Below, in pieces: positions 1 through 63,326 of a stretch of 63,326 bases of DNA. Under the pieces are notes generated by a model, which ran no database searches, was not told where the DNA came from, and was given only the letters and a program-made list of their open reading frames with translations. Origin of the DNA: a virus. The stretch is from positions 1-63,326 of the IMG/VR virus record IMGVR_UViG_3300044731_000425; one strand, 5' to 3'. Numbering within the stretch: position 1 is the first letter of the stretch; the number at the start of each line of letters is the position of its first letter. Made by a program: the position numbers and the translations under genes.

Positions 1-352
1 TACGTTCTACTGATTCATATGATAATAATCTTAATTCAACATTATTAGCGAACCAAAATCGTCCTAAGTCACGGGACATTTTGATAGAATAGTCTTCCAT
101 TCCCAAGTCGTATGCTATTAAAGGAAAGTAAATATCCTTTACTTGATCATAAGTAGGAGCAATGATGTACACTGTTTTATTAGGCACCTTAGCTGCTAGC
201 TCGAGTAATTCAAATACAGCTGTAACTGCACACACAGCAGCCATATATGATTTACCCCAACCCCTCGCGCAACACACTACGGCGTATCTTAATTTTTGCT
301 CTACAAATAAATGTTTATATATTTCAGATTGTGCTGGATGAAGGTTAATCAT
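1..352 (-). CDS. terL: Terminase large subunit, N-terminal part (cut by window edge)
   Basis: This is the packaging ATPase/nuclease that pumps DNA into the prohead; only the first 117 codons are in the window. The start is the ATG at 352-350, which overlaps the end of the preceding small membrane gene by 8 bases. The N-terminus shows an adenine-binding-type Gln (HPAQ, residues 5-8) and a terminase Walker A, CCARGWGKS (residues 27-35), in the R-G-x-GKS form typical of TerL. It is followed by the segment YIIAPTYDQVKDIY, a usual TerL ATPase strand. Walker B and the nuclease domain lie outside the window. The family assignment is firm; the subfamily cannot be judged. Confidence 0.9.
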   Translation of the reverse strand, partial: MINLHPAQSEIYKHLFVEQKLRYAVVCCARGWGKSYMAAVCAVTAVFELLELAAKVPNKTVYIIAPTYDQVKDIYFPLIAYDLGMEDYSIKMSRDLGRFWFANNVELRLLSYESVER

Positions 353-521
353 ATAATACTAAGTCAATGAGATCATTTAAAACGCATATACCTAAATACA
401 CCAATACAACAATAACCCATGTTGATGTCTCTAAAAAGGCATATGATGCAAACATAATTAAATTAGTAAACATTATAATGTAATCCAAATTAATGATAAT
501 ATCGCTATTGCTGCTTGACAT
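345..521 (-). CDS. Small membrane protein upstream of terL
   Basis: A 58-residue ORF starts at ATG 521 behind an AAGG about 7 bases upstream. It has two hydrophobic stretches (residues about 14-30 and 34-56), so it probably spans the membrane twice. Its stop overlaps the terL start (ATGATTAA), suggesting translational coupling. No family is recognised. It is the last of three overlapping small membrane genes in front of terL. Confidence 0.6.
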   Translation of the reverse strand: MSSSNSDIIINLDYIIMFTNLIMFASYAFLETSTWVIVVLVYLGICVLNDLIDLVLYD

Positions 522-628
522 AATAGGGCCTTAATTGCTAGTGTTTCGTTTTTAGGTATAAGAATAGTTATTAGTATTGTAAATACTACTTGCATAGCCA
601 CAAATAATAACTGGTGATATTCATTCAT
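473..628 (-). CDS. Small membrane protein
   Basis: A 51-residue ORF with start at 628 has two predicted membrane segments (residues about 7-24 and 31-50) separated by a short PKNE turn. It overlaps both neighbours in other frames. The two-helix layout and size would suit a holin, but nothing else supports that. I do not recognise the family. Confidence 0.55.
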   Translation of the reverse strand: MNEYHQLLFVAMQVVFTILITILIPKNETLAIKALLCQAAIAILSLIWITL

Positions 629-737
629 AATAGAGTCCTGTTAAAGTATCACATAATGCTATAAATAATAATACATCAATAATTATTTCGGGAACTTTCT
701 TTTTAACTATAGCTACAATCATTGTTAATGCTAACAT
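621..737 (-). CDS. Very small membrane protein
   Basis: A 38-residue ORF (start at 737) has a hydrophobic N-terminus, a KKK stop-transfer-like turn and a second hydrophobic stretch. No clear ribosome binding site is visible, so the start is uncertain. It overlaps the next gene by 8 bases, in the same pattern as its two downstream neighbours. Function unknown. Confidence 0.4.
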   Translation of the reverse strand: MLALTMIVAIVKKKVPEIIIDVLLFIALCDTLTGLYYE

Positions 738-753
738 GAAATAAGCACATATA

Positions 754-1191
754 TTAATCGTAGTCAGTATCGTCGTCATCATCGCTATATTCCCCTATAA
801 TGTGTGTATCACCCTCTTTAGTTAAATTAATAACTAATGGGGATCTCATTTTATCTTCTATAATATTAGTCTCTGGAACACGTCCATATTTATAACGCAA
901 CAGTTTATCTGACACAGCTGTCATCTTATCTATTAGGTTCATATGTGTCTGTTCATTATACCATTTAGTCTTACCTGTAGATGTTAATGGTACTATTTTA
1001 TTATCACGCCAGTCATTATAATATTGTAATTGTTCTTCTAAGAATCTATACTGGTGCACTAGTGCTTCAATAGGGTCAAACCCTAAATCTTTAAGCTTAG
1101 CTACACTCAAACGTCCACCAGCAGTTAAATTACTCAGACGTTGTATCTTGACACCATCTTCTCTCTTCAGTGGCTTTGTCTGTGTGTCCAT
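754..1191 (-). CDS. Possible terminase small subunit / hypothetical protein
   Basis: This 145-residue soluble protein has a helical middle rich in charged residues and ends in a run of Asp (DDDDDTDYD). It lies four genes upstream of terL, and the same transcript would run from the promoter-like repeats at 1278-1453 through it into terL. A DNA-binding small terminase normally occupies this position, and an acidic tail is compatible with that, but I see no HTH that settles it. Treat the role as a positional inference. Confidence 0.4.
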   Translation of the reverse strand: MDTQTKPLKREDGVKIQRLSNLTAGGRLSVAKLKDLGFDPIEALVHQYRFLEEQLQYYNDWRDNKIVPLTSTGKTKWYNEQTHMNLIDKMTAVSDKLLRYKYGRVPETNIIEDKMRSPLVINLTKEGDTHIIGEYSDDDDDTDYD

Positions 1192-1277
1192 AGTTTACTC
1201 ACATTTCAGTTTGCATTCAATGAGTTACGTCTCCGTAGCCCTCTATTTTAAAAATTAACAATTATTTATTATTAATC

Positions 1278-1298
1278 TTAGGGTTAATTTAACGGGGT
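1278..1298 (-). promoter_or_regulatory. Promoter-like repeat, copy 1
   Basis: This copy contains the core AGGGTTAATTTAACGGGG (plus-strand reading) flanked by TT and T. It is identical to the copies at 1433, 6711, 20163 and 60341. It sits 87 bases upstream of the 754-1191 start. All copies have the same orientation and all lie outside genes, as expected for promoters of a phage RNA polymerase. Confidence 0.65.
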
Positions 1299-1432
1299 TT
1301 TCTATATGTCTCAGCGCTTTGCCCTTTAGGAAAAAGTCAGGGATCCCCTAAGGGATATATTTATTAGATTAATTATTATTGATTAATAACTAAGGATTAA
1401 CAACTAATGGATTATAATTCAGGGGAGCGGCT

Positions 1433-1453
1433 TTAGGGTTAATTTAACGGGGT
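1433..1453 (-). promoter_or_regulatory. Promoter-like repeat, copy 2
   Basis: This is an exact copy of the 21-base element, 155 bases from copy 1. Like copies 5 and 7 it has a degenerate partner about 27-28 bases away (near 1407-1424, ending in AGGGG) and the shared spacer sequence GCGGC or a close variant. The interval 1192-1458 holds only these repeats and the AT-rich inverted repeats around 1335-1420; no gene is visible there. Confidence 0.65.
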
Positions 1454-1458
1454 TAAGT

Positions 1459-1662
1459 CTATACGACAATATAGAAAGTTGATCGTGAAGATCGACAATA
1501 TGAACCATCACTCATATACCAATTAAATTCTGTTTCTATTCCCATTGGCGGTTGTATCGTAGTATCTTGCCCTGTTATTACTACTGTTGGTGATTTATAT
1601 GCTACCTGTAATGTTCTACCAATAGTATCTGTTATTGTGGAGCCTAATATTATATCGTTCAT
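1459..1662 (-). CDS. Hypothetical protein (doubtful translation)
   Basis: A 67-residue ORF begins with the ATG at 1662, directly after the T-tract of a strong terminator. There is no Shine-Dalgarno sequence, because the 14 bases before the start are essentially all T. It has no recognisable domain. It may be a real gene read from a leaderless or unusual message, or simply an open frame; its stop lies just before promoter-like copy 2. Confidence 0.35.
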   Translation of the reverse strand: MNDIILGSTITDTIGRTLQVAYKSPTVVITGQDTTIQPPMGIETEFNWYMSDGSYCRSSRSTFYIVV

Positions 1663-1665
1663 AAG

Positions 1666-1718
1666 AAAAAAAAAAAAAATAAGGGGCCCTCCTACCACCC
1701 CGAAGGGCAGTAGGAGGG
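1666..1718 (-). terminator. Rho-independent terminator with 14-T tract
   Basis: The stem has 9 perfect base pairs (1687-1695 with 1710-1718) with a further small C/G helix inside the loop. On the minus strand it is followed by CCCC, TTA and an uninterrupted T run made by the A run at 1666-1679. It closes the small-gene operon that ends at 1725. Confidence 0.9.
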
Positions 1719-1724
1719 AAAAGG

Positions 1725-1910
1725 TTAATCACGCAAGTGTAAAATTTTTACTAGAAATGAAACTGGAAATGCTAAAATTTGCCAAATTACTTTACCTATA
1801 AATCGACATAAAACTGTAAGATCATCAGGCGCATGTAAATGACAAGGCTCAATTGTTTTATTAATCATGATTTCCCCGCATTTGCCACATGAATAATATG
1901 AATCATCCAT
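1725..1910 (-). CDS. Small zinc-binding membrane protein
   Basis: This 61-residue protein starts with CGKCG and a second CHLH pair (residues about 8-25), which could hold one zinc ion. It continues into a hydrophobic C-terminal helix (about residues 38-58). The start overlaps the preceding stop by one base (TAATG). It is the last gene before a strong terminator. Function not recognised. Confidence 0.6.
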   Translation of the reverse strand: MDDSYYSCGKCGEIMINKTIEPCHLHAPDDLTVLCRFIGKVIWQILAFPVSFLVKILHLRD

Positions 1911-2266
1911 TAGAATACCTCCTTAACTAAATCATGACTTGTTTCTTCATGCATGTAATATCTACCATTCTCATAAAACCAAGAACCATTGCACGCTTGA
2001 CCAAGTCTAGCGGCCCAATAATTACCATAACCATCATAGTGTTTAACAACATACCGATCACCGTCTGCGTTACTATATATGTGATCAATTTCTAGTTTCA
2101 TAGGCATCACTAGAGACTCATTAGCAGATGTACATACACCATTCCCAAAATACCAATCAAGCTCTTCATTGAATAAATCAACACCGACAAATTTATCATC
2201 TTTTTCATATATTATATAAACACGATGATTGTCCCCATTTCTATATTCTTTGCAAACTTCAATCAT
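1910..2266 (-). CDS. Small beta-rich accessory protein, K-Y-x-T-x-x-G family, two modules
   Basis: This 118-residue protein has two tandem copies of a module repeated throughout 1.9-9.4 kb. Residues 1-45 begin MIEVCKEYRNGDNHRV, and residues about 57-116 begin LEIDHIYSNADGDRYVV and end HDLVKEV. The module pattern is a short strand with K-x-Y, a D/N-G turn, a hydrophobic strand, a W/Y-G or D-G turn and a closing D-L-V. The role is unknown; the paralogues nearby point to gene duplication. Confidence 0.7.
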   Translation of the reverse strand: MIEVCKEYRNGDNHRVYIIYEKDDKFVGVDLFNEELDWYFGNGVCTSANESLVMPMKLEIDHIYSNADGDRYVVKHYDGYGNYWAARLGQACNGSWFYENGRYYMHEETSHDLVKEVF

Positions 2267-2460
2267 TATCTTAACCCCATTGCCGTTTCAATTTTAGCCA
2301 GATCTTCTTCATTTAGCAAATAGTCTGACCAAGCATTAACCTCATCATATGAAATCCTTACAGAGAAATTCTTTCCAGATTTTGAAATACATACTTCTGA
2401 GATTCTATCAAGGTTAATCAATACATTAGTTCCTTGATCTGTGACTTTTATAAAGTTCAT
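2266..2460 (-). CDS. Small accessory protein, MxxI-strand family
   Basis: This 64-residue protein resembles those at 4039-4236 and 4230-4436: a first strand (MNFIKV), an N/D-x-D-x-I-x-x-V segment, a central strand and a final helix reached through an E/T-rich segment. It is linked by one-base or four-base overlaps to both neighbours, so it is probably co-translated. Function unknown. Confidence 0.65.
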   Translation of the reverse strand: MNFIKVTDQGTNVLINLDRISEVCISKSGKNFSVRISYDEVNAWSDYLLNEEDLAKIETAMGLR

Positions 2461-2807
2461 TTTATTTTCTCCTTTAAAGGATAGTGACTAGCGCATTCTG
2501 CTTTACCATCTACAGCATATCGTGCAGTTGTGTGTCCGATGGTGTTAGGGTACATAATGCCGATAACAGGATACCTTCCGCTAGGGCTAATACTAGCGAT
2601 AAACACGTGGTTATTCCAATGATCTAACCATGTATCCCCTGCTTTAATGTTTTCTACAACTAAATCAACAAGCCCATAACCTTCTTTAGAGTACCATTCA
2701 AGCTCACCAGTAAATGTATTCTCGCCTACGAACTGATCATGTTCTTTAAACAATATTCTAACACGTTGACCATTTGTGTTTTTATACTCTTTGTCTACTT
2801 CAATCAT
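2457..2807 (-). CDS. Small beta-rich accessory protein, K-Y-x-T-x-x-G family
   Basis: The chosen start at 2807 gives 116 residues beginning MIEVDKEYKNTNGQRVRI; a GAGG lies about 9 bases upstream and the start overlaps the end of the 2800-2967 gene. Two modules are visible. The second has the YPVIGI strand and a closing AVDG turn, as in the other family members. A longer in-frame start at 2864 would lie inside the upstream gene and is less likely. Confidence 0.65.
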   Translation of the reverse strand: MIEVDKEYKNTNGQRVRILFKEHDQFVGENTFTGELEWYSKEGYGLVDLVVENIKAGDTWLDHWNNHVFIASISPSGRYPVIGIMYPNTIGHTTARYAVDGKAECASHYPLKEKIK

Positions 2808-2967
2808 TACAGTTTGCCTCATTTTGTTCAATGAAGTGATCCAGAATCTCTTGAGTGACAACAATAGTTGTCATACCTGGAATCGGTTGATTTGAATACA
2901 CAGCGTTATCATAGATAACATATGGTGTACCGACTAAACTAATAAAATATAATGCACAGTAACTCAT
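2800..2967 (-). CDS. Small hypothetical protein
   Basis: This 55-residue ORF has a strong ribosome binding site (GAGGAAG, about 4 bases before ATG 2967). It fills the gap between 2987-3652 and 2457-2807 and overlaps the latter by 8 bases. The N-terminus is hydrophobic (residues 4-20) and the rest is soluble, ending in Asn and Asp. No family recognised. Confidence 0.6.
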   Translation of the reverse strand: MSYCALYFISLVGTPYVIYDNAVYSNQPIPGMTTIVVTQEILDHFIEQNEANCND

Positions 2968-2986
2968 TTCACTTCCTCAATTAAAT

Positions 2987-3652
2987 TTAATAACGCCATC
3001 TCTTCTTCGATTCAAGCAATGCTGCAATTTTGCTTTCCATAATGTAGGGGTCTTCAATCACTTCGCGCACTTCTAAAAACTTACCATGGCGTCCTACTGA
3101 AACTATTTCGAATGTAGCCATTTTGTACTTTGTATCTAGCACACTTCCACAGACTTGTCCGATTTTTGAAAAATGATCCTGTCCAAAATAAAGATTTACA
3201 TCAATTATGCCTGACGCTCTTTCAAGGAAGCCTGTGTCTCCTACTGCGGCTCGTTTAAAATGTTTAGACTCGTTTAAGATTTTATGGCCAGCACTGCTGT
3301 CATTCTCGAAAACATGCGGTGTACTATCAACGATTCTCTCAATTTCACCGACTGCTAAATAGGGATTTGCTACAACACTGGTGACTACTAATGTTATATT
3401 ATTACCACTACGCTTTATAATTTCGAATGTAGCTACCCTGTATTCATAAGGGAAGGCATTTCCATAAGTCGCGGGTAAATCCCCAATATGGCGTTGTTTG
3501 CCTGTTATTGGATCAAAGACAATTACTTGCAAAGTGCTAGAGAGTTTTCTTTCACGCTGTAATGCGCCTCTATACCCTGCAGCAATACGTGGATAAAGTG
3601 CTTCTTTCTCGAATGCGCCTTTAGGTTTAAACATAGTAAATTTACAGTTCAT
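2987..3652 (-). CDS. Hypothetical protein with internal duplication
   Basis: This 221-residue protein contains two related halves: YRVATFEII...VVANPYLAVGEIERI (residues about 70-107) and YKMATFEIV...VIEDPYIMESKIAAL (about 175-213). Each is a strand pair followed by a PY-containing helix. It starts through an ATGA overlap with the preceding gene. The duplication suggests two copies of one small domain; the role is unknown. Confidence 0.65.
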   Translation of the reverse strand: MNCKFTMFKPKGAFEKEALYPRIAAGYRGALQRERKLSSTLQVIVFDPITGKQRHIGDLPATYGNAFPYEYRVATFEIIKRSGNNITLVVTSVVANPYLAVGEIERIVDSTPHVFENDSSAGHKILNESKHFKRAAVGDTGFLERASGIIDVNLYFGQDHFSKIGQVCGSVLDTKYKMATFEIVSVGRHGKFLEVREVIEDPYIMESKIAALLESKKRWRY

Positions 3653-3855
3653 TGTACTTCCTCCACTAAATCGTTATCATCAAAATCGCCATTAATAAAT
3701 TTTCCATCTAATGTAAATGTCGCGGGATCTAATATCCAATCTTCATATGTTGCAGCAATAACAGGATACGTAATATCTTTATCACCGATGTACACGACTT
3801 CCCAAATCTGTCCGTCTATGCTTTTGTACTTTTTGCCCACTTCTAATTTTAACAT
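3649..3855 (-). CDS. Small beta-rich accessory protein, K-Y-x-T-x-x-G family
   Basis: This 68-residue protein is a single copy of the local module: VGKKYKSIDGQIWEVV, then YPVIAATYEDW, then TLDGKF and NDLVEEV. The start has a GGAG about 8 bases upstream. It overlaps the end of the 3782-4048 gene by 74 bases in another frame. Confidence 0.7.
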   Translation of the reverse strand: MLKLEVGKKYKSIDGQIWEVVYIGDKDITYPVIAATYEDWILDPATFTLDGKFINGDFDDNDLVEEVQ

Positions 3856-4048
3856 TGTGCTTCTCCACTTTTGCTATGAATGTATGAATATGATGTCCAC
3901 CAAGAATATCTCCAACCCATGCCATGACAATAGGTTTCTTAGAATACATCATATTGTGTTTGTACTCAAACTTATCACCATCAATGTCAACGCCCGTGAA
4001 GGCGCTGACGTTTGACGATAATATTAAAAATAATATTATTAGAGGCAT
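3782..4048 (-). CDS. Putative exported small protein
   Basis: The start at 4048 lies inside the end of the upstream gene and gives an 88-residue protein. It has a signal-peptide-like N-terminus (MPLIILFLILSSNVSA, predicted cut after Ala16) and a basic, His-rich C-terminus. The last 74 bases overlap the next gene, so the C-terminus is under dual coding constraint. An exported product is an inference from the signal sequence alone. Confidence 0.5.
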   Translation of the reverse strand: MPLIILFLILSSNVSAFTGVDIDGDKFEYKHNMMYSKKPIVMAWVGDILGGHHIHTFIAKVEKHNVKIRSGQKVQKHRRTDLGSRVHR

Positions 4049-4236
4049 TCTTCCCACTTCTTGAATTGTTCAATTACCTTCATTGAAGTTTCTCTTGAAA
4101 CAATATACCGTCTAGTGTGTTCATTTGGCCCTTTATACTTTAGCGCAATTATACGCTTATCAACAGCAATATTACGAACACTATCAGTATCAACACAAAC
4201 GAGACTGCCTCTTTTTGTCATAAACTTAATTAACAT
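4039..4236 (-). CDS. Small accessory protein, MxxI-strand family
   Basis: The ATG at 4236 is preferred because GGAG lies about 6 bases upstream; it gives 65 residues beginning MLIKFMTKRGSLVCVDTD. The order is strand, D-T-D-S-V-x-x-I segment, K-Y strand, then an E-T-containing C-terminal helix, matching 4230-4436 and 2266-2460. It overlaps both neighbours. Unknown role. Confidence 0.6.
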   Translation of the reverse strand: MLIKFMTKRGSLVCVDTDSVRNIAVDKRIIALKYKGPNEHTRRYIVSRETSMKVIEQFKKWEECL

Positions 4237-4436
4237 AATTTGCTCCATTGGAATCTTAATGCACGAGCTATTTCATGCCAAGTTTCATATGTGACAGTGT
4301 GGCATTTATTGTGAGTAGGATATGAAACGCCTACATAGTACTTCTTATCATCTGAATAAAGCGCTACACTCTCTGTTGCATTAAAGTTGATTGTAATTAA
4401 CTCATCTTCTGTACTCTTAATTACTATAATATTCAT
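4230..4436 (-). CDS. Small accessory protein, MxxI-strand family
   Basis: This 68-residue protein starts MNIIVIKSTEDELITINF and ends in the helix TYETWHEIARALRFQW, with the same layout as its downstream neighbour (ETSMKVIEQFKKW). The two are adjacent paralogues, with a third at 2266-2460. It overlaps the preceding gene through ATGA. Confidence 0.65.
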   Translation of the reverse strand: MNIIVIKSTEDELITINFNATESVALYSDDKKYYVGVSYPTHNKCHTVTYETWHEIARALRFQWSKLC

Positions 4437-4894
4437 GCGTCCATCCCAATAAATTTCATACCAAGTTCACTTCGTTGGGCATTTCTATACTCTAGTGCTT
4501 CTGTCAATGTTCTACATCTTTTTGAAATAACTTTACCTTTGTGATTCATAGCGACATCATACACAACTCTTTCAGCTGATACTGTTGGTCTAATATTTCT
4601 ATAAACACTTTTAACGCTTGTGCCATCTTTCAGATATAGATTTTCAATTCTAGTGTTCTGTTTATTGTTATCAACATAGCCCAGATAATCTAATTGTGTA
4701 AGTTCATCGCCATGATGGTATGTCCACACAAGTCGTGCCGCAACATACATTCTATGGTTTACCTGAATGATTCGATTTCTATCAGGATCGAACCTTACAG
4801 CGTTGTGGCTTTGCTTAAATTTTGAATCTCTCCAATATAAACAACCTGTTATCGCGTCATAATCGAATAGTCTTCTAACTTCTTTTTGATTCAT
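4433..4894 (-). CDS. Degenerate HNH-type endonuclease relative
   Basis: This 153-residue protein follows the HNH_3 homing-nuclease plan. It opens with LFDYDAITGCLYW, then has AARLVWTYHHGD (helix plus G-D turn) and YVDNNKQNTRIENLYL, which matches the usual vDHiDgnk-xxNrieNL block. The first catalytic His of that block is replaced (LGYVDNN in place of DHxDxN). The C-terminal part may be a DNA-recognition segment. It is either inactive as a nuclease or uses other residues. A GAGG precedes the start. Confidence 0.6.
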   Translation of the reverse strand: MNQKEVRRLFDYDAITGCLYWRDSKFKQSHNAVRFDPDRNRIIQVNHRMYVAARLVWTYHHGDELTQLDYLGYVDNNKQNTRIENLYLKDGTSVKSVYRNIRPTVSAERVVYDVAMNHKGKVISKRCRTLTEALEYRNAQRSELGMKFIGMDA

Positions 4895-5228
4895 TTGAAA
4901 TACCTCTTAGTAGTATTGAAAATTTGCCCAAGATTGGTAATGGGCTGTTTAAAGTATACATGTTAGCGATTCTGATGTTAAATGAGTCTTTGTCTTTAAA
5001 CGCTATAGGCTCATTAGGCCATTCCCCGTAATACAATCTCCACGCAAGACGTGCTGCAGATGTTTGTTTTTTCGCAGAACCTGGTACACGAACTACACAG
5101 CGCACACCTCTACTTTTACCAACGCTTTGTGTAAGACATGCATTAGCGCCATTATGCCTTGTAATTGTGCCATTAATAGCATTATAAATAAAATACCTTT
5201 CTTTAATCAAAACTTCAAACTCTTTCAT
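4875..5228 (-). CDS. Degenerate HNH-type endonuclease relative
   Basis: This 117-residue protein shares the plan of its neighbour: Y-x-x-x-G-x-I-T-R start, ARLAWRLYYGEWPNEP, then FKDKDSFNIRIANMYTL in place of the DHxDxNxxNxxxNL block. Again the key His is missing (Lys/Asp instead). The two genes overlap by 20 bases. They look like tandem relics or domesticated copies of a homing nuclease. Confidence 0.55.
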   Translation of the reverse strand: MKEFEVLIKERYFIYNAINGTITRHNGANACLTQSVGKSRGVRCVVRVPGSAKKQTSAARLAWRLYYGEWPNEPIAFKDKDSFNIRIANMYTLNSPLPILGKFSILLRGISNESKRS

Positions 5229-5230
5229 AA

Positions 5231-5908
5231 TTAACCTCGATTAATAAAGTCCAACACATCGCGTCCTAATGCAATTAAATCATTTTCAGAGATGTTATCA
5301 GCTAGAATCAATATAGACCCCTCTTTAATCTCTAATAAGAATTCATAATCATTTCTTCTAAACTTAGCAATCCTACCTTCTGAACTTATAATACTAAATG
5401 TACCAGATGTAGGATCAGTGTTAAGTTTAATACCTGGTTGAGTAGAGATAATCTCTTTTAAACGCAAGAATGCTTGATCACTACCAATAGAAACTTTAAC
5501 TTCCATCCCATCGACTTTACAATTAGGGTATAAAAGCTTTAGCAGGTCTATGTGAGAGTCAAGAGAACATTTTAAAGTTTTATATTCAAGATCTACAATA
5601 GCATTTCTAGGGCGTGCTTTTAAAGCTTTTTCTATTGCCAAGCCAAGATACTCGTTGCATTTTCCTTTTTGTTTATAAGAAACAAAAGGTATTTTATCAA
5701 CTAATTCAATGTAAGTTTTTAATGGCATTTGGCCACGTACTGTTGCTTCGCGAGATGTTACCATAAGGTCTTGAATAGTGACTAGTTCAATGCCCTGGAT
5801 TATTAATTCATTCGCTACTTGTACCAATGTTTTAAATTCCTTACGAGCAATATCTTCAACTTGAAGACGCACGCTATTGTTTGTATATGCTGTTAAATAT
5901 CTCATCAT
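5231..5908 (-). CDS. Hypothetical protein
   Basis: This 225-residue soluble protein is preceded by GGAGATAAAG and two in-frame ATGs (5908 and 5905). The N-terminal third is helical (VQVANELIIQGIELVTIQDL) and the C-terminal third is beta-rich and acidic. I do not recognise a domain. It is the first gene after the terminator at 5932-5961, so readthrough or an unseen promoter must supply its message. Confidence 0.6.
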   Translation of the reverse strand: MMRYLTAYTNNSVRLQVEDIARKEFKTLVQVANELIIQGIELVTIQDLMVTSREATVRGQMPLKTYIELVDKIPFVSYKQKGKCNEYLGLAIEKALKARPRNAIVDLEYKTLKCSLDSHIDLLKLLYPNCKVDGMEVKVSIGSDQAFLRLKEIISTQPGIKLNTDPTSGTFSIISSEGRIAKFRRNDYEFLLEIKEGSILILADNISENDLIALGRDVLDFINRG

Positions 5909-5931
5909 TTCTTTATCTCCAGTTTTTGATT

Positions 5932-5961
5932 AAAAACCCCTCAACCATTAAGGTCAAGGGG
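5932..5961 (-). terminator. Rho-independent terminator
   Basis: On the minus strand a ten-pair stem (CCCCTTGACC with GGTTGAGGGG, two G-T wobbles) is followed by TTTTT. It lies 14 bases after the stop of 5975-6589 and isolates that gene as its own transcription unit. Confidence 0.9.
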
Positions 5962-5974
5962 TGTTTGTTAAAAA

Positions 5975-6589
5975 TTACTTACCAGCTTTTGCTTCACGTT
6001 TTAAACGATTAGCTTCACGTTTTGCAGCCAATTCAGCTACAGCTTCTGGGCCTTTAGACTCAGCTTCTGCATCTTCTTCAGCACGTTTCTTAGCTTGGTA
6101 TTCTGCTAAACCAGCAGCAGCTTTGGGTGACACTTCGCGTTTTTCAACGCCAGCGCTATAAGCTTCCAAGATAGCAGCAGAGTTACTAACAACATAATCA
6201 GCAAGTTCAGGATTACCTGATGCTTGTAAGATTTCTGTTTTAGCGGCTTCTACTTTTTCTTCAGCAGTTAAACGTTTTACAGCAGGCCATCTGAACGAAT
6301 CTAAAACAGCTTTTGCATTGTCAAATAAGAAACCTGAAGTGATTTCCGCAAGTGCTTTTTCCAATTTGTTATAATCAGATTTAGTCACACGACGAATAGT
6401 ACCACTTTCGAAAGCAGATTCAACTGTGTCTTGGTTATCAACTAACCATTCTGCAACGTCTGTTTGATTGCTTACAGCTGTTAACATAGCTGCTAAAATC
6501 AATGGACGTCTAACAAAGTTTAATGCTTCTGCTTTAGTTGCAAATGTTTGACCGTTTACTACGAATGCTTGTTGGATTTGGACTGACAT
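5975..6589 (-). CDS. Conserved-looking phage protein, monocistronic unit
   Basis: This 204-residue protein begins MSVQIQQAFVVNGQTFATKAEA and contains a helical core with EWLVDNQDTVESAFESGTIRRVTKSD. It ends in an Ala/Lys/Glu-rich tail (residues about 150-204) that should be a long charged helix. It stands alone between promoter-like copy 3 with a 120-base leader and its own terminator. An AAGGAATTC ribosome site precedes it. That arrangement suggests strong, separately timed expression. The biochemical role is unknown. Confidence 0.7.
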   Translation of the reverse strand: MSVQIQQAFVVNGQTFATKAEALNFVRRPLILAAMLTAVSNQTDVAEWLVDNQDTVESAFESGTIRRVTKSDYNKLEKALAEITSGFLFDNAKAVLDSFRWPAVKRLTAEEKVEAAKTEILQASGNPELADYVVSNSAAILEAYSAGVEKREVSPKAAAGLAEYQAKKRAEEDAEAESKGPEAVAELAAKREANRLKREAKAGK

Positions 6590-6602
6590 GATGAATTCCT
6601 TA

Positions 6603-6629
6603 AGATAAATTATTAATTAATATTTATCT
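6603..6629 (-). promoter_or_regulatory. Leader hairpin in front of the ribosome site
   Basis: AGATAAAT pairs with ATTTATCT around an AT-rich loop, ending about 10 bases before AAGGAATTC. A 5' hairpin just before the ribosome site often protects phage messages; here the function is inferred. Confidence 0.4.
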
Positions 6630-6710
6630 GTGCGGTCCCACTTAGTGCGCTTTTGCCCAATGCTCTTACAGTTCTTAATACGAGATGAGAATCTAACTTC
6701 TTATTTGAAA

Positions 6711-6731
6711 TTAGGGTTAATTTAACGGGGT
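6711..6731 (-). promoter_or_regulatory. Promoter-like repeat, copy 3
   Basis: This is an exact copy of the 21-base element, 122 bases upstream of the 5975-6589 start. An inverted, one-base-shorter copy of its right half (GAACCCGTTAA, 6750-6760) lies about 20 bases further right, so the two could form a stem on either strand. A GC-rich island begins immediately on its right side. Confidence 0.65.
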
Positions 6732-6777
6732 TGGCACACTCGCATTACAACCCGAACCCGTTAAGGTACTGCTTTTG

Positions 6778-7113
6778 CTACGCGTTGGCCACAGACGGCA
6801 CGAGGAACCTGTCCCATGCCTGCAGGGATGCCTCAGACGCGGTTGCCAGCTCTGCCCCCGTTTCTGGCCCAAATTTGGGCACCCTGATGCCAGCGGGTAG
6901 CACGGGCTGTGAGTCACCAACTTCCACAAGATTGAGGTCATTGTACGGATCATTCTTATTAACTAATCCCTCCATAGTCCATGAAGTATGTTCCCAATCA
7001 CCGTCATCTAAATACAACCCAAGTACAGGATAGCCATAGCGCTCCTCAATAATACCCAAAAGCACAACTTCCCGGCCATCTTGTGTCTCATATGCTTTAT
7101 CTAAATCAATCAT
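6778..7113 (-). CDS. Small beta-rich accessory protein with GC-rich C-terminal extension
   Basis: This 111-residue protein has one local module in residues 1-65 (MIDLDKAYETQDGREVVLL, YPVLGLYLDDGDW, WTMEG, NDLNLVEV). It is followed by about 45 residues (QPVLPAGIRV...ANA) whose codons are strongly GC-rich, unlike the AT-rich module. The neighbour at 7110-7367 ends soon after the equivalent PVLPEGIKL. The tail may be a recent extension encoded by the GC-rich island. Confidence 0.6.
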   Translation of the reverse strand: MIDLDKAYETQDGREVVLLGIIEERYGYPVLGLYLDDGDWEHTSWTMEGLVNKNDPYNDLNLVEVGDSQPVLPAGIRVPKFGPETGAELATASEASLQAWDRFLVPSVANA

Positions 7114-7367
7114 TTGTATACTCCACTTAGTTTAATACCTTCAGGCAATACAGGCAGTTCATCACTAAACTCTTTTAAATCACGACCCATCGGTTCTTCA
7201 TCATCGTAAACATATCCTTCGATAGTCCATGTTTCTCCTGTCCATTCGCTATAATTGTCTAAATACGCACCCACTACACTATATGGGTTTTCTTCAGACG
7301 ATAAGATTGCAAATAGCACTACTGGACGTTCATTGCGGGTTACATATGTTTTATTTAAATCAATCAT
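7110..7367 (-). CDS. Small beta-rich accessory protein, K-Y-x-T-x-x-G family
   Basis: This 85-residue paralogue of its downstream neighbour begins MIDLNKTYVTRNERPVVLFAI, with VVGAYLDN, WTIEG and PVLPEGIKL in the same order. ATGA overlaps join it to both flanking genes. Confidence 0.7.
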   Translation of the reverse strand: MIDLNKTYVTRNERPVVLFAILSSEENPYSVVGAYLDNYSEWTGETWTIEGYVYDDEEPMGRDLKEFSDELPVLPEGIKLSGVYK

Positions 7368-7597
7368 TTTCTTACTACCCCTTGGCTTGGATCACTTAAT
7401 TCAACAAGCTCATAAATGTGCTTGCCTTCGATTACAACACCACCAATGTTTGTTTGGTGGACTTGACGATAGTCTTCGTACTTCATATTAACTACAACTA
7501 CCGATACCGCTATTGCTATCATCATTCCGATAATAGCAGATATTAAATCAAATTTGTGTAACATGTTCTTAACCTCTTGGTTTATTAACTCTTTCAT
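7364..7597 (-). CDS. Small single-pass membrane protein
   Basis: The start at 7597 follows the preceding stop by one base and gives 77 residues. A short amphipathic N-terminus is followed by one membrane helix (about residues 18-38, ISAIIGMMIAIAVSVVVV) and a soluble C-terminal part. No family recognised. Confidence 0.6.
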   Translation of the reverse strand: MKELINQEVKNMLHKFDLISAIIGMMIAIAVSVVVVNMKYEDYRQVHQTNIGGVVIEGKHIYELVELSDPSQGVVRK

Positions 7598-7598
7598 A

Positions 7599-7808
7599 TT
7601 ATTGCGCAACTAAATCTAAATCATTATCTACAATACTTTCATCGCATCGCCCGTCTATCATCCAACGCTCATCAATCCATTCCTGATAGTCAGTATCATA
7701 ATAACGCCCTAACACTGGATAATCAGTTTTAACTGATGTGATAATTTGGTGTACTTCCGCTTTGAAGCCACACTGTGTGCGATACTTCTTTTGAATTTCG
7801 ATTTTCAT
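7599..7808 (-). CDS. Small beta-rich accessory protein, K-Y-x-T-x-x-G family
   Basis: This 69-residue single-module protein reads MKIEIQKKYRTQCGFKAEV, YPVLGRYYDTDY, RWMIDG and NDLDLVAQ. An AGGTT precedes the start. It is closest in pattern to the first module of 8522-9394, which also starts MKIxxxKKYRT. Confidence 0.7.
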   Translation of the reverse strand: MKIEIQKKYRTQCGFKAEVHQIITSVKTDYPVLGRYYDTDYQEWIDERWMIDGRCDESIVDNDLDLVAQ

Positions 7809-7811
7809 AAC

Positions 7812-7967
7812 CTACCCCGGTGGATTGCATGAGTAGCACATGCAGTTTCTGTGATAGCCGTGTGGGCCAAGAATTCTGTCACCATCTTCTTCCCAGTTTT
7901 CTTCTTGAGGTTCTGGATCATAATCCCACTCTTGATCATCACTTAATTGACCTCTATAAAATGTCAT
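7812..7967 (-). CDS. Small acidic Cys-motif protein
   Basis: This 51-residue ORF has an acidic middle (DYDPEPQEENWEEDGD) and ends with HRNCMCYSCNPPG, a possible metal site. A GAGAGA lies upstream of ATG 7967. It fills the gap between two genes. Unknown function. Confidence 0.5.
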   Translation of the reverse strand: MTFYRGQLSDDQEWDYDPEPQEENWEEDGDRILGPHGYHRNCMCYSCNPPG

Positions 7968-7990
7968 ATCTTATCTCTCAGTAAATGCCG

Positions 7991-8269
7991 CTAATTAAGA
8001 AGATTTGTTAACTGATCACTTTCTACGCAACCGTGCAGGGTGCCATAAGATGGAAAGTAGCCTGTCAGGCTACAAGTCCCTCCATCTTCAAAGTAGATGC
8101 TTTCATTAGAGAAATTGAAGCCAATTATCGTCTTCGGCCCTCTTCTCGCGGTTCCCCATGTCTGGCCTATTGCGAATTCAGTCCCGTTTACACGAATGCG
8201 TTTCTTTGACTTATGAATCTCCAATTCACCACCAAAGCGATGGTAAGGTTGCCACTCTTGATCACTCAT
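7991..8269 (-). CDS. Hypothetical protein
   Basis: This 92-residue soluble, probably beta-rich protein has IRVNGTEFAIGQTWG and repeated G-turns. It is joined by ATGA to the GTG-started gene upstream. It does not carry the local K-Y-x-T module. Not recognised. Confidence 0.6.
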   Translation of the reverse strand: MSDQEWQPYHRFGGELEIHKSKKRIRVNGTEFAIGQTWGTARRGPKTIIGFNFSNESIYFEDGGTCSLTGYFPSYGTLHGCVESDQLTNLLN

Positions 8270-8418
8270 GTCTCATCTCTCCGCTCTGGTTCATTCAACT
8301 TAGTTTCAGCCGCATGTTCTAATTGTTTAATGTACACGTACACATCGTACGGTACTTTGAAATGCGCAAGTTTACGCGTTTTTAAATCGGGGATTGCTAC
8401 AAAGTATGAACCTGTCAC
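8266..8418 (-). CDS. Small phage protein with GTG start
   Basis: This 50-residue ORF starts at GTG 8418, which overlaps the previous stop (GTGA) and has a perfect GAGGAGGAGG about 5 bases upstream. The sequence MTGSYFVAIPDLKTRKLAHF...VYVYIKQLE looks like a compact alpha/beta protein. It is followed by an ATGA overlap, so it is well embedded in the operon. Confidence 0.6.
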   Translation of the reverse strand: MTGSYFVAIPDLKTRKLAHFKVPYDVYVYIKQLEHAAETKLNEPERRDET

Positions 8419-8519
8419 GTATCCTCCTCCTCGTCATCCCATTCCCATTCATCATCAAGTTCTTCTTCATCATCGTCGATCCAAGTCTCGTCCTCGCCAT
8501 GATTTTCATATATAGCCAT
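8415..8519 (-). CDS. Extremely acidic 34-residue protein
   Basis: The start is ATG 8519 behind GAGG. Of 34 residues about 22 are Asp or Glu, with Trp and Ile interspersed (for example ETWIDDDEEELDDEWEW). The codons for its C-terminus double as the ribosome site of the next gene. It could be a DNA-mimic or a binder of a basic host protein, but this rests only on charge. Confidence 0.5.
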   Translation of the reverse strand: MAIYENHGEDETWIDDDEEELDDEWEWDDEEEDT

Positions 8520-8521
8520 TG

Positions 8522-9394
8522 TTAAACCTCTTTAATTAAGTCTTCATCACTGTAAGCGCCACAGTCATAATAATAACCTTTGCGTGTATATATACGTAAG
8601 GAATCATCACTCGCGCCCATTGCAACAACATGTTCATCATCTCTAATGTGTATTATCTCATACTTTTCACCACGTTCGTTAACATACATACTACCAACTT
8701 CTAAACAGAGTCCATTGAATTCCCCCACAAGACTTGTTTCTGCGATAGGAAATTGCTGTCCCTTGAGCAATCCTGTTAATTTAGTTGCAAGTCCTGATTC
8801 AACTCTATAAACATGACCTTTGGCACCAATATAAAGCTTTTTATCATCTGGAGGAAAGACATCAACTATATCATAATCAGACTGTTCATTTTCAAATATT
8901 TCACCATATTTACTTACACCAAACTTGCAACCATTAGTTGTACTATATTCATATCTATAGAACCCTACGTCACTGGTTGTTTTTGTTATACTAGCCATTT
9001 GACCGCTACGTGTTACATAAATACCGCCTACTTTTACTTTAGGAGGTCTCAGCAAATCGCACTCAGACTTTGTATCAATATACATCTTACCATCTATTGT
9101 GTAGTCATAGCCATTATCACCACTAAATACATATCTACCATAATGCTCTATATCTGTTAATGTTACAGGGTTTCCCTCTCGTGTAAAATACTGACGACCC
9201 GCTTTAAACTTAAAATTACGTACACGTTCTACTAAATCCCAATCTGATTCGTCATAATCAAATCTTTTACCATCCTTCGTTACTGTATAATCAGCATTTG
9301 TACCAAACGGATACACAGGACTCTCTGTCGTCTCAATAATTCTGACAACTTTACCGTGACGTGTTCTATACTTCTTGTTCAGTTTTATTTTCAT
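8522..9394 (-). CDS. Multi-module accessory protein, K-Y-x-T-x-x-G family
   Basis: This 290-residue protein is built from about four consecutive copies of the module. They begin LNKKYRTRHGKVVRI (residue 4), KAGRQYFTREGNPVTL (about 64), KVGGIYVTRSGQMASI (about 120) and EVGSMYVNERGEKYEI (about 234), with weaker sequence between. Copies close with SDWDLVERV, SECDLLRP, SDYDIVDV and EDLIKEV. It looks like a fusion of the single-domain proteins encoded downstream. Confidence 0.7.
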   Translation of the reverse strand: MKIKLNKKYRTRHGKVVRIIETTESPVYPFGTNADYTVTKDGKRFDYDESDWDLVERVRNFKFKAGRQYFTREGNPVTLTDIEHYGRYVFSGDNGYDYTIDGKMYIDTKSECDLLRPPKVKVGGIYVTRSGQMASITKTTSDVGFYRYEYSTTNGCKFGVSKYGEIFENEQSDYDIVDVFPPDDKKLYIGAKGHVYRVESGLATKLTGLLKGQQFPIAETSLVGEFNGLCLEVGSMYVNERGEKYEIIHIRDDEHVVAMGASDDSLRIYTRKGYYYDCGAYSDEDLIKEV

Positions 9395-9506
9395 TTTCGA
9401 TTTCCTTCTGGATTTTAAATAGGTTCTTTAGCTGTCTGTTTCTGATCAAAAGCTCTTGTTCTAACAACTGAATAGCATGCTTCTTTTCAATTATTAGAAT
9501 TTCCAC
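9366..9506 (-). CDS. Small coiled-coil protein, GTG start
   Basis: A 46-residue frame from GTG 9506 has AAGG a few bases after the ligase stop and runs 29 bases into the next gene. The sequence is almost wholly helical (KKHAIQLLEQELLIRNRQ). No other candidate occupies this gap. The call depends on a GTG start with short spacing. Confidence 0.4.
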   Translation of the reverse strand: MEILIIEKKHAIQLLEQELLIRNRQLKNLFKIQKEIENENKTEQEV

Positions 9507-9513
9507 CTGCCTT

Positions 9514-10884
9514 TCATAAATGTAAAGTGGCGTCATCATACATACCGTCCTGAATGTTCAATAAATGTTCTAGAGTATCTGCTTCATCTTTATCGTAGCG
9601 TCTCTCAATGAACTTAGGCTCAAATAATGAGTAGTTACCTTTCTCATCACAAATTACTTCTGAATACGTTACACCTATAATTGCATATAACCAATCTCCT
9701 CTGTTGTTCCAAATCTCTTGTGTCAATGCATCTGTTAAGTTACCTACACCAACACTTAAGTCACCATCTTCTGTTACACATAATAGTGAACCGAATGTTT
9801 CTTTATTAGCACCTGTTCCTGGTATAAATTCAATGACTCTTAACTCACACTCGAATTCTTTCTTAAACTTAACACCACCAGTTGTAGTGCCATCTCTCCA
9901 TAGCATATCTTTTTTCTTAAGCATACTGCCTTCTTTTCCTTGTCTAACAAGTTCTATGAAATGCGTTTCTGCTTCTTGAAGATTATTAACAATCCGTGTA
10001 TCAATTATTCTTGTCCATTTACATGCAATGCCTAGATTAGCATCAGAGAGGTGTAGTAAGTCAAAGTGTAAGTTATTCAATCTAGAGTAATAAGGCTCAT
10101 CATCTGCCCCGTTAGCAATACCTGACAACTTTACTCGATCCCAAACCATGAATACAGGTTTTTCTTCTGGCTTAAAGCTGCCGCCTAAATTAACTCTACG
10201 TATGATACCGTTACTAGTTTTACGTTCCAGAATTTCTCCATTTACTTCTACTAATAATTCACCATGATACTGATATCCATCTTTCATATGAGGACTTAAT
10301 TCAAATATCAGATCATAGTACTCATAGACATTCATTGGCTGGTAATTACGTGATAACATTGAAATATCACCAGCACTCTTAGTGATGTTTACAAACAAGC
10401 CATTAGCCTTTTCTTGGGAGAATGCAGGAAATGGAAACTTATCCATCTTAACATTCTTAGGAAGGCTAAACCGCATATATTTCTTAATAGGTATGAATTC
10501 AGATTGCTTTGCCTTGTTAATAGATTTCACATCAAAGCCAGCATCTAAACTTTTATTAAGAATTTGACAGAATAGTACTTGAGATTTGGGTGTTAATGTT
10601 TGCAAATGTTCATTAATAATCGTCTTTGCTTGATTACCTGTTAGTCTTCTTTTAGCTAGGTTATCTAATAAGGTGAATGTAGCATTGTTGAACATATCAC
10701 GACCAGTTTTAAAAGGTTCTTCTACATTCCTAATACCATACATGATGAATGGATCATATGCATGCCATATAATATCTTCAAACATTTCATCTTCTAACCC
10801 ATATGCTAACATATGAATCTTTTCATTCTTAGAAGGCTGTTGTGCTATTGCCAATAATAAATCATATACGTCATCACTATTCAT
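9514..10884 (-). CDS. ATP-dependent DNA ligase, T4 type
   Basis: This 456-residue enzyme seals nicks during replication. The N-terminal helical domain has RRLTGNQA and SLDAGFDVKSIN, matching T4 ligase landmarks. The nucleotidyl lysine is Lys159 in FPAFSQEKANG; motif IV is EGSMLKKK and motif V is GGVKFKKEFECELRV. A C-terminal OB domain follows. The motif I is KANG rather than the usual KxDG. The start overlaps the stop of a 21-residue peptide. Confidence 0.9.
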   Translation of the reverse strand: MNSDDVYDLLLAIAQQPSKNEKIHMLAYGLEDEMFEDIIWHAYDPFIMYGIRNVEEPFKTGRDMFNNATFTLLDNLAKRRLTGNQAKTIINEHLQTLTPKSQVLFCQILNKSLDAGFDVKSINKAKQSEFIPIKKYMRFSLPKNVKMDKFPFPAFSQEKANGLFVNITKSAGDISMLSRNYQPMNVYEYYDLIFELSPHMKDGYQYHGELLVEVNGEILERKTSNGIIRRVNLGGSFKPEEKPVFMVWDRVKLSGIANGADDEPYYSRLNNLHFDLLHLSDANLGIACKWTRIIDTRIVNNLQEAETHFIELVRQGKEGSMLKKKDMLWRDGTTTGGVKFKKEFECELRVIEFIPGTGANKETFGSLLCVTEDGDLSVGVGNLTDALTQEIWNNRGDWLYAIIGVTYSEVICDEKGNYSLFEPKFIERRYDKDEADTLEHLLNIQDGMYDDATLHL

Positions 10885-10946
10885 TTCTTAATCCCCAATA
10901 ATACCTTTAGAATATCCCAAGCTAATTCAGCTAATTGTTTATACAT
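10881..10946 (-). CDS. 21-residue peptide coupled to the ligase gene
   Basis: MYKQLAELAWDILKVLLGIK plus a final Lys forms a likely amphipathic helix. CGGAGAAA precedes the ATG at 10946, and its stop overlaps the ligase start (ATGA). It may be a leader that delivers ribosomes to the ligase start after the terminator at 10961-10982, or a functional micropeptide. Confidence 0.45.
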   Translation of the reverse strand: MYKQLAELAWDILKVLLGIKK

Positions 10947-10960
10947 AAATTTCTCCGATT

Positions 10961-10982
10961 AAAAGGGGAACCGAAGTTCCCC
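10961..10982 (-). terminator. Rho-independent terminator with TTCG tetraloop
   Basis: GGGGAAC-TTCG-GTTCCCC followed by TTTT on the minus strand, directly after the 10988-11137 stop. The seven-pair stem with a UUCG loop is very stable and separates the nrd operon from the ligase unit. Confidence 0.95.
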
Positions 10983-10987
10983 TAAGA

Positions 10988-11137
10988 TTAATTCCACGCT
11001 AAATATTCATTAATACGATAACCAGTAGTTCCCCACTGGTATGCTTGAACATACTTATACTTACGATATAATGCTCGTAATTGTTTTCTGCGATCTCTGC
11101 TATTACCGCTTAACACAAAATGACTTGGGCTAAGCAT
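10988..11137 (-). CDS. Small basic protein downstream of nrdA
   Basis: This 49-residue protein is rich in Arg, Lys and Tyr (RDRRKQLRALYRKYKYVQAY). It starts at ATG 11137, which overlaps the nrdA stop by 8 bases, the same pattern that joins nrdB to nrdA. A longer open frame to 11389 lies inside nrdA and has no support. Function unknown. Confidence 0.6.
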   Translation of the reverse strand: MLSPSHFVLSGNSRDRRKQLRALYRKYKYVQAYQWGTTGYRINEYLAWN

Positions 11138-12830
11138 GACAGGCGATGCATTCTCCTGCTGCGTTTGATTTGATTCCATTAGTAGTCCTGATATAATATA
11201 ATGACTTAATACCTTCATCCTGAAATGCCATTTGATGAATCTGTGAGATATAAGCTTCACTCTCATCGGCACTAAAGAAAAGGTTAATAGATTGAGCCTG
11301 ATCAATATATCTTTGACGAGCAGATGCAAGTCTAATAATTGCTTCAGGTGAAATTTCGAATGCTGTTTTAAACACAGCCTTTTCTTCATCAGTTAGATAA
11401 TCTTCATTCTGAACTGAACCATTATCATCTACGATACGCTTCATTGCAGCTGTTACATCTTCACCGTGAGACTTAATGATTTCTCTAAGCTTAGGTGATG
11501 ATCTAAACATTTTGCCACCAGCGGTGTTTTGTACAAATGCATTCTTGTAGATTGGTTCAATACCTTGTGACATACCCCCTGCAAATAATGCTGATGATAA
11601 GTTAGGTGCAATAGCTATTAAATGTGTATTACGCATTCCATGACCACGACACCATTCAGGTTCGCCCCATTCACGAGCCATCCATCTTGATGCATCTCGC
11701 GCTCTGTCATACAAGTGATAGAACATTGATTGACTGAGATTGTGAGCTTCAAATGAATCAAATGGTAGCATCTTTTCTTGTAAGTAACTGTGGAAGCCTA
11801 ACATGCCTAAACCTAATGCTCTAGATTTTTCAGAGAACCTTACAATACGCTCCATACCCTTACGCTTCTTACCAATTTCAATTTGATCTTGGTTAACGCA
11901 ATCTAAGAACACTGTAGCAATGAATACAGCATCTGTCTTACTCCAATCATCATAGTATAATGCATTCATAGATGATAATACACATGCAAATGTATATTCT
12001 TCTTCTTTATATTTACCACTGAACAATGCTATTTCAGTACATAAGTTTGAAGCTTTAACTTCTAACCCCTTAGCTGCATACATTGGAGGATTGGCACGAT
12101 TTACTTTATCGATAAAGAAGAAGTAACCTTTACCAAGCAGTCTAAGCTTCATTGCACGCTGGTAACGTCTGATAGCATCTGCATCACCGTTGTTAAGACG
12201 TTCAATAAACGCATCATTGATAATCCAACCTACATTGGCATCATCAGGATGCTTTGTTATATGTGTCACAAGCTCATCAAAGTCAGCATGGTCAATTTCT
12301 AAGTAACCTGCCCATGCACCACGTCTCTGTGATCCCTGAGAGATATCTTGTGCTACCTTTACAAAGCCTTTAAATACAGGCAATACACCAGAAGCACTGC
12401 CAGCAACACCACTGATAGTGCTACCCCTAGAACGGATATTTCCAAGGTAGTTAGACGTTCCGTAACCTTGTTGACTAAGTACTGCAACTTCTTTTTGTTT
12501 TTCATAAAAGTCATATACTTGATCCTCTATTGAGCCACCTGAACAACTGACAGGGCATCCGAAACCTGTACCCATATTTGCCATCACAGGCGTACTAGGG
12601 ATTAACCAACCTTTCCACATGATATCAAAGAACTTATCTTCCCATGTGACTGGATCAGGTGTATAGGATGCTGCATGTCTAGCTATTCGTGTGTATATTG
12701 ATAACAAATCAGGATACTTCTCTGATACGTACTTTTCTTTCAATAATTGCCAACTGTTTGTGATAATCCAAGGTGGTAATCTACCCTCCGCTTGTAATCG
12801 TTTACGTTCTAAACTTAACTCTCTATACAT
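11130..12830 (-). CDS. nrdA: Ribonucleotide reductase class I, large subunit
   Basis: It reduces ribonucleotides to deoxyribonucleotides with NrdB. The start at 12830 gives 566 residues and overlaps the nrdB stop (ATGTATAG). Active-site landmarks are PVSCSGGS (first redox Cys), NLCTEI (radical Cys and Glu), FACVLSS (second redox Cys), and a C-terminal CIACHA for reduction by thioredoxin or glutaredoxin. The N-terminal ATP-cone is absent, so dATP overall inhibition through a cone is unlikely. An in-frame start at 12923 lies inside nrdB and is rejected. Confidence 0.92.
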   Translation of the reverse strand: MYRELSLERKRLQAEGRLPPWIITNSWQLLKEKYVSEKYPDLLSIYTRIARHAASYTPDPVTWEDKFFDIMWKGWLIPSTPVMANMGTGFGCPVSCSGGSIEDQVYDFYEKQKEVAVLSQQGYGTSNYLGNIRSRGSTISGVAGSASGVLPVFKGFVKVAQDISQGSQRRGAWAGYLEIDHADFDELVTHITKHPDDANVGWIINDAFIERLNNGDADAIRRYQRAMKLRLLGKGYFFFIDKVNRANPPMYAAKGLEVKASNLCTEIALFSGKYKEEEYTFACVLSSMNALYYDDWSKTDAVFIATVFLDCVNQDQIEIGKKRKGMERIVRFSEKSRALGLGMLGFHSYLQEKMLPFDSFEAHNLSQSMFYHLYDRARDASRWMAREWGEPEWCRGHGMRNTHLIAIAPNLSSALFAGGMSQGIEPIYKNAFVQNTAGGKMFRSSPKLREIIKSHGEDVTAAMKRIVDDNGSVQNEDYLTDEEKAVFKTAFEISPEAIIRLASARQRYIDQAQSINLFFSADESEAYISQIHQMAFQDEGIKSLYYIRTTNGIKSNAAGECIACHA

Positions 12831-13821
12831 TTTTTGGTGTCCATGTAAATTTGGCTTCTGCCCAATCCCTACGATAATCATTGCCTTGCGCAATGAAAGT
12901 GTCATGTAATGTACTTGATTCAATATCTAAATAAAACCAATCAGCAATCGGATTATATTTAGGTTCAAAGATAGCTGGATAACCTAATCTCTCTAGGCAT
13001 ATATCTAATCTAGATTGTACGAAGTTTTCAAGCATTAATGCATTAATGCCAGGAATATCACCTTTGTCAAAGATCTTTTTGATGATTTGTTTTTCATGTT
13101 CAAACAAAATCCATGCAGTAATCTCTAGTTCATTAGCAAGTCTTTCATGTGCTAAGTATTCCTCAGCCTCTATTGCTTCATGATATAGAGTGTTGAACAA
13201 ATAAGCACCAGCTTGACTATGAATGTTCTCGTCAATAGCGGAGAAATTAATTCCTGCATTAATATTTTGAAATTTATTTTTGCCATTATTATTAAAGTGC
13301 TTTAAGAATGCAAAACTAGAATAAAGAATAGCGCCTTCAATCATACTAAACACACCTACTGATTTTAACTTATCATAGGTTGTTTCTGATTGTGTAGCTA
13401 CTTTCTCTAACCATTCCATTCTATCTTTCAAGATTGGATCGTCTAGGTATGCTAAATAAAACTCAGGGTTATCTAACCCTAGCAATTCATTAATTTTATT
13501 ATAGAATGGTGCATGAATGTTCAGCTCAAACATTGCAAATACTGAAGCCATTCTTTGAACATCTGGACGTGGAAAATGCTTACATATATAATCACGCCAG
13601 TAGTTATTTCCAACATTAACTTCATAGTGTACAAAAAGCAAAAGAACACTGACAATTCCGTGGTACTCTGCTGCTGTACAATTTGTTCGTAATTCATGGA
13701 TATCTTTCTCCACTTCAATTTCATCTGCTGTCCACAATATGGACGTTTGTTCTTCAGCGAAGTTAACTAACGCTGGATAGTCTGTACCGTAGCATTCTCT
13801 TTCTTCAAGAATTTGTGCCAT
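12823..13821 (-). CDS. nrdB: Ribonucleotide reductase class I, small subunit
   Basis: This 332-residue ferritin-like subunit carries the radical. Visible metal and radical residues: Glu/His/Tyr in FELNIHAPFY, Glu in MIEGAILYSSFAF and Glu/His in DENIHSQ. The C-terminal tail that would bind NrdA is present. The ATG directly follows the primase-helicase stop. The first Glu-His pair is spaced as E-L-N-I-H, one residue wider than the E. coli EXXH. Confidence 0.92.
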   Translation of the reverse strand: MAQILEERECYGTDYPALVNFAEEQTSILWTADEIEVEKDIHELRTNCTAAEYHGIVSVLLLFVHYEVNVGNNYWRDYICKHFPRPDVQRMASVFAMFELNIHAPFYNKINELLGLDNPEFYLAYLDDPILKDRMEWLEKVATQSETTYDKLKSVGVFSMIEGAILYSSFAFLKHFNNNGKNKFQNINAGINFSAIDENIHSQAGAYLFNTLYHEAIEAEEYLAHERLANELEITAWILFEHEKQIIKKIFDKGDIPGINALMLENFVQSRLDICLERLGYPAIFEPKYNPIADWFYLDIESSTLHDTFIAQGNDYRRDWAEAKFTWTPKNV

Positions 13822-15438
13822 TTAAATCTCCATAAAATCATCTGGGTGTAATAGTATTGAAGCTGATAACCTACCTGTTGGATAGTCATAATCAACACCT
13901 GGTACGTTTCCTGTTAGACCTGTGAATCTGCTTTTCAGTACTCTCATCTTAATATGATTTCTTATTCTATCATCATCATGTGACATGTCACGTGCGAATG
14001 CTATGATATCATTTGAAATTTGTTTAATTGAGCCTGAACCCTTAATATCATCTAAAGATGGTAATTGACCTTCTTCAAATGATGTCTTGCCTGTAGGTGT
14101 CTTCCTTAAATGTGACACTAAGCCAATCCATACGGGATATCTTTTACATAATCTAAGTAAATCATTCATAGTTTTATCTATGGCTTCATTACCTGTTAGT
14201 CCATCTACACCTTCTGAAACCAGGATTGTAATGTGATCGATGAATAGATATTTACAACCTGATAATGCCATATACTCTAGCTTTTCAAACAGAGTTGAAT
14301 CTTCCATAGAACCTTGATGGTCTAATACCATAATTCTATCATCACCAAACACTGCTCTAAAGCCTGATTCTAATTCACTTTCTGTTAATTCTCTATATGA
14401 AGGATTGACATTCAACGGAATACCCGAGAGTTTACGTGTAGTCTCAGCAGGTGATTCTTCTAATGATACAATACCTACCATTGCAGGGGTAGTATCTATA
14501 ATATGCCACACAATTTCTCTGAGAATAGTTGACTTACCTGAGCCTGTACCAGAAGTAAATAGTACAATCTCATTTTCACGCATACCTTTAGTCTTAGTAT
14601 TTAATGCATCTAAACACATGGGATATGGTACAGATTCAGTATCATTGTAAGCTTTTAAAGCTTCCCATAATTCATCTCTACCTAAGATACCTACAGGCGT
14701 GTATTTAGACGCTTCCCAAATAGCAATTAATAATTGTTGGCCGCCTTTCTCAAGTAACATTTGACTTGGATCTTTAACAGGCAATTTAGCTAATCTTACT
14801 TTATCAGCACCTATATATTTAATAGCTTCTGCTTTAGCTTTTTCACCAGCTTCATCAGTATCAAGGCATAATACTACTGTGTCAAATGACCTTACCCAAT
14901 CTCTATGCGCTAAGAGTGTCTTAACATTAGATGCTGAGGGAATTGAGACTACAGGATAAATTTTTCCATACTTATCTAATGATGCTTGTGCTACTGCCAT
15001 TGCATCTAATTCACCCTCAGTTACAATCAACCTCTTACCACCTGTGCCAAACTTATCCATACCGAATAAAGTTGTTGGTTTACCTATACATGAAAACATC
15101 TTAGGTAGCTTTCTAACTTTATAAATACCTTCACCGTAAGGATAATAGTGTGTATCTACTTCGCCATCTTCATTAAATGCTGATTTAACATCAAAGAATT
15201 CCGCTACTTCCTTAGATATCTTTCTATCTTTAAAGCCAGCAGTTCTTAGTTTTTCTACATCTAGTACAAAAGGTTTCTTAGGTTTTTCCACGTGAGTGAA
15301 CTCCTTATTTTTGTTAGCGGGAAACCAAGTTTGACAGCTAAAGCATGTAGCTGTGCCGTTCTCATAGATCTGAAGTGCATCTGAAGAACCGCAATCTGGA
15401 TTTGGACATGGTTGATTGTGAATTACTATTTTACCCAT
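13822..15438 (-). CDS. Replicative primase-helicase, T7 gp4 type
   Basis: This 538-residue fused primase and ring helicase unwinds the fork and primes the lagging strand. N-terminal zinc finger: Cys11, Cys16, Cys32, Cys35 (CPNPDC...CFSC). TOPRIM: VTEGELDAMAV and LCLDTDEAG. Helicase: Walker A SGTGSGKST, Walker B-like YLFIDHIT, then GLVSHLRKT and DDIKGSGSIKQ. Length is close to T7 gp4 (566). The start overlaps the upstream nuclease gene by 8 bases. Confidence 0.93.
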   Translation of the reverse strand: MGKIVIHNQPCPNPDCGSSDALQIYENGTATCFSCQTWFPANKNKEFTHVEKPKKPFVLDVEKLRTAGFKDRKISKEVAEFFDVKSAFNEDGEVDTHYYPYGEGIYKVRKLPKMFSCIGKPTTLFGMDKFGTGGKRLIVTEGELDAMAVAQASLDKYGKIYPVVSIPSASNVKTLLAHRDWVRSFDTVVLCLDTDEAGEKAKAEAIKYIGADKVRLAKLPVKDPSQMLLEKGGQQLLIAIWEASKYTPVGILGRDELWEALKAYNDTESVPYPMCLDALNTKTKGMRENEIVLFTSGTGSGKSTILREIVWHIIDTTPAMVGIVSLEESPAETTRKLSGIPLNVNPSYRELTESELESGFRAVFGDDRIMVLDHQGSMEDSTLFEKLEYMALSGCKYLFIDHITILVSEGVDGLTGNEAIDKTMNDLLRLCKRYPVWIGLVSHLRKTPTGKTSFEEGQLPSLDDIKGSGSIKQISNDIIAFARDMSHDDDRIRNHIKMRVLKSRFTGLTGNVPGVDYDYPTGRLSASILLHPDDFMEI

Positions 15439-15946
15439 CTTTTGGCCATTGAATTAAACATTCTGGTGACATTTTAGTGATCATAGTTAATCGTACTCTG
15501 TGATCGTGTGATACATTTTCTTTGACATCCCATGATACCTTCTCGATTTGTTTATTATACCACTTGAGTGTTACTGGGGTTTCAACATGGCATAATGACC
15601 ATGTCTCTGCCCAAGCTAAGGAGCCTTTGGTAGTGTATTCATCAAGGACAATAAACTTGAACTCTTTCTTCGGTCTGCTAGCGAAATGAGCCGCCAAACT
15701 GTTAGAGCTAGATTTATATCTACGCCAATCAGATTCTTGTCCATAAGTAGCTTTACCATATGATCTGTAATTCTTCTTGCCAAGATAGAATCTATCCAAG
15801 ACCGTATCATATATAATGTAGATGAATCCCACATATTGTTTATTTCCTACGTTCATCTGTCTATTAAAACACCAGTGTCCATTATCAAATTTACTAATAT
15901 CTGAATTGGACACGGTGTGGTTTATTTTACCTTTAAATTCAGCCAT
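15431..15946 (-). CDS. GIY-YIG family endonuclease
   Basis: This 171-residue protein has the GIY-YIG order: GFIYIIYDTVLDRFYLGKK, an Arg-rich helix DWRRYKSSSNSL, and the Glu-bearing helix SLAWAETWSL. Placed between exonuclease and primase-helicase, it may stand in for the T7 gp3 junction resolvase, or it may be a free-standing homing nuclease. Overlaps on both sides show that it is part of the replication operon. Confidence 0.75.
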   Translation of the reverse strand: MAEFKGKINHTVSNSDISKFDNGHWCFNRQMNVGNKQYVGFIYIIYDTVLDRFYLGKKNYRSYGKATYGQESDWRRYKSSSNSLAAHFASRPKKEFKFIVLDEYTTKGSLAWAETWSLCHVETPVTLKWYNKQIEKVSWDVKENVSHDHRVRLTMITKMSPECLIQWPKDG

Positions 15947-16730
15947 CTCTAATTTCCTGTGCTAATGGCCAGTTATCAAAACAGAAATAATCATCATATG
16001 TATTCTGTATGTTGATAAGCTTTGCATTAGCTAATAGATATTCAGGCCATTCATCACCATTAGCTTTTATATATTGTTCAATTACTGCCTCTTGGAATTC
16101 CTCATCTGTTGTGCAATGTGCTAAAGCTTTTGATGCTTTCACTGGCCCCATTTTCCAAATGCCAGGTATATTATCCGTGGCATCGCCTTTTAATACTTGT
16201 TCGTAGAAGTTTCTTTTAGCATCAAGCTCTGAGACTTCTGTAATTGTTTTATGCTTTATATTATAGTGCTTTCCAGGGATCATTAATAGATCCTTATCTA
16301 TTGAGCATATAACATAATCTATATTATGAGACCTACATTCATTTGCCCATATACGTAATAAATCATCAGCTTCGCGTCCATCTGCAGCTATAGCGATCTC
16401 GTGCATTACTGCTAGCTTTCTTACAAATGGTACAAAAAGATTAGGTGGACCAGCTGTACGATGCTTCTTATAGTCTACAAATATTTCGTCTCTATAGTTG
16501 CCTTCACCCTTAACAGCCATACAGTAATCACTTGCAAATGTCTCCTCCATAATCACTTCTAACATACTTTCAAAGTTACGCCATATTGCTTTACGATACT
16601 CTGTATCTTCTTCTTTAGTGAATACTTGAGGTATTACGTTACCCTCATCATCAAGATATGTGACACCATCAGTACGGTTGTAACAGCAGTTGTGGGCAAG
16701 TATATCGCCATCAATCAGTGCTATCAGCAT
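15939..16730 (-). CDS. 5'-3' exonuclease, FEN/T7 gp6 type
   Basis: This 263-residue enzyme removes primers and degrades DNA 5' to 3'. Metal-site acids: LIDGD (residues 4-8), VDYKKHR, ADGREADDLL, SIDKDLLMIPG and GDATDNIPGI, in the correct FEN order with a helix-hairpin-helix following. The start overlaps the MazG-like gene by 20 bases. Confidence 0.9.
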   Translation of the reverse strand: MLIALIDGDILAHNCCYNRTDGVTYLDDEGNVIPQVFTKEEDTEYRKAIWRNFESMLEVIMEETFASDYCMAVKGEGNYRDEIFVDYKKHRTAGPPNLFVPFVRKLAVMHEIAIAADGREADDLLRIWANECRSHNIDYVICSIDKDLLMIPGKHYNIKHKTITEVSELDAKRNFYEQVLKGDATDNIPGIWKMGPVKASKALAHCTTDEEFQEAVIEQYIKANGDEWPEYLLANAKLINIQNTYDDYFCFDNWPLAQEIRDG

Positions 16731-17016
16731 CTAAAACTCCCATTTCCTGAGACAATTTCATTCTTAGCAATGTGCGATCAATCTTATCTCTGATATCAGG
16801 CACTCTTTCGCAATTCAATCTAATATTACACTCTGATGAAAGAAGTATTAAAATAGCTTGTACATCAGATAGCTCTGATTTAAGCTTTTCTTTGTTAGTC
16901 TTTTCATACAATTCATATTTATGATCAAGTGTGAATCTTAAACATTTAGACGCTTCCTGTGCGGCTTCTGAGAGTTCTTCCATTAAACATACAAGTAGAT
17001 ATTGTTCTTTATTCAT
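16711..17016 (-). CDS. MazG-like NTP pyrophosphohydrolase
   Basis: This 101-residue all-alpha protein has EELSEAAQEASK (residues 13-24) and ELSDVQAILILL (about 48-59), the E-E-x-x-E plus E-x-x-D pattern of MazG/dUTPase-like enzymes. It could hydrolyse abnormal or regulatory nucleotides. It is coupled to the DNA polymerase stop by TAATG. Confidence 0.75.
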   Translation of the reverse strand: MNKEQYLLVCLMEELSEAAQEASKCLRFTLDHKYELYEKTNKEKLKSELSDVQAILILLSSECNIRLNCERVPDIRDKIDRTLLRMKLSQEMGVLDADSTD

Positions 17017-18884
17017 TAGTGAATCTCATACCAGTCATTGCCAATTTTTCCGCTACCATCCATAATCTCAACACCGAATAGTTTTGGGCCGTCTGCAAAA
17101 GCTTGTTTACCTATTTCTGCTGCTTGTTCAGCAAACTCTTCAGGCACCATAAAGTCAATTTCATCATGCATCATAATTAAGGGTTGGTACGGAATTCCTG
17201 CAGATTCGAGTCGCTCCATTGCAAGCATACATGCTGCTCCGCAAGTAATTTTCTCTGCCGATTGCAGTAGATAGACAAGAAGCTTATGGAAACTGTCAAC
17301 ATACACACGAGTACCAGCCAAGCTAGGTATATAACCATCTCCCTTTTTCTTTGTGTTTCCATATATTTTCTCCAACTTTTCACTTAAGTCTTTAAACCCT
17401 GGAACAGCTTTAATAAAGCCTGATTTCAATTTCTTACCTTTAACATCATCATGCGAGCCAAAGATATATGACCAAAGCTTTCCACCACTGGCTCCGAATA
17501 AGAATGCGTATAGAATTCTTTTGGCATTCGCTCTTGGTACTACATAATTCATCTTTAAATCTTTCTTTAAGATCTCAGTAAGAATATCAGCATTAAATTG
17601 ATGGATATCACCATTAAGTAATGTATCAATAAATGTAGCATTATTCAAATAATGTGCTAAGCCTCTAGCTTGATTACCTGATGAATCACAGCCTACAAGC
17701 TTCCAGCCAGGCTTACATGAGAACAATTCCCGCATTTCTCTACCCCATGGTGAATCTCCTGACGGTACGTTAACAATAATAGAGTGTCTAGCACGCATAC
17801 TTGGTGTACCGATTGTCATACAATCACCGTGCAGATTGCCTTGAGCATCTACGTTCTTTAACCATGTTGTTAAAATGCCTTGCCTAGCCTTTGCAGTTAA
17901 GAAATCTTTATAGAGCTTACCATCACCACCTAAGAATTCTAAACTATCTTCTGTAATCTTAGGTGTAGTTTTCGCTTTTCTTCCTGTAATAGGATCAGCT
18001 TTATAATTCCAATCATTAGGAACCCAACCATGTCTATATAGAAATATCTTTACATCTGTTACCGAGTCCAGACTAAGAGGTTCGACTTGAATACGGCAAT
18101 ACTCACCATCGACAATGCGATCATCAGGATCGAACCCACTCCAAGGATCCACATCAAACCACCGAGCAGTATGCGCATCATAACATCCATCCTTTCTATA
18201 TTTAGGTCTCTTTACTTCTACAATACCAAGTTTCTTATCTACAGCGACTATCTTTAAGCCAAGTTTTGAATTTAGTGCAGTATACGTCTTATCCATTTCA
18301 ACTTGTAATCTGTCATAAAGTATATGTGCTTTATCTAAATTAAATGGCCATCCACCTAAGTTAGCTTCGGCACACCACTTACTTACTGCATGTTCTACTT
18401 TAATATACTCTTTGACTTTAGGATTCTTTTCAGACACTTCAATCAATTCCTGCTTTAATATCTCTAATACCTTGACATTTAATGAAACGTCGTTATTACA
18501 GTATTCACCCATTTGTTCAGAATATCCAGACCAGTCTTCAAACTCTTGTTTAGGAAACTCTAAATATTCACCCCAACGTTTTAAACCATGCCCATCATTA
18601 CCGAACCTCCTATAGTCTAATACTTGTGAAAGAATAAGTGTATCTACAGCTTTTACGCTCTTAGGTAATTCATAGTTGAATAGCTTCTTTAATACAGCTA
18701 AGTCATATCCAATAATATTATGGCCCATAACTTGTCTAGCATTATTGAATAGTTGTATCCAATTCATATCTCCTTGCAAAAATTGCATTCGCTTATTAGC
18801 ACTTACATCATGAACAACCATGATCCACATTTGTGTTACGTCTTTTAATAGTCCATCGGTTTCAATGTCGAATACATAATTCAT
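17016..18884 (-). CDS. DNA polymerase, family A, T7 gp5 type
   Basis: This 622-residue replicative polymerase has an active-looking 3'-5' exonuclease. Exo I FDIETDG, Exo II GHNIIGYD, Exo III YCNNDVS. Polymerase motif A GCDSSGNQARGLAHY, motif B RANAKRILYAFLFGASG, motif C MMHDEIDF. It lacks about 80 residues compared with T7 gp5. The start at 18884 (MNYVFDIETDG) has GGA about 9 bases upstream; the earlier ATG at 18908 falls in the terminator. Motif A has Gln where T7 and Pol I have the steric-gate Glu. Confidence 0.93.
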   Translation of the reverse strand: MNYVFDIETDGLLKDVTQMWIMVVHDVSANKRMQFLQGDMNWIQLFNNARQVMGHNIIGYDLAVLKKLFNYELPKSVKAVDTLILSQVLDYRRFGNDGHGLKRWGEYLEFPKQEFEDWSGYSEQMGEYCNNDVSLNVKVLEILKQELIEVSEKNPKVKEYIKVEHAVSKWCAEANLGGWPFNLDKAHILYDRLQVEMDKTYTALNSKLGLKIVAVDKKLGIVEVKRPKYRKDGCYDAHTARWFDVDPWSGFDPDDRIVDGEYCRIQVEPLSLDSVTDVKIFLYRHGWVPNDWNYKADPITGRKAKTTPKITEDSLEFLGGDGKLYKDFLTAKARQGILTTWLKNVDAQGNLHGDCMTIGTPSMRARHSIIVNVPSGDSPWGREMRELFSCKPGWKLVGCDSSGNQARGLAHYLNNATFIDTLLNGDIHQFNADILTEILKKDLKMNYVVPRANAKRILYAFLFGASGGKLWSYIFGSHDDVKGKKLKSGFIKAVPGFKDLSEKLEKIYGNTKKKGDGYIPSLAGTRVYVDSFHKLLVYLLQSAEKITCGAACMLAMERLESAGIPYQPLIMMHDEIDFMVPEEFAEQAAEIGKQAFADGPKLFGVEIMDGSGKIGNDWYEIH

Positions 18885-18895
18885 ATATAATTTCC

Positions 18896-18928
18896 AAATA
18901 AAAGGCACCCCAGTATTAGTGAGGTGCC
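18896..18928 (-). terminator. Rho-independent terminator
   Basis: GGCACC pairs with GGTGCC (18904-18909 with 18923-18928), with a C-G extension, followed on the minus strand by TTTTATTT. It lies between the DUF3310 gene and the DNA polymerase start. Confidence 0.85.
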
Positions 18929-18935
18929 GATTTTG

Positions 18936-19640
18936 TTATAGGATGCTTTCTACTTCTCCAACCTTTATCGGTCTGCCGGCCTTTTTATAGGCGATTAGGT
19001 ACTTTAAGTACCATAAAGCTTTTTGGAGTTCTTGTAGAGAATCATCCTTTTGACCATTACGGTCAAGGTATTTTCTTATTTGTAATTCAACTGCTGCTTC
19101 GAATTTCACTGGATCACGCAGTGTAGGTATTCTACTCATTGTGTCTAACCATTGTAATTCATCTACATATCCCTTATAATGCTTAGGGTCTACTGCATTA
19201 TTTACTTCTTGAGTTTTTTTACGATAATTCATTAGATAATTATCTAAAGCTTCTTCGTCATGGAATACAATTTCGTTTCCATTACTTTCTGTAATTACTG
19301 CGGTTAAATGGTCATTGTTTAAATTATACTCAGTAACATCACGAATATTCTCATTTAAATATTCATTAATAGTTGCTTTATATACTATTTGAAGATCATA
19401 TAAAAATGAAATTGTACGCTCTTTCTTTTTCCAATGTCTTCGATCTATTTGTTCATACCACGCATCAAGTTCATCAACATTTCTAATAAAAGAAATTCTT
19501 TGAAGCGGCATATTATTTGTTTCTGCTTTTATAAAATATCCGTCTTTAAAATTAGAAATCATACTATCTAATTCACATTCTCTAATAAAAGCTACAAATT
19601 GGTGATCTTTATTAAGTATTTTGTATGTATAATTTATCAT
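18936..19640 (-). CDS. DUF3310-containing protein
   Basis: This protein has 234 residues if started at 19640, just after the SSB stop. The C-terminal 75 residues match DUF3310: VDPKHYKGYVDELQWLD, then FEAAVELQIRKYLDRNGQKD and LQELQKALWYLKYLIAYK. T7 gp1.7, a nucleotide kinase, carries the same domain. The N-terminal 150 residues are unrecognised. No strong ribosome site is visible, so the start is uncertain. Confidence 0.75.
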   Translation of the reverse strand: MINYTYKILNKDHQFVAFIRECELDSMISNFKDGYFIKAETNNMPLQRISFIRNVDELDAWYEQIDRRHWKKKERTISFLYDLQIVYKATINEYLNENIRDVTEYNLNNDHLTAVITESNGNEIVFHDEEALDNYLMNYRKKTQEVNNAVDPKHYKGYVDELQWLDTMSRIPTLRDPVKFEAAVELQIRKYLDRNGQKDDSLQELQKALWYLKYLIAYKKAGRPIKVGEVESIL

Positions 19641-19644
19641 ATAT

Positions 19645-20136
19645 TTAGAATACGTCATCGTCAGTTTCATTACTGCTGAATTCACGTTCATATTCTGTCT
19701 CACCGAAATCATCTTCGCTGATACGTGGAGTATATACTATATGCTTTGTTAATTGTACTGTCATAAGGGTAAAGCCTTTCTTTGTAACCCCCATTGGATC
19801 TTTATATTCGTATTCAAATACACGAATATTACCGATGGATCCATTTCCAATCGTGTTGGGATCAATAGGTCTTAATTTACCATCAATCAATTTCACAGGT
19901 TCATTTGGTGTACCGTCTGATTTAATAGACTTCTTTTTCAGATTAGCTCTGAAATATGTATCACCATCATCTGGAACGATAGCCTTGACAGTCAATCCAA
20001 TAGCTTCCCATTCTTTCTTTTTCTCTTTGTCGGTAGTCCGAATTTGGAGTTCCCATGTAGGATTTTCTTTATTAAACTTGCCGTTTGGTTTACCAAGTTT
20101 AGCGAAATAAATTTCTACGTCATATAACTTTGCCAT
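19645..20136 (-). CDS. Single-stranded DNA-binding protein, T7 gp2.5-like
   Basis: This 163-residue protein has a beta-rich body (AKLYDVEIYFAKLG...KIKS...GNIRVFEYEYKD) and a highly acidic C-terminus ending in DDDVF. That acidic tail with terminal Phe is the hallmark of phage SSBs that recruit polymerase and helicase. The start at 20136 has AGAGAGAA upstream; the first in-frame ATG at 20193 lies on the other side of the promoter-like element. It is the first gene after copy 4, followed by the polymerase genes. Confidence 0.75.
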   Translation of the reverse strand: MAKLYDVEIYFAKLGKPNGKFNKENPTWELQIRTTDKEKKKEWEAIGLTVKAIVPDDGDTYFRANLKKKSIKSDGTPNEPVKLIDGKLRPIDPNTIGNGSIGNIRVFEYEYKDPMGVTKKGFTLMTVQLTKHIVYTPRISEDDFGETEYEREFSSNETDDDVF

Positions 20137-20162
20137 TGCTGTTCTCTCTTTTGATTTCTGAA

Positions 20163-20183
20163 TTAGGGTTAATTTAACGGGGT
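20163..20183 (-). promoter_or_regulatory. Promoter-like repeat, copy 4
   Basis: This is an exact copy of the 21-base element, 27 bases upstream of the SSB start. Its last four bases take part in the hairpin at 20180-20205, so terminator-like stem and promoter are fused. It heads the replication operon. Confidence 0.7.
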
Positions 20184-20205
20184 CTCTAAGCATTTATAGA
20201 GACCC
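20180..20205 (-). terminator. Hairpin fused to promoter-like copy 4
   Basis: A perfect nine-pair stem (GGGTCTCTA with TAGAGACCC) with an 8-base loop follows the 20213-20611 stop. There is no T-tract; on the minus strand it runs straight into the promoter-like repeat. It may stop or pause upstream transcription, or shape the promoter. Confidence 0.5.
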
Positions 20206-20212
20206 ACATTTA

Positions 20213-20611
20213 TTAGGAAATATTTACTGATTCTTGCACGTTTTCATTTACTTTAGCAAGTTCTTCTGGAATGAACCAAACCGGACCGCCTGCATTTGTA
20301 GTGATGAAATGAAACTCATACCAGTCAGAGTCTTCGATTTTTCGAGCAATATCAAATGAACCAGGATCTAACGCAAGATTAGTTTCTCTAAATACACCAT
20401 TATCATCCATGCCCATAAATGTTACATGCAAGAAATCTCCAAAAGATTCTAGAATATGAAGATTACCGCCAAATTCATGAATGTAACCTGCAGCATCATG
20501 TGTGCTCATTAAGATGTTTGAAAAGTGTTGCCACAGTGGTTTCCAATGCGGATGATCTTCTTTTCCATAAAAGAAGTCGCGTACATGTGAGTTTTGTCTA
20601 AATGTAATCAT
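20213..20611 (-). CDS. Hypothetical protein
   Basis: This 132-residue soluble protein starts at 20611 in an ATGA overlap. It is His- and aromatic-rich (HPHWKPLWQHFSNIL), then beta-rich, with PVWFIPEELAKV near the end. Last gene of the 23.3-20.2 kb operon. Not recognised. Confidence 0.6.
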   Translation of the reverse strand: MITFRQNSHVRDFFYGKEDHPHWKPLWQHFSNILMSTHDAAGYIHEFGGNLHILESFGDFLHVTFMGMDDNGVFRETNLALDPGSFDIARKIEDSDWYEFHFITTNAGGPVWFIPEELAKVNENVQESVNIS

Positions 20612-20757
20612 GCTTTTAACCATTCTGAAAATAAATTAATATAACGATCAACTGTTGCTACAGAATCCTCGTATCCACTTTTGCCTTCACCTAGCATTGC
20701 TCTTAATAGCTTAAGCAAACTAAGTACTTCAATTACTTCTTCTTTAAGCACTAGCAT
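20608..20757 (-). CDS. Small helical protein
   Basis: The start at 20757 overlaps the upstream gene by 14 bases and gives 49 residues, MLVLKEEVIEVLSLLKLLRAML and a second helix ending EWLKA. A longer frame to 20817 lies wholly inside the upstream gene. Unknown. Confidence 0.5.
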   Translation of the reverse strand: MLVLKEEVIEVLSLLKLLRAMLGEGKSGYEDSVATVDRYINLFSEWLKA

Positions 20758-20923
20758 TATCTCGTACCATAGCTTGAACATAAAGTGGAGTAACATCGGG
20801 AGGTGCGCATGCTGCAACTCCGCCCAGTGGCATCCAACCTTGGTGCAATAGCTCTACTACCATGTTTTCTAAAAGTTTACAGCTTACAGCTTCTAATAAT
20901 TGATATTGCATTTGACTAATCAT
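20744..20923 (-). CDS. DUF1737-like small protein
   Basis: This 59-residue ORF has LLENMVVELLHQGWMPLGG followed by VTPLYVQAMVR, the helix, G-W-x-P-x-G-G and Q-A-M pattern of DUF1737. The ATG at 20923 overlaps the previous stop (ATGATTAG). Role unknown. Confidence 0.6.
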   Translation of the reverse strand: MISQMQYQLLEAVSCKLLENMVVELLHQGWMPLGGVAACAPPDVTPLYVQAMVRDNASA

Positions 20924-21110
20924 TTCTTATACCTGTTCTTTCTTTAGCTTTAAGTTGTCTTTCCCAATTAACTAAATATGGTTCAATGGATTCTTTATCC
21001 CATGTGGCATCTGCTCCATGATTAGGTAATCGTCCTGAATACAATGCCATACCTAGTTGCATCTGGTTGATACCTAATCTAATCATTACATCTCTAGTGC
21101 TTACTCTCAT
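20916..21110 (-). CDS. Small HTH-like DNA-binding protein
   Basis: This 64-residue protein MRVSTRDVMIRLGINQMQLG...YSGRLPNHGADATWDKESIEPYL has the excisionase/MerR-type order: helix, turn, second helix, wing, then a W-D-x-x-x-I-x-x-Y-L segment. A slightly longer start at 21122 is possible; neither has a strong ribosome site. Confidence 0.5.
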   Translation of the reverse strand: MRVSTRDVMIRLGINQMQLGMALYSGRLPNHGADATWDKESIEPYLVNWERQLKAKERTGIRND

Positions 21111-21273
21111 TTTTGATTCCATGAATAATTATAATCGTTTCAAGTTCAGCAATCTTATCTTGAAGTTTTTCATTCAGTTCAGATTGTGTACGCGCAACCT
21201 TATACCAATGAATATTCTTATACATTACAAAAAGTAATGAGCACCATAGTGCTATATCACCGTAAGACATCAT
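21094..21273 (-). CDS. Small membrane/coiled-coil protein (spanin-like layout)
   Basis: This 59-residue ORF starts ATGATG at 21273 behind GAGGTAA. A membrane helix (residues 3-18) is followed by a charged coiled coil (RTQSELNEKLQDKIAELETI). This is the topology of an inner-membrane spanin, though much shorter than Rz. It lies three genes after the SleB hydrolase. Confidence 0.5.
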   Translation of the reverse strand: MMSYGDIALWCSLLFVMYKNIHWYKVARTQSELNEKLQDKIAELETIIIIHGIKNESKH

Positions 21274-21406
21274 CTATTTTTACCTCTATAATTTTTAATA
21301 TATCAATTCCAAAGATTCTAAGAGGAATATAAAAAATGAATAGCAATACAAATAATGGTATTACCACCGCCAATGAAAACATGGCTTGACAAATATCTTT
21401 AAACAT
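21257..21406 (-). CDS. Small membrane protein, possible holin
   Basis: This 49-residue ORF has one long hydrophobic stretch (residues 8-33) and a charged C-terminus. It begins two bases after the preceding stop and overlaps the next gene. Close to the wall hydrolase, it is a lysis-gene candidate by position only. Confidence 0.5.
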   Translation of the reverse strand: MFKDICQAMFSLAVVIPLFVLLFIFYIPLRIFGIDILKIIEVKIDDVLR

Positions 21407-21408
21407 AA

Positions 21409-21675
21409 TTATTTCCACATTGCCGATTGTTGTTGTTGATTCAAAGTCAGACTCTTGACTTTATTCTCAAATGCTACTAATGTAACATATTCTTCTCCAG
21501 CTAAGTAAGCGGTTTTATACATATGATCAATATTACTATCTAGTAATGCTCTATCAAGCATATGTTTATTTCGTGGTGTGAATGTTTCATCATTCCACTG
21601 GTCACAGACGTATTCCTCAAATGCGTCTATCTCTAAATTTAAAACATAGTTAATCGTACTCAGAATATTATCCAT
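21409..21675 (-). CDS. Hypothetical protein
   Basis: The start at 21675 follows AAGGAGAACC and gives 88 residues, mostly helical, ending QQQQSAMWK. No family recognised. It lies between the hydrolase and the small membrane proteins. Confidence 0.6.
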   Translation of the reverse strand: MDNILSTINYVLNLEIDAFEEYVCDQWNDETFTPRNKHMLDRALLDSNIDHMYKTAYLAGEEYVTLVAFENKVKSLTLNQQQQSAMWK

Positions 21676-21685
21676 TTGGTTCTCC

Positions 21686-22060
21686 TTAGAAAAATAATAA
21701 ATCGCCAATTTTTACCATTTTAACATTTGTTCTGAAGCGCTTGCCTAAAGGCACATTATTAAAATGCGTATAGCCTTCTGTTAATTTAGTAGTTCTGAGA
21801 TTTCTGAATAACATTTTTCGCGCCAATTCATATTGCTTATCCAACACATCTCTATCGGCTTTACCTTTAGGGTGGGGTGTTTTCATACCATGTCGTGCCC
21901 ATGTAAACAAACCTGGATCACGTTGAATAACATGACATAGATTTTCTCCTGGACGTGCGTGTTCAATTAATACTTGACCTACACCTAACATAGTATCAAC
22001 TGGTTGGTTTCTTGCCTCGAAATACATTACAGCTACGAGACAACCTATTGATGTTAACAT
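21686..22060 (-). CDS. Cell-wall hydrolase, SleB/Hydrolase_2 type (putative endolysin)
   Basis: This 124-residue protein starts at 22060; the earlier ATG at 22072 overlaps the ribosome site GGAGG itself. The N-terminus is LTSIGCLVAVMYFEARNQPVDTMLGVGQVLIEHAR, which holds the conserved E-A-R-x-Q motif with the putative catalytic Glu, followed by VIQRDPGLFTWARHG and AR(K)MLF. It would cleave peptidoglycan, most likely as the lysis enzyme. The hydrophobic start might act as a signal-arrest segment. Confidence 0.75.
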   Translation of the reverse strand: MLTSIGCLVAVMYFEARNQPVDTMLGVGQVLIEHARPGENLCHVIQRDPGLFTWARHGMKTPHPKGKADRDVLDKQYELARKMLFRNLRTTKLTEGYTHFNNVPLGKRFRTNVKMVKIGDLLFF

Positions 22061-22113
22061 ACTTTCCTCCATTTTTGTTTTGAGCAGTTAAAGCATACTC
22101 AGGCTTTTATTAG

Positions 22114-22461
22114 CTATTCCAGCTCTTTGTAGAATTTAACAATGAGTCGCGGAGGAATTGGTGAATACAGCTGTAAGGGATTTACCTCGGTATTCACACA
22201 AGCCGAAATACCACAACAGCTACTAGCTGTCTCAAAAGAAACCTCTACTTCATCAGTTACTGGATTAACCATAATCGTGTTTATCATATCATACACAGGG
22301 CCACTTACCTCATGCGCAGCTTTATTTTGATAATAGACTCGCGCATGCAAACCCAGGGTATATACTTCCTTTGGACCTGATACAGCATCTTCATCGGTCA
22401 GTGTCAAGTAGCCTATTTTCTCGTAAGCTGCCACAAGTAACTCTGCAATCGTTGTCGGCAT
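22114..22461 (-). CDS. Hypothetical protein with Cys cluster
   Basis: This 115-residue protein starts at 22461, one base after the previous stop. The middle carries SSCCGISAC, a dense Cys group that might bind metal, and the C-terminus has PIPPRLIVKFYKE. Not recognised. Confidence 0.55.
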   Translation of the reverse strand: MPTTIAELLVAAYEKIGYLTLTDEDAVSGPKEVYTLGLHARVYYQNKAAHEVSGPVYDMINTIMVNPVTDEVEVSFETASSCCGISACVNTEVNPLQLYSPIPPRLIVKFYKELE

Positions 22462-22462
22462 A

Positions 22463-22780
22463 TCAGTAAACCTCCACGAAATTAATTTGATAAGACCAAT
22501 CATCGCCTTTGACGATGAAGATTTCAAAATTACATCCTGGATCAATCTCTTCTTGATCTACTCGCTGACAAAAAGAATTCGGGTCGCAGCTACGACACAC
22601 TTTCATGAAGTCTTCCACACGTCCGTTAAAATCTTCAAAAACATCTTTAATGTCATTTTCTGTAAATGTTGAAACAACTTCGACAACGCCATTACAATTC
22701 CAAATAACATGTGCATAAAGCTTTTTCCCAAGGCAATTATTCAACAAAAAAGCATTGGATTCTTCTTTTGAAATAAACAT
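22463..22780 (-). CDS. Hypothetical protein
   Basis: This 105-residue protein starts at 22780, one base after the preceding stop. It contains VCRSCDPNSFC in the middle, acidic and aromatic elsewhere. An upstream in-frame ATG at 22840 lies inside the previous gene. Unknown role. Confidence 0.55.
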   Translation of the reverse strand: MFISKEESNAFLLNNCLGKKLYAHVIWNCNGVVEVVSTFTENDIKDVFEDFNGRVEDFMKVCRSCDPNSFCQRVDQEEIDPGCNFEIFIVKGDDWSYQINFVEVY

Positions 22781-22781
22781 A

Positions 22782-22985
22782 TTAACCCCATTTTTGTAAG
22801 ATAAAAATTGTGTAAGATCCGTGGTAACCTTCTGTACCACCTGTTGTAATTACATCTGTTAATTCATATTCAGATTCCATTAATGCTTGTAGTTCAGAGT
22901 AGTCAGCTTTATGGCCAACAGCAATGTTTAGTATCTTTACTTCGTGTTTCTTCTTTGGTTGTGTTAAACCTATTACATTGCTCAT
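22782..22985 (-). CDS. Small hypothetical protein
   Basis: This 67-residue protein has EVKILNIAVGHKADYSELQALMESEYELTDV followed by a G-rich turn and SYTIFILQK, a strand-helix-strand plan like DUF4177. The start at 22985 overlaps the previous stop (ATGA). Confidence 0.55.
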   Translation of the reverse strand: MSNVIGLTQPKKKHEVKILNIAVGHKADYSELQALMESEYELTDVITTGGTEGYHGSYTIFILQKWG

Positions 22986-23266
22986 ACCGCAAATCCATAC
23001 CATTTGCCAACAGGCATTATCGGGTTAGCAAGAAACTTGCACATCGGATTTGTGATCTCAATGGCTTCTCTCTCTTTCTTTCTTAAGTTATGCATACATG
23101 CTTTTAAATCAACACCACTATAAACATAAGTTATGCTACCGTTTTTATTACGTATAGAATCTACTGGATCTGCTTGACTTTTTACGATACGTGTACGAAC
23201 AGTATTAGGTGTTGTTCCAGTCAATTCTGCGTATTCATGTATTGTAAATCTTTGTGGCTGTGTCAT
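22982..23266 (-). CDS. Small HTH protein, possible regulator
   Basis: This 94-residue protein begins FTIHEYAELTGTTPNTVRTRI, a clear helix-turn-helix of the MerR/excisionase kind, then a basic helix NLRKKEREAI. It is the gene immediately after the T7-like RNA polymerase, so it may regulate phage transcription. An exact target cannot be named. Confidence 0.6.
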   Translation of the reverse strand: MTQPQRFTIHEYAELTGTTPNTVRTRIVKSQADPVDSIRNKNGSITYVYSGVDLKACMHNLRKKEREAIEITNPMCKFLANPIMPVGKWYGFAV

Positions 23267-23274
23267 ATAAACTC

Positions 23275-25494
23275 CTATGCGAAAGCGTATTCGCTTTCTA
23301 GAATTAAATTAATATCAAGATCACCCATCTCAAGATAAGTAAGATCTCCGTCAATATCATCCATTATTGGAAACAATGGATTATCTTTATAAAGTTCTAC
23401 AAATGTCTCGCGAACTATTCTAAAGAGATTTGGCATGTCAGCAAATAAACAACCATAGCTGTCATGAATTGTTGTAATTGTAAAATCACAACGGTGTGTA
23501 GTAAGTGCTAAGTGTGCTGCATCTAAACTATGAATAACGTTAGGTGCTGCTCCTTGAGACTGCTTACCTTTACTAGGAACCACATCTTCAATAAAACATA
23601 TTGCTAATTGAAAAGTGTTTTCATAATAACCTGTAGATTTACGTGACCCAACTGGTGGCCCATACTGTACATAAATCTTTTTAACTTTACCTTCTGTATA
23701 ATTTTGTACCACAGGAAAGTTTACTATTGGAACATTCCATGATAAAAATTCTTCAATTTTCTCACAGTTTCTTCCGGCATTCTCAAATATATTTAACAGC
23801 CTCATTGGCTTCTCTAATGAAGCTTTACAATCTTCAAATACTAATCTGCCCAGCCAAGCTCCCCATTTATGCTCCATATGAAGTAGCAAGTCTATTCCAT
23901 GCTTTTTTGCATCAAGGATTTGTTGCTCTCCCAATCCATAGCTGCTACCTCCATAAGGAAGAGTCATAGTGTTTCTTTTAACTATCTTCCTTCTTTGTTT
24001 CAAATCCTTTATACGATTCCAAAATACAGGTGCTGCAACAGAGCCAATATCAGCCCATTGTTGTTTATAGGCTTTAATTTGAGCTACTAGTTGATTCCTA
24101 ATTTCAGACTTAGGTTCGGATGCAGTAATCTTTTTCTTTAATTTAATTAAGCCATCTATAAAATCTTCACATTGAAAGATTAAATCCGCTGGCATTCTTG
24201 CTATGTCATTAGATATTTTATTCCATACATGTTCGGCAACATATGCATATAAATCACCTGGAAGTTCTAATGGAATTAAATTAACATATGGAGCTGTTAT
24301 TTCATCTCTTGTTAATGCAGATAAATGTTGTGAGCCGTTCGTTGATCCGTCAATAAAACATTCAACATGTGACTCATACTCTAAATATCTTGGTCCCAAT
24401 TTTAAAGCATTTCTTAATTCAATACATGCACTTAAGAATTGCCATGGCTTATCTCCTGACATCCATCCTTGATTTACTTTTGGACTTTCTGCATATGATA
24501 ATAAAATCTCTTGATTGTCTAATACCCACTGATATCGGTCTTTGAGATTGATCTTATCCGTCTTTGCACCATCTTCACGTCCTGATGAACCTGCCCAGTT
24601 ACTGGCGATAGATACACATAGCCAAAAGAAACCCTCTTCACCAATTACTTTCTTATCTTGACGCATTAAAAGACCTTTAGCAATATCACTAGATTGTTCA
24701 TGGAGATATGCCGTTGTTGGATATTTCCTTCCACGGAAATCAAGGTAATACATATGGTAAAATACAGTATCCATGAACTTATCTGCTATAGATAGAATAG
24801 CTTTTGTTTCCCTTAATTTAGTAGTCTTAGCTTGAGGATTTTGCTGCTCCCATATATCACTAAATGCATCAGTATGGTTATTCAATGCCCATTTAGAAAC
24901 ATTATAAACTTCTTTGTTTATTTGCCAACCCGTATTTAAGCTCTTATTTACTGAATCAAATACTATAGGATGTGTTGCAGGTGTTAATTTTGTTGGAACA
25001 TCTTTATTACCCGTCTTGACTAATACTTGTCCAGTAGGGTGTTTGAATTCTGTATAAGATTCATATGGTGTTACTGAAGGTAATTTACCCTTGGCACCTT
25101 CTCTGCTTACACTTTCCCATAGTAATTGTATTGTCGCATCATCTAAGACTTCTACAATATATGTTGCATGACCATTACCAGCAGAACCTAGTACTGCTCT
25201 AAGCATTCCAAGCTCTTCAAATGAGTATAGTATGAATGCACCAGTCTTAGCCGCAACAGATGAATCTTTCTTTAAACCTCGTCTTACTGAATGCCCAATA
25301 ATGCTAATGACTTCTACCATTAATATTTGTTTGTTTACAGCACCTCTCTTTGGACGAGTGTATAAGTATACGTTAGATATTATTACATCTAATACGCTTT
25401 CTAAGTCAATTTCTTTTAGAAATTTTAGCGGACTTTGAGGAGCTATTTCTAATTGCATCCTTCTTTTTAATGACTTCAATAGTTGTATTCTCAT
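23275..25494 (-). CDS. DNA-dependent RNA polymerase, T7-like single subunit
   Basis: This 739-residue enzyme transcribes phage genes from its own promoters. It carries the DxxGR motif YLDFRGRKYP (Asp252), motif A FIDGSTNGSQ (Asp382), motif B RKIVKRNTMTLPYG (Arg502, Lys506, Tyr514), motif C IHDSYG (His677, Asp678) and the C-terminal ILESEYAFA matching the T7 FAFA end. The N-terminal domain is about 140 residues shorter than in T7. AAAGGA precedes the start. The promoter-like repeats of this window are its likely targets. Confidence 0.95.
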   Translation of the reverse strand: MRIQLLKSLKRRMQLEIAPQSPLKFLKEIDLESVLDVIISNVYLYTRPKRGAVNKQILMVEVISIIGHSVRRGLKKDSSVAAKTGAFILYSFEELGMLRAVLGSAGNGHATYIVEVLDDATIQLLWESVSREGAKGKLPSVTPYESYTEFKHPTGQVLVKTGNKDVPTKLTPATHPIVFDSVNKSLNTGWQINKEVYNVSKWALNNHTDAFSDIWEQQNPQAKTTKLRETKAILSIADKFMDTVFYHMYYLDFRGRKYPTTAYLHEQSSDIAKGLLMRQDKKVIGEEGFFWLCVSIASNWAGSSGREDGAKTDKINLKDRYQWVLDNQEILLSYAESPKVNQGWMSGDKPWQFLSACIELRNALKLGPRYLEYESHVECFIDGSTNGSQHLSALTRDEITAPYVNLIPLELPGDLYAYVAEHVWNKISNDIARMPADLIFQCEDFIDGLIKLKKKITASEPKSEIRNQLVAQIKAYKQQWADIGSVAAPVFWNRIKDLKQRRKIVKRNTMTLPYGGSSYGLGEQQILDAKKHGIDLLLHMEHKWGAWLGRLVFEDCKASLEKPMRLLNIFENAGRNCEKIEEFLSWNVPIVNFPVVQNYTEGKVKKIYVQYGPPVGSRKSTGYYENTFQLAICFIEDVVPSKGKQSQGAAPNVIHSLDAAHLALTTHRCDFTITTIHDSYGCLFADMPNLFRIVRETFVELYKDNPLFPIMDDIDGDLTYLEMGDLDINLILESEYAFA

Positions 25495-25544
25495 CTGATC
25501 CTTTGCTGTTTAAAATACTGGAGAACGCACATAGTAGTAATAAA

Positions 25545-25673
25545 TTAAATATCGGCATTGTCACCACTATTTACTAAATGTACTACTGTTGCCATAATTA
25601 CTACAGGTGTAGTCAATCCGAATAATACGGAAGCTAACCATACTGTTGCCGCATAATTTAATGTATTAGTCAT
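25545..25673 (-). CDS. Small single-pass membrane protein
   Basis: This 42-residue ORF has one hydrophobic helix (residues about 8-33). The ATG at 25673 sits 7 bases after the T-tract of the terminator and has no Shine-Dalgarno, as with 1459-1662. It lies just upstream of the RNA polymerase gene. Doubtful but conserved-looking layout. Confidence 0.4.
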   Translation of the reverse strand: MTNTLNYAATVWLASVLFGLTTPVVIMATVVHLVNSGDNADI

Positions 25674-25679
25674 AGAAAG

Positions 25680-25754
25680 AAAAAAATAAGGGTTAACCCT
25701 CCCACATCCCTAATACACCCCCAATTAAGGGAATGTATTAGGGATGTGGGAGGG
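25680..25754 (-). terminator. Very strong rho-independent terminator
   Basis: A perfect 21-pair stem (25697-25717 with 25734-25754) with a 16-base loop is followed on the minus strand by TTAACCCTTA and seven T. It is the longest stem in the window and insulates the RNA polymerase gene from the genes upstream. The TTAACCCT just after it matches the right half of the promoter-like repeat. Confidence 0.93.
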
Positions 25755-25791
25755 GATATTCTTACTTACAGAGTCAACAGACTCTGACTTT

Positions 25792-26184
25792 CTATGGCAG
25801 TGTTCGAAGCTCTTTAAGTAGTTCGTAATCCTTTTTGCCTATATAGATCGGGTTGAGGGACCCTTTTAAATTTACAACTGGATAAACACTTATTCCATCT
25901 TTTACAAATTCCTTTAAAAGATAGATATCTTCAACATCTAACTTTTTAGCACTGAAAGTATATTCCGGTGGTTTATCTTTTTTGTCCACTGGATAGTGAC
26001 CTTCTAGAACAATATAACCATTCCACTTAGCCTCCTTTGCTAAACGTCTTAATTCACGTTTAGCTTTTATAGCTTCAAGTTTTTTCTTCTTCTTAAAATC
26101 CTCATCAGCTTCTTTTATGAAGTCTTGACAGTCTTTAGTAAAGAAGATCCCAACTGCAATTGCCACAATCCAAAGAGGGTTCAT
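25792..26184 (-). CDS. Membrane-anchored basic protein
   Basis: This 130-residue protein has one N-terminal membrane helix (residues 3-17), then a Lys-rich helix (EDFKKKKKLEAIKAKRELRR) and a soluble alpha/beta C-terminal domain ending KDYELLKELRTLP. It is the third of three overlapping membrane-protein genes. Not recognised. Confidence 0.6.
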   Translation of the reverse strand: MNPLWIVAIAVGIFFTKDCQDFIKEADEDFKKKKKLEAIKAKRELRRLAKEAKWNGYIVLEGHYPVDKKDKPPEYTFSAKKLDVEDIYLLKEFVKDGISVYPVVNLKGSLNPIYIGKKDYELLKELRTLP

Positions 26185-26456
26185 AGTAACAACCCTCCTA
26201 AAAGGAATGGTACAATGAGTATAATGTCAAACACTAGCCTCCCGATATTAAGCAAATAGTGATACATATACCAGCTGTTGATTCCAACTGGCATTGTTAC
26301 AACTGCAACAGCTCCAATTACAACTGCTGTAGCAGCTATAGTTGATGTTACAATTTCCACTTGAGCCTCAATAGCGGTCTCAGCAGGTGTTCTTGAGTCT
26401 TCTAGTTTGTTTAAAACTAAGGCACCCAAACCAACAAGTAATACTAATGGTATCAT
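26181..26456 (-). CDS. Integral membrane protein
   Basis: This 91-residue protein has three hydrophobic segments (residues 1-16, 39-57 and 70-91). It is joined by ATGA overlaps to both neighbours. Unknown function. Confidence 0.6.
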   Translation of the reverse strand: MIPLVLLVGLGALVLNKLEDSRTPAETAIEAQVEIVTSTIAATAVVIGAVAVVTMPVGINSWYMYHYLLNIGRLVFDIILIVPFLLGGLLL

Positions 26457-26734
26457 TTCTTTTCTCCAAATAATGCATCAAATAAAGTGTATACAGCAAA
26501 GCCAACAACTACCCCTGCTACAATAGGGTTTAATACAACAGCTGTTCCTGTTGCAGCAGCTGTCGCAAACGGTGTAACAATCGTTTGTGCACCTACTTGT
26601 AAGGCTGTTCGTGTAACAACTACAGAAGCTACTTCTGCAATTATTATTGGCGCTTGCGCAGCTACGTAAGAGCCTGCGAGATATCCAGCTGATACTGGGG
26701 CCACTACATCTAAAACTTTGCTTAGTTCGCTCAT
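26453..26734 (-). CDS. Ala/Gly/Val-rich membrane protein
   Basis: This 93-residue protein is almost wholly small and hydrophobic, with helices at about 14-40 and 55-85 and a charged end (FGEKK). It resembles small holin- or pore-like proteins in composition. It is the first of three linked membrane genes. Confidence 0.55.
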   Translation of the reverse strand: MSELSKVLDVVAPVSAGYLAGSYVAAQAPIIIAEVASVVVTRTALQVGAQTIVTPFATAAATGTAVVLNPIVAGVVVGFAVYTLFDALFGEKK

Positions 26735-26763
26735 TGTAAGCTTCCTCTTGGAATGTGAAGTTA

Positions 26764-27015
26764 TTAAAGATTAATTTTGAATGAATAAATGCCTTTTTCA
26801 GATATACGTAGGTCTGAGCCTTCATGCATCCAAATAAGATAGCCAGCTTCTCCTACGTCGAGTGTGCTAACAATAGCCCAGGGATTTCCATCAGGCGGAT
26901 ATATTGCTGTTACTTCAGAGTTATTTCTTTTTCCTTCATAAACTTGACCTGTTAATTCAGAGTCATTAAGAAGATTTAATTCTACTATTACACATGCAAT
27001 TTTAATTAATTTCAT
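26764..27015 (-). CDS. Small hypothetical protein
   Basis: This 83-residue protein starts behind AAAAGGTAAATC (start 27015). The N-terminus is hydrophobic; the rest is probably beta-rich (AIYPPDGNPWAIVSTLD). Not recognised. Confidence 0.55.
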   Translation of the reverse strand: MKLIKIACVIVELNLLNDSELTGQVYEGKRNNSEVTAIYPPDGNPWAIVSTLDVGEAGYLIWMHEGSDLRISEKGIYSFKINL

Positions 27016-27028
27016 TTTGATTTACCTT

Positions 27029-27181
27029 TTAGTTAGATTGCATTGCTGCGATTGTAGCCATGATTGCGGCCATTTGATCTTCTACATTGTTGTCTAGAGC
27101 TTTGATACTTTCATCATGAGCAATTTTCATTGCTTCTAATTCAGAATAGACTGCTGCTTTTGCTTGTTGAATTGAGTTCAT
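27029..27181 (-). CDS. Small Ala-rich helical protein
   Basis: This 50-residue ORF has AAAGG about 7 bases before ATG 27181. It is entirely helical and Ala/Met-rich (QQAKAAVYSELEAMKIAHDE...). It lies 50 bases downstream of one copy of the second repeated element. Unknown. Confidence 0.55.
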   Translation of the reverse strand: MNSIQQAKAAVYSELEAMKIAHDESIKALDNNVEDQMAAIMATIAAMQSN

Positions 27182-27212
27182 TTTATTACCTTTGATTTTA
27201 ATTAAGTTAGTT

Positions 27213-27246
27213 GAGGTACCTTATTGTACTTCATATAAGATACCTC
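27213..27246 (+). terminator. Inverted repeat with plus-strand T-tract
   Basis: GAGGTACCTTAT pairs with ATAAGATACCTC (one mismatch), followed on the plus strand by TTTTT. It overlaps the second class of repeated element. It could stop antisense transcription, or be a structured regulatory site for the minus-strand genes. Confidence 0.45.
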
Positions 27247-27256
27247 TTTTTCCGCG
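27231..27256 (-). promoter_or_regulatory. Second-class repeated element, copy A
   Basis: TCATATAAGATACC followed by a T-rich segment and TTTCCG (plus reading). The element at 27769-27794 matches it at 21 of the first 24 positions. It lies 50 bases upstream of the 27029-27181 start and overlaps an inverted repeat. Promoter or operator by position. Confidence 0.45.
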
Positions 27257-27259
27257 TTT

Positions 27260-27285
27260 AAAAGGGATAGTCCGAAGACCATCCC
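27260..27285 (-). terminator. Rho-independent terminator with TTCG tetraloop
   Basis: GGGATGGTC-TTCG-GACTATCCC then TTTT on the minus strand, five bases after the 27290-27592 stop. The nine-pair stem contains one G-T wobble. Confidence 0.9.
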
Positions 27286-27289
27286 TGTG

Positions 27290-27592
27290 TTAAAGCACCA
27301 GCACCCCCTGCTGGTAAATATGCCCTTCCGTTAAGACACATAGTTTGAAGTCATCTCCATTCAACTTCTCTAGCATAGCTGCTAGACTATCAACATCTCT
27401 ACCTACCCACGTGACGTTGTCCCACGTGTACTGGACAACATTGCCAATACGCACGCGCGTATTAGCCGCATCTAAGATATTAATCACTGCAGAGTAATCC
27501 TCTGCATCGACTTCTTCATAGTCCCAGGGGACGTGGTGTCGGATATCGATATCTAAATTGTTTTCAATTACAAACATTACTGTACTTTTCAT
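27290..27592 (-). CDS. Small hypothetical protein
   Basis: This 100-residue acidic alpha/beta protein (DYEEVDAEDYSAVINIL, then VQYTWDNVTWVGRDVDSLAAMLEKL). The start overlaps the upstream stop (ATGA). Locally its codons are more GC-rich than its neighbours. Not recognised. Confidence 0.55.
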   Translation of the reverse strand: MKSTVMFVIENNLDIDIRHHVPWDYEEVDAEDYSAVINILDAANTRVRIGNVVQYTWDNVTWVGRDVDSLAAMLEKLNGDDFKLCVLTEGHIYQQGVLVL

Positions 27593-27732
27593 TTTTGCTC
27601 CTTCAAAGCTGCCTTAAGAAAGGTATCAAAGGCTTCTGAGTTTTTCTCTTTCTTTTTACGGAAAGGGAATGGCACACCCTTAGAGTTTATTAGCGCTAAT
27701 TGTTGGATAGGTGTTACTCTATTGTGTTTCAT
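27589..27732 (-). CDS. Small basic protein
   Basis: This 47-residue ORF has a perfect AAGGAG about 8 bases before ATG 27732. It reads MKHNRVTPIQQLALINSKG followed by a basic stretch RKKKEK and a C-terminal helix. It is the first gene after the 27733-28145 gap, 37 bases downstream of second-class element copy B. Confidence 0.6.
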   Translation of the reverse strand: MKHNRVTPIQQLALINSKGVPFPFRKKKEKNSEAFDTFLKAALKEQK

Positions 27733-27768
27733 GATATACTCCTTAGTTATAATAATCGATATTGATTA

Positions 27769-27794
27769 TCATATAAGATACCATTATTTCCGTA
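27769..27794 (-). promoter_or_regulatory. Second-class repeated element, copy B
   Basis: The first 14 bases (TCATATAAGATACC, plus reading) are identical to copy A, and TTTCCG is shared further on. It abuts a dyad (TTATAATAATC with GATTATCATATAA). It lies 37 bases upstream of the 27589-27732 start. Confidence 0.45.
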
Positions 27795-27850
27795 TTAGGA
27801 ATTAACAATTAATGGATAATGACTAAAGGGTTAATTGAGGGGGGACGTCT

Positions 27851-27870
27851 GAAGGGTTAATTCAACGGGT
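27851..27870 (-). promoter_or_regulatory. Promoter-like repeat, copy 5 (variant)
   Basis: AGGGTTAATTCAACGGGT has one substitution and one missing G compared with the consensus. A degenerate partner, AGGGTTAATTGAGGGG, starts at 27827, 26 bases away. It heads the unit running to the strong terminator at 25680. Confidence 0.55.
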
Positions 27871-28113
27871 TCGGTGCTGAAAACTGCGACACGCCCCGCA
27901 CTGAGAGTGCCAGTTCTGCGACCAGAAACTGCCCTACACGGCACGCGGACGGCACGCTGCCCCCTCAGTGATGCCCCCGTCTCAGGCGGCCCACACACGC
28001 CCAACTTTGAGAGGTGTGAAATCTGCCCGTCTCTGCCACGCTGAGGCTGCCCCATGCCTGTCGTATAGCTGGCCACTCAGTCGCCACGTCTACCCCCGTT
28101 CCTGTGCGAATAA

Positions 28114-28137
28114 ATGCCCCAACCGTAGTCAGGGCAT
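28114..28137 (-). terminator. Weak terminator-like hairpin after phoH
   Basis: ATGCCC pairs with GGGCAT-type sequence across a 12-base loop, followed on the minus strand by TTTATT. It lies 9 bases after the PhoH stop and could end the structural-gene transcript, though the T-tract is short. Confidence 0.4.
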
Positions 28138-28145
28138 CTCAAATT

Positions 28146-28814
28146 TTACAAATAGGCTTTCACAATTTCTTTACAGATACCACTACGTACAATATCATCA
28201 ACATCAAAAGTAACTATACCAACTTTATTAATACCATGTAATCTAGTAATAGCATCAGCTAATCCTGAATTACCTTTAATATCTTTCTGTTGTATATCAC
28301 CATCAATAACTACTTTAGTATTCTCACCAATTCTAGTTAAGAACATTTTCATTTGAGCAGGAGTACAATTTTGAGCTTCATCTAATAATACGAATGTATT
28401 TTCAAATGTACTTCCTCTGATAAATGCCAATGGTCTTGCTTCAATTACTTTACGTTTAAATAAGTAATCTGTAAATGAATGACCTAATCTTTTGTTTAAT
28501 ATATCTTTTATTGGATCAATGTAGGGAGCATATTTTTCCTCAAGCTCTCCTGGTAAGTATCCAAATGATTCACCGGCTTCTACCGCAGGCCTTGTAACAA
28601 TGATCTTTGATATTCGTTTGTTCTGTAGTAATTGAGCAGCATATGATAATGCTACATATGATTTACCTGTACCAGCAACCCCAACACCAAATGTTATTAT
28701 ATTTGATTTGATGGAATTTAAATATCTTTTCTGTGCATCTGTTAAAAGCTGTAAGTCCTTTTCAGTAGTGGGTTCTACAACGTTTTCTTCAGTACGTCTA
28801 GATTTTTTCGCCAT
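28146..28814 (-). CDS. phoH: PhoH-like ATPase
   Basis: This 222-residue P-loop protein has Walker A GVAGTGKSYVAL (residues about 43-54), TRPAVEAGESFGYLPG, Walker B FVLLDEAQNCT and a sensor segment KVVIDGDIQQKD, all PhoH-family marks. PhoH proteins are common in phages and are thought to act in RNA or phosphate-stress metabolism. AAGGGAAAA precedes the start. It is last in the structural transcript. Confidence 0.9.
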   Translation of the reverse strand: MAKKSRRTEENVVEPTTEKDLQLLTDAQKRYLNSIKSNIITFGVGVAGTGKSYVALSYAAQLLQNKRISKIIVTRPAVEAGESFGYLPGELEEKYAPYIDPIKDILNKRLGHSFTDYLFKRKVIEARPLAFIRGSTFENTFVLLDEAQNCTPAQMKMFLTRIGENTKVVIDGDIQQKDIKGNSGLADAITRLHGINKVGIVTFDVDDIVRSGICKEIVKAYL

Positions 28815-28829
28815 GTGTTTTTTCCCTTT

Positions 28830-29012
28830 TTATTCAGGATCTTTAGACGTGATACTGCCGCCACCCAAAACGGCAACCGACAGCGCGAGTAAACTATCCA
28901 TTTCTTCAGGTGTTAATACTAACACTTTAAATGAACTTAAGATAGCTAATGTAGCTGAAATAATACCGAACCATGTAGATGGCTCTCTTAATCTGGATGT
29001 GATATAACTCAT
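28830..29012 (-). CDS. Small membrane protein, putative holin
   Basis: This 60-residue protein has a short basic N-terminus (RLREPSTW), a first membrane helix (residues 14-33) and a second (about 40-54) around LTPEEMDSLL. This two-helix plan with a P-S-T-W entry resembles small phage holins. It lies between the adhesin and phoH. Confidence 0.55.
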   Translation of the reverse strand: MSYITSRLREPSTWFGIISATLAILSSFKVLVLTPEEMDSLLALSVAVLGGGSITSKDPE

Positions 29013-29020
29013 AATTTTTC

Positions 29021-30859
29021 CTATGTTATTGTTAAATTAAATACACCTGTTTGACTGCTGTAACCCATACATTTTATATAATAATCTTGACCAGCTAAGC
29101 AACCGTACGAGAATAGCGCGGAACCTGCGCCACCTGAATCGTCGTCTTGAATTAGCAAAGTGCCCGTGTAATCATACATCAGCATAAAGTTATCTCCGAT
29201 TGCACCGGTCAAAGCAAATTGATACGTCTTCCCGACAGCTGGGGTGAATCTGTAAGTCACGTTCGAAGTGGCTACGGCAACAGCGCCTTGAGTCGTGCCT
29301 GTGGTCGTAATAGCTGTACAACTTCCACCATAAATCGATAACGCGTGCGCACCGCTGTTGGGCGGACTAAATGCCCTTGCCTTTATGAGATACGTGGTGT
29401 TAGCGGCTAAGGTGCCGGTCGCTTGCGAGTTATTAAGGTAAGCCGAATCATCATCACTAAATTGGATGGTCATACCACTACTATCATAAATTTCAACAAA
29501 AGGATCTACTGCAGATGTTAATACAAATGTATAACTTCCACTCGTGGTTGGGGTGAATGAATACCATGTTGGGAAGGCATTCCCAGTAGCACGTGCGGTA
29601 CGTGTTCCCGCTGTGATTACAGTGGCTGAGGGAGGCGTGGCTGACGCGATCGTTGTGAAAGTATCGGTCTCATTCATTCCTTTGTTAAAGCCACCCCCTG
29701 TACTGAATTGTGCCGCTACATCGACATAATATTTTGTGGAAGCAGCTAGGCCAGAAAATACGTGTGTTGAGCTTGCGCCGCTATAACTGGCGAGCGGTGT
29801 TCCCGTATTAGATAATGAAGGGAATAAATCAATGTAGTAAGTACCTATAGAATACGTCCCTGTATAGGTCAAAGAGACCGTGGCAGAACCTGAATTTATG
29901 CCACTGACTGATACATTTAGAGTACCTAGGACGTTCGTTGCGGTTGCAACGGCAGAACTGGTACCGACATCTGAATCGGGATAGTTGGCTGCTTTCGCTT
30001 TAACAAAAAGATAATATGTGCCCGGGGTCAAAGTATTAACGCTTGTAAATGTTGTGCTAGTCTGAGTAGTTGTTACACTATTAAACGTCACATCATAACT
30101 TGTAGCGTTTGTAACTGCACTCCATGTAAATGATACTTGATTGACTGAACCGGTGGCCGCCGTAAACGAAGGTGTAGAGAGTTTAGCATTTGTTACGATT
30201 ATATTACCAGATGTAGCAGCATCTGAGTTAGTGTAGTTTGCGGCCTTGGCCACAACACTCAAAGAGTAAGTCCCTGCGGCAACGCCCGATGCGATGTTAA
30301 ATGTAAGACCAGTTTGAGTTGTAGTATTGCCATTAAACGTCACATCATAACTTGTAGCATTAGAGACTGCAGTCCATGCGAAAGATACCGAGTTAACACC
30401 ACCAGCTACTACTGAATATAGCGGGGTCGCTAATTTAGGTGAGGTTACATTGACAGTGGTGGATACACCGGCATCTGAACTCGTGAAGCCAGTTGCTTTA
30501 GCCACTACAGATAAGGCATATAAACCGGCATTGACTCCACTTGTTCTAGCAAATGTCGTGCTTGTTTGATTTGTGGTAGTGCCGTTGAATGTAACATCAT
30601 AACTTGTGGCGCTAGTAATCGCATTCCATGTAAACGAAACAGTACCTGCGCCACCCGTAGCCGCCGTAAATGTAGGTGTCCCAAGTTTTACAACACTACT
30701 CTTTCCCCACCCATCAGACATAGAAATTGTCCCTGAAGTTCTTCCAAAGAGAGCCCTGACTGCTGTATCATTCATATTGATAGCTGTATTACTTGTAAGA
30801 CCTAACTCTATATTAACCTGTGATAATGAGATACTATTCGGAGAGACGGGTAATGTCAT
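29021..30859 (-). CDS. Virion adhesin with FN3-like repeats and PPC-like domains
   Basis: This 612-residue protein starts inside the end of the central fibre gene behind GAGGAG. Residues 1-55 (SLSQVNIELGLTSNTAI) resemble the attachment segments of phage tip proteins. Residues about 57-310 are three FN3-like repeats, each with S-F-T-W-x-A-x-x-x-A-T-S-Y-D-V-T-F-N. Another FN3 follows, then two PPC-type beta domains (about 415-610; FVEIYDSSG, FMLMYDYTG, SDDDS and DDDSGG acid turns). It probably binds host glycans at the tail tip. Confidence 0.75.
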   Translation of the reverse strand: MTLPVSPNSISLSQVNIELGLTSNTAINMNDTAVRALFGRTSGTISMSDGWGKSSVVKLGTPTFTAATGGAGTVSFTWNAITSATSYDVTFNGTTTNQTSTTFARTSGVNAGLYALSVVAKATGFTSSDAGVSTTVNVTSPKLATPLYSVVAGGVNSVSFAWTAVSNATSYDVTFNGNTTTQTGLTFNIASGVAAGTYSLSVVAKAANYTNSDAATSGNIIVTNAKLSTPSFTAATGSVNQVSFTWSAVTNATSYDVTFNSVTTTQTSTTFTSVNTLTPGTYYLFVKAKAANYPDSDVGTSSAVATATNVLGTLNVSVSGINSGSATVSLTYTGTYSIGTYYIDLFPSLSNTGTPLASYSGASSTHVFSGLAASTKYYVDVAAQFSTGGGFNKGMNETDTFTTIASATPPSATVITAGTRTARATGNAFPTWYSFTPTTSGSYTFVLTSAVDPFVEIYDSSGMTIQFSDDDSAYLNNSQATGTLAANTTYLIKARAFSPPNSGAHALSIYGGSCTAITTTGTTQGAVAVATSNVTYRFTPAVGKTYQFALTGAIGDNFMLMYDYTGTLLIQDDDSGGAGSALFSYGCLAGQDYYIKCMGYSSQTGVFNLTIT

Positions 30860-33800
30860 TACGTAGCTCCTCTATTTGCAATTGTTGCTCTTTTATAGCT
30901 TCAATTAATAATGGTATAATCTTCTGGTAATCTACACCAAGAAATCCATCATCTTTTTCATGAACAGCTTCCGGAATAACTTCCATTATTTCCTGAGCAA
31001 TTACACCTATATCATTTCGCTTGAATAGGTCTTGATTTTGCTTAGCGTAATAGTCATCATTCCAGGTGAAAGTATATCCATTTATTTTAGATAGTTTTTC
31101 AATGGGATTTGAAATTAATACAATATTATGTTTCAATCTTTTATCTGAACCATTGTATGCCGTTATATTCGCAGTAGCAGTTATATTTCCAGTTACATAT
31201 ACATTCCCAGAGGCTCTGAGCGCATATGAGGGGTCGCATATATAAACTGAAGTTCGAGTAGAGCCAGGTGACATATTAAACTGACTGGCAAAGTATCCTG
31301 CGTACTGAGCGGTATCCGCTCCACTGGTGCCGTAAGAAGCATGTGAACCTAAACTAACTTGGAAAGCATTATTTCCAGCCTCTGAACTGTAAGTTACGTT
31401 AAAAGCTCTACAAAACTCATTATTTAGATAATAACCTGTTTCGCCCATACGTATTAAAGTACTGCCGTTGACGTCCGGTTTCCCATTATGACCCCAAAAC
31501 ATCGTTTCCATACCTACACCCGCTCTATTTACGAAATCACTCGGGTGCCTTATCTTTGCTTGGTAAGCTATCCTAACAGGTTGTTCAGCAGACCCTGCTG
31601 GATTTGCGTATACAACTGTATAGTCGCCAATAACGCTATCTCCGGCGGAAAATAATAAGTTATTAGTATTTGAATACGTTCTAAACTCATGACTAGTTCT
31701 ATCTTCATTAATAGTTAACCGTTCTCCCGTTCCAGATGTAGATTTTAACTCTCCTGTAAATGTTGTTATGGCCTCTAGGCTGCCAACTTTAAATAAACTA
31801 AGATAAGGTACACCCCACACTGTATTTTGGTAGTCTCCATTTGGCTGATATATCGCATCAGTCTGCCATTGCTTCTCCCCAGTAGCTACAGTATAAGGTG
31901 TTTCTGACCAAGTTATAATATTCCAAAACAAATCGTAGGCTATTGCTGGCAATGCGCCATCTGTAGACGCCATAGGTGTTTGAGGCTCATAACCAGTATA
32001 TAGTTGTTTGTAGTATAACCTTTTTGCAGTTTTACCTGATGGACCTGGAACTGTAGAAGGACTACCATCGATACCATCTTTCATACTGACTACAGGTGTT
32101 GTCCATCCTGTAACTGCAATATTACCTACATAGCCTGCACGCGCAGATACAACCGCCCTTGAGGTATAAACTGGGGTAGTTCCTGCGGGTATTGCGTAAC
32201 TCCATGTCGCTCCCGTCGAAGTTGGCATGGTCACCAGAGTATTCCCACTACTAAAACTGTATAAACCTCCGGAAGGAGTAGTAGATGGCGCCCCTCTTGT
32301 ATAAATGGTAATTTCCGCAATACTTGATCCTTCAATCTTAATTGGAGTATTCCATGTAAAACTACTCGCGCCTAATAGTTTATAGCCAACGGATGACCAC
32401 ATCGGCTCTGTGCTATCAGGCACTAGATCGACATTAGAATACCAATTAGCCGGTGCGCCTACAACAGAGGGCGCTGCTGCACTTCGTCTAAAAATAATAT
32501 CTACTGAATCGCCTGTATCGCCTTTTATAGATAAGCCTTGATCTCCTTTCTCGCCTTTAATTTTAGAAGGGGTAGACCATGTACCATATGATAATACAAC
32601 TCCTGTGGCACTTAAAGTATTCACTTGCTGGCTCATCCAAATTGTCGTTGTATCAGGAATAGGCCCCCACCCTGTGGCAGTCTGCGTAGATGATGCTGGA
32701 AGCGTTGGAGCATTTGTAGCAGAACTATAAGTAAAGCGTATAGTACCACTAGTGCCATCTTTTGAGATTGCAACAGGAAATGACCATACAGCTGAATGCG
32801 GAGGTAAGCCATCACTAGTGAAGATTCTGGTTGCCATATATAATTGATCGGTACCAGCAGGCACCCCATCCGACCAACCTGTAGCAGCTGGACTGCTAAA
32901 TGTACCACCTGCAGGTCTATCAACCAATGGGGTTGCACTTCGGTTGAAGCATATCCCATTAACTTGGCCTTGCCCTACTGCACCTGGAGAACCATTCTCT
33001 CCTCTTATCTTAACAATTGATACTGTTGCTTCACCATTTGCTGTGACGGTGGTTCGCATGTATTGATCTAATGGTACACCAATTGGATGCCAGTTTGTAG
33101 AACCGTCTACACTAAACTCTAGTTTTGTATCTGATGTAGAGACCAATTCAGTAGGTGTTTTCCATACTAGCGCTTGAGGTGATTCTCCATCACTTGTAAA
33201 TAAACGACTACTCATCCATACTGTCAGGTTGGTGCCATTGTCTTCCGGTATGCCATCAGACCAGCCGGAAGGTACAGGTAGTAAGAAAGAGCCGTCTGTT
33301 GGTGTATCAGGTTTTAAAATACTACGTTTAAATATAGTACTGGTAAATGAAGTTGTTTTTAATTGAGTGAACGGAATTGTTAATGAATCGCTCATTATTG
33401 AAAATGTCGTCGCGTCTACAACTTTTACACTCGTAGCCATTGAAGCATTCGTAGTTGATACTGTAATCGAGTTGCTCGTATCTGTCTGCACAACGCCAGC
33501 TATTGTCCACTGGTGAGTCGCCGATGCGTAAGGAGTGCTAAAAGTTATTGTTGTAGGTACCAATACTCCGATTTCACTGCGTTCTATTTTAGAAACACTA
33601 GCCGTTATCATTTTTGTATTAAATGTATTTAAATTTAATACTAGATCACTTTCAACAAGATCAGAATACGTCCCGTCAGCTCTATAACCCCTAACTGCAA
33701 AAACAGTACTAATGTATGGAATAATTTGGTTAATGCTATATGTTGTCGCTTTAATGTCTGATGCGAGTAATACAAAAGTGGCCACACCCTGTGTTTCGTA

Positions 33801-36068
33801 TCTAGCATAATATAAGTCATAACTCACTGTTAATGAATCATTTGTAGTCCATTTTACTTCGCCCAGTGCAGTACTTTTTGGATCATAATAAGGCGTATAA
33901 ACAGGCTTAGAAGGGGTAGGTACAACAGTGCTCGTTACAGGGACACTGACAGTAGGCGCTAAAAATTCAGTAATATCTGAATTTAAGACAGGCGCATATA
34001 CAGCAGATACTTTACATATATTATTAATATCAATTTCAACTTGTAAAATTCTTAGCCTAGTCGGAACTGAATTAGTTATTGTTTTACTTGTAAGCGTTAC
34101 AATATCTCCAGGCTCTAATAGCTTATTAGTTATAATATAACTAAAAGATATTGCATAAGTGTCTCTACTTTTCTCAACAGTGTACTTAGCTAATAACGCT
34201 GCATGGTAGTAGTCAGTTATACCTGAAGCCGATATTTCATTTGAAGATAGTATATAACCGTCTTGCGAAAGGAGTGTATTGTATTTCCCTGAGTCACTCG
34301 GCACTGCAATGAAATCGGTATAAGTTTCATCTGCACTGTTCCAAATCTGGGCACCGCTCGTAGCTTGTGATAACGTACCTGCCATGCCAAATAAAGCAGC
34401 ACCCGTACATTCGACTGTTATGGAATATCTGCCTGCGGTCAAAGCCTTCACGCTACTTGTATACAACCCATTTGAAGCGTATCCATCGACAATCATGACA
34501 CTGGTTTCGAGATTCACCATCCTTACACGGTGATTGGAGTCTCCAGATGCAATTCTCAATCTATAATCATCAGCCAACGCTGTAGGTATATAAATCTTGT
34601 AAACAAATGTAAACCCAGCGGATTCGCCAGACCATACGGCATAATTGTTTAAAAGAGTTGGCCCTACGTTTGCACCATTATTTTCCTCACCCCAGTTAGT
34701 GCGGGTGGATCGACTGTATCTAAAAGGTCCAACACCTCTATAGGGCGCTGAATCGGTAATTTTAGGTGGCCATGATACTTTCTCTTCTACAAATTCTGCT
34801 GATTCATTTTTAAAAGTGACTGTACAATAGTTATATTTAGAAGATGACGGTGGAAAGGATTTAAGCACTTCTTGTGATAGCACTAAATCGCTATCTGTTA
34901 TTGTGACACCTGTAGGATTATCTAAGAGTAGTTTATATTTACCCCCAGACCAGACTAAAGAAGCTTCCGGCATAGATAGCAAAATAGACTTTACATTTTC
35001 TGAAATAGATTTAGAAGTATCTAGTACAATATTACATTCATACTTACGTAAGGGTTCTGTAACTGACGGTGCCGCATTATAAGGAGCAACTAAAGTATTA
35101 CCTAGTTGAGTAGGGTTGTAAAATTTGCCACTTCTTGCAGACATGACTTTCATATCAGCATTTGCAATGACTTGATCACAAACAGCTGCAGTCTCTCTAA
35201 ATGAATTCAAATCTAACATAGATTCTGTTATTCTCAAAGAATCGTCCAAGCTGCCACAATCTAGCAAATAATCCAATAGCACCCAAGCTGGGTTATTAGA
35301 ATACACCCTAGTAGGCAAAATTGCTGTATTGCCCGGGTTCAATGTTGTTCTTATTTTTCGACCTTCGATAAGAAACTTAACCTTTGGAACGGAAGTGAAC
35401 TGTGGATTCATTGCATTCAATTTAAACGCACAAGAAGCATACGCAATATTAGTAAATGCTGCTGCCTTACGTCTAGGTTGATTTGCAGTCATGACTGCGT
35501 CTGTCCCGCCATTTGTATGTATATCAATCCTAAGAGCAGACTGATTAGAATGTTTGCTATCCCATTTACTTCTTGCGCTACCTCCTAAGTCGGGAGATGA
35601 GATGTATTTATCATCAACAAGACATTCTACAACACGGTTGATATCACCCCTTGCGATAGTATACTGTGCATATAGTAAATCTGATACTGCATCAGTTGGA
35701 TATGTAGTGTCTAATTTAAGTGCCGATTGTGCAGGCACTATTAGAGATGATGTGATTGTTTTTGTAGCATCTGTTGGATCTATAGTTACGACAGATAACG
35801 AAGATGCTGGAATGGCAGACGGACCAGCTTGAAAAGTTTGTTGACTATTAACTGTGACACCTGTCATTGTAAATTTCTTTGTAGTGTCTGCATATACTAA
35901 TGTCCCTTCGACAAGACCTCTACCATATACTAAAGGTAAGTATCCTGTTACCATCTTAGCTTCAGGTGTTATACCAGTTGTCTTTTCAGGCGGCTCAGGC
36001 TTAGTCCATTCTTCATAGATTGCCCAAAGTATAAGACCTGTTTTAACAATATCAGAAAATGTTATCAT
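30834..36068 (-). CDS. Central tail fibre / tip protein with S74 chaperone domain
   Basis: This 1744-residue protein begins with a J-like tip segment (YLPLVYGRGLVEGTLVYADT) and baseplate-hub-like domains. It then has FN3-like and repeated G-W-S-D-G-x-P adhesin repeats (about 950-1250) and two short collagen-like stretches (GENGSPGAVG, KGEKGDQG). The end is a peptidase S74 domain: SDKRLKHNI (catalytic Ser and Lys), IGVIAQEI, then a coiled coil. The S74 domain trimerises the fibre and usually cuts itself off. Confidence 0.85.
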   Translation of the reverse strand: MITFSDIVKTGLILWAIYEEWTKPEPPEKTTGITPEAKMVTGYLPLVYGRGLVEGTLVYADTTKKFTMTGVTVNSQQTFQAGPSAIPASSLSVVTIDPTDATKTITSSLIVPAQSALKLDTTYPTDAVSDLLYAQYTIARGDINRVVECLVDDKYISSPDLGGSARSKWDSKHSNQSALRIDIHTNGGTDAVMTANQPRRKAAAFTNIAYASCAFKLNAMNPQFTSVPKVKFLIEGRKIRTTLNPGNTAILPTRVYSNNPAWVLLDYLLDCGSLDDSLRITESMLDLNSFRETAAVCDQVIANADMKVMSARSGKFYNPTQLGNTLVAPYNAAPSVTEPLRKYECNIVLDTSKSISENVKSILLSMPEASLVWSGGKYKLLLDNPTGVTITDSDLVLSQEVLKSFPPSSSKYNYCTVTFKNESAEFVEEKVSWPPKITDSAPYRGVGPFRYSRSTRTNWGEENNGANVGPTLLNNYAVWSGESAGFTFVYKIYIPTALADDYRLRIASGDSNHRVRMVNLETSVMIVDGYASNGLYTSSVKALTAGRYSITVECTGAALFGMAGTLSQATSGAQIWNSADETYTDFIAVPSDSGKYNTLLSQDGYILSSNEISASGITDYYHAALLAKYTVEKSRDTYAISFSYIITNKLLEPGDIVTLTSKTITNSVPTRLRILQVEIDINNICKVSAVYAPVLNSDITEFLAPTVSVPVTSTVVPTPSKPVYTPYYDPKSTALGEVKWTTNDSLTVSYDLYYARYETQGVATFVLLASDIKATTYSINQIIPYISTVFAVRGYRADGTYSDLVESDLVLNLNTFNTKMITASVSKIERSEIGVLVPTTITFSTPYASATHQWTIAGVVQTDTSNSITVSTTNASMATSVKVVDATTFSIMSDSLTIPFTQLKTTSFTSTIFKRSILKPDTPTDGSFLLPVPSGWSDGIPEDNGTNLTVWMSSRLFTSDGESPQALVWKTPTELVSTSDTKLEFSVDGSTNWHPIGVPLDQYMRTTVTANGEATVSIVKIRGENGSPGAVGQGQVNGICFNRSATPLVDRPAGGTFSSPAATGWSDGVPAGTDQLYMATRIFTSDGLPPHSAVWSFPVAISKDGTSGTIRFTYSSATNAPTLPASSTQTATGWGPIPDTTTIWMSQQVNTLSATGVVLSYGTWSTPSKIKGEKGDQGLSIKGDTGDSVDIIFRRSAAAPSVVGAPANWYSNVDLVPDSTEPMWSSVGYKLLGASSFTWNTPIKIEGSSIAEITIYTRGAPSTTPSGGLYSFSSGNTLVTMPTSTGATWSYAIPAGTTPVYTSRAVVSARAGYVGNIAVTGWTTPVVSMKDGIDGSPSTVPGPSGKTAKRLYYKQLYTGYEPQTPMASTDGALPAIAYDLFWNIITWSETPYTVATGEKQWQTDAIYQPNGDYQNTVWGVPYLSLFKVGSLEAITTFTGELKSTSGTGERLTINEDRTSHEFRTYSNTNNLLFSAGDSVIGDYTVVYANPAGSAEQPVRIAYQAKIRHPSDFVNRAGVGMETMFWGHNGKPDVNGSTLIRMGETGYYLNNEFCRAFNVTYSSEAGNNAFQVSLGSHASYGTSGADTAQYAGYFASQFNMSPGSTRTSVYICDPSYALRASGNVYVTGNITATANITAYNGSDKRLKHNIVLISNPIEKLSKINGYTFTWNDDYYAKQNQDLFKRNDIGVIAQEIMEVIPEAVHEKDDGFLGVDYQKIIPLLIEAIKEQQLQIEELRNDITRLSE

Positions 36069-36565
36069 TATTTCTTACCCCATTGAAGCATTAGTTTAGA
36101 AACATCATCTTGCGATCTTTCAAAGCAAGTGTCGCCTACTGCAGGTGGATAGTCCTTGCTAATGTGCCATCCCGCAACTGAATCAAGGACATACATAGGA
36201 CTTGCGCATGTGAGTTTAATTAAGGATTCTCCAATAGCATCTGTTTTCAAATAGGAATCAATTCCTGAGATAACACCTTTATATGCAATTACAATTGTTA
36301 CATCACTATCAGTGACATATACATTTTTAACAGTTACCGGCATTCCATTTGAGAAACTGCTTAAAGAAGAGTTAGCTAACTCTATCCCGTATGTAACCTG
36401 TTTTATATCTGAAACAACTATAGGTGATACAGAAACTAGTCGAGAATCAGCAAGGTAAACAACACCCTCTACCGTCTCATTTTTATAACTAGAAGTCGTA
36501 TTTATACTTCCTATGGTTGCAATAACGAACATATCTTTTAATGTTCCTGTCGCAAAATTTCTCAT
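36068..36565 (-). CDS. Tail hub-associated protein
   Basis: This 165-residue beta-rich protein lies between distal tail protein and central fibre, joined by overlaps on both sides. Its C-terminal SPMYVLDS...PAVGDTCFERSQDD...WGKK resembles the end of hub/tip adapter proteins of lambda- and Xp10-like tails. Two Cys (in LTCAS and DTCFE) are the only ones in that segment. A hub role is inferred from position. Confidence 0.55.
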   Translation of the reverse strand: MRNFATGTLKDMFVIATIGSINTTSSYKNETVEGVVYLADSRLVSVSPIVVSDIKQVTYGIELANSSLSSFSNGMPVTVKNVYVTDSDVTIVIAYKGVISGIDSYLKTDAIGESLIKLTCASPMYVLDSVAGWHISKDYPPAVGDTCFERSQDDVSKLMLQWGKK

Positions 36566-37368
36566 AACGCCTCTATCAATTTAACTTGGCCTGTGGTCAT
36601 CATAATACCATCGCTGTACACCATGCCTGAGATAACATCTGTATCGTACTTGGCATTCATTTCTACTTCTGTATATTTTACAGCCGTTGTAGTAGTTATT
36701 GGCAATCGTAACTCTGGAAATATTACCAAAGAAGTCGTATGGCTAACCACCATATAAACCTTTGGATCAATACCGAAAGTTATAAAGAGACCTACTGGCA
36801 ATTTTTTATTAGTATTAGAAACAATTGGTAGACTAGTTACACCAGCAAGCGCTGCGCCAACTGTCAATTCCGTTTCTGAGTCAATAAAATAAGACTTAGG
36901 TTCACTATGTCCAGGATTCCCAGGAATTAAAGTTGTAACAGTTAATGTCTTTGCTACTGCATCTGTAGATGTTATTATTCCAACACCAATTATACTTTTA
37001 TTAAGGACACTTACATAATTAAAATTAGATGGGGTTACTACTGTAAACACATTACCATTTTCTTTATTTAGTGTTGCTGTTATTTCTAATGGTTTTTCTA
37101 TTTGTAATTGTGCCCCATAATTCTGAGGCATTTTAATTTTAAAACTTTCGGATGACCCTTTAGTTACTAGATGTGCAAATAAATCGTTAGCAGTACCAAC
37201 GAGGGGTTCAAGATTTGCATCTATCTCCCAACGTTGGACATTACGTTTTACCGAAACTCTAGATAATGAAAGGGTATCCGAACTAAATACTGGTTGATTA
37301 CTTTTAACTGTTAATGGTGCAATAAATTTAGCAATCAATGCAGTACCGTTCAGGATACCGTATGACAT
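36562..37368 (-). CDS. Distal tail-like protein
   Basis: The start at 37368 directly follows the tape-measure stop (TAATATG), giving 268 residues. The N-terminal SVKRNVQRWEIDANLEPL is typical of distal tail proteins; the rest is beta sandwich. It should form the ring joining tail tube and tip. Confidence 0.65.
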   Translation of the reverse strand: MSYGILNGTALIAKFIAPLTVKSNQPVFSSDTLSLSRVSVKRNVQRWEIDANLEPLVGTANDLFAHLVTKGSSESFKIKMPQNYGAQLQIEKPLEITATLNKENGNVFTVVTPSNFNYVSVLNKSIIGVGIITSTDAVAKTLTVTTLIPGNPGHSEPKSYFIDSETELTVGAALAGVTSLPIVSNTNKKLPVGLFITFGIDPKVYMVVSHTTSLVIFPELRLPITTTTAVKYTEVEMNAKYDTDVISGMVYSDGIMMTTGQVKLIEAL

Positions 37369-37369
37369 A

Positions 37370-40300
37370 TTAACCTCTATAATTACGCTCACGATTGTAC
37401 TGATTCACACCAGCCGCGATTTGCGGTAGCATTTGTGAAATCTCAGCACGTGTTTGGCGAGAAATATCGCCTGTTATATTCATATTAATAACACTATTAT
37501 TAGTAATAGTATTTGTCGTACTATTAGCTTTTGATGCAGTTGGTACGGCCATAATAGGAGAAGCTGCAGATGAAATAGTTGCACCTGAATTAATAGCTTC
37601 AAGTAATTGTCTATTTCTTGCAGTCGATGCTGCATTAATTACAAACTCACCGTTAGATAACATTGTAGGAATAGAATCAGAAGTTCCTGTTCCCGGCCCT
37701 TTAACTAAACCGCCTGTAGCCATGCCCATAACTGAGCTGAATAACCATCCAGTTAACAAACTTGTTACTGTCTGTTGAGCAGCTGGAGTAACAATAGATG
37801 CGATGGTTCCAACAGGGTCATTGGTAAATGCTGAGAATATTGCCTCAACCATTGGAGTGATATCTGTCATTTGGTTATCACTAAATCCAAAATCATTTTT
37901 CCATCCAGCATCCCAGTTAGATGATAACCCCTGTCCTTGCGAATCCTTAGCAAGAGTAATTAGTGGATTTTCATCTGCTTCCCAATCTTTTAATAACTTA
38001 CCAGAACCTATAGACAACATTGGAACTTTAGTAATAGGATCATTTCCAAAATTAAATAACGAAGGTGTTACTGGTTTAGAAATAGCTAATGGTTTGTAAC
38101 CTTTGAAAGTTTCATAATCATCATGTTGTTCTGCTGTTAAAATTTCAGGCTTATCAGATAATCCTACCCAGCTTAACATACGATCCCAAATACCGAATTC
38201 AGGATTAGGGTATGTAGATTGGTCTAATACTTCTACGCCTGATAGCATTGGTGCTATCATATCCTTGCCCCAGTCGCTTACTAACTTGCCATTTAAGGAT
38301 TTTGCAAGACTTGAAAAATCAATATTCTCTAATAACGCACTTGTTGTAGTACTATCTAGTACATTATCTGGCGCTAAATCATCAATGATCTTATTTGATA
38401 CCACAGGGTCTGAAAATACTTTTGGATAAAATTTTGATAATACATCTTTAGATGGAGAAGTTAAGAAGTTCAATACAGGCGGAACATCTGCATTAGCGCC
38501 TGCATTTGGAATGATCCAATTCAAAGCTTTGTCAAACATCGAAGGAGGTGCTAATTTATTAAAATCTTGACCATTTTGTTGTAATACCCATTCAGCACCA
38601 AGTCTCTGAGCTTCTGTCATAGGCTTCCCAGATCTAACATACTGCATAAGATTATTTAATTGGCTTTGAGCCATCTTTGCGTCAAAATCTGATAAACCAA
38701 TTTTAGAATCATTTGGAAAATATCCAGTATTTAAAGGCTGGTTAGTAAGATTCTTTAGAGTAAACTGCTTCCCAATTGAACTACTAAAATCGCCGGCTAG
38801 CTCATCTACGCCAAAAGGAAAACTGTTAACAGGAATATTAGGCAATGCTGCCATTACATCCGGAATACTGTTGACAGCGATAGATTGAGCATACCCATCT
38901 GCAGTTAAACTTTTATAATAGTCTTGCATTGTAATTGCAACATCAACACCTGACTTATAAATCTTACTTGCAAGATCTGCTATTAGTTGACTGCCATCTG
39001 TACCAAACTTTTTAATACCAGCAGGAGTTAAATTCTTAGTGATTGTATCCATTATACTGGTATTTGGCTTATTAGTACCAAATTTTGATAAATCAATTTT
39101 GACAGCTTTTGAGTAATCTACTAAATCTGATGTTTTAGGTTGCATCCAATCACTGACTTTAGATTTTCCAGTAGCTACATTTGAAATCAATTTAGCTGTT
39201 AAACGGTTGGTGGTGTCTTCTGATACCTTTATTTTTGGTAATTCCCACTTGCCTGCTTTATTCAACTCTAACATAGGCTTATCTGTAGGAATTCTCTCTG
39301 TTACGAGATCACCTGCAGCACTAGTAAGGCCTAAGACAGTCTCACGCATCTTTGTACCATTTGCTACAGCTTCTTCAGTGTAATTGTACATTCCACTGTT
39401 TTTCTCTAATGCCCAACTACCTGTACCTAGTTGGCCGTCTTTAAGCAAACTGGCCATAACATTAGAAGGAATTTGGAACCCATTTAAGCCTACAGCACTT
39501 TTAGTAGATCCCGCAACAACTTTACTTAGAATATTAGAATCGACTAATCCTTGGTGAATTGCTTTGATATCATCATCTGAATATGGAGATCCATCTGCTT
39601 TCAAAGGTAACTCAAAAGCTTTTTCTGTAGCTTCTAATATTTTTTGAACTTGAGCGTTAGGCTTAGGTTGTACTGCTGTGCCTAAATAATTATTAGAAGC
39701 GTCAGGATGGTATGTATTGATTAAATCTAAAGCCTTTTGTCCGAAATAATCTTCCCAATAGTTTATAGAAGAATGACCAGATACACTTGAAGTTTTTGCA
39801 AGTTCTTTTTCATAATGAGTTGAACCTTTGGTGTTTTGCCAGAAAACTGCTGCATCTGCTAACGGATTTTCACTTTTTGCTAATAATTCAGAATATTGCT
39901 TATTTTGTAATCCTATTTTAGCTAATGCAGTGGCATTATTCATACCAGCTGGCCATACATATCCATCAATGCTGTCATTCAAATTGAATAATGATGATGC
40001 ACCTGTTCCTGCAAAAATGCCTAATGTACCTAAATTTGGTTTAAACTTTTTAAGCGTATTTTGGGATTCTTCATTATACGCACTTATCACAGGAAAGGAA
40101 GCTTCTCTGACAGCATCCATTTGTGCAACTGTTGTGTTATCAAAGAATTGTGTATTCCCTAAATAGCCTGAATTTTCAATTAACTTATTTACTTCTGATT
40201 GAGTTCTCCAAGGTCCTAAAGAACCTTTGGCAGGTTCAAAAGCTTTAGTTTTAGGATTTTGATTGAATACACGCAGTAAACCTTTACCTGTTTGCTTATC

Positions 40301-43300
40301 AGCAATAGAATCAAATCGTCTAAGGTTTAAATAGTTATGCGCTCTAATTGCAGCCATATCTTCTACTGACATAGAAGGATCATTAGGCAACAGAATACCT
40401 GTACCAAACCAATTACTATCATCATTTAAGAGATTAGGAACTTGTCTAGCGCCATTATCACTTAATATGAACTTAGTAGTCATATCAGTAGGTTTTATAT
40501 CCGAGTATCCGATAGCTTCGCCTTGCTTTCCAAAAGTATACCTTAACTGCTCCATAGTATACTGAGATGTGCCAGCTATAGGCGTTTCAGAAATATCAGG
40601 AGTCCAATCAGACATTTCTCCAGTATTATCCCAAGAGTATTTCCCTAGCGCTGTCCTAACTAATTGGCCTGCACCACTAATGCCCTTCATCATTAATTTA
40701 TTGAAAGCAGCTATATTATAACTCTTACCATTATAAGCAACAGAAGAATTTGAAGGCAATCCTGATGTAAATGCAGAACCTAATGAATCCATTATAGGCG
40801 CATATTCAGATTTCCAGTAATGTCCTGTTGGATTTCCAGCAGCATCATAGGTCTTTAGTTTACCAATTGCATCAAAGAAACCTTTGTTACTAGTCGTAGA
40901 ATATTTTCCAGTTTCAATACCTTTCGCATAATCACCTAGATTAACACCTTCTGGCATTCCTTTCCCAAAAGTACCAGCTCTAATTTGATTCAGTACATCA
41001 GCATACTCAGCAGTTTGCTTAGCAGGAATAATATACTCACCATTCGAAATTCTAATAACATTAGAATCAGAGGTACCTGTCCCTGAGCCTTGGAATATAC
41101 CACCACCTATTTTTGCATCAGCGTTAGGCGTACCTGTTACACCACCTGTTTTAAAGATACTTGAAATAAATTTACTAAAATCTAATTTATCTAAGCTTTT
41201 AAACCCAGCTGCAACCCAATCCCACACAGCGCCACCGACAACTTTAGCTTGGTTCACCCAACTACTAGGTTCGAAAGCTGGCATCTCAAAGTCTCTAAAC
41301 CACTGGGTTAGGCTATCGCCTACTGTAGTGCCCATGTCGACAACACCACCCCATGTGAATGTGGCTAAATCTTTAATTTTACTTCCTACCGTTGCCGAAA
41401 GATCTGTAGCTGTTGACCACAACCAATTACCTTTTGTGGTGACAAAACTTGTAAGAGCTGTCCCAATATCCACAGCATTTGTCCAAACCCAATTAGCACC
41501 TTTGGCTAAGAATGCTTTAATATTCGCGCCAACATCTATTGCCTTTGCCCATGCCCAGTTTGCAGACTTATCAATAAACGCAGTAATACCCGCACCAAGG
41601 TCTGTTGCTGTTGTCCATGTCCAATTTGCAGCTTTGCTAAGATAAGTTTTTAAGCTTGTTCCAATGTCTGCAGTACCGTTCCAGATTATTTTACTTGTAT
41701 CTGAGATGACCGCAGCAGTGCTGCTGACAACCTGCTTACCTACATCCAAAGTCCCAGTTATAAAGCTACCGGCCTTTGTTGTAAACCATGAACCAAGACT
41801 GCTGGAAATATCTGCAATACCTGACCATGTTATATTAGCCGCAGTGCCTAGCCAGCTTGTAACACTTTTACTTATATCTACAGTACTAGTCCATGCCCAT
41901 TTTGCAATAGTTGGAACAGCCTTACTAACGCTATCACCTATATCTACTGCTGTTGACCATAACCAATTTCCTGCAGTTTTAAGATATGTACCTACACTTA
42001 CAGAAATATCTGCACCTGTATTCCAAACCCAATTACCTGCTTTCGATAAATAAGTTTTGAGACTTTCCCCTATCTCTGCAGCTCCAGACCAAACGATATT
42101 AGATGCAGTGCCTAGCCATGTTTTTAAATTGGCGCTAATATCAACAATTCCTGACCATGCAATTTTCCCAGTTTCAGCTAACGTTGAACCGACTGTATTT
42201 ACAACTTGTGAACCGACATCTAAAGTACCAGTAATAAAACTACCGGCCTTTGTTGTAAACCACGCACTAAGGCTTGTAGAAATATCAGCAAGACCTGACC
42301 ATGTAATATTGGCAGCAGTTCCTAACCAGTCGGTGACACTTTTACTTACATCTACAGCTTTTGTCCATGTCCAATTACCTGCAGTACCTATCCAAGTACC
42401 AATGCTTGAACTAACATCTGCAATACCTGACCATGTTATATTTGCTGTCTCTTTTAACCATGCTGTAAGACTTGAGCTGATATCTACAATACCTGACCAT
42501 GCGACTTTTCCAGTCTCAGCTAGTGTTGCTCCTGTATCAGTTAACACTTGCCCAGCATTTGTAAAGAGAGTTGATGCATTAGTACTGATCCAGCTCCCTA
42601 GTTTTGTTCCAATATCTACGGTGCCTGTCCAAAACTTGCTACTTGTTGTGTCTATCCAGTCACCGATTTTTGTACCTACTGCTACTGTCCCTGTCCAAAA
42701 GTCAGAAGCTTTTGTGGTAATCCAATCTCCAGCTTTCGTACCTAAAGCTACAGTACCTCCCCAAAAGTTATTGGCACTTGTACCTATCCAATCCCCAACT
42801 TTTGTACCTAATGCTACAGTACCTGTCCAGAATTTACTAGTGGTTGTACCTATCCAATCTCCAGCTTTCGTACCTAAATCTATAGAGCCTTTCCAAAAGT
42901 TATTTGCGGCTGTTTCTATCCAAGTTTTTGCGCTGTCAGCCAAATCAATAGCACTTGTCCACGCCCATGTGATTCCTTTACCAATATCGGCACCAAGATT
43001 TACAGTACCTTTCCAAAGCGTTGCAGCGTTTGTAGTGACCCAAGTACCAATACTGGCGCTAATATCTACAGCAGTATTCCATGCCCATTTAGCATTATCT
43101 GTAAAGAACCCGCCAACCTTAGCGCCAACATCTACAATACCGGTCCATGCCCATTTAGTGGTGTCTGTAAAGAAATTCCCAACCTTCTTACCGACATCTA
43201 TAATACCATCCCATGCCCATTTAGTGGTGTCTGTAAAGAAATTCCCAACCTTTTTGCCAACATCTACAATACCGGTCCATACCCATTTAGTGGTGTCTGT

Positions 43301-46300
43301 AAAGAAATCCCCAACCTTCTTACCAACATCGATAACACCGTCCCATACTAATTTTGCATTTTTCGAAATAGAGTCTCCAAGTGCAGCACCAACATCAATA
43401 ATGCCACTCCATGCCCATTTAGTGGTGTCTAAAAAGAAATCTCCAACCTTCTTACCGACATCTATAATGCCACTCCATGCCCACTTTCCAGTATCCGCAA
43501 AGAATGTACCGACCTTTTTACCGACATCTACAATACCATCCCATGCCCATTTAGTGGTATCTGAGAAGAAATCTCCAACCTTAGAGCCGACATCTACAAG
43601 ATTAGTCCATGCCCACTTTCTAGCGTCTGCAAAGAATGTACCAACTTTCGATCCAACATCAATTAAGCTATTCCATGCCCATTTAGCACTGTCTGTAAAG
43701 AATGCACCGACTTTAGTACTTACGTCAATTAAACCATTCCATGCCCACTTTCCTGCGTTTGCAAAGAATGCACCGACTTTAGTACTTACGTCAACAAGAC
43801 CGCTCCATGCCCATTTAGTGGTATCTGAGAAGAAATCTTCAACCTTAGAACCGACATCAACGATACCATTCCAAGCCCACTTTGCATTCTTCGAAATGAA
43901 ATCTCCAATTGCAGTACTAACATCAACGATGCCATTCCATGCCCATTTAGCACTGTCCGAAAAGAATGTACCGACTTTAGAGCCAACATCAATAAGACCG
44001 TTCCATGCCCATTTCCCGGTATCTGAAAAGAATTTAAGAACTTGCTTACCGACATCAACACCAACACCAGTTAAAGATGTAACAGGGGTACTACCGCCTG
44101 CGGCTGCAGCTAACTTATCCCAAAGACTTGACCCTTTAGCTGCTGAATCAGATAAATCAGTTGCTGACTTATTTAATTTAAATGCAGAAGTATCTAGAAT
44201 TTCGGTATCAATAGTTACATTGGTTTGAGTAGGTTTTTCTAAGACAGGGATATTAGAGAATAAAGGACTTCTTGTTTCTGCATTAGCAATCTTATTTACC
44301 ATACCACCTAATGCAAACTTAGGAAGTTTATCATTATTAATAGCATTAATCAAATTACCATATTTAGCAGTTGATTTAGCATTTATAACAAATTCACCAT
44401 TGGATAATTTAGCCATTATCGAATCAGATGTACCAGTTCCCGGGCCTACTATCGGACCGCCCTCTGCAAAGCCAAAGAAATTACCAACATCATTTTTAAA
44501 GAAACTGCCGACACTCTTAGAGAAATTACTAGTTGCAGCAGAAGCAGTAGTAACTCCTGGAATAGAATTAATACCCTTATCAAACATCTTAAAGATGCCT
44601 TCACCAAGGCCTGATGCCATGTTTTCAACAGCACCGCCTTTACCAAAGCCTAATGAATTAGTTACACCAGTAGAAAAAGAGTTAATAGTAGAGTCGATTA
44701 AATTTTGTTTGAGTTTAGAAGCAAAGGTTTGGAATGCATTTTGTCCACTATCTTTTTCGCCACGTAACAACCCTTTAAATGCGTCTGTAAAGCCAGTAGT
44801 TAATGTGCTAGAAAAGGCCTTTCCAGCGTCTCTTGCTGCTCTAATACTAGCCGCTGCAACTTCTGACTTGTCCCCCATATCCTTGATATCATCGCCAAGA
44901 CTAAGAATTTTACCTGCTGTATCAACAGTTGATTTACCTGCTTTTGCGTCAACAGCCATTTGATATTCTAAATCAGCTTGTTGATGGACTAATATGCCTG
45001 TTTTAACCTTATCTTCTTCTGTCATAAGATCAATATTTTCAGCGCTTAATCCGCTATATTCTCTAAGGAATGCTGTAATATTTCCTGTAGAAGCTTTACG
45101 GAATGCATCCATTTCTTTTAAGGTAGTAGGCATTGTGTTTGCAGCCAGACCTTTATTAGTACCTTCGACACCTGCAGATGCATTTAGTCTATCTTGGAGA
45201 AACTGCTCAGTAGGTTTACCAGCTTTAATTGCAGCATCTATATCAGCTTTTAATTGATTAATTTTACCGGCAACAGTTAATGCATAATTCTTAAGCTCAG
45301 TATTCATACCTAAGAATGCGTCTTCAGTAAAGCCAGCTTCAGTTATTAAAGTCTTTTGTGTTTCACGACCTAATGCGCCACCTGCTTTAACTAAATCAGC
45401 ATTAGCAGTGTTTAATGTTTCTTGATTATTAGCCGCTATCTTATATGTTTCAATCCATAATTGAAACGCAGAAGCCATTTCATCTTTTACTGTATTAGCT
45501 TTTAATGCAACAGTATTTAATGTTCCATCAACTTTAGTTACTGGGGCAGATGTATCAGCAACAGGAGCGCCCTTAAGATACCCATACACATCCCTAAATC
45601 TGGAAATTTGATTTTGGGTCTCTGTATTATTATAGCTATTGCCAAAGCCTACATTATAACCGCCTGCAGTCATTGCAAGATCTTCGTTATTTCTTTTCAA
45701 TCCTGACTTATAGTATTTAGCACCTGCAAATATATTTTCACGAGCATCTGTATAGTCATTAAGCTTATGCCATCTAGGCACTAATTGCATAACACCAATA
45801 GCACCTTTATCACTTACAGCATCTTTCTTTAATCTGCTTTCAACAATTCCTAATGCTTTTAAAGCTATCCAATCAACATTGTATTTAGTTGCCGCTTCTT
45901 TGAAGATTGCATCATATGTTGAATTATTTAGTTCTTTGGCACTGAATCCTTCTGGGACTGCCATGCTTGACGCTTTTGGCATCGGTGCCAGCTCTGACTG
46001 CGGAATAGCTGTTTGTGGGGACTCTGCGGTACCGCCTGTGGCCGGCTTTCCTGCAATTAGGTCAGTGACAGCCCCACGAAATTCTGAGGCACCTGACTTG
46101 ATATCTGCGCCAGCTGTGAGAAGCATTTCAGAGAAACTTTGAGGTGGTGTCAATTTGCCAGCAATGTTTAAATTAGCAAACTCTTTACCAAATCGCGATT
46201 CCATTCCAGATAGGATATCCTTAATCGGCATACCACCTTTAAGTTTATCTGTTGCAAAATTATACATTTCACCTGACATAGAGTCCATCTTTTGCAATGC

Positions 46301-49300
46301 TTCAGCAAAATAAATTGTATCTGCACGATTCTTAAGCTCTACCTTTTGTGTAGTTGGTAATGCAGCATATTGAGATGCATTGATATTTAAATCAGGTAAT
46401 CCCGATTTGATTTTCTCAAATGAAGAAGTAAACCCGTCTGTTATAGTCTCCTTAAGGCGCGTCTTCATATCTACGAAGAAACCTAAGAATGACGTATGAG
46501 ATTTTAGATTTTCAAAGCTAGTTGCAAGTGCTTCAGTTGAAGAAGTCATATCAGACTCTTTCATAGCTTCTTCTAATGCAGTTTTATATTGTGTAGCAGT
46601 ACCTGATAATTGTGCCCATAATTTAGAGGGCAACCCTGCCATCAACGCTGTAGACATATTAGAGCCAAAAACTTCATTTACTGTAGAAGTTTTCGAAGTA
46701 AGATCTGCAAAACCTGCTTTGATCTCTTCTCTGCGTTTCTCAGCTTTAGCTAATTCTATGCTAAGTGTTTTAATTTTACCAGTATCATTACCTGCTAGTT
46801 TAATATCAGAGTTTAGATTAAAGATTTGCTTATCAACACTATCAATTTCTTTCAACAAGTCTACACTGACTGCCCTAAACTTACGAGGAGCATCTAGCCC
46901 AAATTCTGGGAATTGAATCTCTCTGTGCGCTATCGCAGCTTCTGCTCGAGCTAATTCATCTTCATAATTATTTATTAATCCTTGTGGATCTCCACCTGCA
47001 ATTTTATATTTACCATCTCTAAGATCTTGAATAGCATTCTTAAGTCTAGCAATGTTAGTAGCCGCCTTATCAGCGTCGGCTCTTCCAAAATCTTTAAACA
47101 CTTGTTGATAGTTAATGCCTGATGTTTCAATATCTTTTAAACCTTGCAAAGCTTTGGCAAATGGATCAGTATCTTGAAATCTTTTAGTATCGGCAGCAAG
47201 TTGAACCATCCATAAATCTATATTCTCTAAATCGTATTTTCGCTCTTCAAGACGTTTATTATAATTATCAGCTGCCGTTGCATTTTCTCTTTCAACCTTA
47301 ATCCATTCAGCAGTATCTTTTAAAAATGGATTAGGTTTATCTTCAGGTTTGGTTAAAGTAGCTTCTATATTTGCCCTAGCTGCTACTACTTTTAATGCAA
47401 ACCTATTCAACGATTCTGCAGTAACCTTATCATCAATAGGGATAATAAGAGGCTCTTTAAGTGCAGGTGGTAAAAATGAACTCAAATCTCTTGTAGTAGC
47501 CTTAGGTAAAAGAGAAAATTTATTAGGCGCCCCTAACATATTTAATGCAGGGATATCATATATTGAAGGCGTTTTGATAAATGCAGGGTTTACAGATTTA
47601 AATGGAACTTGCTCAGGAGCATTTACTTCTTTTATATTTAAATCACGAGGAGGACTTTGGACACCTCTTTGCACATTAGTCCTTAAATCATTACCCACAA
47701 GCGCACGACTAATTCTTTCAGGTGATGTAGTCATCATCTGCCCGTAAGTAGCCTGCTTGATATCAAGAGTTGCTTTTTCATTTACAAAACGTAATGCTTC
47801 TACACCTCTAATTCCAAGCTTCTCTATATTTTTGGCTAAAGCTACTGGACCAATTGTTGCAGTATCAGCTGCCATTTCTTGTGCAAGTTTAGCTTCTCTT
47901 TCAACAGCTCTTAATGTAGATAAAGTTGCGTTTCGATCTTTAGTACTGAACGTATGATCGAGATGGTCTTTTAATCTTTTAGCTTCTAACCCTAATTGTT
48001 GCAATCTTGAAATTGCAGCATTATTTTCAGATTCAGGTAATATATCATTAGCGGTTATACTTACATTAGCATCTTTTAAATTACCTACTAATGAACTTAC
48101 AAGATTAGTGTATATTTGTTCATCTGCAAGCGCTTTTGCAATTTCTTTTGCACGTGATACGAATTTGCCTAAGGCATCTACTGATTTTTCAAAATAAGAG
48201 ATATCAACTTTTAAATCTGGACTGCCTAAAAGATTCTGCATAGACATAGAACTCAGATCTTCATTTATCTTTGTTGTATATTTATATACATCATTACTTG
48301 CAACTGCAAGACTCATTTTGAAATTTTCATCAAGACCGGGCAATTCACCTAATTTAACAGCTTCATCCGCCATTGCCTTAAGTTCAAAAATACGTGCTTT
48401 TACTGCATCTTGCTCAGGTGTCAAGTACGCAGTACTCATAGTCATTTCACGTGCAGAAATTGTTCCGCTTGCTTTTGAACCTTTCCGCGTAGGTAGAGAT
48501 AATGAGTCTGCGCCACCAAACACTTCATCAAGACGAGTTGACCGCTCCACTGTAAAATTCTTAAAAAGATCTACAGTTTTCTGCATATTGAACCTAGATG
48601 CTCGCATTGCTTCTGCAGCTTTCTTATTTAATACTTCAGCTGCTTTCTCTGCATCTTTTTGTAAAGCTGATTTATCACCAGAACCGCCTTTATCCTCAGC
48701 ATTCTTTAAAGCTTCCATAGAAGATTTAAATGTTTCTTGAGCCTTGGTGTATCTCTCAAATATCTGAGGATCTTCAATATTAGACTCATCAATTAGCCTT
48801 GCATCATACTTAAGAGAAATTCCATATTGAGTAGCAGTGTCAGCTTCACTTTTTAGTAATCCAGTCTTTTTATCTTTTGCTGCTGAATGGATCCCAAGTA
48901 TCTTTTTAACTTTTTCGTATATATCATCCAAGGCTCCCATTAATGTGCCGTTACTACCCATTAAATACATTGCAAGAATGCCGCCTGTAAGCGCAAATAT
49001 ATTAAAGCCTAAAAATAATCTTGGAATAAATTTTGCAATAGTGATAAAGAATGAAGTAATTTTAGGGATAACCATTGAACTGAACATCATGGCTAATCCA
49101 GCGCCAATACCTGCACCTGTTTCTCCACCAATCTTATTTCCTACATAAGCACCTGCCGCCCCTGCTGCAACGAGAGTGGTAGCGGTTGCTCCAGCACCTG
49201 CAATACCTTTAGTTAATGCGCCCTTAGCACCTAGCAATGCTCTATTAGGATTTGCCATATAATATTGCATGTAGCTTGCTTGGTTCATTGGCAATCCGCC

Positions 49301-52300
49301 ATAACTTCCCATGCGGTTAAAATCTTTGCGTCTATCTGCTGGAGTCATTCCTGCATATTGCGCTTCAAGATCTTTTTGCAATAATTGCTTCTTTATGGCA
49401 GCATTACTAGTATATAAACTTCTATCAACATTAGCAGGAGTCAATCCTTGTGAAATCTTTGTATCTAATACGTTATTAGCAAGTTCTTTTGCTGCATTAA
49501 ATCTACTACGTTGTACACCAACAACACCTGCTGCAATTGCTGGAATTAATCCACCAAAGAGTGTAGCTGCTACGTCCACGTGAGAACCACCCAGTTCGAA
49601 AGAACCCATAAAGGCTTTTCTTCCGCGTTCACCGGCCTTCTTAAACTCGTCAGTACTTTCTAAGAATGGTATACGAAATAAAACTGCAGCGCCAACACTG
49701 ACTATGGCTGCCCGCCAAGTAGATATAAATTTCAGAGTATTAACCATCAGGGCTAAAGCTTTGGTCATCAATGTTATTCTATTTGTTAGACCAGTAAGGC
49801 CTCCCATTGCGCCTGCTACTTCTGCTAACCATAGGGATACAAACTTACCCCCCATTGTTTCTCTTAAAATAGCTGTTGCACGTGCCATTGCATATAATTC
49901 AGCTGTATATAGTTTAAGTCTTGGAACAAATTTGTCTGGACTAGTTCTGGCAAGTATTTCACCTTTTTCTTTTACAGTATCAAATACTTTTGTTAAATTA
50001 GGAAACTTTTGGAATCCTTGCTGCAATACAGTTCCTGCTCCGCTTGTAATAGGCGCTGAGCTTTCTTGTAAGAATCTAGCAAACCCTCTAACTGCTGTTT
50101 GGCCTTTAGTTTCTGGACCTTTACTTGGATTAGGCTCAAAAGCGCTTCTGAACCTATCAAAACGAGATGTTCGTTCTTCTTTATAAGTTCTTTTTCTATT
50201 TCTAAGATCTGCAGCAACTGCTTCTGCCATAGTTCTATCGGACATGCCTTGTTTTAATTCAGAGCTATATTTACTGATATTAGCGCCTAAGTTCTTGACT
50301 ATACTACTACCACCGATCTTACTTGCTAGCTTATCTAGAATAGGAGATGCTTGACGCATCGTATCCCACAACGCACTTACATAGAGACCTGTATAAGACT
50401 TCATGTTTAAGCCAACAGACTTTAATCCTGATGTAGCTGCAATACCTTGAAATGCAAGTAATTGATTACCTAAAGCTGCTAATGCTGCTCTAAATAATGT
50501 AATAGGGCTTAATGCTAATTGCAAATTAATCAGAGGTTTATATAGAGCTGTTAACGCCCCAGCTAGTAGTGCAATACCGCCAATAGCTACTTGGCTAGGT
50601 GTGAGACTGTCCCACATGCCTTTTAAACTTGTTGGTAAGATATCTGAAATATTTTGAATAAGATTTTTAAGACCATTAGTAATAGATAGTGATAATCTGT
50701 CATATCCGTATCCTACTTCATCTGCAATCTTTTGTAATACAGTATGGCCTGTACCACGACCTGTCATTTCTCTGAAACTAGGAACAGGAATTCTATGATA
50801 CGGTTTTACAGTTTCAGCACGAGGTTTGTTTATTAAGTCTGTAGGTGGCCCTTGTGGAGCTTCTTGAATACCTCTGTAAAATGTCTCACCATTCAATGAA
50901 GGTGTCATTGTATCAGCGCTTGACATATTAGAAAATGTTAATGCACCAAGTGCTGCTACAGCTAACATAATCCATTTTACAATAGGATGCCCAAACGCGG
51001 ATGCAAGAAGTGGTGATACCGCTGCAAATCTTGTTGTTGCATAGTTATAGGCACTTTCAATAGAATTATAAAAAGCTCCTAATGAAGTTGCGGGTATTCC
51101 TGTTGGTCCAAAAAGTAATCTAGAAAAGAATGTTCCCGTACCAGTGCCAGTAAATGCAGAAGCAAAACGTTCTCTCATACCTGCAAATAAATTAGCAAGT
51201 ATAGAAGGATCTCTTACCATGCTGCCTAGCATTCCAAACATTCTTACAAGATTGCCTCTTATAGTACCCTCTGGAAATAGCATAGATAATTCGCGCATTA
51301 CCGGATATATAATTTTAGATCTAATTGCATCAATACCGCTTGGCCCCATTAACGCTAATGCAATTAAACCGCCTTGCATATATGCATGCCCTAAAGGACT
51401 ATCATAGAATACTTGATCAAACATCCCTAATTGATCAGCAACCAATGCGACCATTGCACTAGAACTTACTACATTGCCTGAACTAAAGAATGAGGATGAC
51501 GCACGACTCATTGCAGTTTGTGGTCTAGACTGGTATCCAACTCCAGGAGGTAATGGTGGCCCCATTCCTACGTGTGCAGGGTTAGTCATTAAACGTGTCA
51601 TATTGTGGCCAGCAACAGCAGTATTTGCCATTGTTCCACCAAAGAATGAACCAATAGAGCCTGTTACTTTGAATATTCTAGAAATTTGCTTTTCAAATAT
51701 TCCTAATGTAGATAACATTTTAAGAGCGGGTCCGCCAAATAGTAATGCACCAATCAAGCCACCAGCTGTACTAAACTGAAATAGATCCAGTATCCCATAT
51801 ACCATGCTCGCAACAGTACCTACAATTGGGATACTCTTCAAGAAGCCTTCAACAGCACCGCCAATGAATCCTAACAGATTAGATATAATTGCAGGCAAGT
51901 CCGCTAATATTCCTAATAAAACTGTTCCAGCTACTTTGCCTGCCACTTTGCCAGCTTCTACAGAGAAGCTAACACCAAATCTTACATCAGCAAATACGTT
52001 AGCAAATGCTAGCCCTGCAGCAATAGCGGCTCTTAAGAATAAGCCACCAAGCATAGAAGTAATTCTATTTTCTGGCAGTAATAGCGATACAAAAGCTAAT
52101 CCAAAAACATTAGCAAAAGCTGTTAATGAATGTTTTAATTCTTCTGGCAACCCATCAAATAAGTTTTTAGCAAAGTCTTTAGCTATTTCAATAGATTTTC
52201 TAAAATTGCCTGTTGAGATGCTGATTACAAAATCACTACGTAAGGTATCTGCGACTATGCTTCTAATTTTTCTAAAGCTACTTACAACACCGTCACCAAT

Positions 52301-55057
52301 ACTTGACAATACATTTGCAGCCATTGGTGAAATAGTTTTAACAGCTTCCAACATTTTCTGGAGATTGCTAGAAATATCTACTGTAGAAATTCTTTTAAAT
52401 ATGCTTATAACAACTTCATAAATTGCTTGGAATACACGAATAGTATTTCCTGCAAATTGTTTCAAACCACCGTCAGTATTATTTTTAAGACTTCTAACTG
52501 TACTGATTATTGAATCAATGGTATCTGTCCACCATGAATTACCGATAACAGCATCATATATTTTAAAGAATACTTCTATTACATTTTCACCAAATTTAGA
52601 AATAGCGCCAAAGGCCTTTTCTAATTTATTGGTTTGATTCTCAATACCGTCAAATAATTTATTTATACTCTTAGCTAAATCTTTTGCGCTGAAGCTTATA
52701 TTAGTTGAACTCTCAAGATCTTTTAGTTTACCACGAATTCCTTTGATAAAGTTTCCAAAAAGTTTTTCAATGAATCTAAGACCTTGAAGAAGTCTATTGT
52801 AAACGCCAGCTGTGTCAAAAGCTTCATTAATAGAGCTTAAAGTACTTTTAATTGTAACAAATGCTTGGTATAGAGTCTTAGCTAATACTTTTAGGATTGT
52901 ACCAGTGCCTTGCAAACTCTTAAATACTTTACCAATATTCTTAGCAAAAGTGTCACTCTCAAATTTAATTACTAATTCATTTTGTAAAGATCTAAAGTAA
53001 CTCTTAATTCCAGCTAAAGCTTTATTGGTGTCTTGTGTTACACCGCTAAACATTTTTGCAAACTTAGTTGTTACACCAAATTTATTAAATGCTTTTTGAA
53101 TCTTATCAAATACTATAATTGATTTGTTATAAAATTCGTCTAATTGTATAACAACAATATTAAATACTTTTCTAAAAGATAACGAAGGGCCTTTCATTTG
53201 GAATAGAGAAGCAAAACTATCTCTTAAACGCCCAGTAATAGTTTGTGAACGATTTGTAATGTAATCTAAGAAAGACCAGTCAGTCAATTCTTTTGTTTTA
53301 TCAGAAAGATAGTTAAAGCCTTCTGATAATTTAGAAGCAATAAAATAGAATATATCATTTAATATTTTAGCAACTTTTCTATTATCAGAGGATCTGGCAA
53401 TAAAACTGCTAAACAAATCGCTTACTACAAGGCCTTTTGCAATTCTAGAAAACATACTAGAAAGCGCATCAAAAAGATACACTCCCATTCTACCAATAAC
53501 ACGAGGAATTTCTGCACGAAAGTCAAGAATATCTGACATATATGTTTTTAAGAGATATCCTGTTTTCTTTGCAATTAAAACTTCCCCAAGCATTTGAGGT
53601 AACATTGCAAATACAGATTTTAAATTCTCTTTAAGTACTCTACCGCTTGAAAGCATTCTAGAGCCTAATACACTCAGTTGTGATTTATACACAAGGAAAG
53701 TATTTTTAAATGCTGTAATAATCATAGGAGAGTCATCTACAGACCAAATACCCTTACCTACACCTCTTTTACCAAGTGTACGTAATACAGCACCATATGC
53801 TTCATATGAGCGTACTGCAGTTTTAATATATGCATCAAAGATATATTTGGCTTCGCCAATCTCTTTCTTAACAAAAGTTGAAATGCCTAATGCGCCAAGT
53901 AATAATTTAACTTTTAAGACAATTTTCTCAAAACCAAAAATGATTGGTTCTGCAAAATCTTTCATTCTCTCTTTTATGTTAGTTATTACTCTACCAAAAT
54001 TGACACCCATTTCAAAAGCATTTTTAGAAACTTCACTTAATGCATGAATAGCATCTGAAAGAAATTCCCCAAAGAAGTCTGATAATCCTAACCCTTTTTC
54101 AAATTCAGATGCAATAGACTTAATCATTTCGCCTAATTTACTAACACCCTGCGCCATTGTAGGTTTCATTACAGCAAATTCTTTATTAATTTGCTTAGCT
54201 TGATCTAACAAGGCTTTCATTACAACTGCTGTTGTTACTTGTCCTGTGGAGGCTAATTCTCTTAGTTTACCTAAACTCACATCTAAATTATCAGCGATAG
54301 CCTTAGCAATACGAGGAGTTTGTTCCATCACTGAATTTAACTCTTCACCGCGTAATGCACCAGCAGATAATCCTTGGTTTAATTGGAATAGTGCAGCATT
54401 AGCACTATCAGTAGATGCACCAGACACTGCTACAGCTTTCTGAATAGTTTCAGTAACACCTAGTAAAGTCTCCATAGAGACTCTAGTGTCTTTCATTGCT
54501 CTGCCAAAGCCTGTAAATACAGTAGTTGTCGATGCGTATAGCGTTCTTGTACGCAATGCTACATCATTAAGGCTAAGCATCGTTGCTGCAAGTTGTTCAG
54601 AACGTCCTACAACATTAGCAATTTGGTTTTCTAAATCTTGAAAATCAGAAGACACTTTAGTGAGTCCTGCAAAGGCTCCGCCAAACGCAACTGCACCAAA
54701 TGCAGCTTTTAAATTACCAGCAAGACCTACTGCGAGATCATTAATACTTCTTAATGAATCACCAGTTTTATCTAAAGATTTGTTTACTTTTAAATCACTT
54801 GATTTATTTAAAAATGAACCAGTAAATGTTTTATCTGTCTTAGTTAACGTATCTTTAAAATTACTAGATTCTTTATTTAATTTACTAATACTTTCTGTAG
54901 GCTTTTTACCAATTTCTTTTGATAAAGAACCTTCAGTTAGCGCTTTTTCTATATTATTTGTGTTCTGAGATATCTTGGCCAGAGATCTTGCTAAAGCATC
55001 AATACTACCCTGTGCCTTGTCAACTTTAGCCTCGATATCAATTACGATACCTGTCAT
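37370..55057 (-). CDS. Giant tape measure protein with SLT domain
   Basis: This 5895-residue protein sets tail length. Residues about 135-300 match tape-measure N-terminal domains (DLENQIANVVGRSEQL...LNQGLSAGALRGEELNSVMEQTPRIAKA). Several hydrophobic stretches follow. A lytic transglycosylase (SLT) domain lies at about 3045-3165, with catalytic Glu3073 in GIVESR and GVMQLVP. About 40 repeats of 22 residues (K-W-A-W-x-G-x-x-D-V-G...F-F-x-D) occupy about 3680-4580. A GTGTSDS...LSNGE motif occurs three times (about 3540, 4660, 5790). At 0.15 nm per residue the tail would be near 880 nm. Confidence 0.93.
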   Translation of the reverse strand: MTGIVIDIEAKVDKAQGSIDALARSLAKISQNTNNIEKALTEGSLSKEIGKKPTESISKLNKESSNFKDTLTKTDKTFTGSFLNKSSDLKVNKSLDKTGDSLRSINDLAVGLAGNLKAAFGAVAFGGAFAGLTKVSSDFQDLENQIANVVGRSEQLAATMLSLNDVALRTRTLYASTTTVFTGFGRAMKDTRVSMETLLGVTETIQKAVAVSGASTDSANAALFQLNQGLSAGALRGEELNSVMEQTPRIAKAIADNLDVSLGKLRELASTGQVTTAVVMKALLDQAKQINKEFAVMKPTMAQGVSKLGEMIKSIASEFEKGLGLSDFFGEFLSDAIHALSEVSKNAFEMGVNFGRVITNIKERMKDFAEPIIFGFEKIVLKVKLLLGALGISTFVKKEIGEAKYIFDAYIKTAVRSYEAYGAVLRTLGKRGVGKGIWSVDDSPMIITAFKNTFLVYKSQLSVLGSRMLSSGRVLKENLKSVFAMLPQMLGEVLIAKKTGYLLKTYMSDILDFRAEIPRVIGRMGVYLFDALSSMFSRIAKGLVVSDLFSSFIARSSDNRKVAKILNDIFYFIASKLSEGFNYLSDKTKELTDWSFLDYITNRSQTITGRLRDSFASLFQMKGPSLSFRKVFNIVVIQLDEFYNKSIIVFDKIQKAFNKFGVTTKFAKMFSGVTQDTNKALAGIKSYFRSLQNELVIKFESDTFAKNIGKVFKSLQGTGTILKVLAKTLYQAFVTIKSTLSSINEAFDTAGVYNRLLQGLRFIEKLFGNFIKGIRGKLKDLESSTNISFSAKDLAKSINKLFDGIENQTNKLEKAFGAISKFGENVIEVFFKIYDAVIGNSWWTDTIDSIISTVRSLKNNTDGGLKQFAGNTIRVFQAIYEVVISIFKRISTVDISSNLQKMLEAVKTISPMAANVLSSIGDGVVSSFRKIRSIVADTLRSDFVISISTGNFRKSIEIAKDFAKNLFDGLPEELKHSLTAFANVFGLAFVSLLLPENRITSMLGGLFLRAAIAAGLAFANVFADVRFGVSFSVEAGKVAGKVAGTVLLGILADLPAIISNLLGFIGGAVEGFLKSIPIVGTVASMVYGILDLFQFSTAGGLIGALLFGGPALKMLSTLGIFEKQISRIFKVTGSIGSFFGGTMANTAVAGHNMTRLMTNPAHVGMGPPLPPGVGYQSRPQTAMSRASSSFFSSGNVVSSSAMVALVADQLGMFDQVFYDSPLGHAYMQGGLIALALMGPSGIDAIRSKIIYPVMRELSMLFPEGTIRGNLVRMFGMLGSMVRDPSILANLFAGMRERFASAFTGTGTGTFFSRLLFGPTGIPATSLGAFYNSIESAYNYATTRFAAVSPLLASAFGHPIVKWIMLAVAALGALTFSNMSSADTMTPSLNGETFYRGIQEAPQGPPTDLINKPRAETVKPYHRIPVPSFREMTGRGTGHTVLQKIADEVGYGYDRLSLSITNGLKNLIQNISDILPTSLKGMWDSLTPSQVAIGGIALLAGALTALYKPLINLQLALSPITLFRAALAALGNQLLAFQGIAATSGLKSVGLNMKSYTGLYVSALWDTMRQASPILDKLASKIGGSSIVKNLGANISKYSSELKQGMSDRTMAEAVAADLRNRKRTYKEERTSRFDRFRSAFEPNPSKGPETKGQTAVRGFARFLQESSAPITSGAGTVLQQGFQKFPNLTKVFDTVKEKGEILARTSPDKFVPRLKLYTAELYAMARATAILRETMGGKFVSLWLAEVAGAMGGLTGLTNRITLMTKALALMVNTLKFISTWRAAIVSVGAAVLFRIPFLESTDEFKKAGERGRKAFMGSFELGGSHVDVAATLFGGLIPAIAAGVVGVQRSRFNAAKELANNVLDTKISQGLTPANVDRSLYTSNAAIKKQLLQKDLEAQYAGMTPADRRKDFNRMGSYGGLPMNQASYMQYYMANPNRALLGAKGALTKGIAGAGATATTLVAAGAAGAYVGNKIGGETGAGIGAGLAMMFSSMVIPKITSFFITIAKFIPRLFLGFNIFALTGGILAMYLMGSNGTLMGALDDIYEKVKKILGIHSAAKDKKTGLLKSEADTATQYGISLKYDARLIDESNIEDPQIFERYTKAQETFKSSMEALKNAEDKGGSGDKSALQKDAEKAAEVLNKKAAEAMRASRFNMQKTVDLFKNFTVERSTRLDEVFGGADSLSLPTRKGSKASGTISAREMTMSTAYLTPEQDAVKARIFELKAMADEAVKLGELPGLDENFKMSLAVASNDVYKYTTKINEDLSSMSMQNLLGSPDLKVDISYFEKSVDALGKFVSRAKEIAKALADEQIYTNLVSSLVGNLKDANVSITANDILPESENNAAISRLQQLGLEAKRLKDHLDHTFSTKDRNATLSTLRAVEREAKLAQEMAADTATIGPVALAKNIEKLGIRGVEALRFVNEKATLDIKQATYGQMMTTSPERISRALVGNDLRTNVQRGVQSPPRDLNIKEVNAPEQVPFKSVNPAFIKTPSIYDIPALNMLGAPNKFSLLPKATTRDLSSFLPPALKEPLIIPIDDKVTAESLNRFALKVVAARANIEATLTKPEDKPNPFLKDTAEWIKVERENATAADNYNKRLEERKYDLENIDLWMVQLAADTKRFQDTDPFAKALQGLKDIETSGINYQQVFKDFGRADADKAATNIARLKNAIQDLRDGKYKIAGGDPQGLINNYEDELARAEAAIAHREIQFPEFGLDAPRKFRAVSVDLLKEIDSVDKQIFNLNSDIKLAGNDTGKIKTLSIELAKAEKRREEIKAGFADLTSKTSTVNEVFGSNMSTALMAGLPSKLWAQLSGTATQYKTALEEAMKESDMTSSTEALATSFENLKSHTSFLGFFVDMKTRLKETITDGFTSSFEKIKSGLPDLNINASQYAALPTTQKVELKNRADTIYFAEALQKMDSMSGEMYNFATDKLKGGMPIKDILSGMESRFGKEFANLNIAGKLTPPQSFSEMLLTAGADIKSGASEFRGAVTDLIAGKPATGGTAESPQTAIPQSELAPMPKASSMAVPEGFSAKELNNSTYDAIFKEAATKYNVDWIALKALGIVESRLKKDAVSDKGAIGVMQLVPRWHKLNDYTDARENIFAGAKYYKSGLKRNNEDLAMTAGGYNVGFGNSYNNTETQNQISRFRDVYGYLKGAPVADTSAPVTKVDGTLNTVALKANTVKDEMASAFQLWIETYKIAANNQETLNTANADLVKAGGALGRETQKTLITEAGFTEDAFLGMNTELKNYALTVAGKINQLKADIDAAIKAGKPTEQFLQDRLNASAGVEGTNKGLAANTMPTTLKEMDAFRKASTGNITAFLREYSGLSAENIDLMTEEDKVKTGILVHQQADLEYQMAVDAKAGKSTVDTAGKILSLGDDIKDMGDKSEVAAASIRAARDAGKAFSSTLTTGFTDAFKGLLRGEKDSGQNAFQTFASKLKQNLIDSTINSFSTGVTNSLGFGKGGAVENMASGLGEGIFKMFDKGINSIPGVTTASAATSNFSKSVGSFFKNDVGNFFGFAEGGPIVGPGTGTSDSIMAKLSNGEFVINAKSTAKYGNLINAINNDKLPKFALGGMVNKIANAETRSPLFSNIPVLEKPTQTNVTIDTEILDTSAFKLNKSATDLSDSAAKGSSLWDKLAAAAGGSTPVTSLTGVGVDVGKQVLKFFSDTGKWAWNGLIDVGSKVGTFFSDSAKWAWNGIVDVSTAIGDFISKNAKWAWNGIVDVGSKVEDFFSDTTKWAWSGLVDVSTKVGAFFANAGKWAWNGLIDVSTKVGAFFTDSAKWAWNSLIDVGSKVGTFFADARKWAWTNLVDVGSKVGDFFSDTTKWAWDGIVDVGKKVGTFFADTGKWAWSGIIDVGKKVGDFFLDTTKWAWSGIIDVGAALGDSISKNAKLVWDGVIDVGKKVGDFFTDTTKWVWTGIVDVGKKVGNFFTDTTKWAWDGIIDVGKKVGNFFTDTTKWAWTGIVDVGAKVGGFFTDNAKWAWNTAVDISASIGTWVTTNAATLWKGTVNLGADIGKGITWAWTSAIDLADSAKTWIETAANNFWKGSIDLGTKAGDWIGTTTSKFWTGTVALGTKVGDWIGTSANNFWGGTVALGTKAGDWITTKASDFWTGTVAVGTKIGDWIDTTSSKFWTGTVDIGTKLGSWISTNASTLFTNAGQVLTDTGATLAETGKVAWSGIVDISSSLTAWLKETANITWSGIADVSSSIGTWIGTAGNWTWTKAVDVSKSVTDWLGTAANITWSGLADISTSLSAWFTTKAGSFITGTLDVGSQVVNTVGSTLAETGKIAWSGIVDISANLKTWLGTASNIVWSGAAEIGESLKTYLSKAGNWVWNTGADISVSVGTYLKTAGNWLWSTAVDIGDSVSKAVPTIAKWAWTSTVDISKSVTSWLGTAANITWSGIADISSSLGSWFTTKAGSFITGTLDVGKQVVSSTAAVISDTSKIIWNGTADIGTSLKTYLSKAANWTWTTATDLGAGITAFIDKSANWAWAKAIDVGANIKAFLAKGANWVWTNAVDIGTALTSFVTTKGNWLWSTATDLSATVGSKIKDLATFTWGGVVDMGTTVGDSLTQWFRDFEMPAFEPSSWVNQAKVVGGAVWDWVAAGFKSLDKLDFSKFISSIFKTGGVTGTPNADAKIGGGIFQGSGTGTSDSNVIRISNGEYIIPAKQTAEYADVLNQIRAGTFGKGMPEGVNLGDYAKGIETGKYSTTSNKGFFDAIGKLKTYDAAGNPTGHYWKSEYAPIMDSLGSAFTSGLPSNSSVAYNGKSYNIAAFNKLMMKGISGAGQLVRTALGKYSWDNTGEMSDWTPDISETPIAGTSQYTMEQLRYTFGKQGEAIGYSDIKPTDMTTKFILSDNGARQVPNLLNDDSNWFGTGILLPNDPSMSVEDMAAIRAHNYLNLRRFDSIADKQTGKGLLRVFNQNPKTKAFEPAKGSLGPWRTQSEVNKLIENSGYLGNTQFFDNTTVAQMDAVREASFPVISAYNEESQNTLKKFKPNLGTLGIFAGTGASSLFNLNDSIDGYVWPAGMNNATALAKIGLQNKQYSELLAKSENPLADAAVFWQNTKGSTHYEKELAKTSSVSGHSSINYWEDYFGQKALDLINTYHPDASNNYLGTAVQPKPNAQVQKILEATEKAFELPLKADGSPYSDDDIKAIHQGLVDSNILSKVVAGSTKSAVGLNGFQIPSNVMASLLKDGQLGTGSWALEKNSGMYNYTEEAVANGTKMRETVLGLTSAAGDLVTERIPTDKPMLELNKAGKWELPKIKVSEDTTNRLTAKLISNVATGKSKVSDWMQPKTSDLVDYSKAVKIDLSKFGTNKPNTSIMDTITKNLTPAGIKKFGTDGSQLIADLASKIYKSGVDVAITMQDYYKSLTADGYAQSIAVNSIPDVMAALPNIPVNSFPFGVDELAGDFSSSIGKQFTLKNLTNQPLNTGYFPNDSKIGLSDFDAKMAQSQLNNLMQYVRSGKPMTEAQRLGAEWVLQQNGQDFNKLAPPSMFDKALNWIIPNAGANADVPPVLNFLTSPSKDVLSKFYPKVFSDPVVSNKIIDDLAPDNVLDSTTTSALLENIDFSSLAKSLNGKLVSDWGKDMIAPMLSGVEVLDQSTYPNPEFGIWDRMLSWVGLSDKPEILTAEQHDDYETFKGYKPLAISKPVTPSLFNFGNDPITKVPMLSIGSGKLLKDWEADENPLITLAKDSQGQGLSSNWDAGWKNDFGFSDNQMTDITPMVEAIFSAFTNDPVGTIASIVTPAAQQTVTSLLTGWLFSSVMGMATGGLVKGPGTGTSDSIPTMLSNGEFVINAASTARNRQLLEAINSGATISSAASPIMAVPTASKANSTTNTITNNSVINMNITGDISRQTRAEISQMLPQIAAGVNQYNRERNYRG
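41330..44035 (-). repeat. 66-base tandem repeats inside the tape measure gene
   Basis: About 40 in-frame units encode a 22-residue pattern K-W-A-W-x-G-[IL]-[IV]-D-V-[GS]-x-x-[VIL]-G-x-F-[FI]-x-D-x-[TA]. Units between 43120 and 43330 are nearly identical in DNA; those beyond about 42900 towards 41400 are more diverged. Each unit probably forms helix segments that extend the tape. Confidence 0.9.
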
Positions 55058-55070
55058 TTGTTTTCTCCAT

Positions 55071-55113
55071 AAAAAACCCCTCCACTAATACCATAAAGGT
55101 AATAATAAAGGGG
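55071..55113 (-). terminator. Rho-independent terminator before the tape measure gene
   Basis: CCCC and GGGG ends (55077-55080 and 55110-55113) enclose an imperfect AT-rich stem with loop TTTAT, followed by six T on the minus strand. It lies 6 bases after the gp10-like stop. Confidence 0.8.
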
Positions 55114-55118
55114 TGTTA

Positions 55119-55412
55119 TTAATTAGGTGTTACGATAACACCATTCGCGTTAACGTTTCCATTAGCTAACAAAGTTCTCTCAATAAAATGAGAAGGTGCT
55201 TGTTTACTTGAGCCAGCATTCAACTCCTCTATATATTCAACTTCATTAACTATTTTTCCATCTTGAAGTTTCCAACCATCACGTGCTCTTCCCGTGTCTA
55301 CTGGAGTTGCTTCTTTTAACGCTTCTATTAATTTTAAAGATTCACGCTCTAAGATAGTTTTAGATCTTTTTGCTAGTTCGGCTCTAAAATCAAGATTTAT
55401 TTTTACAGTCAT
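55119..55412 (-). CDS. HK97 gp10-like tail completion protein
   Basis: This 97-residue protein contains LIEALKEATPVDTGRARDGW, the P-V-D-T-G-x-x-x-x-x-W motif of the gp10-like family, and a C-terminal PSHFIERTL. The start overlaps the frameshift-product stop (ATGA). Such proteins sit at the head-tail or tail-tube joint. Confidence 0.75.
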   Translation of the reverse strand: MTVKINLDFRAELAKRSKTILERESLKLIEALKEATPVDTGRARDGWKLQDGKIVNEVEYIEELNAGSSKQAPSHFIERTLLANGNVNANGVIVTPN

Positions 55413-56067
55413 AATTTAAGAGTCTCCCCACCAACTGCTCCAGCTATTTTCTGGAAGAATCCAGAACGTTTAAAGTTACTAGGGCTGAGTGCATTATCTT
55501 GTCTATCTTCTGATTTACTATTATAAATTGCATCCAATGAAGAAAACAAATTCCAAGGCTTCTCTTTAACGCCCTGTGCTTGTATTAATTTAGCCGCTCT
55601 ATCATCTGCCCTCCATTCATATGGCCTACGCTCAAAGTAGTTAAGCCACCCTAAGAATTCATCATAAGGCATTTCATCTACCATTTTATACACAGGCATC
55701 TTTAAATGAAAAGCTATTTCATAGATAGGTAAATCATTATCACTTAGTTTTACTTTCCCGCGTCAGAGCCTTGACCTAGGCCTGAATACTTCATAATTTC
55801 ATTAGATAATTTAGACAATTCATCCATCGGGAAATTATCGAATTCTGAATCATCAAGGTCCGAACCGCCTTCAACAGCAGAACGAATAACAGTCTTTAAG
55901 AGTTCTAAACCAGCTGAATCATCTTTTTCGATATTAGCAGCTTTAGACTGAATTTCTAGCACTTCTGCAACAGTAAGCTTAGAAATCTTAACATCACTGT
56001 TTAAGAATTTAACTGTTTTGGTCATACGTTGGCCAACTAAGTTTTTGATACCTTTTGCTTCTGACAT
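55409..56067 (-). CDS. Tail assembly chaperone GT, made by -1 frameshift
   Basis: Reading starts at 56067, slips back one base at 55753-55759, and continues in the other frame to 55409, giving about 219 residues. The T part (114 codons) includes DEMPYDEFLGWLNYFERRPY and AQGVKEKPWNLF, the usual T-domain signature. Its own frame has no convincing ribosome site near ATG 55699. By analogy with lambda gpGT it recruits the tape measure to tail-tube protein. Confidence 0.85.
55750..56067 (-). CDS. Tail assembly chaperone G
   Basis: This 105-residue protein starts at 56067 directly after the preceding stop and ends at TAA 55752-55750. It is helical and acidic (VAEVLEIQSKAANIEKDD). The last codons before the stop, GGA AAG, form the slippery site. 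It should coat the tape measure during assembly in excess over the GT form. Confidence 0.8.
   Translation of the reverse strand: MSEAKGIKNLVGQRMTKTVKFLNSDVKISKLTVAEVLEIQSKAANIEKDDSAGLELLKTVIRSAVEGGSDLDDSEFDNFPMDELSKLSNEIMKYSGLGQGSDAGK
55753..55759 (-). other. Programmed -1 frameshift site GGGAAAG
   Basis: The minus strand reads GCG GGA AAG TAA: an X-XXY-YYZ heptamer identical to the lambda G-T slippery site, one codon before the zero-frame stop. Slipping back one base joins the chaperone to the open T frame. Confidence 0.88.
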
Positions 56068-56068
56068 A

Positions 56069-56284
56069 TTACTTACCTTGATTAATTTTGCGTTCATCTA
56101 GTTGTGCTCGCATTTGATGTAAAATTGAAAGTGCTTCGAAAGCTTCAGTCTTCTTGTCTGGAGATAACGAAGCATCTTTTGTTCTTTCGAATGTTTTATT
56201 AATACTAATATCGATGCTTTTGAGCATATGTTTGACAGTGATGCCAATAACATACTCCAAGCTGAATGGTTTATCCTGAGCCAT
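56069..56284 (-). CDS. Small protein between major tail protein and chaperones
   Basis: The start at 56284 has TTAGGAAT upstream and gives 71 residues, helical, with LSPDKKTEAFEALSILHQMRAQLDER. An earlier in-frame ATG at 56311 lies in the terminator. Not recognised. Confidence 0.6.
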   Translation of the reverse strand: MAQDKPFSLEYVIGITVKHMLKSIDISINKTFERTKDASLSPDKKTEAFEALSILHQMRAQLDERKINQGK

Positions 56285-56299
56285 TTTTATTCCTAATGT

Positions 56300-56331
56300 T
56301 ATATAAAGCAAGGGAGCGCTAACTCCCTTGC
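56300..56331 (-). terminator. Rho-independent terminator after major tail protein
   Basis: GCAAGGGAG pairs with CTCCCTTGC (nine pairs) around TTAGCG, followed by TTTATA on the minus strand. It would lower tail-assembly gene expression relative to the tail tube. Confidence 0.88.
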
Positions 56332-56345
56332 ATAATTAATATCGC

Positions 56346-56981
56346 TTACGCGGCAGCGCCTACAGTGTATGCACCGCGAATATCAGATTGTACTGTGATT
56401 GTCAATTTAGCAGACAATGCATCAGTCAAACTTGGAGTTACTTCTAACGCTTCAAATTTACCTAAGAAGTAGTAAGAAGAGTTACCTACTGAACCAATAG
56501 AGTTGTCATCACCGGTAGCGTTAGCAACTGATAAGTAACCTTCTGGTTCTAATGCTAATAAAGAGAATCTGAATAGATAAATATTACCATCATTAATATA
56601 TATTTTTGATTTAGCAAAGGTACCAGCAGTAGCGCCTTCAATAGATAAAAATGAATCAGCCCATAAGCCTGGAACATAGTTCAAGGTGATTTCCATTGTA
56701 GGAGAGTCTGCTTGACCTTGAATTTGTTTAGAAGTTTTAGCACCATATTCAGGTACTTTAACGACGTTAGCTGGTGTACCAATAGCTGGAAATTCTTTGA
56801 TGTGCGTAATGCGAATAAATTGACCTGCAGCAGGTGTACCAACATCAGTAGGTCCGGCTTCTGTGGCAAAATGTGTAACTGGGCCATCAACAATAGCTGT
56901 AAGGTTTGCGGTAGTTTTTGCCATAGAACTCACAGACAAATCTGTGAACATTGCAGCGCCAATAGAAGAAATGTGTGCCAT
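56346..56981 (-). CDS. Major tail protein (tube subunit)
   Basis: This 211-residue protein has an AAAGGAA ribosome site. It has the beta-rich layout of tube proteins (FIRITHIKEFPAIGTPANVVKVPEYG, then PTMEITLNYVPG and AKLTITVQSDIRG). Its place after the tail terminator, before the chaperones, and its own downstream terminator support the call. Confidence 0.8.
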   Translation of the reverse strand: MAHISSIGAAMFTDLSVSSMAKTTANLTAIVDGPVTHFATEAGPTDVGTPAAGQFIRITHIKEFPAIGTPANVVKVPEYGAKTSKQIQGQADSPTMEITLNYVPGLWADSFLSIEGATAGTFAKSKIYINDGNIYLFRFSLLALEPEGYLSVANATGDDNSIGSVGNSSYYFLGKFEALEVTPSLTDALSAKLTITVQSDIRGAYTVGAAA

Positions 56982-56999
56982 TTTTTAATTCCTTTAAAT

Positions 57000-57410
57000 T
57001 TAAGTAGAACTTCCGAAGAAGTTGAAAGTAATTGTGTAGGTACTTTTGTGAATAACTGGTAAAGCTTTATCAGGGCCTACATGCGTAAGACTGCTTATAC
57101 CAAATTGTGTAACGCCAGAACCTGTAGTCTTAGATTTGTTTACTAAGTATTTATCTAAGACATCTGCTATTACCATAGCACGTCTTGTGCCAGAGCCTGC
57201 AGCTATAAAAATATCAATTATGAGAATGCCTGCTAATGAGTATCTATTTATAGGTTTTCCACTAGGTATCACTGATACACGAATAAATTCATCATTAGTA
57301 GTATTCATAACTACAAAATTTGTCGGGAATGTTTTTATATTTTCAGCTTTCCATCCATTAGACGAAAATACTGAGTAAACGTCTTTTTCTAATAATTCAT
57401 ATTTGCCCAT
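57000..57410 (-). CDS. Tail terminator protein
   Basis: This 136-residue alpha/beta protein has VIPSGKPINRYSLAGILIIDIF and RRAMVIADVLDKYL, the pattern of tail terminators (lambda gpU/DUF4128-like). It caps the tail tube before joining to the head. Position just before the major tail protein fits. Confidence 0.75.
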   Translation of the reverse strand: MGKYELLEKDVYSVFSSNGWKAENIKTFPTNFVVMNTTNDEFIRVSVIPSGKPINRYSLAGILIIDIFIAAGSGTRRAMVIADVLDKYLVNKSKTTGSGVTQFGISSLTHVGPDKALPVIHKSTYTITFNFFGSST

Positions 57411-57412
57411 AA

Positions 57413-57757
57413 TTATACCTCATGATAAAGTTCAACAACTGAAATATGATTGTTTGAAGTAATCACATTACCAAGATGCCATTTATCACTACCTATATAC
57501 ACATGGTCTGTCATCGAAAACGGCCCAACTTCTTTTGTTTTAAACATAATAGTCATCGTTTTCGCTTCTGTAGTTTTAGACGTTTTTGTAATAATTATTT
57601 TTGTCGTTATTGAAGGTATAGTCGTATCATTAACTTCACCAGTGCTAAAGTCAAATTCAGAATTAACTGTTTTTGTAAACACTGCTTCAATAGCCAAGTC
57701 CTTAGCTGCATTAAATGCTTTATTTAGCTGGACACCAATTAATGAATTATAAGCCAT
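57413..57757 (-). CDS. Head-tail connector (head closure) protein
   Basis: This 114-residue beta-rich protein reads TKIIITKTSK...TIMFKTKEVGPFSMTDHVYIG. Placed between the adaptor and tail terminator, where the stopper protein lies in lambda-like heads. Function inferred from order and composition. Confidence 0.6.
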   Translation of the reverse strand: MAYNSLIGVQLNKAFNAAKDLAIEAVFTKTVNSEFDFSTGEVNDTTIPSITTKIIITKTSKTTEAKTMTIMFKTKEVGPFSMTDHVYIGSDKWHLGNVITSNNHISVVELYHEV

Positions 57758-58239
57758 TAATTAGCCCTCCACCATGTTCTCTTACCACTATTCCGGAGTA
57801 ATGGTTTGATGAGTGTCTTTGCAACCATGGGGATTTTATCCGCAGGTCTAATCACACTAAGTTTAATGCCACTAAGTTCTAAATCTTTAATTAAGCCTGT
57901 ATTGTCTAAGAGTCCGTCATTATTTAATAAATGATAAGCTAACTCATAAGTAGCTTTAATGACTCTTTGATCAACAACAGTAGAAACTAAAGAAACAAGT
58001 ATACCAAGCTTAGGATCAAAATATTCACCATCTTTACGGGGATGAGCAAGTGACTGAGCTGAATCTGTAGCTACTCCGATCCAATCCAATTCATCCAACA
58101 TAAAAGTAGCAGTGCATAGGGCTTGTTCTTTCTGAAGAGCAGGAGCATCAGTCCATGCCGCTACATCTAGTCTGTTCTCAAAATAAGTACTGGCCTCAGT
58201 TACGGTAGCATTTGAATTAACACCTTTAACTAGTGCCAT
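57757..58239 (-). CDS. Head-tail adaptor, DnaT-like family
   Basis: This 160-residue helical protein has ASTYFENRLDVAAWTDAPALQKEQAL, the start typical of gp6-like connectors often annotated as DnaT-like. It directly follows the capsid gene. It should sit under the portal. Confidence 0.7.
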   Translation of the reverse strand: MALVKGVNSNATVTEASTYFENRLDVAAWTDAPALQKEQALCTATFMLDELDWIGVATDSAQSLAHPRKDGEYFDPKLGILVSLVSTVVDQRVIKATYELAYHLLNNDGLLDNTGLIKDLELSGIKLSVIRPADKIPMVAKTLIKPLLRNSGKRTWWRAN

Positions 58240-58249
58240 AACCTACTCC

Positions 58250-59491
58250 TTAAGAATGGAATACAGGTAAGATACCTAATGATAATGCAGAAGCTGTTTT
58301 ACGTGTCCATGTACCACGTGCGTTAGCAATAGTACCAGTTGCAGTCAATGCTTTAGAAGTACCGCTTTCAACAACACCCATGTAATTTGCATCAGATGGG
58401 AATTCAGTTTTAGCACCATTCCAATCGTAACCAGCAGGAGATAATACATAACCCCAACGATTCCAAATAGAAGTTGTACCACCACCTTTGTATTTGTTAG
58501 CGTCACGGTAAACTTCAACTGAATCAGGAACCGTCAACTGTTCCATTGCAATCGCACCTGGCAATACAATGAATGAAGTTTTCTTATTAGCAGCAAAAGT
58601 AGTTGCAGCACCAACGCCAGCACCAGTACGTAACATTGTTAATTCAGCAGCAGAAAGCGACTGAGCAGCACGTGTAGTGATTAGACGGAATTTACCATTG
58701 AAGATTGTGTTAAAGTTAATGTTACCATCAACAATAGTTGTTTCATCAACAAAGTTAGCTGAACGGAATGAAGCCATAGTTTCAGGAGATACAATTAAGT
58801 ACGCCCATTCTGGTTCATAATCTTTAAATGCCATACCAAATGCATTTAAGAAACCTTCAGCACGTGAAGCACCTTGATATGCATAGTTAGTAACCGCACC
58901 AGGAGCCACACCATTAGCAGTAACGATTTTCTCAGAACCAAGATCTACGTAGAAACCATATTTCTTATCTGTAGGATCGTTAGAGAATGTTTGACCGCCA
59001 AGACCGGTTGAACCTGAACCTGTAGCAGCACCGTTTAATGCTTCAGCTACAGCAACACCTTTCAATACAGAAAGAATAGCATTGTGTTCGTCTTGAGCGC
59101 GGGTTTCACCGAAGTCACGACCAATTTTAGCTAAGCCGTCTTGTTGTGTAACAATTTGTTGCATGTTAACTTTTTCGGCACCGTGTGTACGCACAGTTTT
59201 AATATATGTGCTGTAGTCAGTGTCGTAATTGGTTTTGACGCCGTCTGCAGATTCAGTTAATGACGCAACGTTAATAGTTGGGTTTAACGGTTTCATCCAA
59301 CGCATTTGACCAATAAAGGTTTCTGTGCTAGTATCAATTTGTGGATTAGAAGAAGTAATACCTGTGCCAGATAATTTTCTTGCATTGGTATAAGCTTCAT
59401 CGCTGTAAGCACCAATTGCTTCTTGTAATACATAGTTATTTGTTAAGCCAGCCTGCATACCTGTAGGCAAGGTACTTGTTGTAACGCCCAT
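58250..59491 (-). CDS. Major capsid protein
   Basis: This 413-residue protein directly follows the scaffold gene. The N-terminus (about 80 residues) suits an N-arm, GAEKVNMQQIVTQQDGLAKIGRDFG a long spine helix, and the end WNRWGYVLSPAGYDWNG an HK97-fold P-loop/A-domain segment. Ala/Thr-rich insertions are present. No maturation protease gene is visible next to it in the window. Confidence 0.8.
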   Translation of the reverse strand: MGVTTSTLPTGMQAGLTNNYVLQEAIGAYSDEAYTNARKLSGTGITSSNPQIDTSTETFIGQMRWMKPLNPTINVASLTESADGVKTNYDTDYSTYIKTVRTHGAEKVNMQQIVTQQDGLAKIGRDFGETRAQDEHNAILSVLKGVAVAEALNGAATGSGSTGLGGQTFSNDPTDKKYGFYVDLGSEKIVTANGVAPGAVTNYAYQGASRAEGFLNAFGMAFKDYEPEWAYLIVSPETMASFRSANFVDETTIVDGNINFNTIFNGKFRLITTRAAQSLSAAELTMLRTGAGVGAATTFAANKKTSFIVLPGAIAMEQLTVPDSVEVYRDANKYKGGGTTSIWNRWGYVLSPAGYDWNGAKTEFPSDANYMGVVESGTSKALTATGTIANARGTWTRKTASALSLGILPVFHS

Positions 59492-59511
59492 TTTAATTTT
59501 CCTTAAAGTAT

Positions 59512-60150
59512 TTATTTCCTGCGAAGTGATCCTTCAGCAGCACGTTTAAGCACTTCATCTTGTGATAACTGGAATAAAGATTTATTCGAAGTATCTTGAG
59601 AAGTACTGCTAGAACTTGTCTGACCGGCCCCTGTCGAAACTTTTGGTTTGAATAAGAAAGAATTGTTATCGTCTTCAGAAAATTGTTTTATAAAGGTTCT
59701 TAGATCAGTTCCTGATTTATGCACCCATACTCCATTTTCATTTTGTACAAGTTGCGATGCCACATCCATATATGCCATATCCGCAGCTTTATCACTTCTA
59801 AACGTATATCCACTAAGAACAGATTTTACTTCTAAATCCCTAGCGAGTTCTATGTTACGTTTTGTTATCGTTTCCAATTTAGCATTGGCTTCCGCTAACT
59901 GAAGTTCATAAACTTCTTTATGTTTTCCTTCTTCTTGAAGTCTTTTTATTTCAGCTTCTTTCTCTTTTTGTTCATACTCAGCAGCTTTCTTTAACGCATT
60001 GTCTCTTTCGCTGTACGCTTTATCGAGTTTTTCTTTGATTGGTTTAAGAGCTTCTTGGATCTTCGTGTCCATATCATCCACAGGAGAATTGGTAGCAGTA
60101 GTATCCGGAGTAATATTATCAGTTTCTTTTTCTTCGACATTTTCGGTCAT
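59512..60150 (-). CDS. Capsid scaffolding protein
   Basis: This 212-residue protein starts at 60150 (AAAGGAAAC upstream); the longer frame to 60201 has no ribosome site. The middle is a long coiled coil (residues about 35-110). The end has DLRTFIKQFSEDDNNSFLFKP and a Ser-rich linker and basic C-terminus, typical of scaffolds. First gene after promoter-like copy 6. Confidence 0.8.
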   Translation of the reverse strand: MTENVEEKETDNITPDTTATNSPVDDMDTKIQEALKPIKEKLDKAYSERDNALKKAAEYEQKEKEAEIKRLQEEGKHKEVYELQLAEANAKLETITKRNIELARDLEVKSVLSGYTFRSDKAADMAYMDVASQLVQNENGVWVHKSGTDLRTFIKQFSEDDNNSFLFKPKVSTGAGQTSSSSTSQDTSNKSLFQLSQDEVLKRAAEGSLRRK

Positions 60151-60226
60151 TTTATGTTTCCTTTGAGTACAACTCAGTGTTATAAAGTGAATACAATTCA
60201 CCCTATAGGATATTTGTTTTTAGTAT

Positions 60227-60246
60227 TTAGGGTTAATTTAACGGGT
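60227..60246 (-). promoter_or_regulatory. Promoter-like repeat, copy 6
   Basis: AGGGTTAATTTAACGGGT lacks one G compared with the consensus. It is 77 bases upstream of the scaffold start and would drive capsid and tail genes. An inverted repeat (ATCCCTTA with TAAGGGAT, about 60250-60292) lies just behind it and could act as an attenuator. Confidence 0.65.
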
Positions 60247-60340
60247 TCTATAATCCCTTAAGATAATTATCTATTAGTATATTTCTAAGGGATAGATAAT
60301 AGACTGATTAACTAAAGGGATTAAATAAAGGGGGACCGCT

Positions 60341-60361
60341 TTAGGGTTAATTTAACGGGGT
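60341..60361 (-). promoter_or_regulatory. Promoter-like repeat, copy 7
   Basis: An exact copy of the 21-base element, 114 bases from copy 6, with a degenerate partner AGGGATTAAATAAAGGGG starting at 60316 (27 bases away). The pair of strong copies in front of the scaffold gene mirrors the pair at 1278 and 1433. Confidence 0.65.
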
Positions 60362-60384
60362 CTCTGTAAAGAACCTGTGCATTA

Positions 60385-60519
60385 TCATTTATGTTTAGCC
60401 CCGCATACCGTACATGTAAATCCTTTCTTCTGATCTGGATTCATCACTCTCATTCCATTACCATGAAGTTTATCCTGATTAGGATGTTGGCATGTACATC
60501 TTTTAATTTCTGCGTTCAT
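60385..60519 (-). CDS. Small zinc-ribbon protein
   Basis: This 44-residue ORF starts three bases after the polymerase-like gene stop. CTCQH (residues 8-12) and CTVCG (36-40) with His43 form a likely zinc ribbon; HPNQDKLHGNGMRVMNP lies between them. The same C-x-C-x-H...C-T-V-C-G plan is seen in small proteins of other phages, of unknown role. Confidence 0.7.
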   Translation of the reverse strand: MNAEIKRCTCQHPNQDKLHGNGMRVMNPDQKKGFTCTVCGAKHK

Positions 60520-60522
60520 ATT

Positions 60523-63326
60523 TTAGCCTATACCGTAAAATCCCCAATCATCCTCAAATTTAGTAGGATCAGGAATATCGCTTAATACATCTTTCTTTGT
60601 TAAGATGTCTGCTTCTGTTAATGTTTTACCACCGACAACTGATTTACCAGCAACTGGAATTAATCCTTTATCAATAGCTTCTTCTAAATATTGATCATAT
60701 AATTCTTTTGGAAAACCTCTAGCTAACATTTCATCTAAAGTAACCTTGACAGGGTTCTTATCTAGTACGTTAGCATATAGCTTTCTTATACCCTTCCGGG
60801 CCTCCAGCATATCGGCTGCATTGGCGAAAAACGCATCGTGAATGGTGCTTGTGGCAATCTTATTGTCTCGTCCCCATAAATGGAAATTCTTGACCAACGT
60901 AGCATCGTTTGAGTGATTCCCGTTAACGGCATATGCTGTTCGTGCTTTAGTCGCGTCTGCAATGTCATTTATCTTTCCTTCAGCATTTACTACTTGTTCC
61001 CACCAAGTGGCTTCTGTTTTCTGTTGCACTTGAACTAAATTATTAACCCAATTACCATCTTTATCTTTATAGACTAATCTTTCTTCAAATGACTGGGTAA
61101 AGTTTTGCTCAATAACTTTTCCATCAAAATTAACCCATGGGACATTAGTCCAAGACTTGGGCAGCTTATTAGCATAAAATATTTCAAAACCTTTAGAGAT
61201 ATTTAATTTTTCTATAGGCTCTACTTTAAATACTTTAAATCCAGTTCTACGATCTTTTGGGCCTTTTACACCATAAATAAGATCAGCCAAGGTTCCGTCA
61301 GGTTTCCAACCATCAAATCTCTTTAAAAACTTTTCAGACAAAGCTTCTCCAGGCCTTAATCCTAATATTTCACTAACTCTATCAGGTAATACATAACCCT
61401 TTTTACGGGTACCTAATATACTAGTAGCGCCTATAGATTTCCAATCTAATGCAGCTTGTGAAGGCTTAGCATTAGTTAAATAATCTTCAGCTAGCCTACC
61501 AAAGAATTTAGTAAAATCTTTAAGAATAGGAACCTGCTCACCTAAATGTTCAGACATTAATTTAGCAATAGCTTGGAAGTCTTTTGGAGTGACAACCATA
61601 TCATATGAACGTGTCATCTTTTCTACTAGGTCTTTAGTAGCTGGATCAAGGAAGTATAATTGTTCCATTATCTCATCACCAGGGTCTAGTCCTTTATTAA
61701 AGATGTCTTTTACATTTTCTCTTAATTGCTTAAGTTCTGCAGTTGTTTCAGGATCAAACTTTTCATATCTTGCTGCACGTGCCGATATTTCATTTAATAC
61801 TTTGTCTCTATCACTAGCTCTAACTACTAATGTAGGTGCAAATGTTTCAGGCTTTTTAGTTACATTAATCAATTCTTCTTGTAATGCTGAACTAAGATCT
61901 GCTATAGTCTTTTCTGTGTTTGCAGTAGCAGGTGTAAATCCTGCATCTTCTAAAGCCATTTCAGCAGCTTGTTTATTTGTCTTTAAATTATAAACACTCG
62001 CTTCATCTTTAATGATAGTGTCTTCACCAAACCTGTTTGACTTTAAAATACGTTTTTGAGCTTCTAATAATTTAAAGGCTCTTGAATCGGAAGGGACATT
62101 TAAAGATTTTAAATGCTCATCTAAAAATTCACCGAGTTCTTCAACAACTTGCATAGCAATATATTTCTTAGTATCGCCTTTTGAGCGCTGTTCAAATTTA
62201 GCTTTATTTTCAGCTATCTTTTCTTTAGAAAATTTTTCACCAGTCTTATGATCAAATGTTTTATATGTAGCACGCTCTTTTCTTTCATCTGTTAATTCAA
62301 TATCAGAAGTATGTAGCCATTTAAACGTATTTTTTAATTCTGCAGGAGACAACTGACCTTTCATAGCCTTTGAAATTAACTCACCTTGCGATTTAATAAT
62401 CTCATCTACTGTGCCTACATAATTAGGATCTGTTTTATTATCAACACCTAATACTCTTAACAATCCTGCAGAATCTTGACGCTCGGATAATAAACCTTCT
62501 GTTACTTTTGTTTCAACAGGTTTTGCAGGTTTCTTTTCCAATACTTTTGCAAGTTTACCTTCAACATTAAGAATTCCAGTTCTTTCTCCAGCACCATAAA
62601 ACGTAACCATATTTTGAGCTTTTGCAGCTTTACGTAAATCTTTCTCATTTAAACCTAATCTCTCATTTAAAACTTTAAACCGAGGATCATTAAAAGTTGC
62701 AGCAGCAATTTCATCATATAGCCTGCGTTTCTGATTTGTAGGTATGACATTAGATAACGAGGCTAACTGTTTGTTCTTCGTAGTTAACGCAATAATCTGA
62801 GCACCTGATGATGAAGCATCTTGTTCTAAAGCTAAAGCTGTTTTGTATGCATTCATAGAGCCGCCGGCTTTAAGATGATTATCTATCTTAGCAGCTTCCA
62901 TAGCAAATCTCATGAACTTACCAAGTTCCTCACCTTCAATTAATTGCACCATATCTGATTCCAGAATGGCACGTAAATCTGCAGGTCTGGCTCTTAGCAT
63001 TTTATTACCAAGGTCTACCATATCTGGCCACAATTTATCAGCAATCTTTTGGCGTCCAGTAAATGACAATGAATTATATCTACCTTCAAATACATCATTT
63101 AGACCCCCCATAAAGGCACCTATCTGATCTCTGAAGTTTCTATATCCATCTTCGCCAAGAACCTTTTCTACTTCAGTATTTAAGAAAGGTCTAAATGACT
63201 CTCCCGATTGCGGACTAATAAGGCCACGATCATAGATCCTAGCCCGATGATCGACAAAAGCATGATTACTGAAAGCGTAACCATTATTTCTAAGCCAATC
63301 CATAGATTTAAATCGCTCATATGCAT
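60523..63326 (-). CDS. Virion-type single-subunit RNA polymerase-like protein, C-terminal part
   Basis: The frame is open to the window edge, so the true start lies beyond 63326; residue numbers count from ATG 63303. Polymerase motifs appear in order: VDHRARIYDRG (Asp18, T7 DxxGR), EQDASSSGAQ (motif A, Asp162), RKAAKAQNMVTFYG (motif B, Arg224, Lys228, Tyr236), GNHSNDATLV (T7 HSxD, His797) and TIHDAFF (motif C, His822, Asp823). Between motifs B and C lie about 595 residues against about 180 in T7, a helical insert. Its place before scaffold and capsid suggests an N4-type polymerase packaged in the virion. Confidence 0.8.
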   Translation of the reverse strand, partial: AYERFKSMDWLRNNGYAFSNHAFVDHRARIYDRGLISPQSGESFRPFLNTEVEKVLGEDGYRNFRDQIGAFMGGLNDVFEGRYNSLSFTGRQKIADKLWPDMVDLGNKMLRARPADLRAILESDMVQLIEGEELGKFMRFAMEAAKIDNHLKAGGSMNAYKTALALEQDASSSGAQIIALTTKNKQLASLSNVIPTNQKRRLYDEIAAATFNDPRFKVLNERLGLNEKDLRKAAKAQNMVTFYGAGERTGILNVEGKLAKVLEKKPAKPVETKVTEGLLSERQDSAGLLRVLGVDNKTDPNYVGTVDEIIKSQGELISKAMKGQLSPAELKNTFKWLHTSDIELTDERKERATYKTFDHKTGEKFSKEKIAENKAKFEQRSKGDTKKYIAMQVVEELGEFLDEHLKSLNVPSDSRAFKLLEAQKRILKSNRFGEDTIIKDEASVYNLKTNKQAAEMALEDAGFTPATANTEKTIADLSSALQEELINVTKKPETFAPTLVVRASDRDKVLNEISARAARYEKFDPETTAELKQLRENVKDIFNKGLDPGDEIMEQLYFLDPATKDLVEKMTRSYDMVVTPKDFQAIAKLMSEHLGEQVPILKDFTKFFGRLAEDYLTNAKPSQAALDWKSIGATSILGTRKKGYVLPDRVSEILGLRPGEALSEKFLKRFDGWKPDGTLADLIYGVKGPKDRRTGFKVFKVEPIEKLNISKGFEIFYANKLPKSWTNVPWVNFDGKVIEQNFTQSFEERLVYKDKDGNWVNNLVQVQQKTEATWWEQVVNAEGKINDIADATKARTAYAVNGNHSNDATLVKNFHLWGRDNKIATSTIHDAFFANAADMLEARKGIRKLYANVLDKNPVKVTLDEMLARGFPKELYDQYLEEAIDKGLIPVAGKSVVGGKTLTEADILTKKDVLSDIPDPTKFEDDWGFYGIG

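Follow-up and report, generated by a model that had tools for sequence, protein, structure and literature searches.

The protein encoded at the right edge of the window, by which we mean the whole linear IMG/VR virus record of 63,326 bases analysed here, with all of its recognisable genes on the minus strand, is confirmed by sequence comparison as a diverged single-subunit RNA polymerase (RNAP). It is the second RNAP of a predicted long-tailed phage and, as read from near-identical contigs, it is a fusion with MuF, a capsid protein associated with the portal (the SPP1 gp7/Mu F minor head protein). The reading that we favour, and consider reasonably probable from sequence and from analogy with known phages, is that of an independently evolved virion RNAP that would ride on MuF and serve early transcription before the T7-like RNAP of the same phage takes over. 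The phage probably packs this MuF-RNAP in its head and sends it into the cell along with the DNA, so as to begin phage transcription by itself.

The frame at the window edge (933 aa, or 926 aa counted from the first ATG) scored 41.3 bits (cut-off 22; E 1.2e-10) over two stretches with the Pfam family RNA_pol (PF00940) and matched the phrog_414 RNA polymerase at E 4e-23; the RNA_pol family search was positive in 0 of 14 control genomes. PF00940 scores were 39–45 bits in full-length relatives and 27 bits in phage DSS3_VP1. The residues that the preliminary description had named as catalytic, D18, R20, R22, D162, R224, K228, Y236, H797, D800, H822 and D823, were all recovered at these numbers. 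Conservation was assessed in 105 homologues with an uninterrupted full-length frame among the fetched relatives, at which all of these residues except R224, together with G237, were invariant (105/105), as were SGAQ and the C...H..CR motif of MuF. R224 is variable, being alanine in 65 of the 105, an observation that counts against the favoured reading. The two main homologue groups are ~32% identical, and dN/dS in the polymerase part is ~0.06–0.09 for the pairs with computable dS, which therefore speaks for strong purifying selection on the polymerase. Judged from its sequence, the polymerase is very likely to be catalytically active.

As had been anticipated from the frame running out of the window, the protein is larger than 933 residues: in the near-identical contig L006, which is 99.98% identical to positions 50526–63326 of the window, the whole gene has 1775 codons (L006:7475–12802). 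Contig L005 shares 99.88% identity with the window over its final 12.8 kb, and both contigs extend past the window. The missing 842 residues consist of a MuF domain followed by a linker. In the near-identical contig, in the region outside the window, residues 146–250 matched Phage_Mu_F (PF04233) with 53.3 bits against a cut-off of 29.6 (E 5.6e-14), and the missing N-terminal part matched PHROG “head morphogenesis” at 5e-62, with a “head maturation protease” family also found among the MuF profile matches; Foldseek with the N-terminal model retrieved no solved MuF relative. PF04233 and RNA_pol were found together in single open frames of 1775, 1542, 1463 and 1701 aa. A portal gene of 532 codons (phrog_145, E 3e-56) lies directly upstream of the 1775-codon gene, giving the order portal, MuF-RNAP, scaffold and major head protein, in agreement with the earlier placing of the polymerase just before the scaffold and capsid genes (Table 1). 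The same fusion and the same gene order were found in DSS3_VP1 (Naomviridae) and in L177, a contig of phage origin that was binned with a gammaproteobacterial MAG; in L177 the portal gene overlaps the fusion gene by 8 bases. Joining the window ends in frame, from the terminase start at 2–352 to the open polymerase frame, was considered as well; the frame permits it, but the near-identical contigs show MuF and linker at this place, and the portal before them. From the head-module position of the gene and its fusion to a capsid-internal protein, “virion-type” is the likeliest reading.

Table 1. Coordinates of the features discussed, as positions in the window.
Feature	Position	Strand	Basis or remark
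Terminase large subunit, N-terminal part, cut by the left edge of the window	2..352	minus	phrog_2 E 5e-7
Second, non-virion T7-like RNA polymerase, head of replication gene cluster	23275..25494	minus	PF00940 E 4e-65; phrog_414 E 3e-112
Variant copy of CCCGTTAAATTAACCCTAA, upstream of the operon of the T7-like RNAP	27851..27869		repeat search
Tape measure protein, 5895 aa	37370..55057	minus	PF20155 E 3e-48
Major head protein	58250..59491	minus	phrog_247 E 6e-18
Head scaffolding protein, next gene downstream of MuF-RNAP	59512..60201	minus	phrog_206 E 5e-9
Copy of CCCGTTAAATTAACCCTAA between MuF-RNAP and scaffold	60227..60245		kept at same place in relatives
Second copy of CCCGTTAAATTAACCCTAA, 114 bp from the first, also between MuF-RNAP and scaffold	60341..60359		kept in relatives
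C-terminal 933 residues of the MuF-RNA polymerase fusion	60523..63326	minus	open frame 60523–63324, N-terminus cut off by window edge
Motif C, HDAF (T7 H811-D812 equivalent)	60829..60840	minus	HDAF invariant in 105
HSND motif (T7 H784...D787 equivalent)	60904..60915	minus	H and D invariant in 105
In-frame insertion of 232 aa between motifs B and C	61834..62529	minus	absent from most relatives
Motif B, RKAAKAQNMVTFYG (T7 K631/Y639/G640 equivalents)	62593..62634	minus	K, Y, G invariant in 105
Motif A, EQDASSSGAQ (T7 D537 equivalent)	62797..62826	minus	D invariant in 105; aligned with T7 and N4 RNAP2
DxRxRxY motif (T7 D421/R423/R425 equivalent)	63232..63252	minus	D, R, R, Y invariant in 105 homologues; aligned with T7

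The preliminary description had taken the protein for a virion-type polymerase of the N4 kind. One part of this stands, namely a second, motif-intact single-subunit RNAP in the head module, fused to a capsid-internal protein; the N4 type does not. It had proposed a profile comparison with the N4 virion RNAP (vRNAP) and T7 RNAP as well as a structure prediction, and both pointed to T7. A profile of 61 homologues found T7 RNAP in the PDB (E 4e-7), with N4 vRNAP absent among its PDB sequence matches; a profile was required, since single-sequence phmmer against the PDB gave no match. With hhalign, the MuF-RNAP profile matched T7-type RNAPs at 98.1% (E 1.3e-13) versus 3.7% (E 0.012) for N4 vRNAPs, and the T7-type and N4 vRNAP profiles find each other at 96.9%. 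In a maximum-likelihood tree MuF-RNAPs form one clade (100/100) and N4 vRNAPs another (100/100), while the second RNAP of the same phage falls within the T7-type group; because of long branches the deep nodes of the tree, those around N4 RNAP2 among them, are uncertain. The AlphaFold model, covering residues 576–1775 (pLDDT 74.9, pTM 0.68), with low confidence in the insert and in the stretch before motif C, had T7 RNAP as its first Foldseek match in the PDB (E 2e-12, probability 1.00, TM-score by target 0.42–0.49) and mitochondrial RNAPs also among its best, so that model and search together predict a right-hand polymerase fold. Its best viral match was a 1463-aa protein (E 7e-47), of the same length as the DSS3_VP1 homologue, and N4 virion RNAPs ranked lower in this viral library.

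The motifs and the architecture point in the same direction. Motif C is HD (HDAF) as in T7, versus FD in N4; motif A reads DASSSGAQ, versus DGxTNG in N4; and the protein of 1775 aa, with ~100 aa beyond motif C, stands against ~3500 aa in N4 with a large C-terminal encapsidation region. That a siphovirus acquired a true N4-family virion RNAP could be suspected from a weak match to the N4-like phrog_2166 (E 0.04) and from the N4 vRNAPs among the lower Foldseek matches (best 1.9e-9), yet this is very improbable in view of the profile comparison, the separate clades, motif C, the PDB matches, and the differing length and packaging domain, and we do not retain the “N4-type” label. On sequence and model comparison, the protein is instead a T7-superfamily RNAP on its own branch, outside the N4 vRNAP family. 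It would work like N4 vRNAP, and its virion role seems to be of separate origin.

The polymerase gene is a site of insertions. The 232-aa insertion of the window gave no convincing match and no recognised domain. Some relatives carry in-frame domains near motif A whose only matches are phage families without assigned function, and in L015, L017, L021, L068 and EBPR siphovirus 1 group I introns (Rfam RF00028) lie within the motif-B codons; in EBPR siphovirus 1 the fusion (gp47–gp49) is split by a group I intron carrying the HNH ORF gp48. Self-splicing introns at such active-site positions are consistent with a need for the spliced product of the gene. Inteins were considered as the source of the insertions and rejected, the motif-B inserts being group I introns and those near motif A being open in frame with no intein signatures by eye.

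Relatives were encoded on 388 and at least 527 stretches in two scans of viral contigs, two sets that may overlap. Among ~85,000 bacterial and archaeal genomes, matches were confined to a single metagenome bin, in which two contigs had them; one of the two is a phage contig that encodes portal, fusion, scaffold and capsid proteins, and a prophage form of the fusion was not seen in these genomes. The T7-like RNAP reported earlier in the window is confirmed (Table 1), and both RNAPs were present in all 12 records of at least 60 kb that were examined, namely the window, eight other IMG/VR contigs of its group, one contig of the DSS3_VP1 group, DSS3_VP1 itself and a 74-kb MAG contig; records with a single RNAP were only shorter or partial ones.

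We propose that the fusion would have originated when a diverged T7-superfamily single-subunit RNAP was joined to the C-terminus of a MuF minor head protein. The gene, observed in the portal-MuF-scaffold-capsid operon, would be expressed late. SPP1 gp7, a MuF protein, binds the portal, enters the procapsid in few copies and supports the initiation of infection (PMC6316719); by analogy, the MuF domain would bind the portal and bring few copies of the fusion into the procapsid, and packaging of MuF-RNAP in the head is likely. The polymerase may then leave through portal and tail with the DNA, at least partly unfolded, as tail passage would need an extended or unfolded protein; for N4 vRNAP, a beads-on-a-string passage through a ~35 angstrom channel was proposed (PMC12633501). 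It has been proposed in the literature that domains fused to MuF are delivered through the tail of a siphovirus; toxin fusions to gp7-like proteins would ride in the same way (PMC6316719), and MuF fusions are proposed delivered effectors (PMC5512222). Once in the cell, MuF-RNAP would read the earliest genes, with the operon of the T7-like RNAP among them; the T7-like RNAP would in turn transcribe the replication and late genes, the MuF-RNAP gene included. These last two steps are modelled on the conserved two-RNAP set-up and on phages N4 and P23-45, and we regard ejection and use in early transcription as fairly probable.

Both models are instructive by their likenesses and differences. N4 gp50 (Schitoviridae; PMC12633501) is likewise a T7-superfamily single-subunit RNAP within a large multidomain protein, paired with a second phage RNAP; it is carried in the head and ejected, as we suppose for MuF-RNAP. 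It is, on the other hand, a podovirus protein from a separate clade with C-terminal encapsidation, whereas MuF-RNAPs of 1463–1775 aa, encoded in siphovirus-type genomes, have an N-terminal MuF packaging domain and are closer to T7-type enzymes. The statement in the preliminary description that N4-type virion polymerases are known from podoviruses omits the Thermus siphovirus P23-45, which has a virion RNAP fused to the tape measure and a non-virion RNAP (PMC10770324). P23-45, like the window phage, is an extremely long-tailed siphovirus with a structural-protein-fused RNAP beside a non-virion one (tape measure of 5002 aa there and 5895 aa here), and its virion RNAP gp96 transcribes the gene of the non-virion gp64 (PMC10770324). 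Its gp96 and gp64 are, however, two-barrel cellular-type enzymes (DxDxD), with gp96 on the tape measure, unlike the right-hand T7-type polymerase on MuF; the DxDxD motif was absent from the 5895-aa tape measure of the window. With T7 RNAP relatives (PF00940, phrog_414) MuF-RNAP shares all catalytic motifs and the predicted fold, yet it is not free-standing, having MuF and a linker upstream, and it lies in its own clade, apart from the phage's own T7-like RNAP. It resembles MuF-effector fusions in its N-terminal MuF above the Pfam cut-off, its gene beside the portal and its C-terminal enzymatic domain, the cargo here being an RNA polymerase.

Repeated elements give some indication of how transcription may be arranged. 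In the window, CCCGTTAAATTAACCCTAA (gene strand) occurs in six exact copies and one variant, 7 in total versus 0.02 expected by chance, and a variant lies upstream of the operon of the T7-like RNAP in four genomes. The element is near-palindromic and may be promoter or operator, serving either strand. DSS3_VP1 has 14 copies of the promoter-like TAGGKTRCGTTAAAGAGGGGG, every one oriented as the genes are (shuffled sequence gave none), found upstream of the portal-MuF-RNAP operon and of the genes after its second, non-virion RNAP, YP_010105349. Upstream of its second-RNAP operon TAGGKTRCGTTAAAGAGGGGG is absent, which fits a cascade where another polymerase first transcribes that operon. This region is preceded by two 32-nt sigma-70-like TATAAT repeats, at 35790 and 36237, found nowhere else, and because of these host RNAP could start early transcription; the polymerase transcribing the operon first could be MuF-RNAP or, as the element contains TATAAT, that of the host. 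When distinct early promoters were searched for, one strong repeat emerged in the window and another in DSS3_VP1 (the CCCGTTAAATTAACCC / TAGGKTRCGTTAAAGAGGGGG elements), neither of them attributable to one or the other polymerase. Hairpin promoters of the N4 kind, which act on a single-stranded template, were looked for by eye and by repeat search, and no such class emerged.

The TATAAT-bearing repeats of DSS3_VP1 would also suit an active, packaged and ejected polymerase that mainly serves to draw in the genome by transcribing it, in the manner of T7 RNAP, with host RNAP starting the infection and reading the early genes. The ~79-kb genome (size from L005), which must enter through a very long tail, speaks for it too, but sigma-70-like sites in the early region of the window were not above shuffles (29 found versus 39.7 expected), and we think this unlikely. 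Perhaps the polymerase acts late in the infected cell, for example as a late or packaging-linked transcriptase, with the MuF fusion only co-regulating it, or it is cleaved from MuF and stays unpackaged. Such a role would agree with a gene in the late head operon and with the protease family among the MuF matches, yet none of the 105 homologues has a broken fusion, every long record also encodes a separate T7-like RNAP that could serve late, and MuF proteins are capsid-internal (PMC6316719), which makes it distinctly improbable. A polymerase-like region that has lost catalysis and persists as a relic, with a structural or DNA-binding function inside the head, is extremely improbable: strong divergence from T7 RNAP, the loss of R224 in part of the family and the domains inserted in frame close to motif A and between B and C could be read in this way, but all metal- and nucleotide-binding residues are invariant in 105 sequences, dN/dS is low, and the introns in the motif-B codons of relatives are spliced out.

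Virion RNAPs, MuF-effector fusions and the pairing of virion and non-virion RNAPs in a long-tailed siphovirus are already known separately, and N4-like virion RNAP modules were stated to occur only in N4-like phages (PMC5512222). A MuF-fused T7-superfamily RNAP was not found in the searched literature, in which subscription papers are poorly covered, so that an earlier description is possible. The same fusion is on record as “head morphogenesis” in DSS3_VP1 (YP_010105321, 32% identical over the matched part) and as “head protein” gp47–gp49 in EBPR siphovirus 1 (64% identical over the matched part), both records being without mention of a polymerase, and the nearest open paper on DSS3_VP1 mentions neither polymerase nor virion proteins. 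From sequence and analogy together, it is moderately probable that MuF-RNAPs are a further, independently evolved class of virion RNAP, of the T7 superfamily, that would use MuF as packaging ticket, be threaded through a long flexible tail and start a two-polymerase cascade, widespread in environmental phages and filed as “head morphogenesis”.

Phages known to carry a transcriptase of their own in the virion belong to only a few groups, and each group has its own carrier, the C-terminal packaging region in N4 and the tape measure in P23-45. If our favoured reading of a MuF-borne virion RNAP is true, the carrier here would be MuF, a domain thought to deliver phage toxins, and a working MuF-RNAP would read out, as early RNA, whether MuF cargo crosses a long tail into the cell. 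This question may be testable, as DSS3_VP1, an isolated phage whose name comes from the laboratory strain Ruegeria (Silicibacter) pomeroyi DSS-3, has the same fusion. With several hundred environmental contigs matched, it is suggested that an infection start independent of host RNAP may be commoner in siphoviruses than assumed.

Concerning the tail itself, the tape measure of the window predicts a length of ~0.88 µm at 0.15 nm per residue, in line with the ~0.9 micrometre estimated before. The tape measure of DSS3_VP1 has ~1655 residues, and a long tail is therefore not a necessary part of the MuF-RNAP system. Tails would be ~0.9 µm in the window phage and much shorter in DSS3_VP1-like phages.

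The gene for the MuF-RNAP fusion, in which a MuF minor head protein is joined to a diverged T7-superfamily RNA polymerase, is interrupted within its motif-B codons in several related viral contigs. Group I intron matches were found in most of these inserts, that of L031 giving none at the gathering threshold, and several enclose HNH endonuclease-like ORFs. Near motif A, two different domains have been inserted in frame at one and the same site, which in the window's protein follows residue 151, and they match the function-unknown PHROGs phrog_30942 and phrog_5043. The gene for the second, T7-like RNA polymerase is split or enlarged in two relatives, and therefore both polymerases are targets of insertions.

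Inserts and repeated elements in the window and its relatives
Feature	Record	Positions	Detail
Motif-B insert	L015	2463-3338	
Motif-B insert	L017	902-1424	
Motif-B insert	L021	1567-2364	
Motif-B insert	L068	4824-5709	
Motif-B insert	L031	1556-2417	
Motif-B insert	L082	12726-13508	
Motif-A-side insertion	L014, L043, L031		about 100 aa
Motif-A-side insertion	L055, L065, L068		about 150 aa
Second RNAP gene	G003:C1	71554-73603	two frames
Second RNAP gene	G006:C1	18123-20177	994 aa
CCCGTTAAATTAACCCTAA	window	1278, 1433, 6711, 20163, 27851, 60227, 60341	
TAGGKTRCGTTAAAGAGGGGG	DSS3_VP1	2243-73994	14 copies
TATAATGA-ending element	DSS3_VP1	35790, 36237	32 nt

A near-palindromic 19-nt element, CCCGTTAAATTAACCCTAA on the gene strand, occurs seven times in the window (0.02 expected), within or beside intergenic gaps; it is kept in relatives as well and is a candidate phage promoter or operator. 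DSS3_VP1, an isolated phage carrying both polymerases, has its own repeated element, TAGGKTRCGTTAAAGAGGGGG, which lies on the coding strand in every case and resembles SP6-type promoters; no copy was found upstream of its second-RNAP operon. Immediately past the tape measure gene and before that operon lie the only two copies in the phage of the element with TATAATGA at its 3′ end, a candidate early promoter.

Upstream of the second-RNAP operon of the window, about 300 nt of low coding potential (27840-28140) reach a G+C content of 0.58-0.65 within an A+T-rich genome, a richness shared with L184 and absent from L182 and L183. Repeats of 66 nt (22 residues) form long arrays within the tape measure gene of the window (41388-44072), among them 14 in-register copies at 42915-44072.
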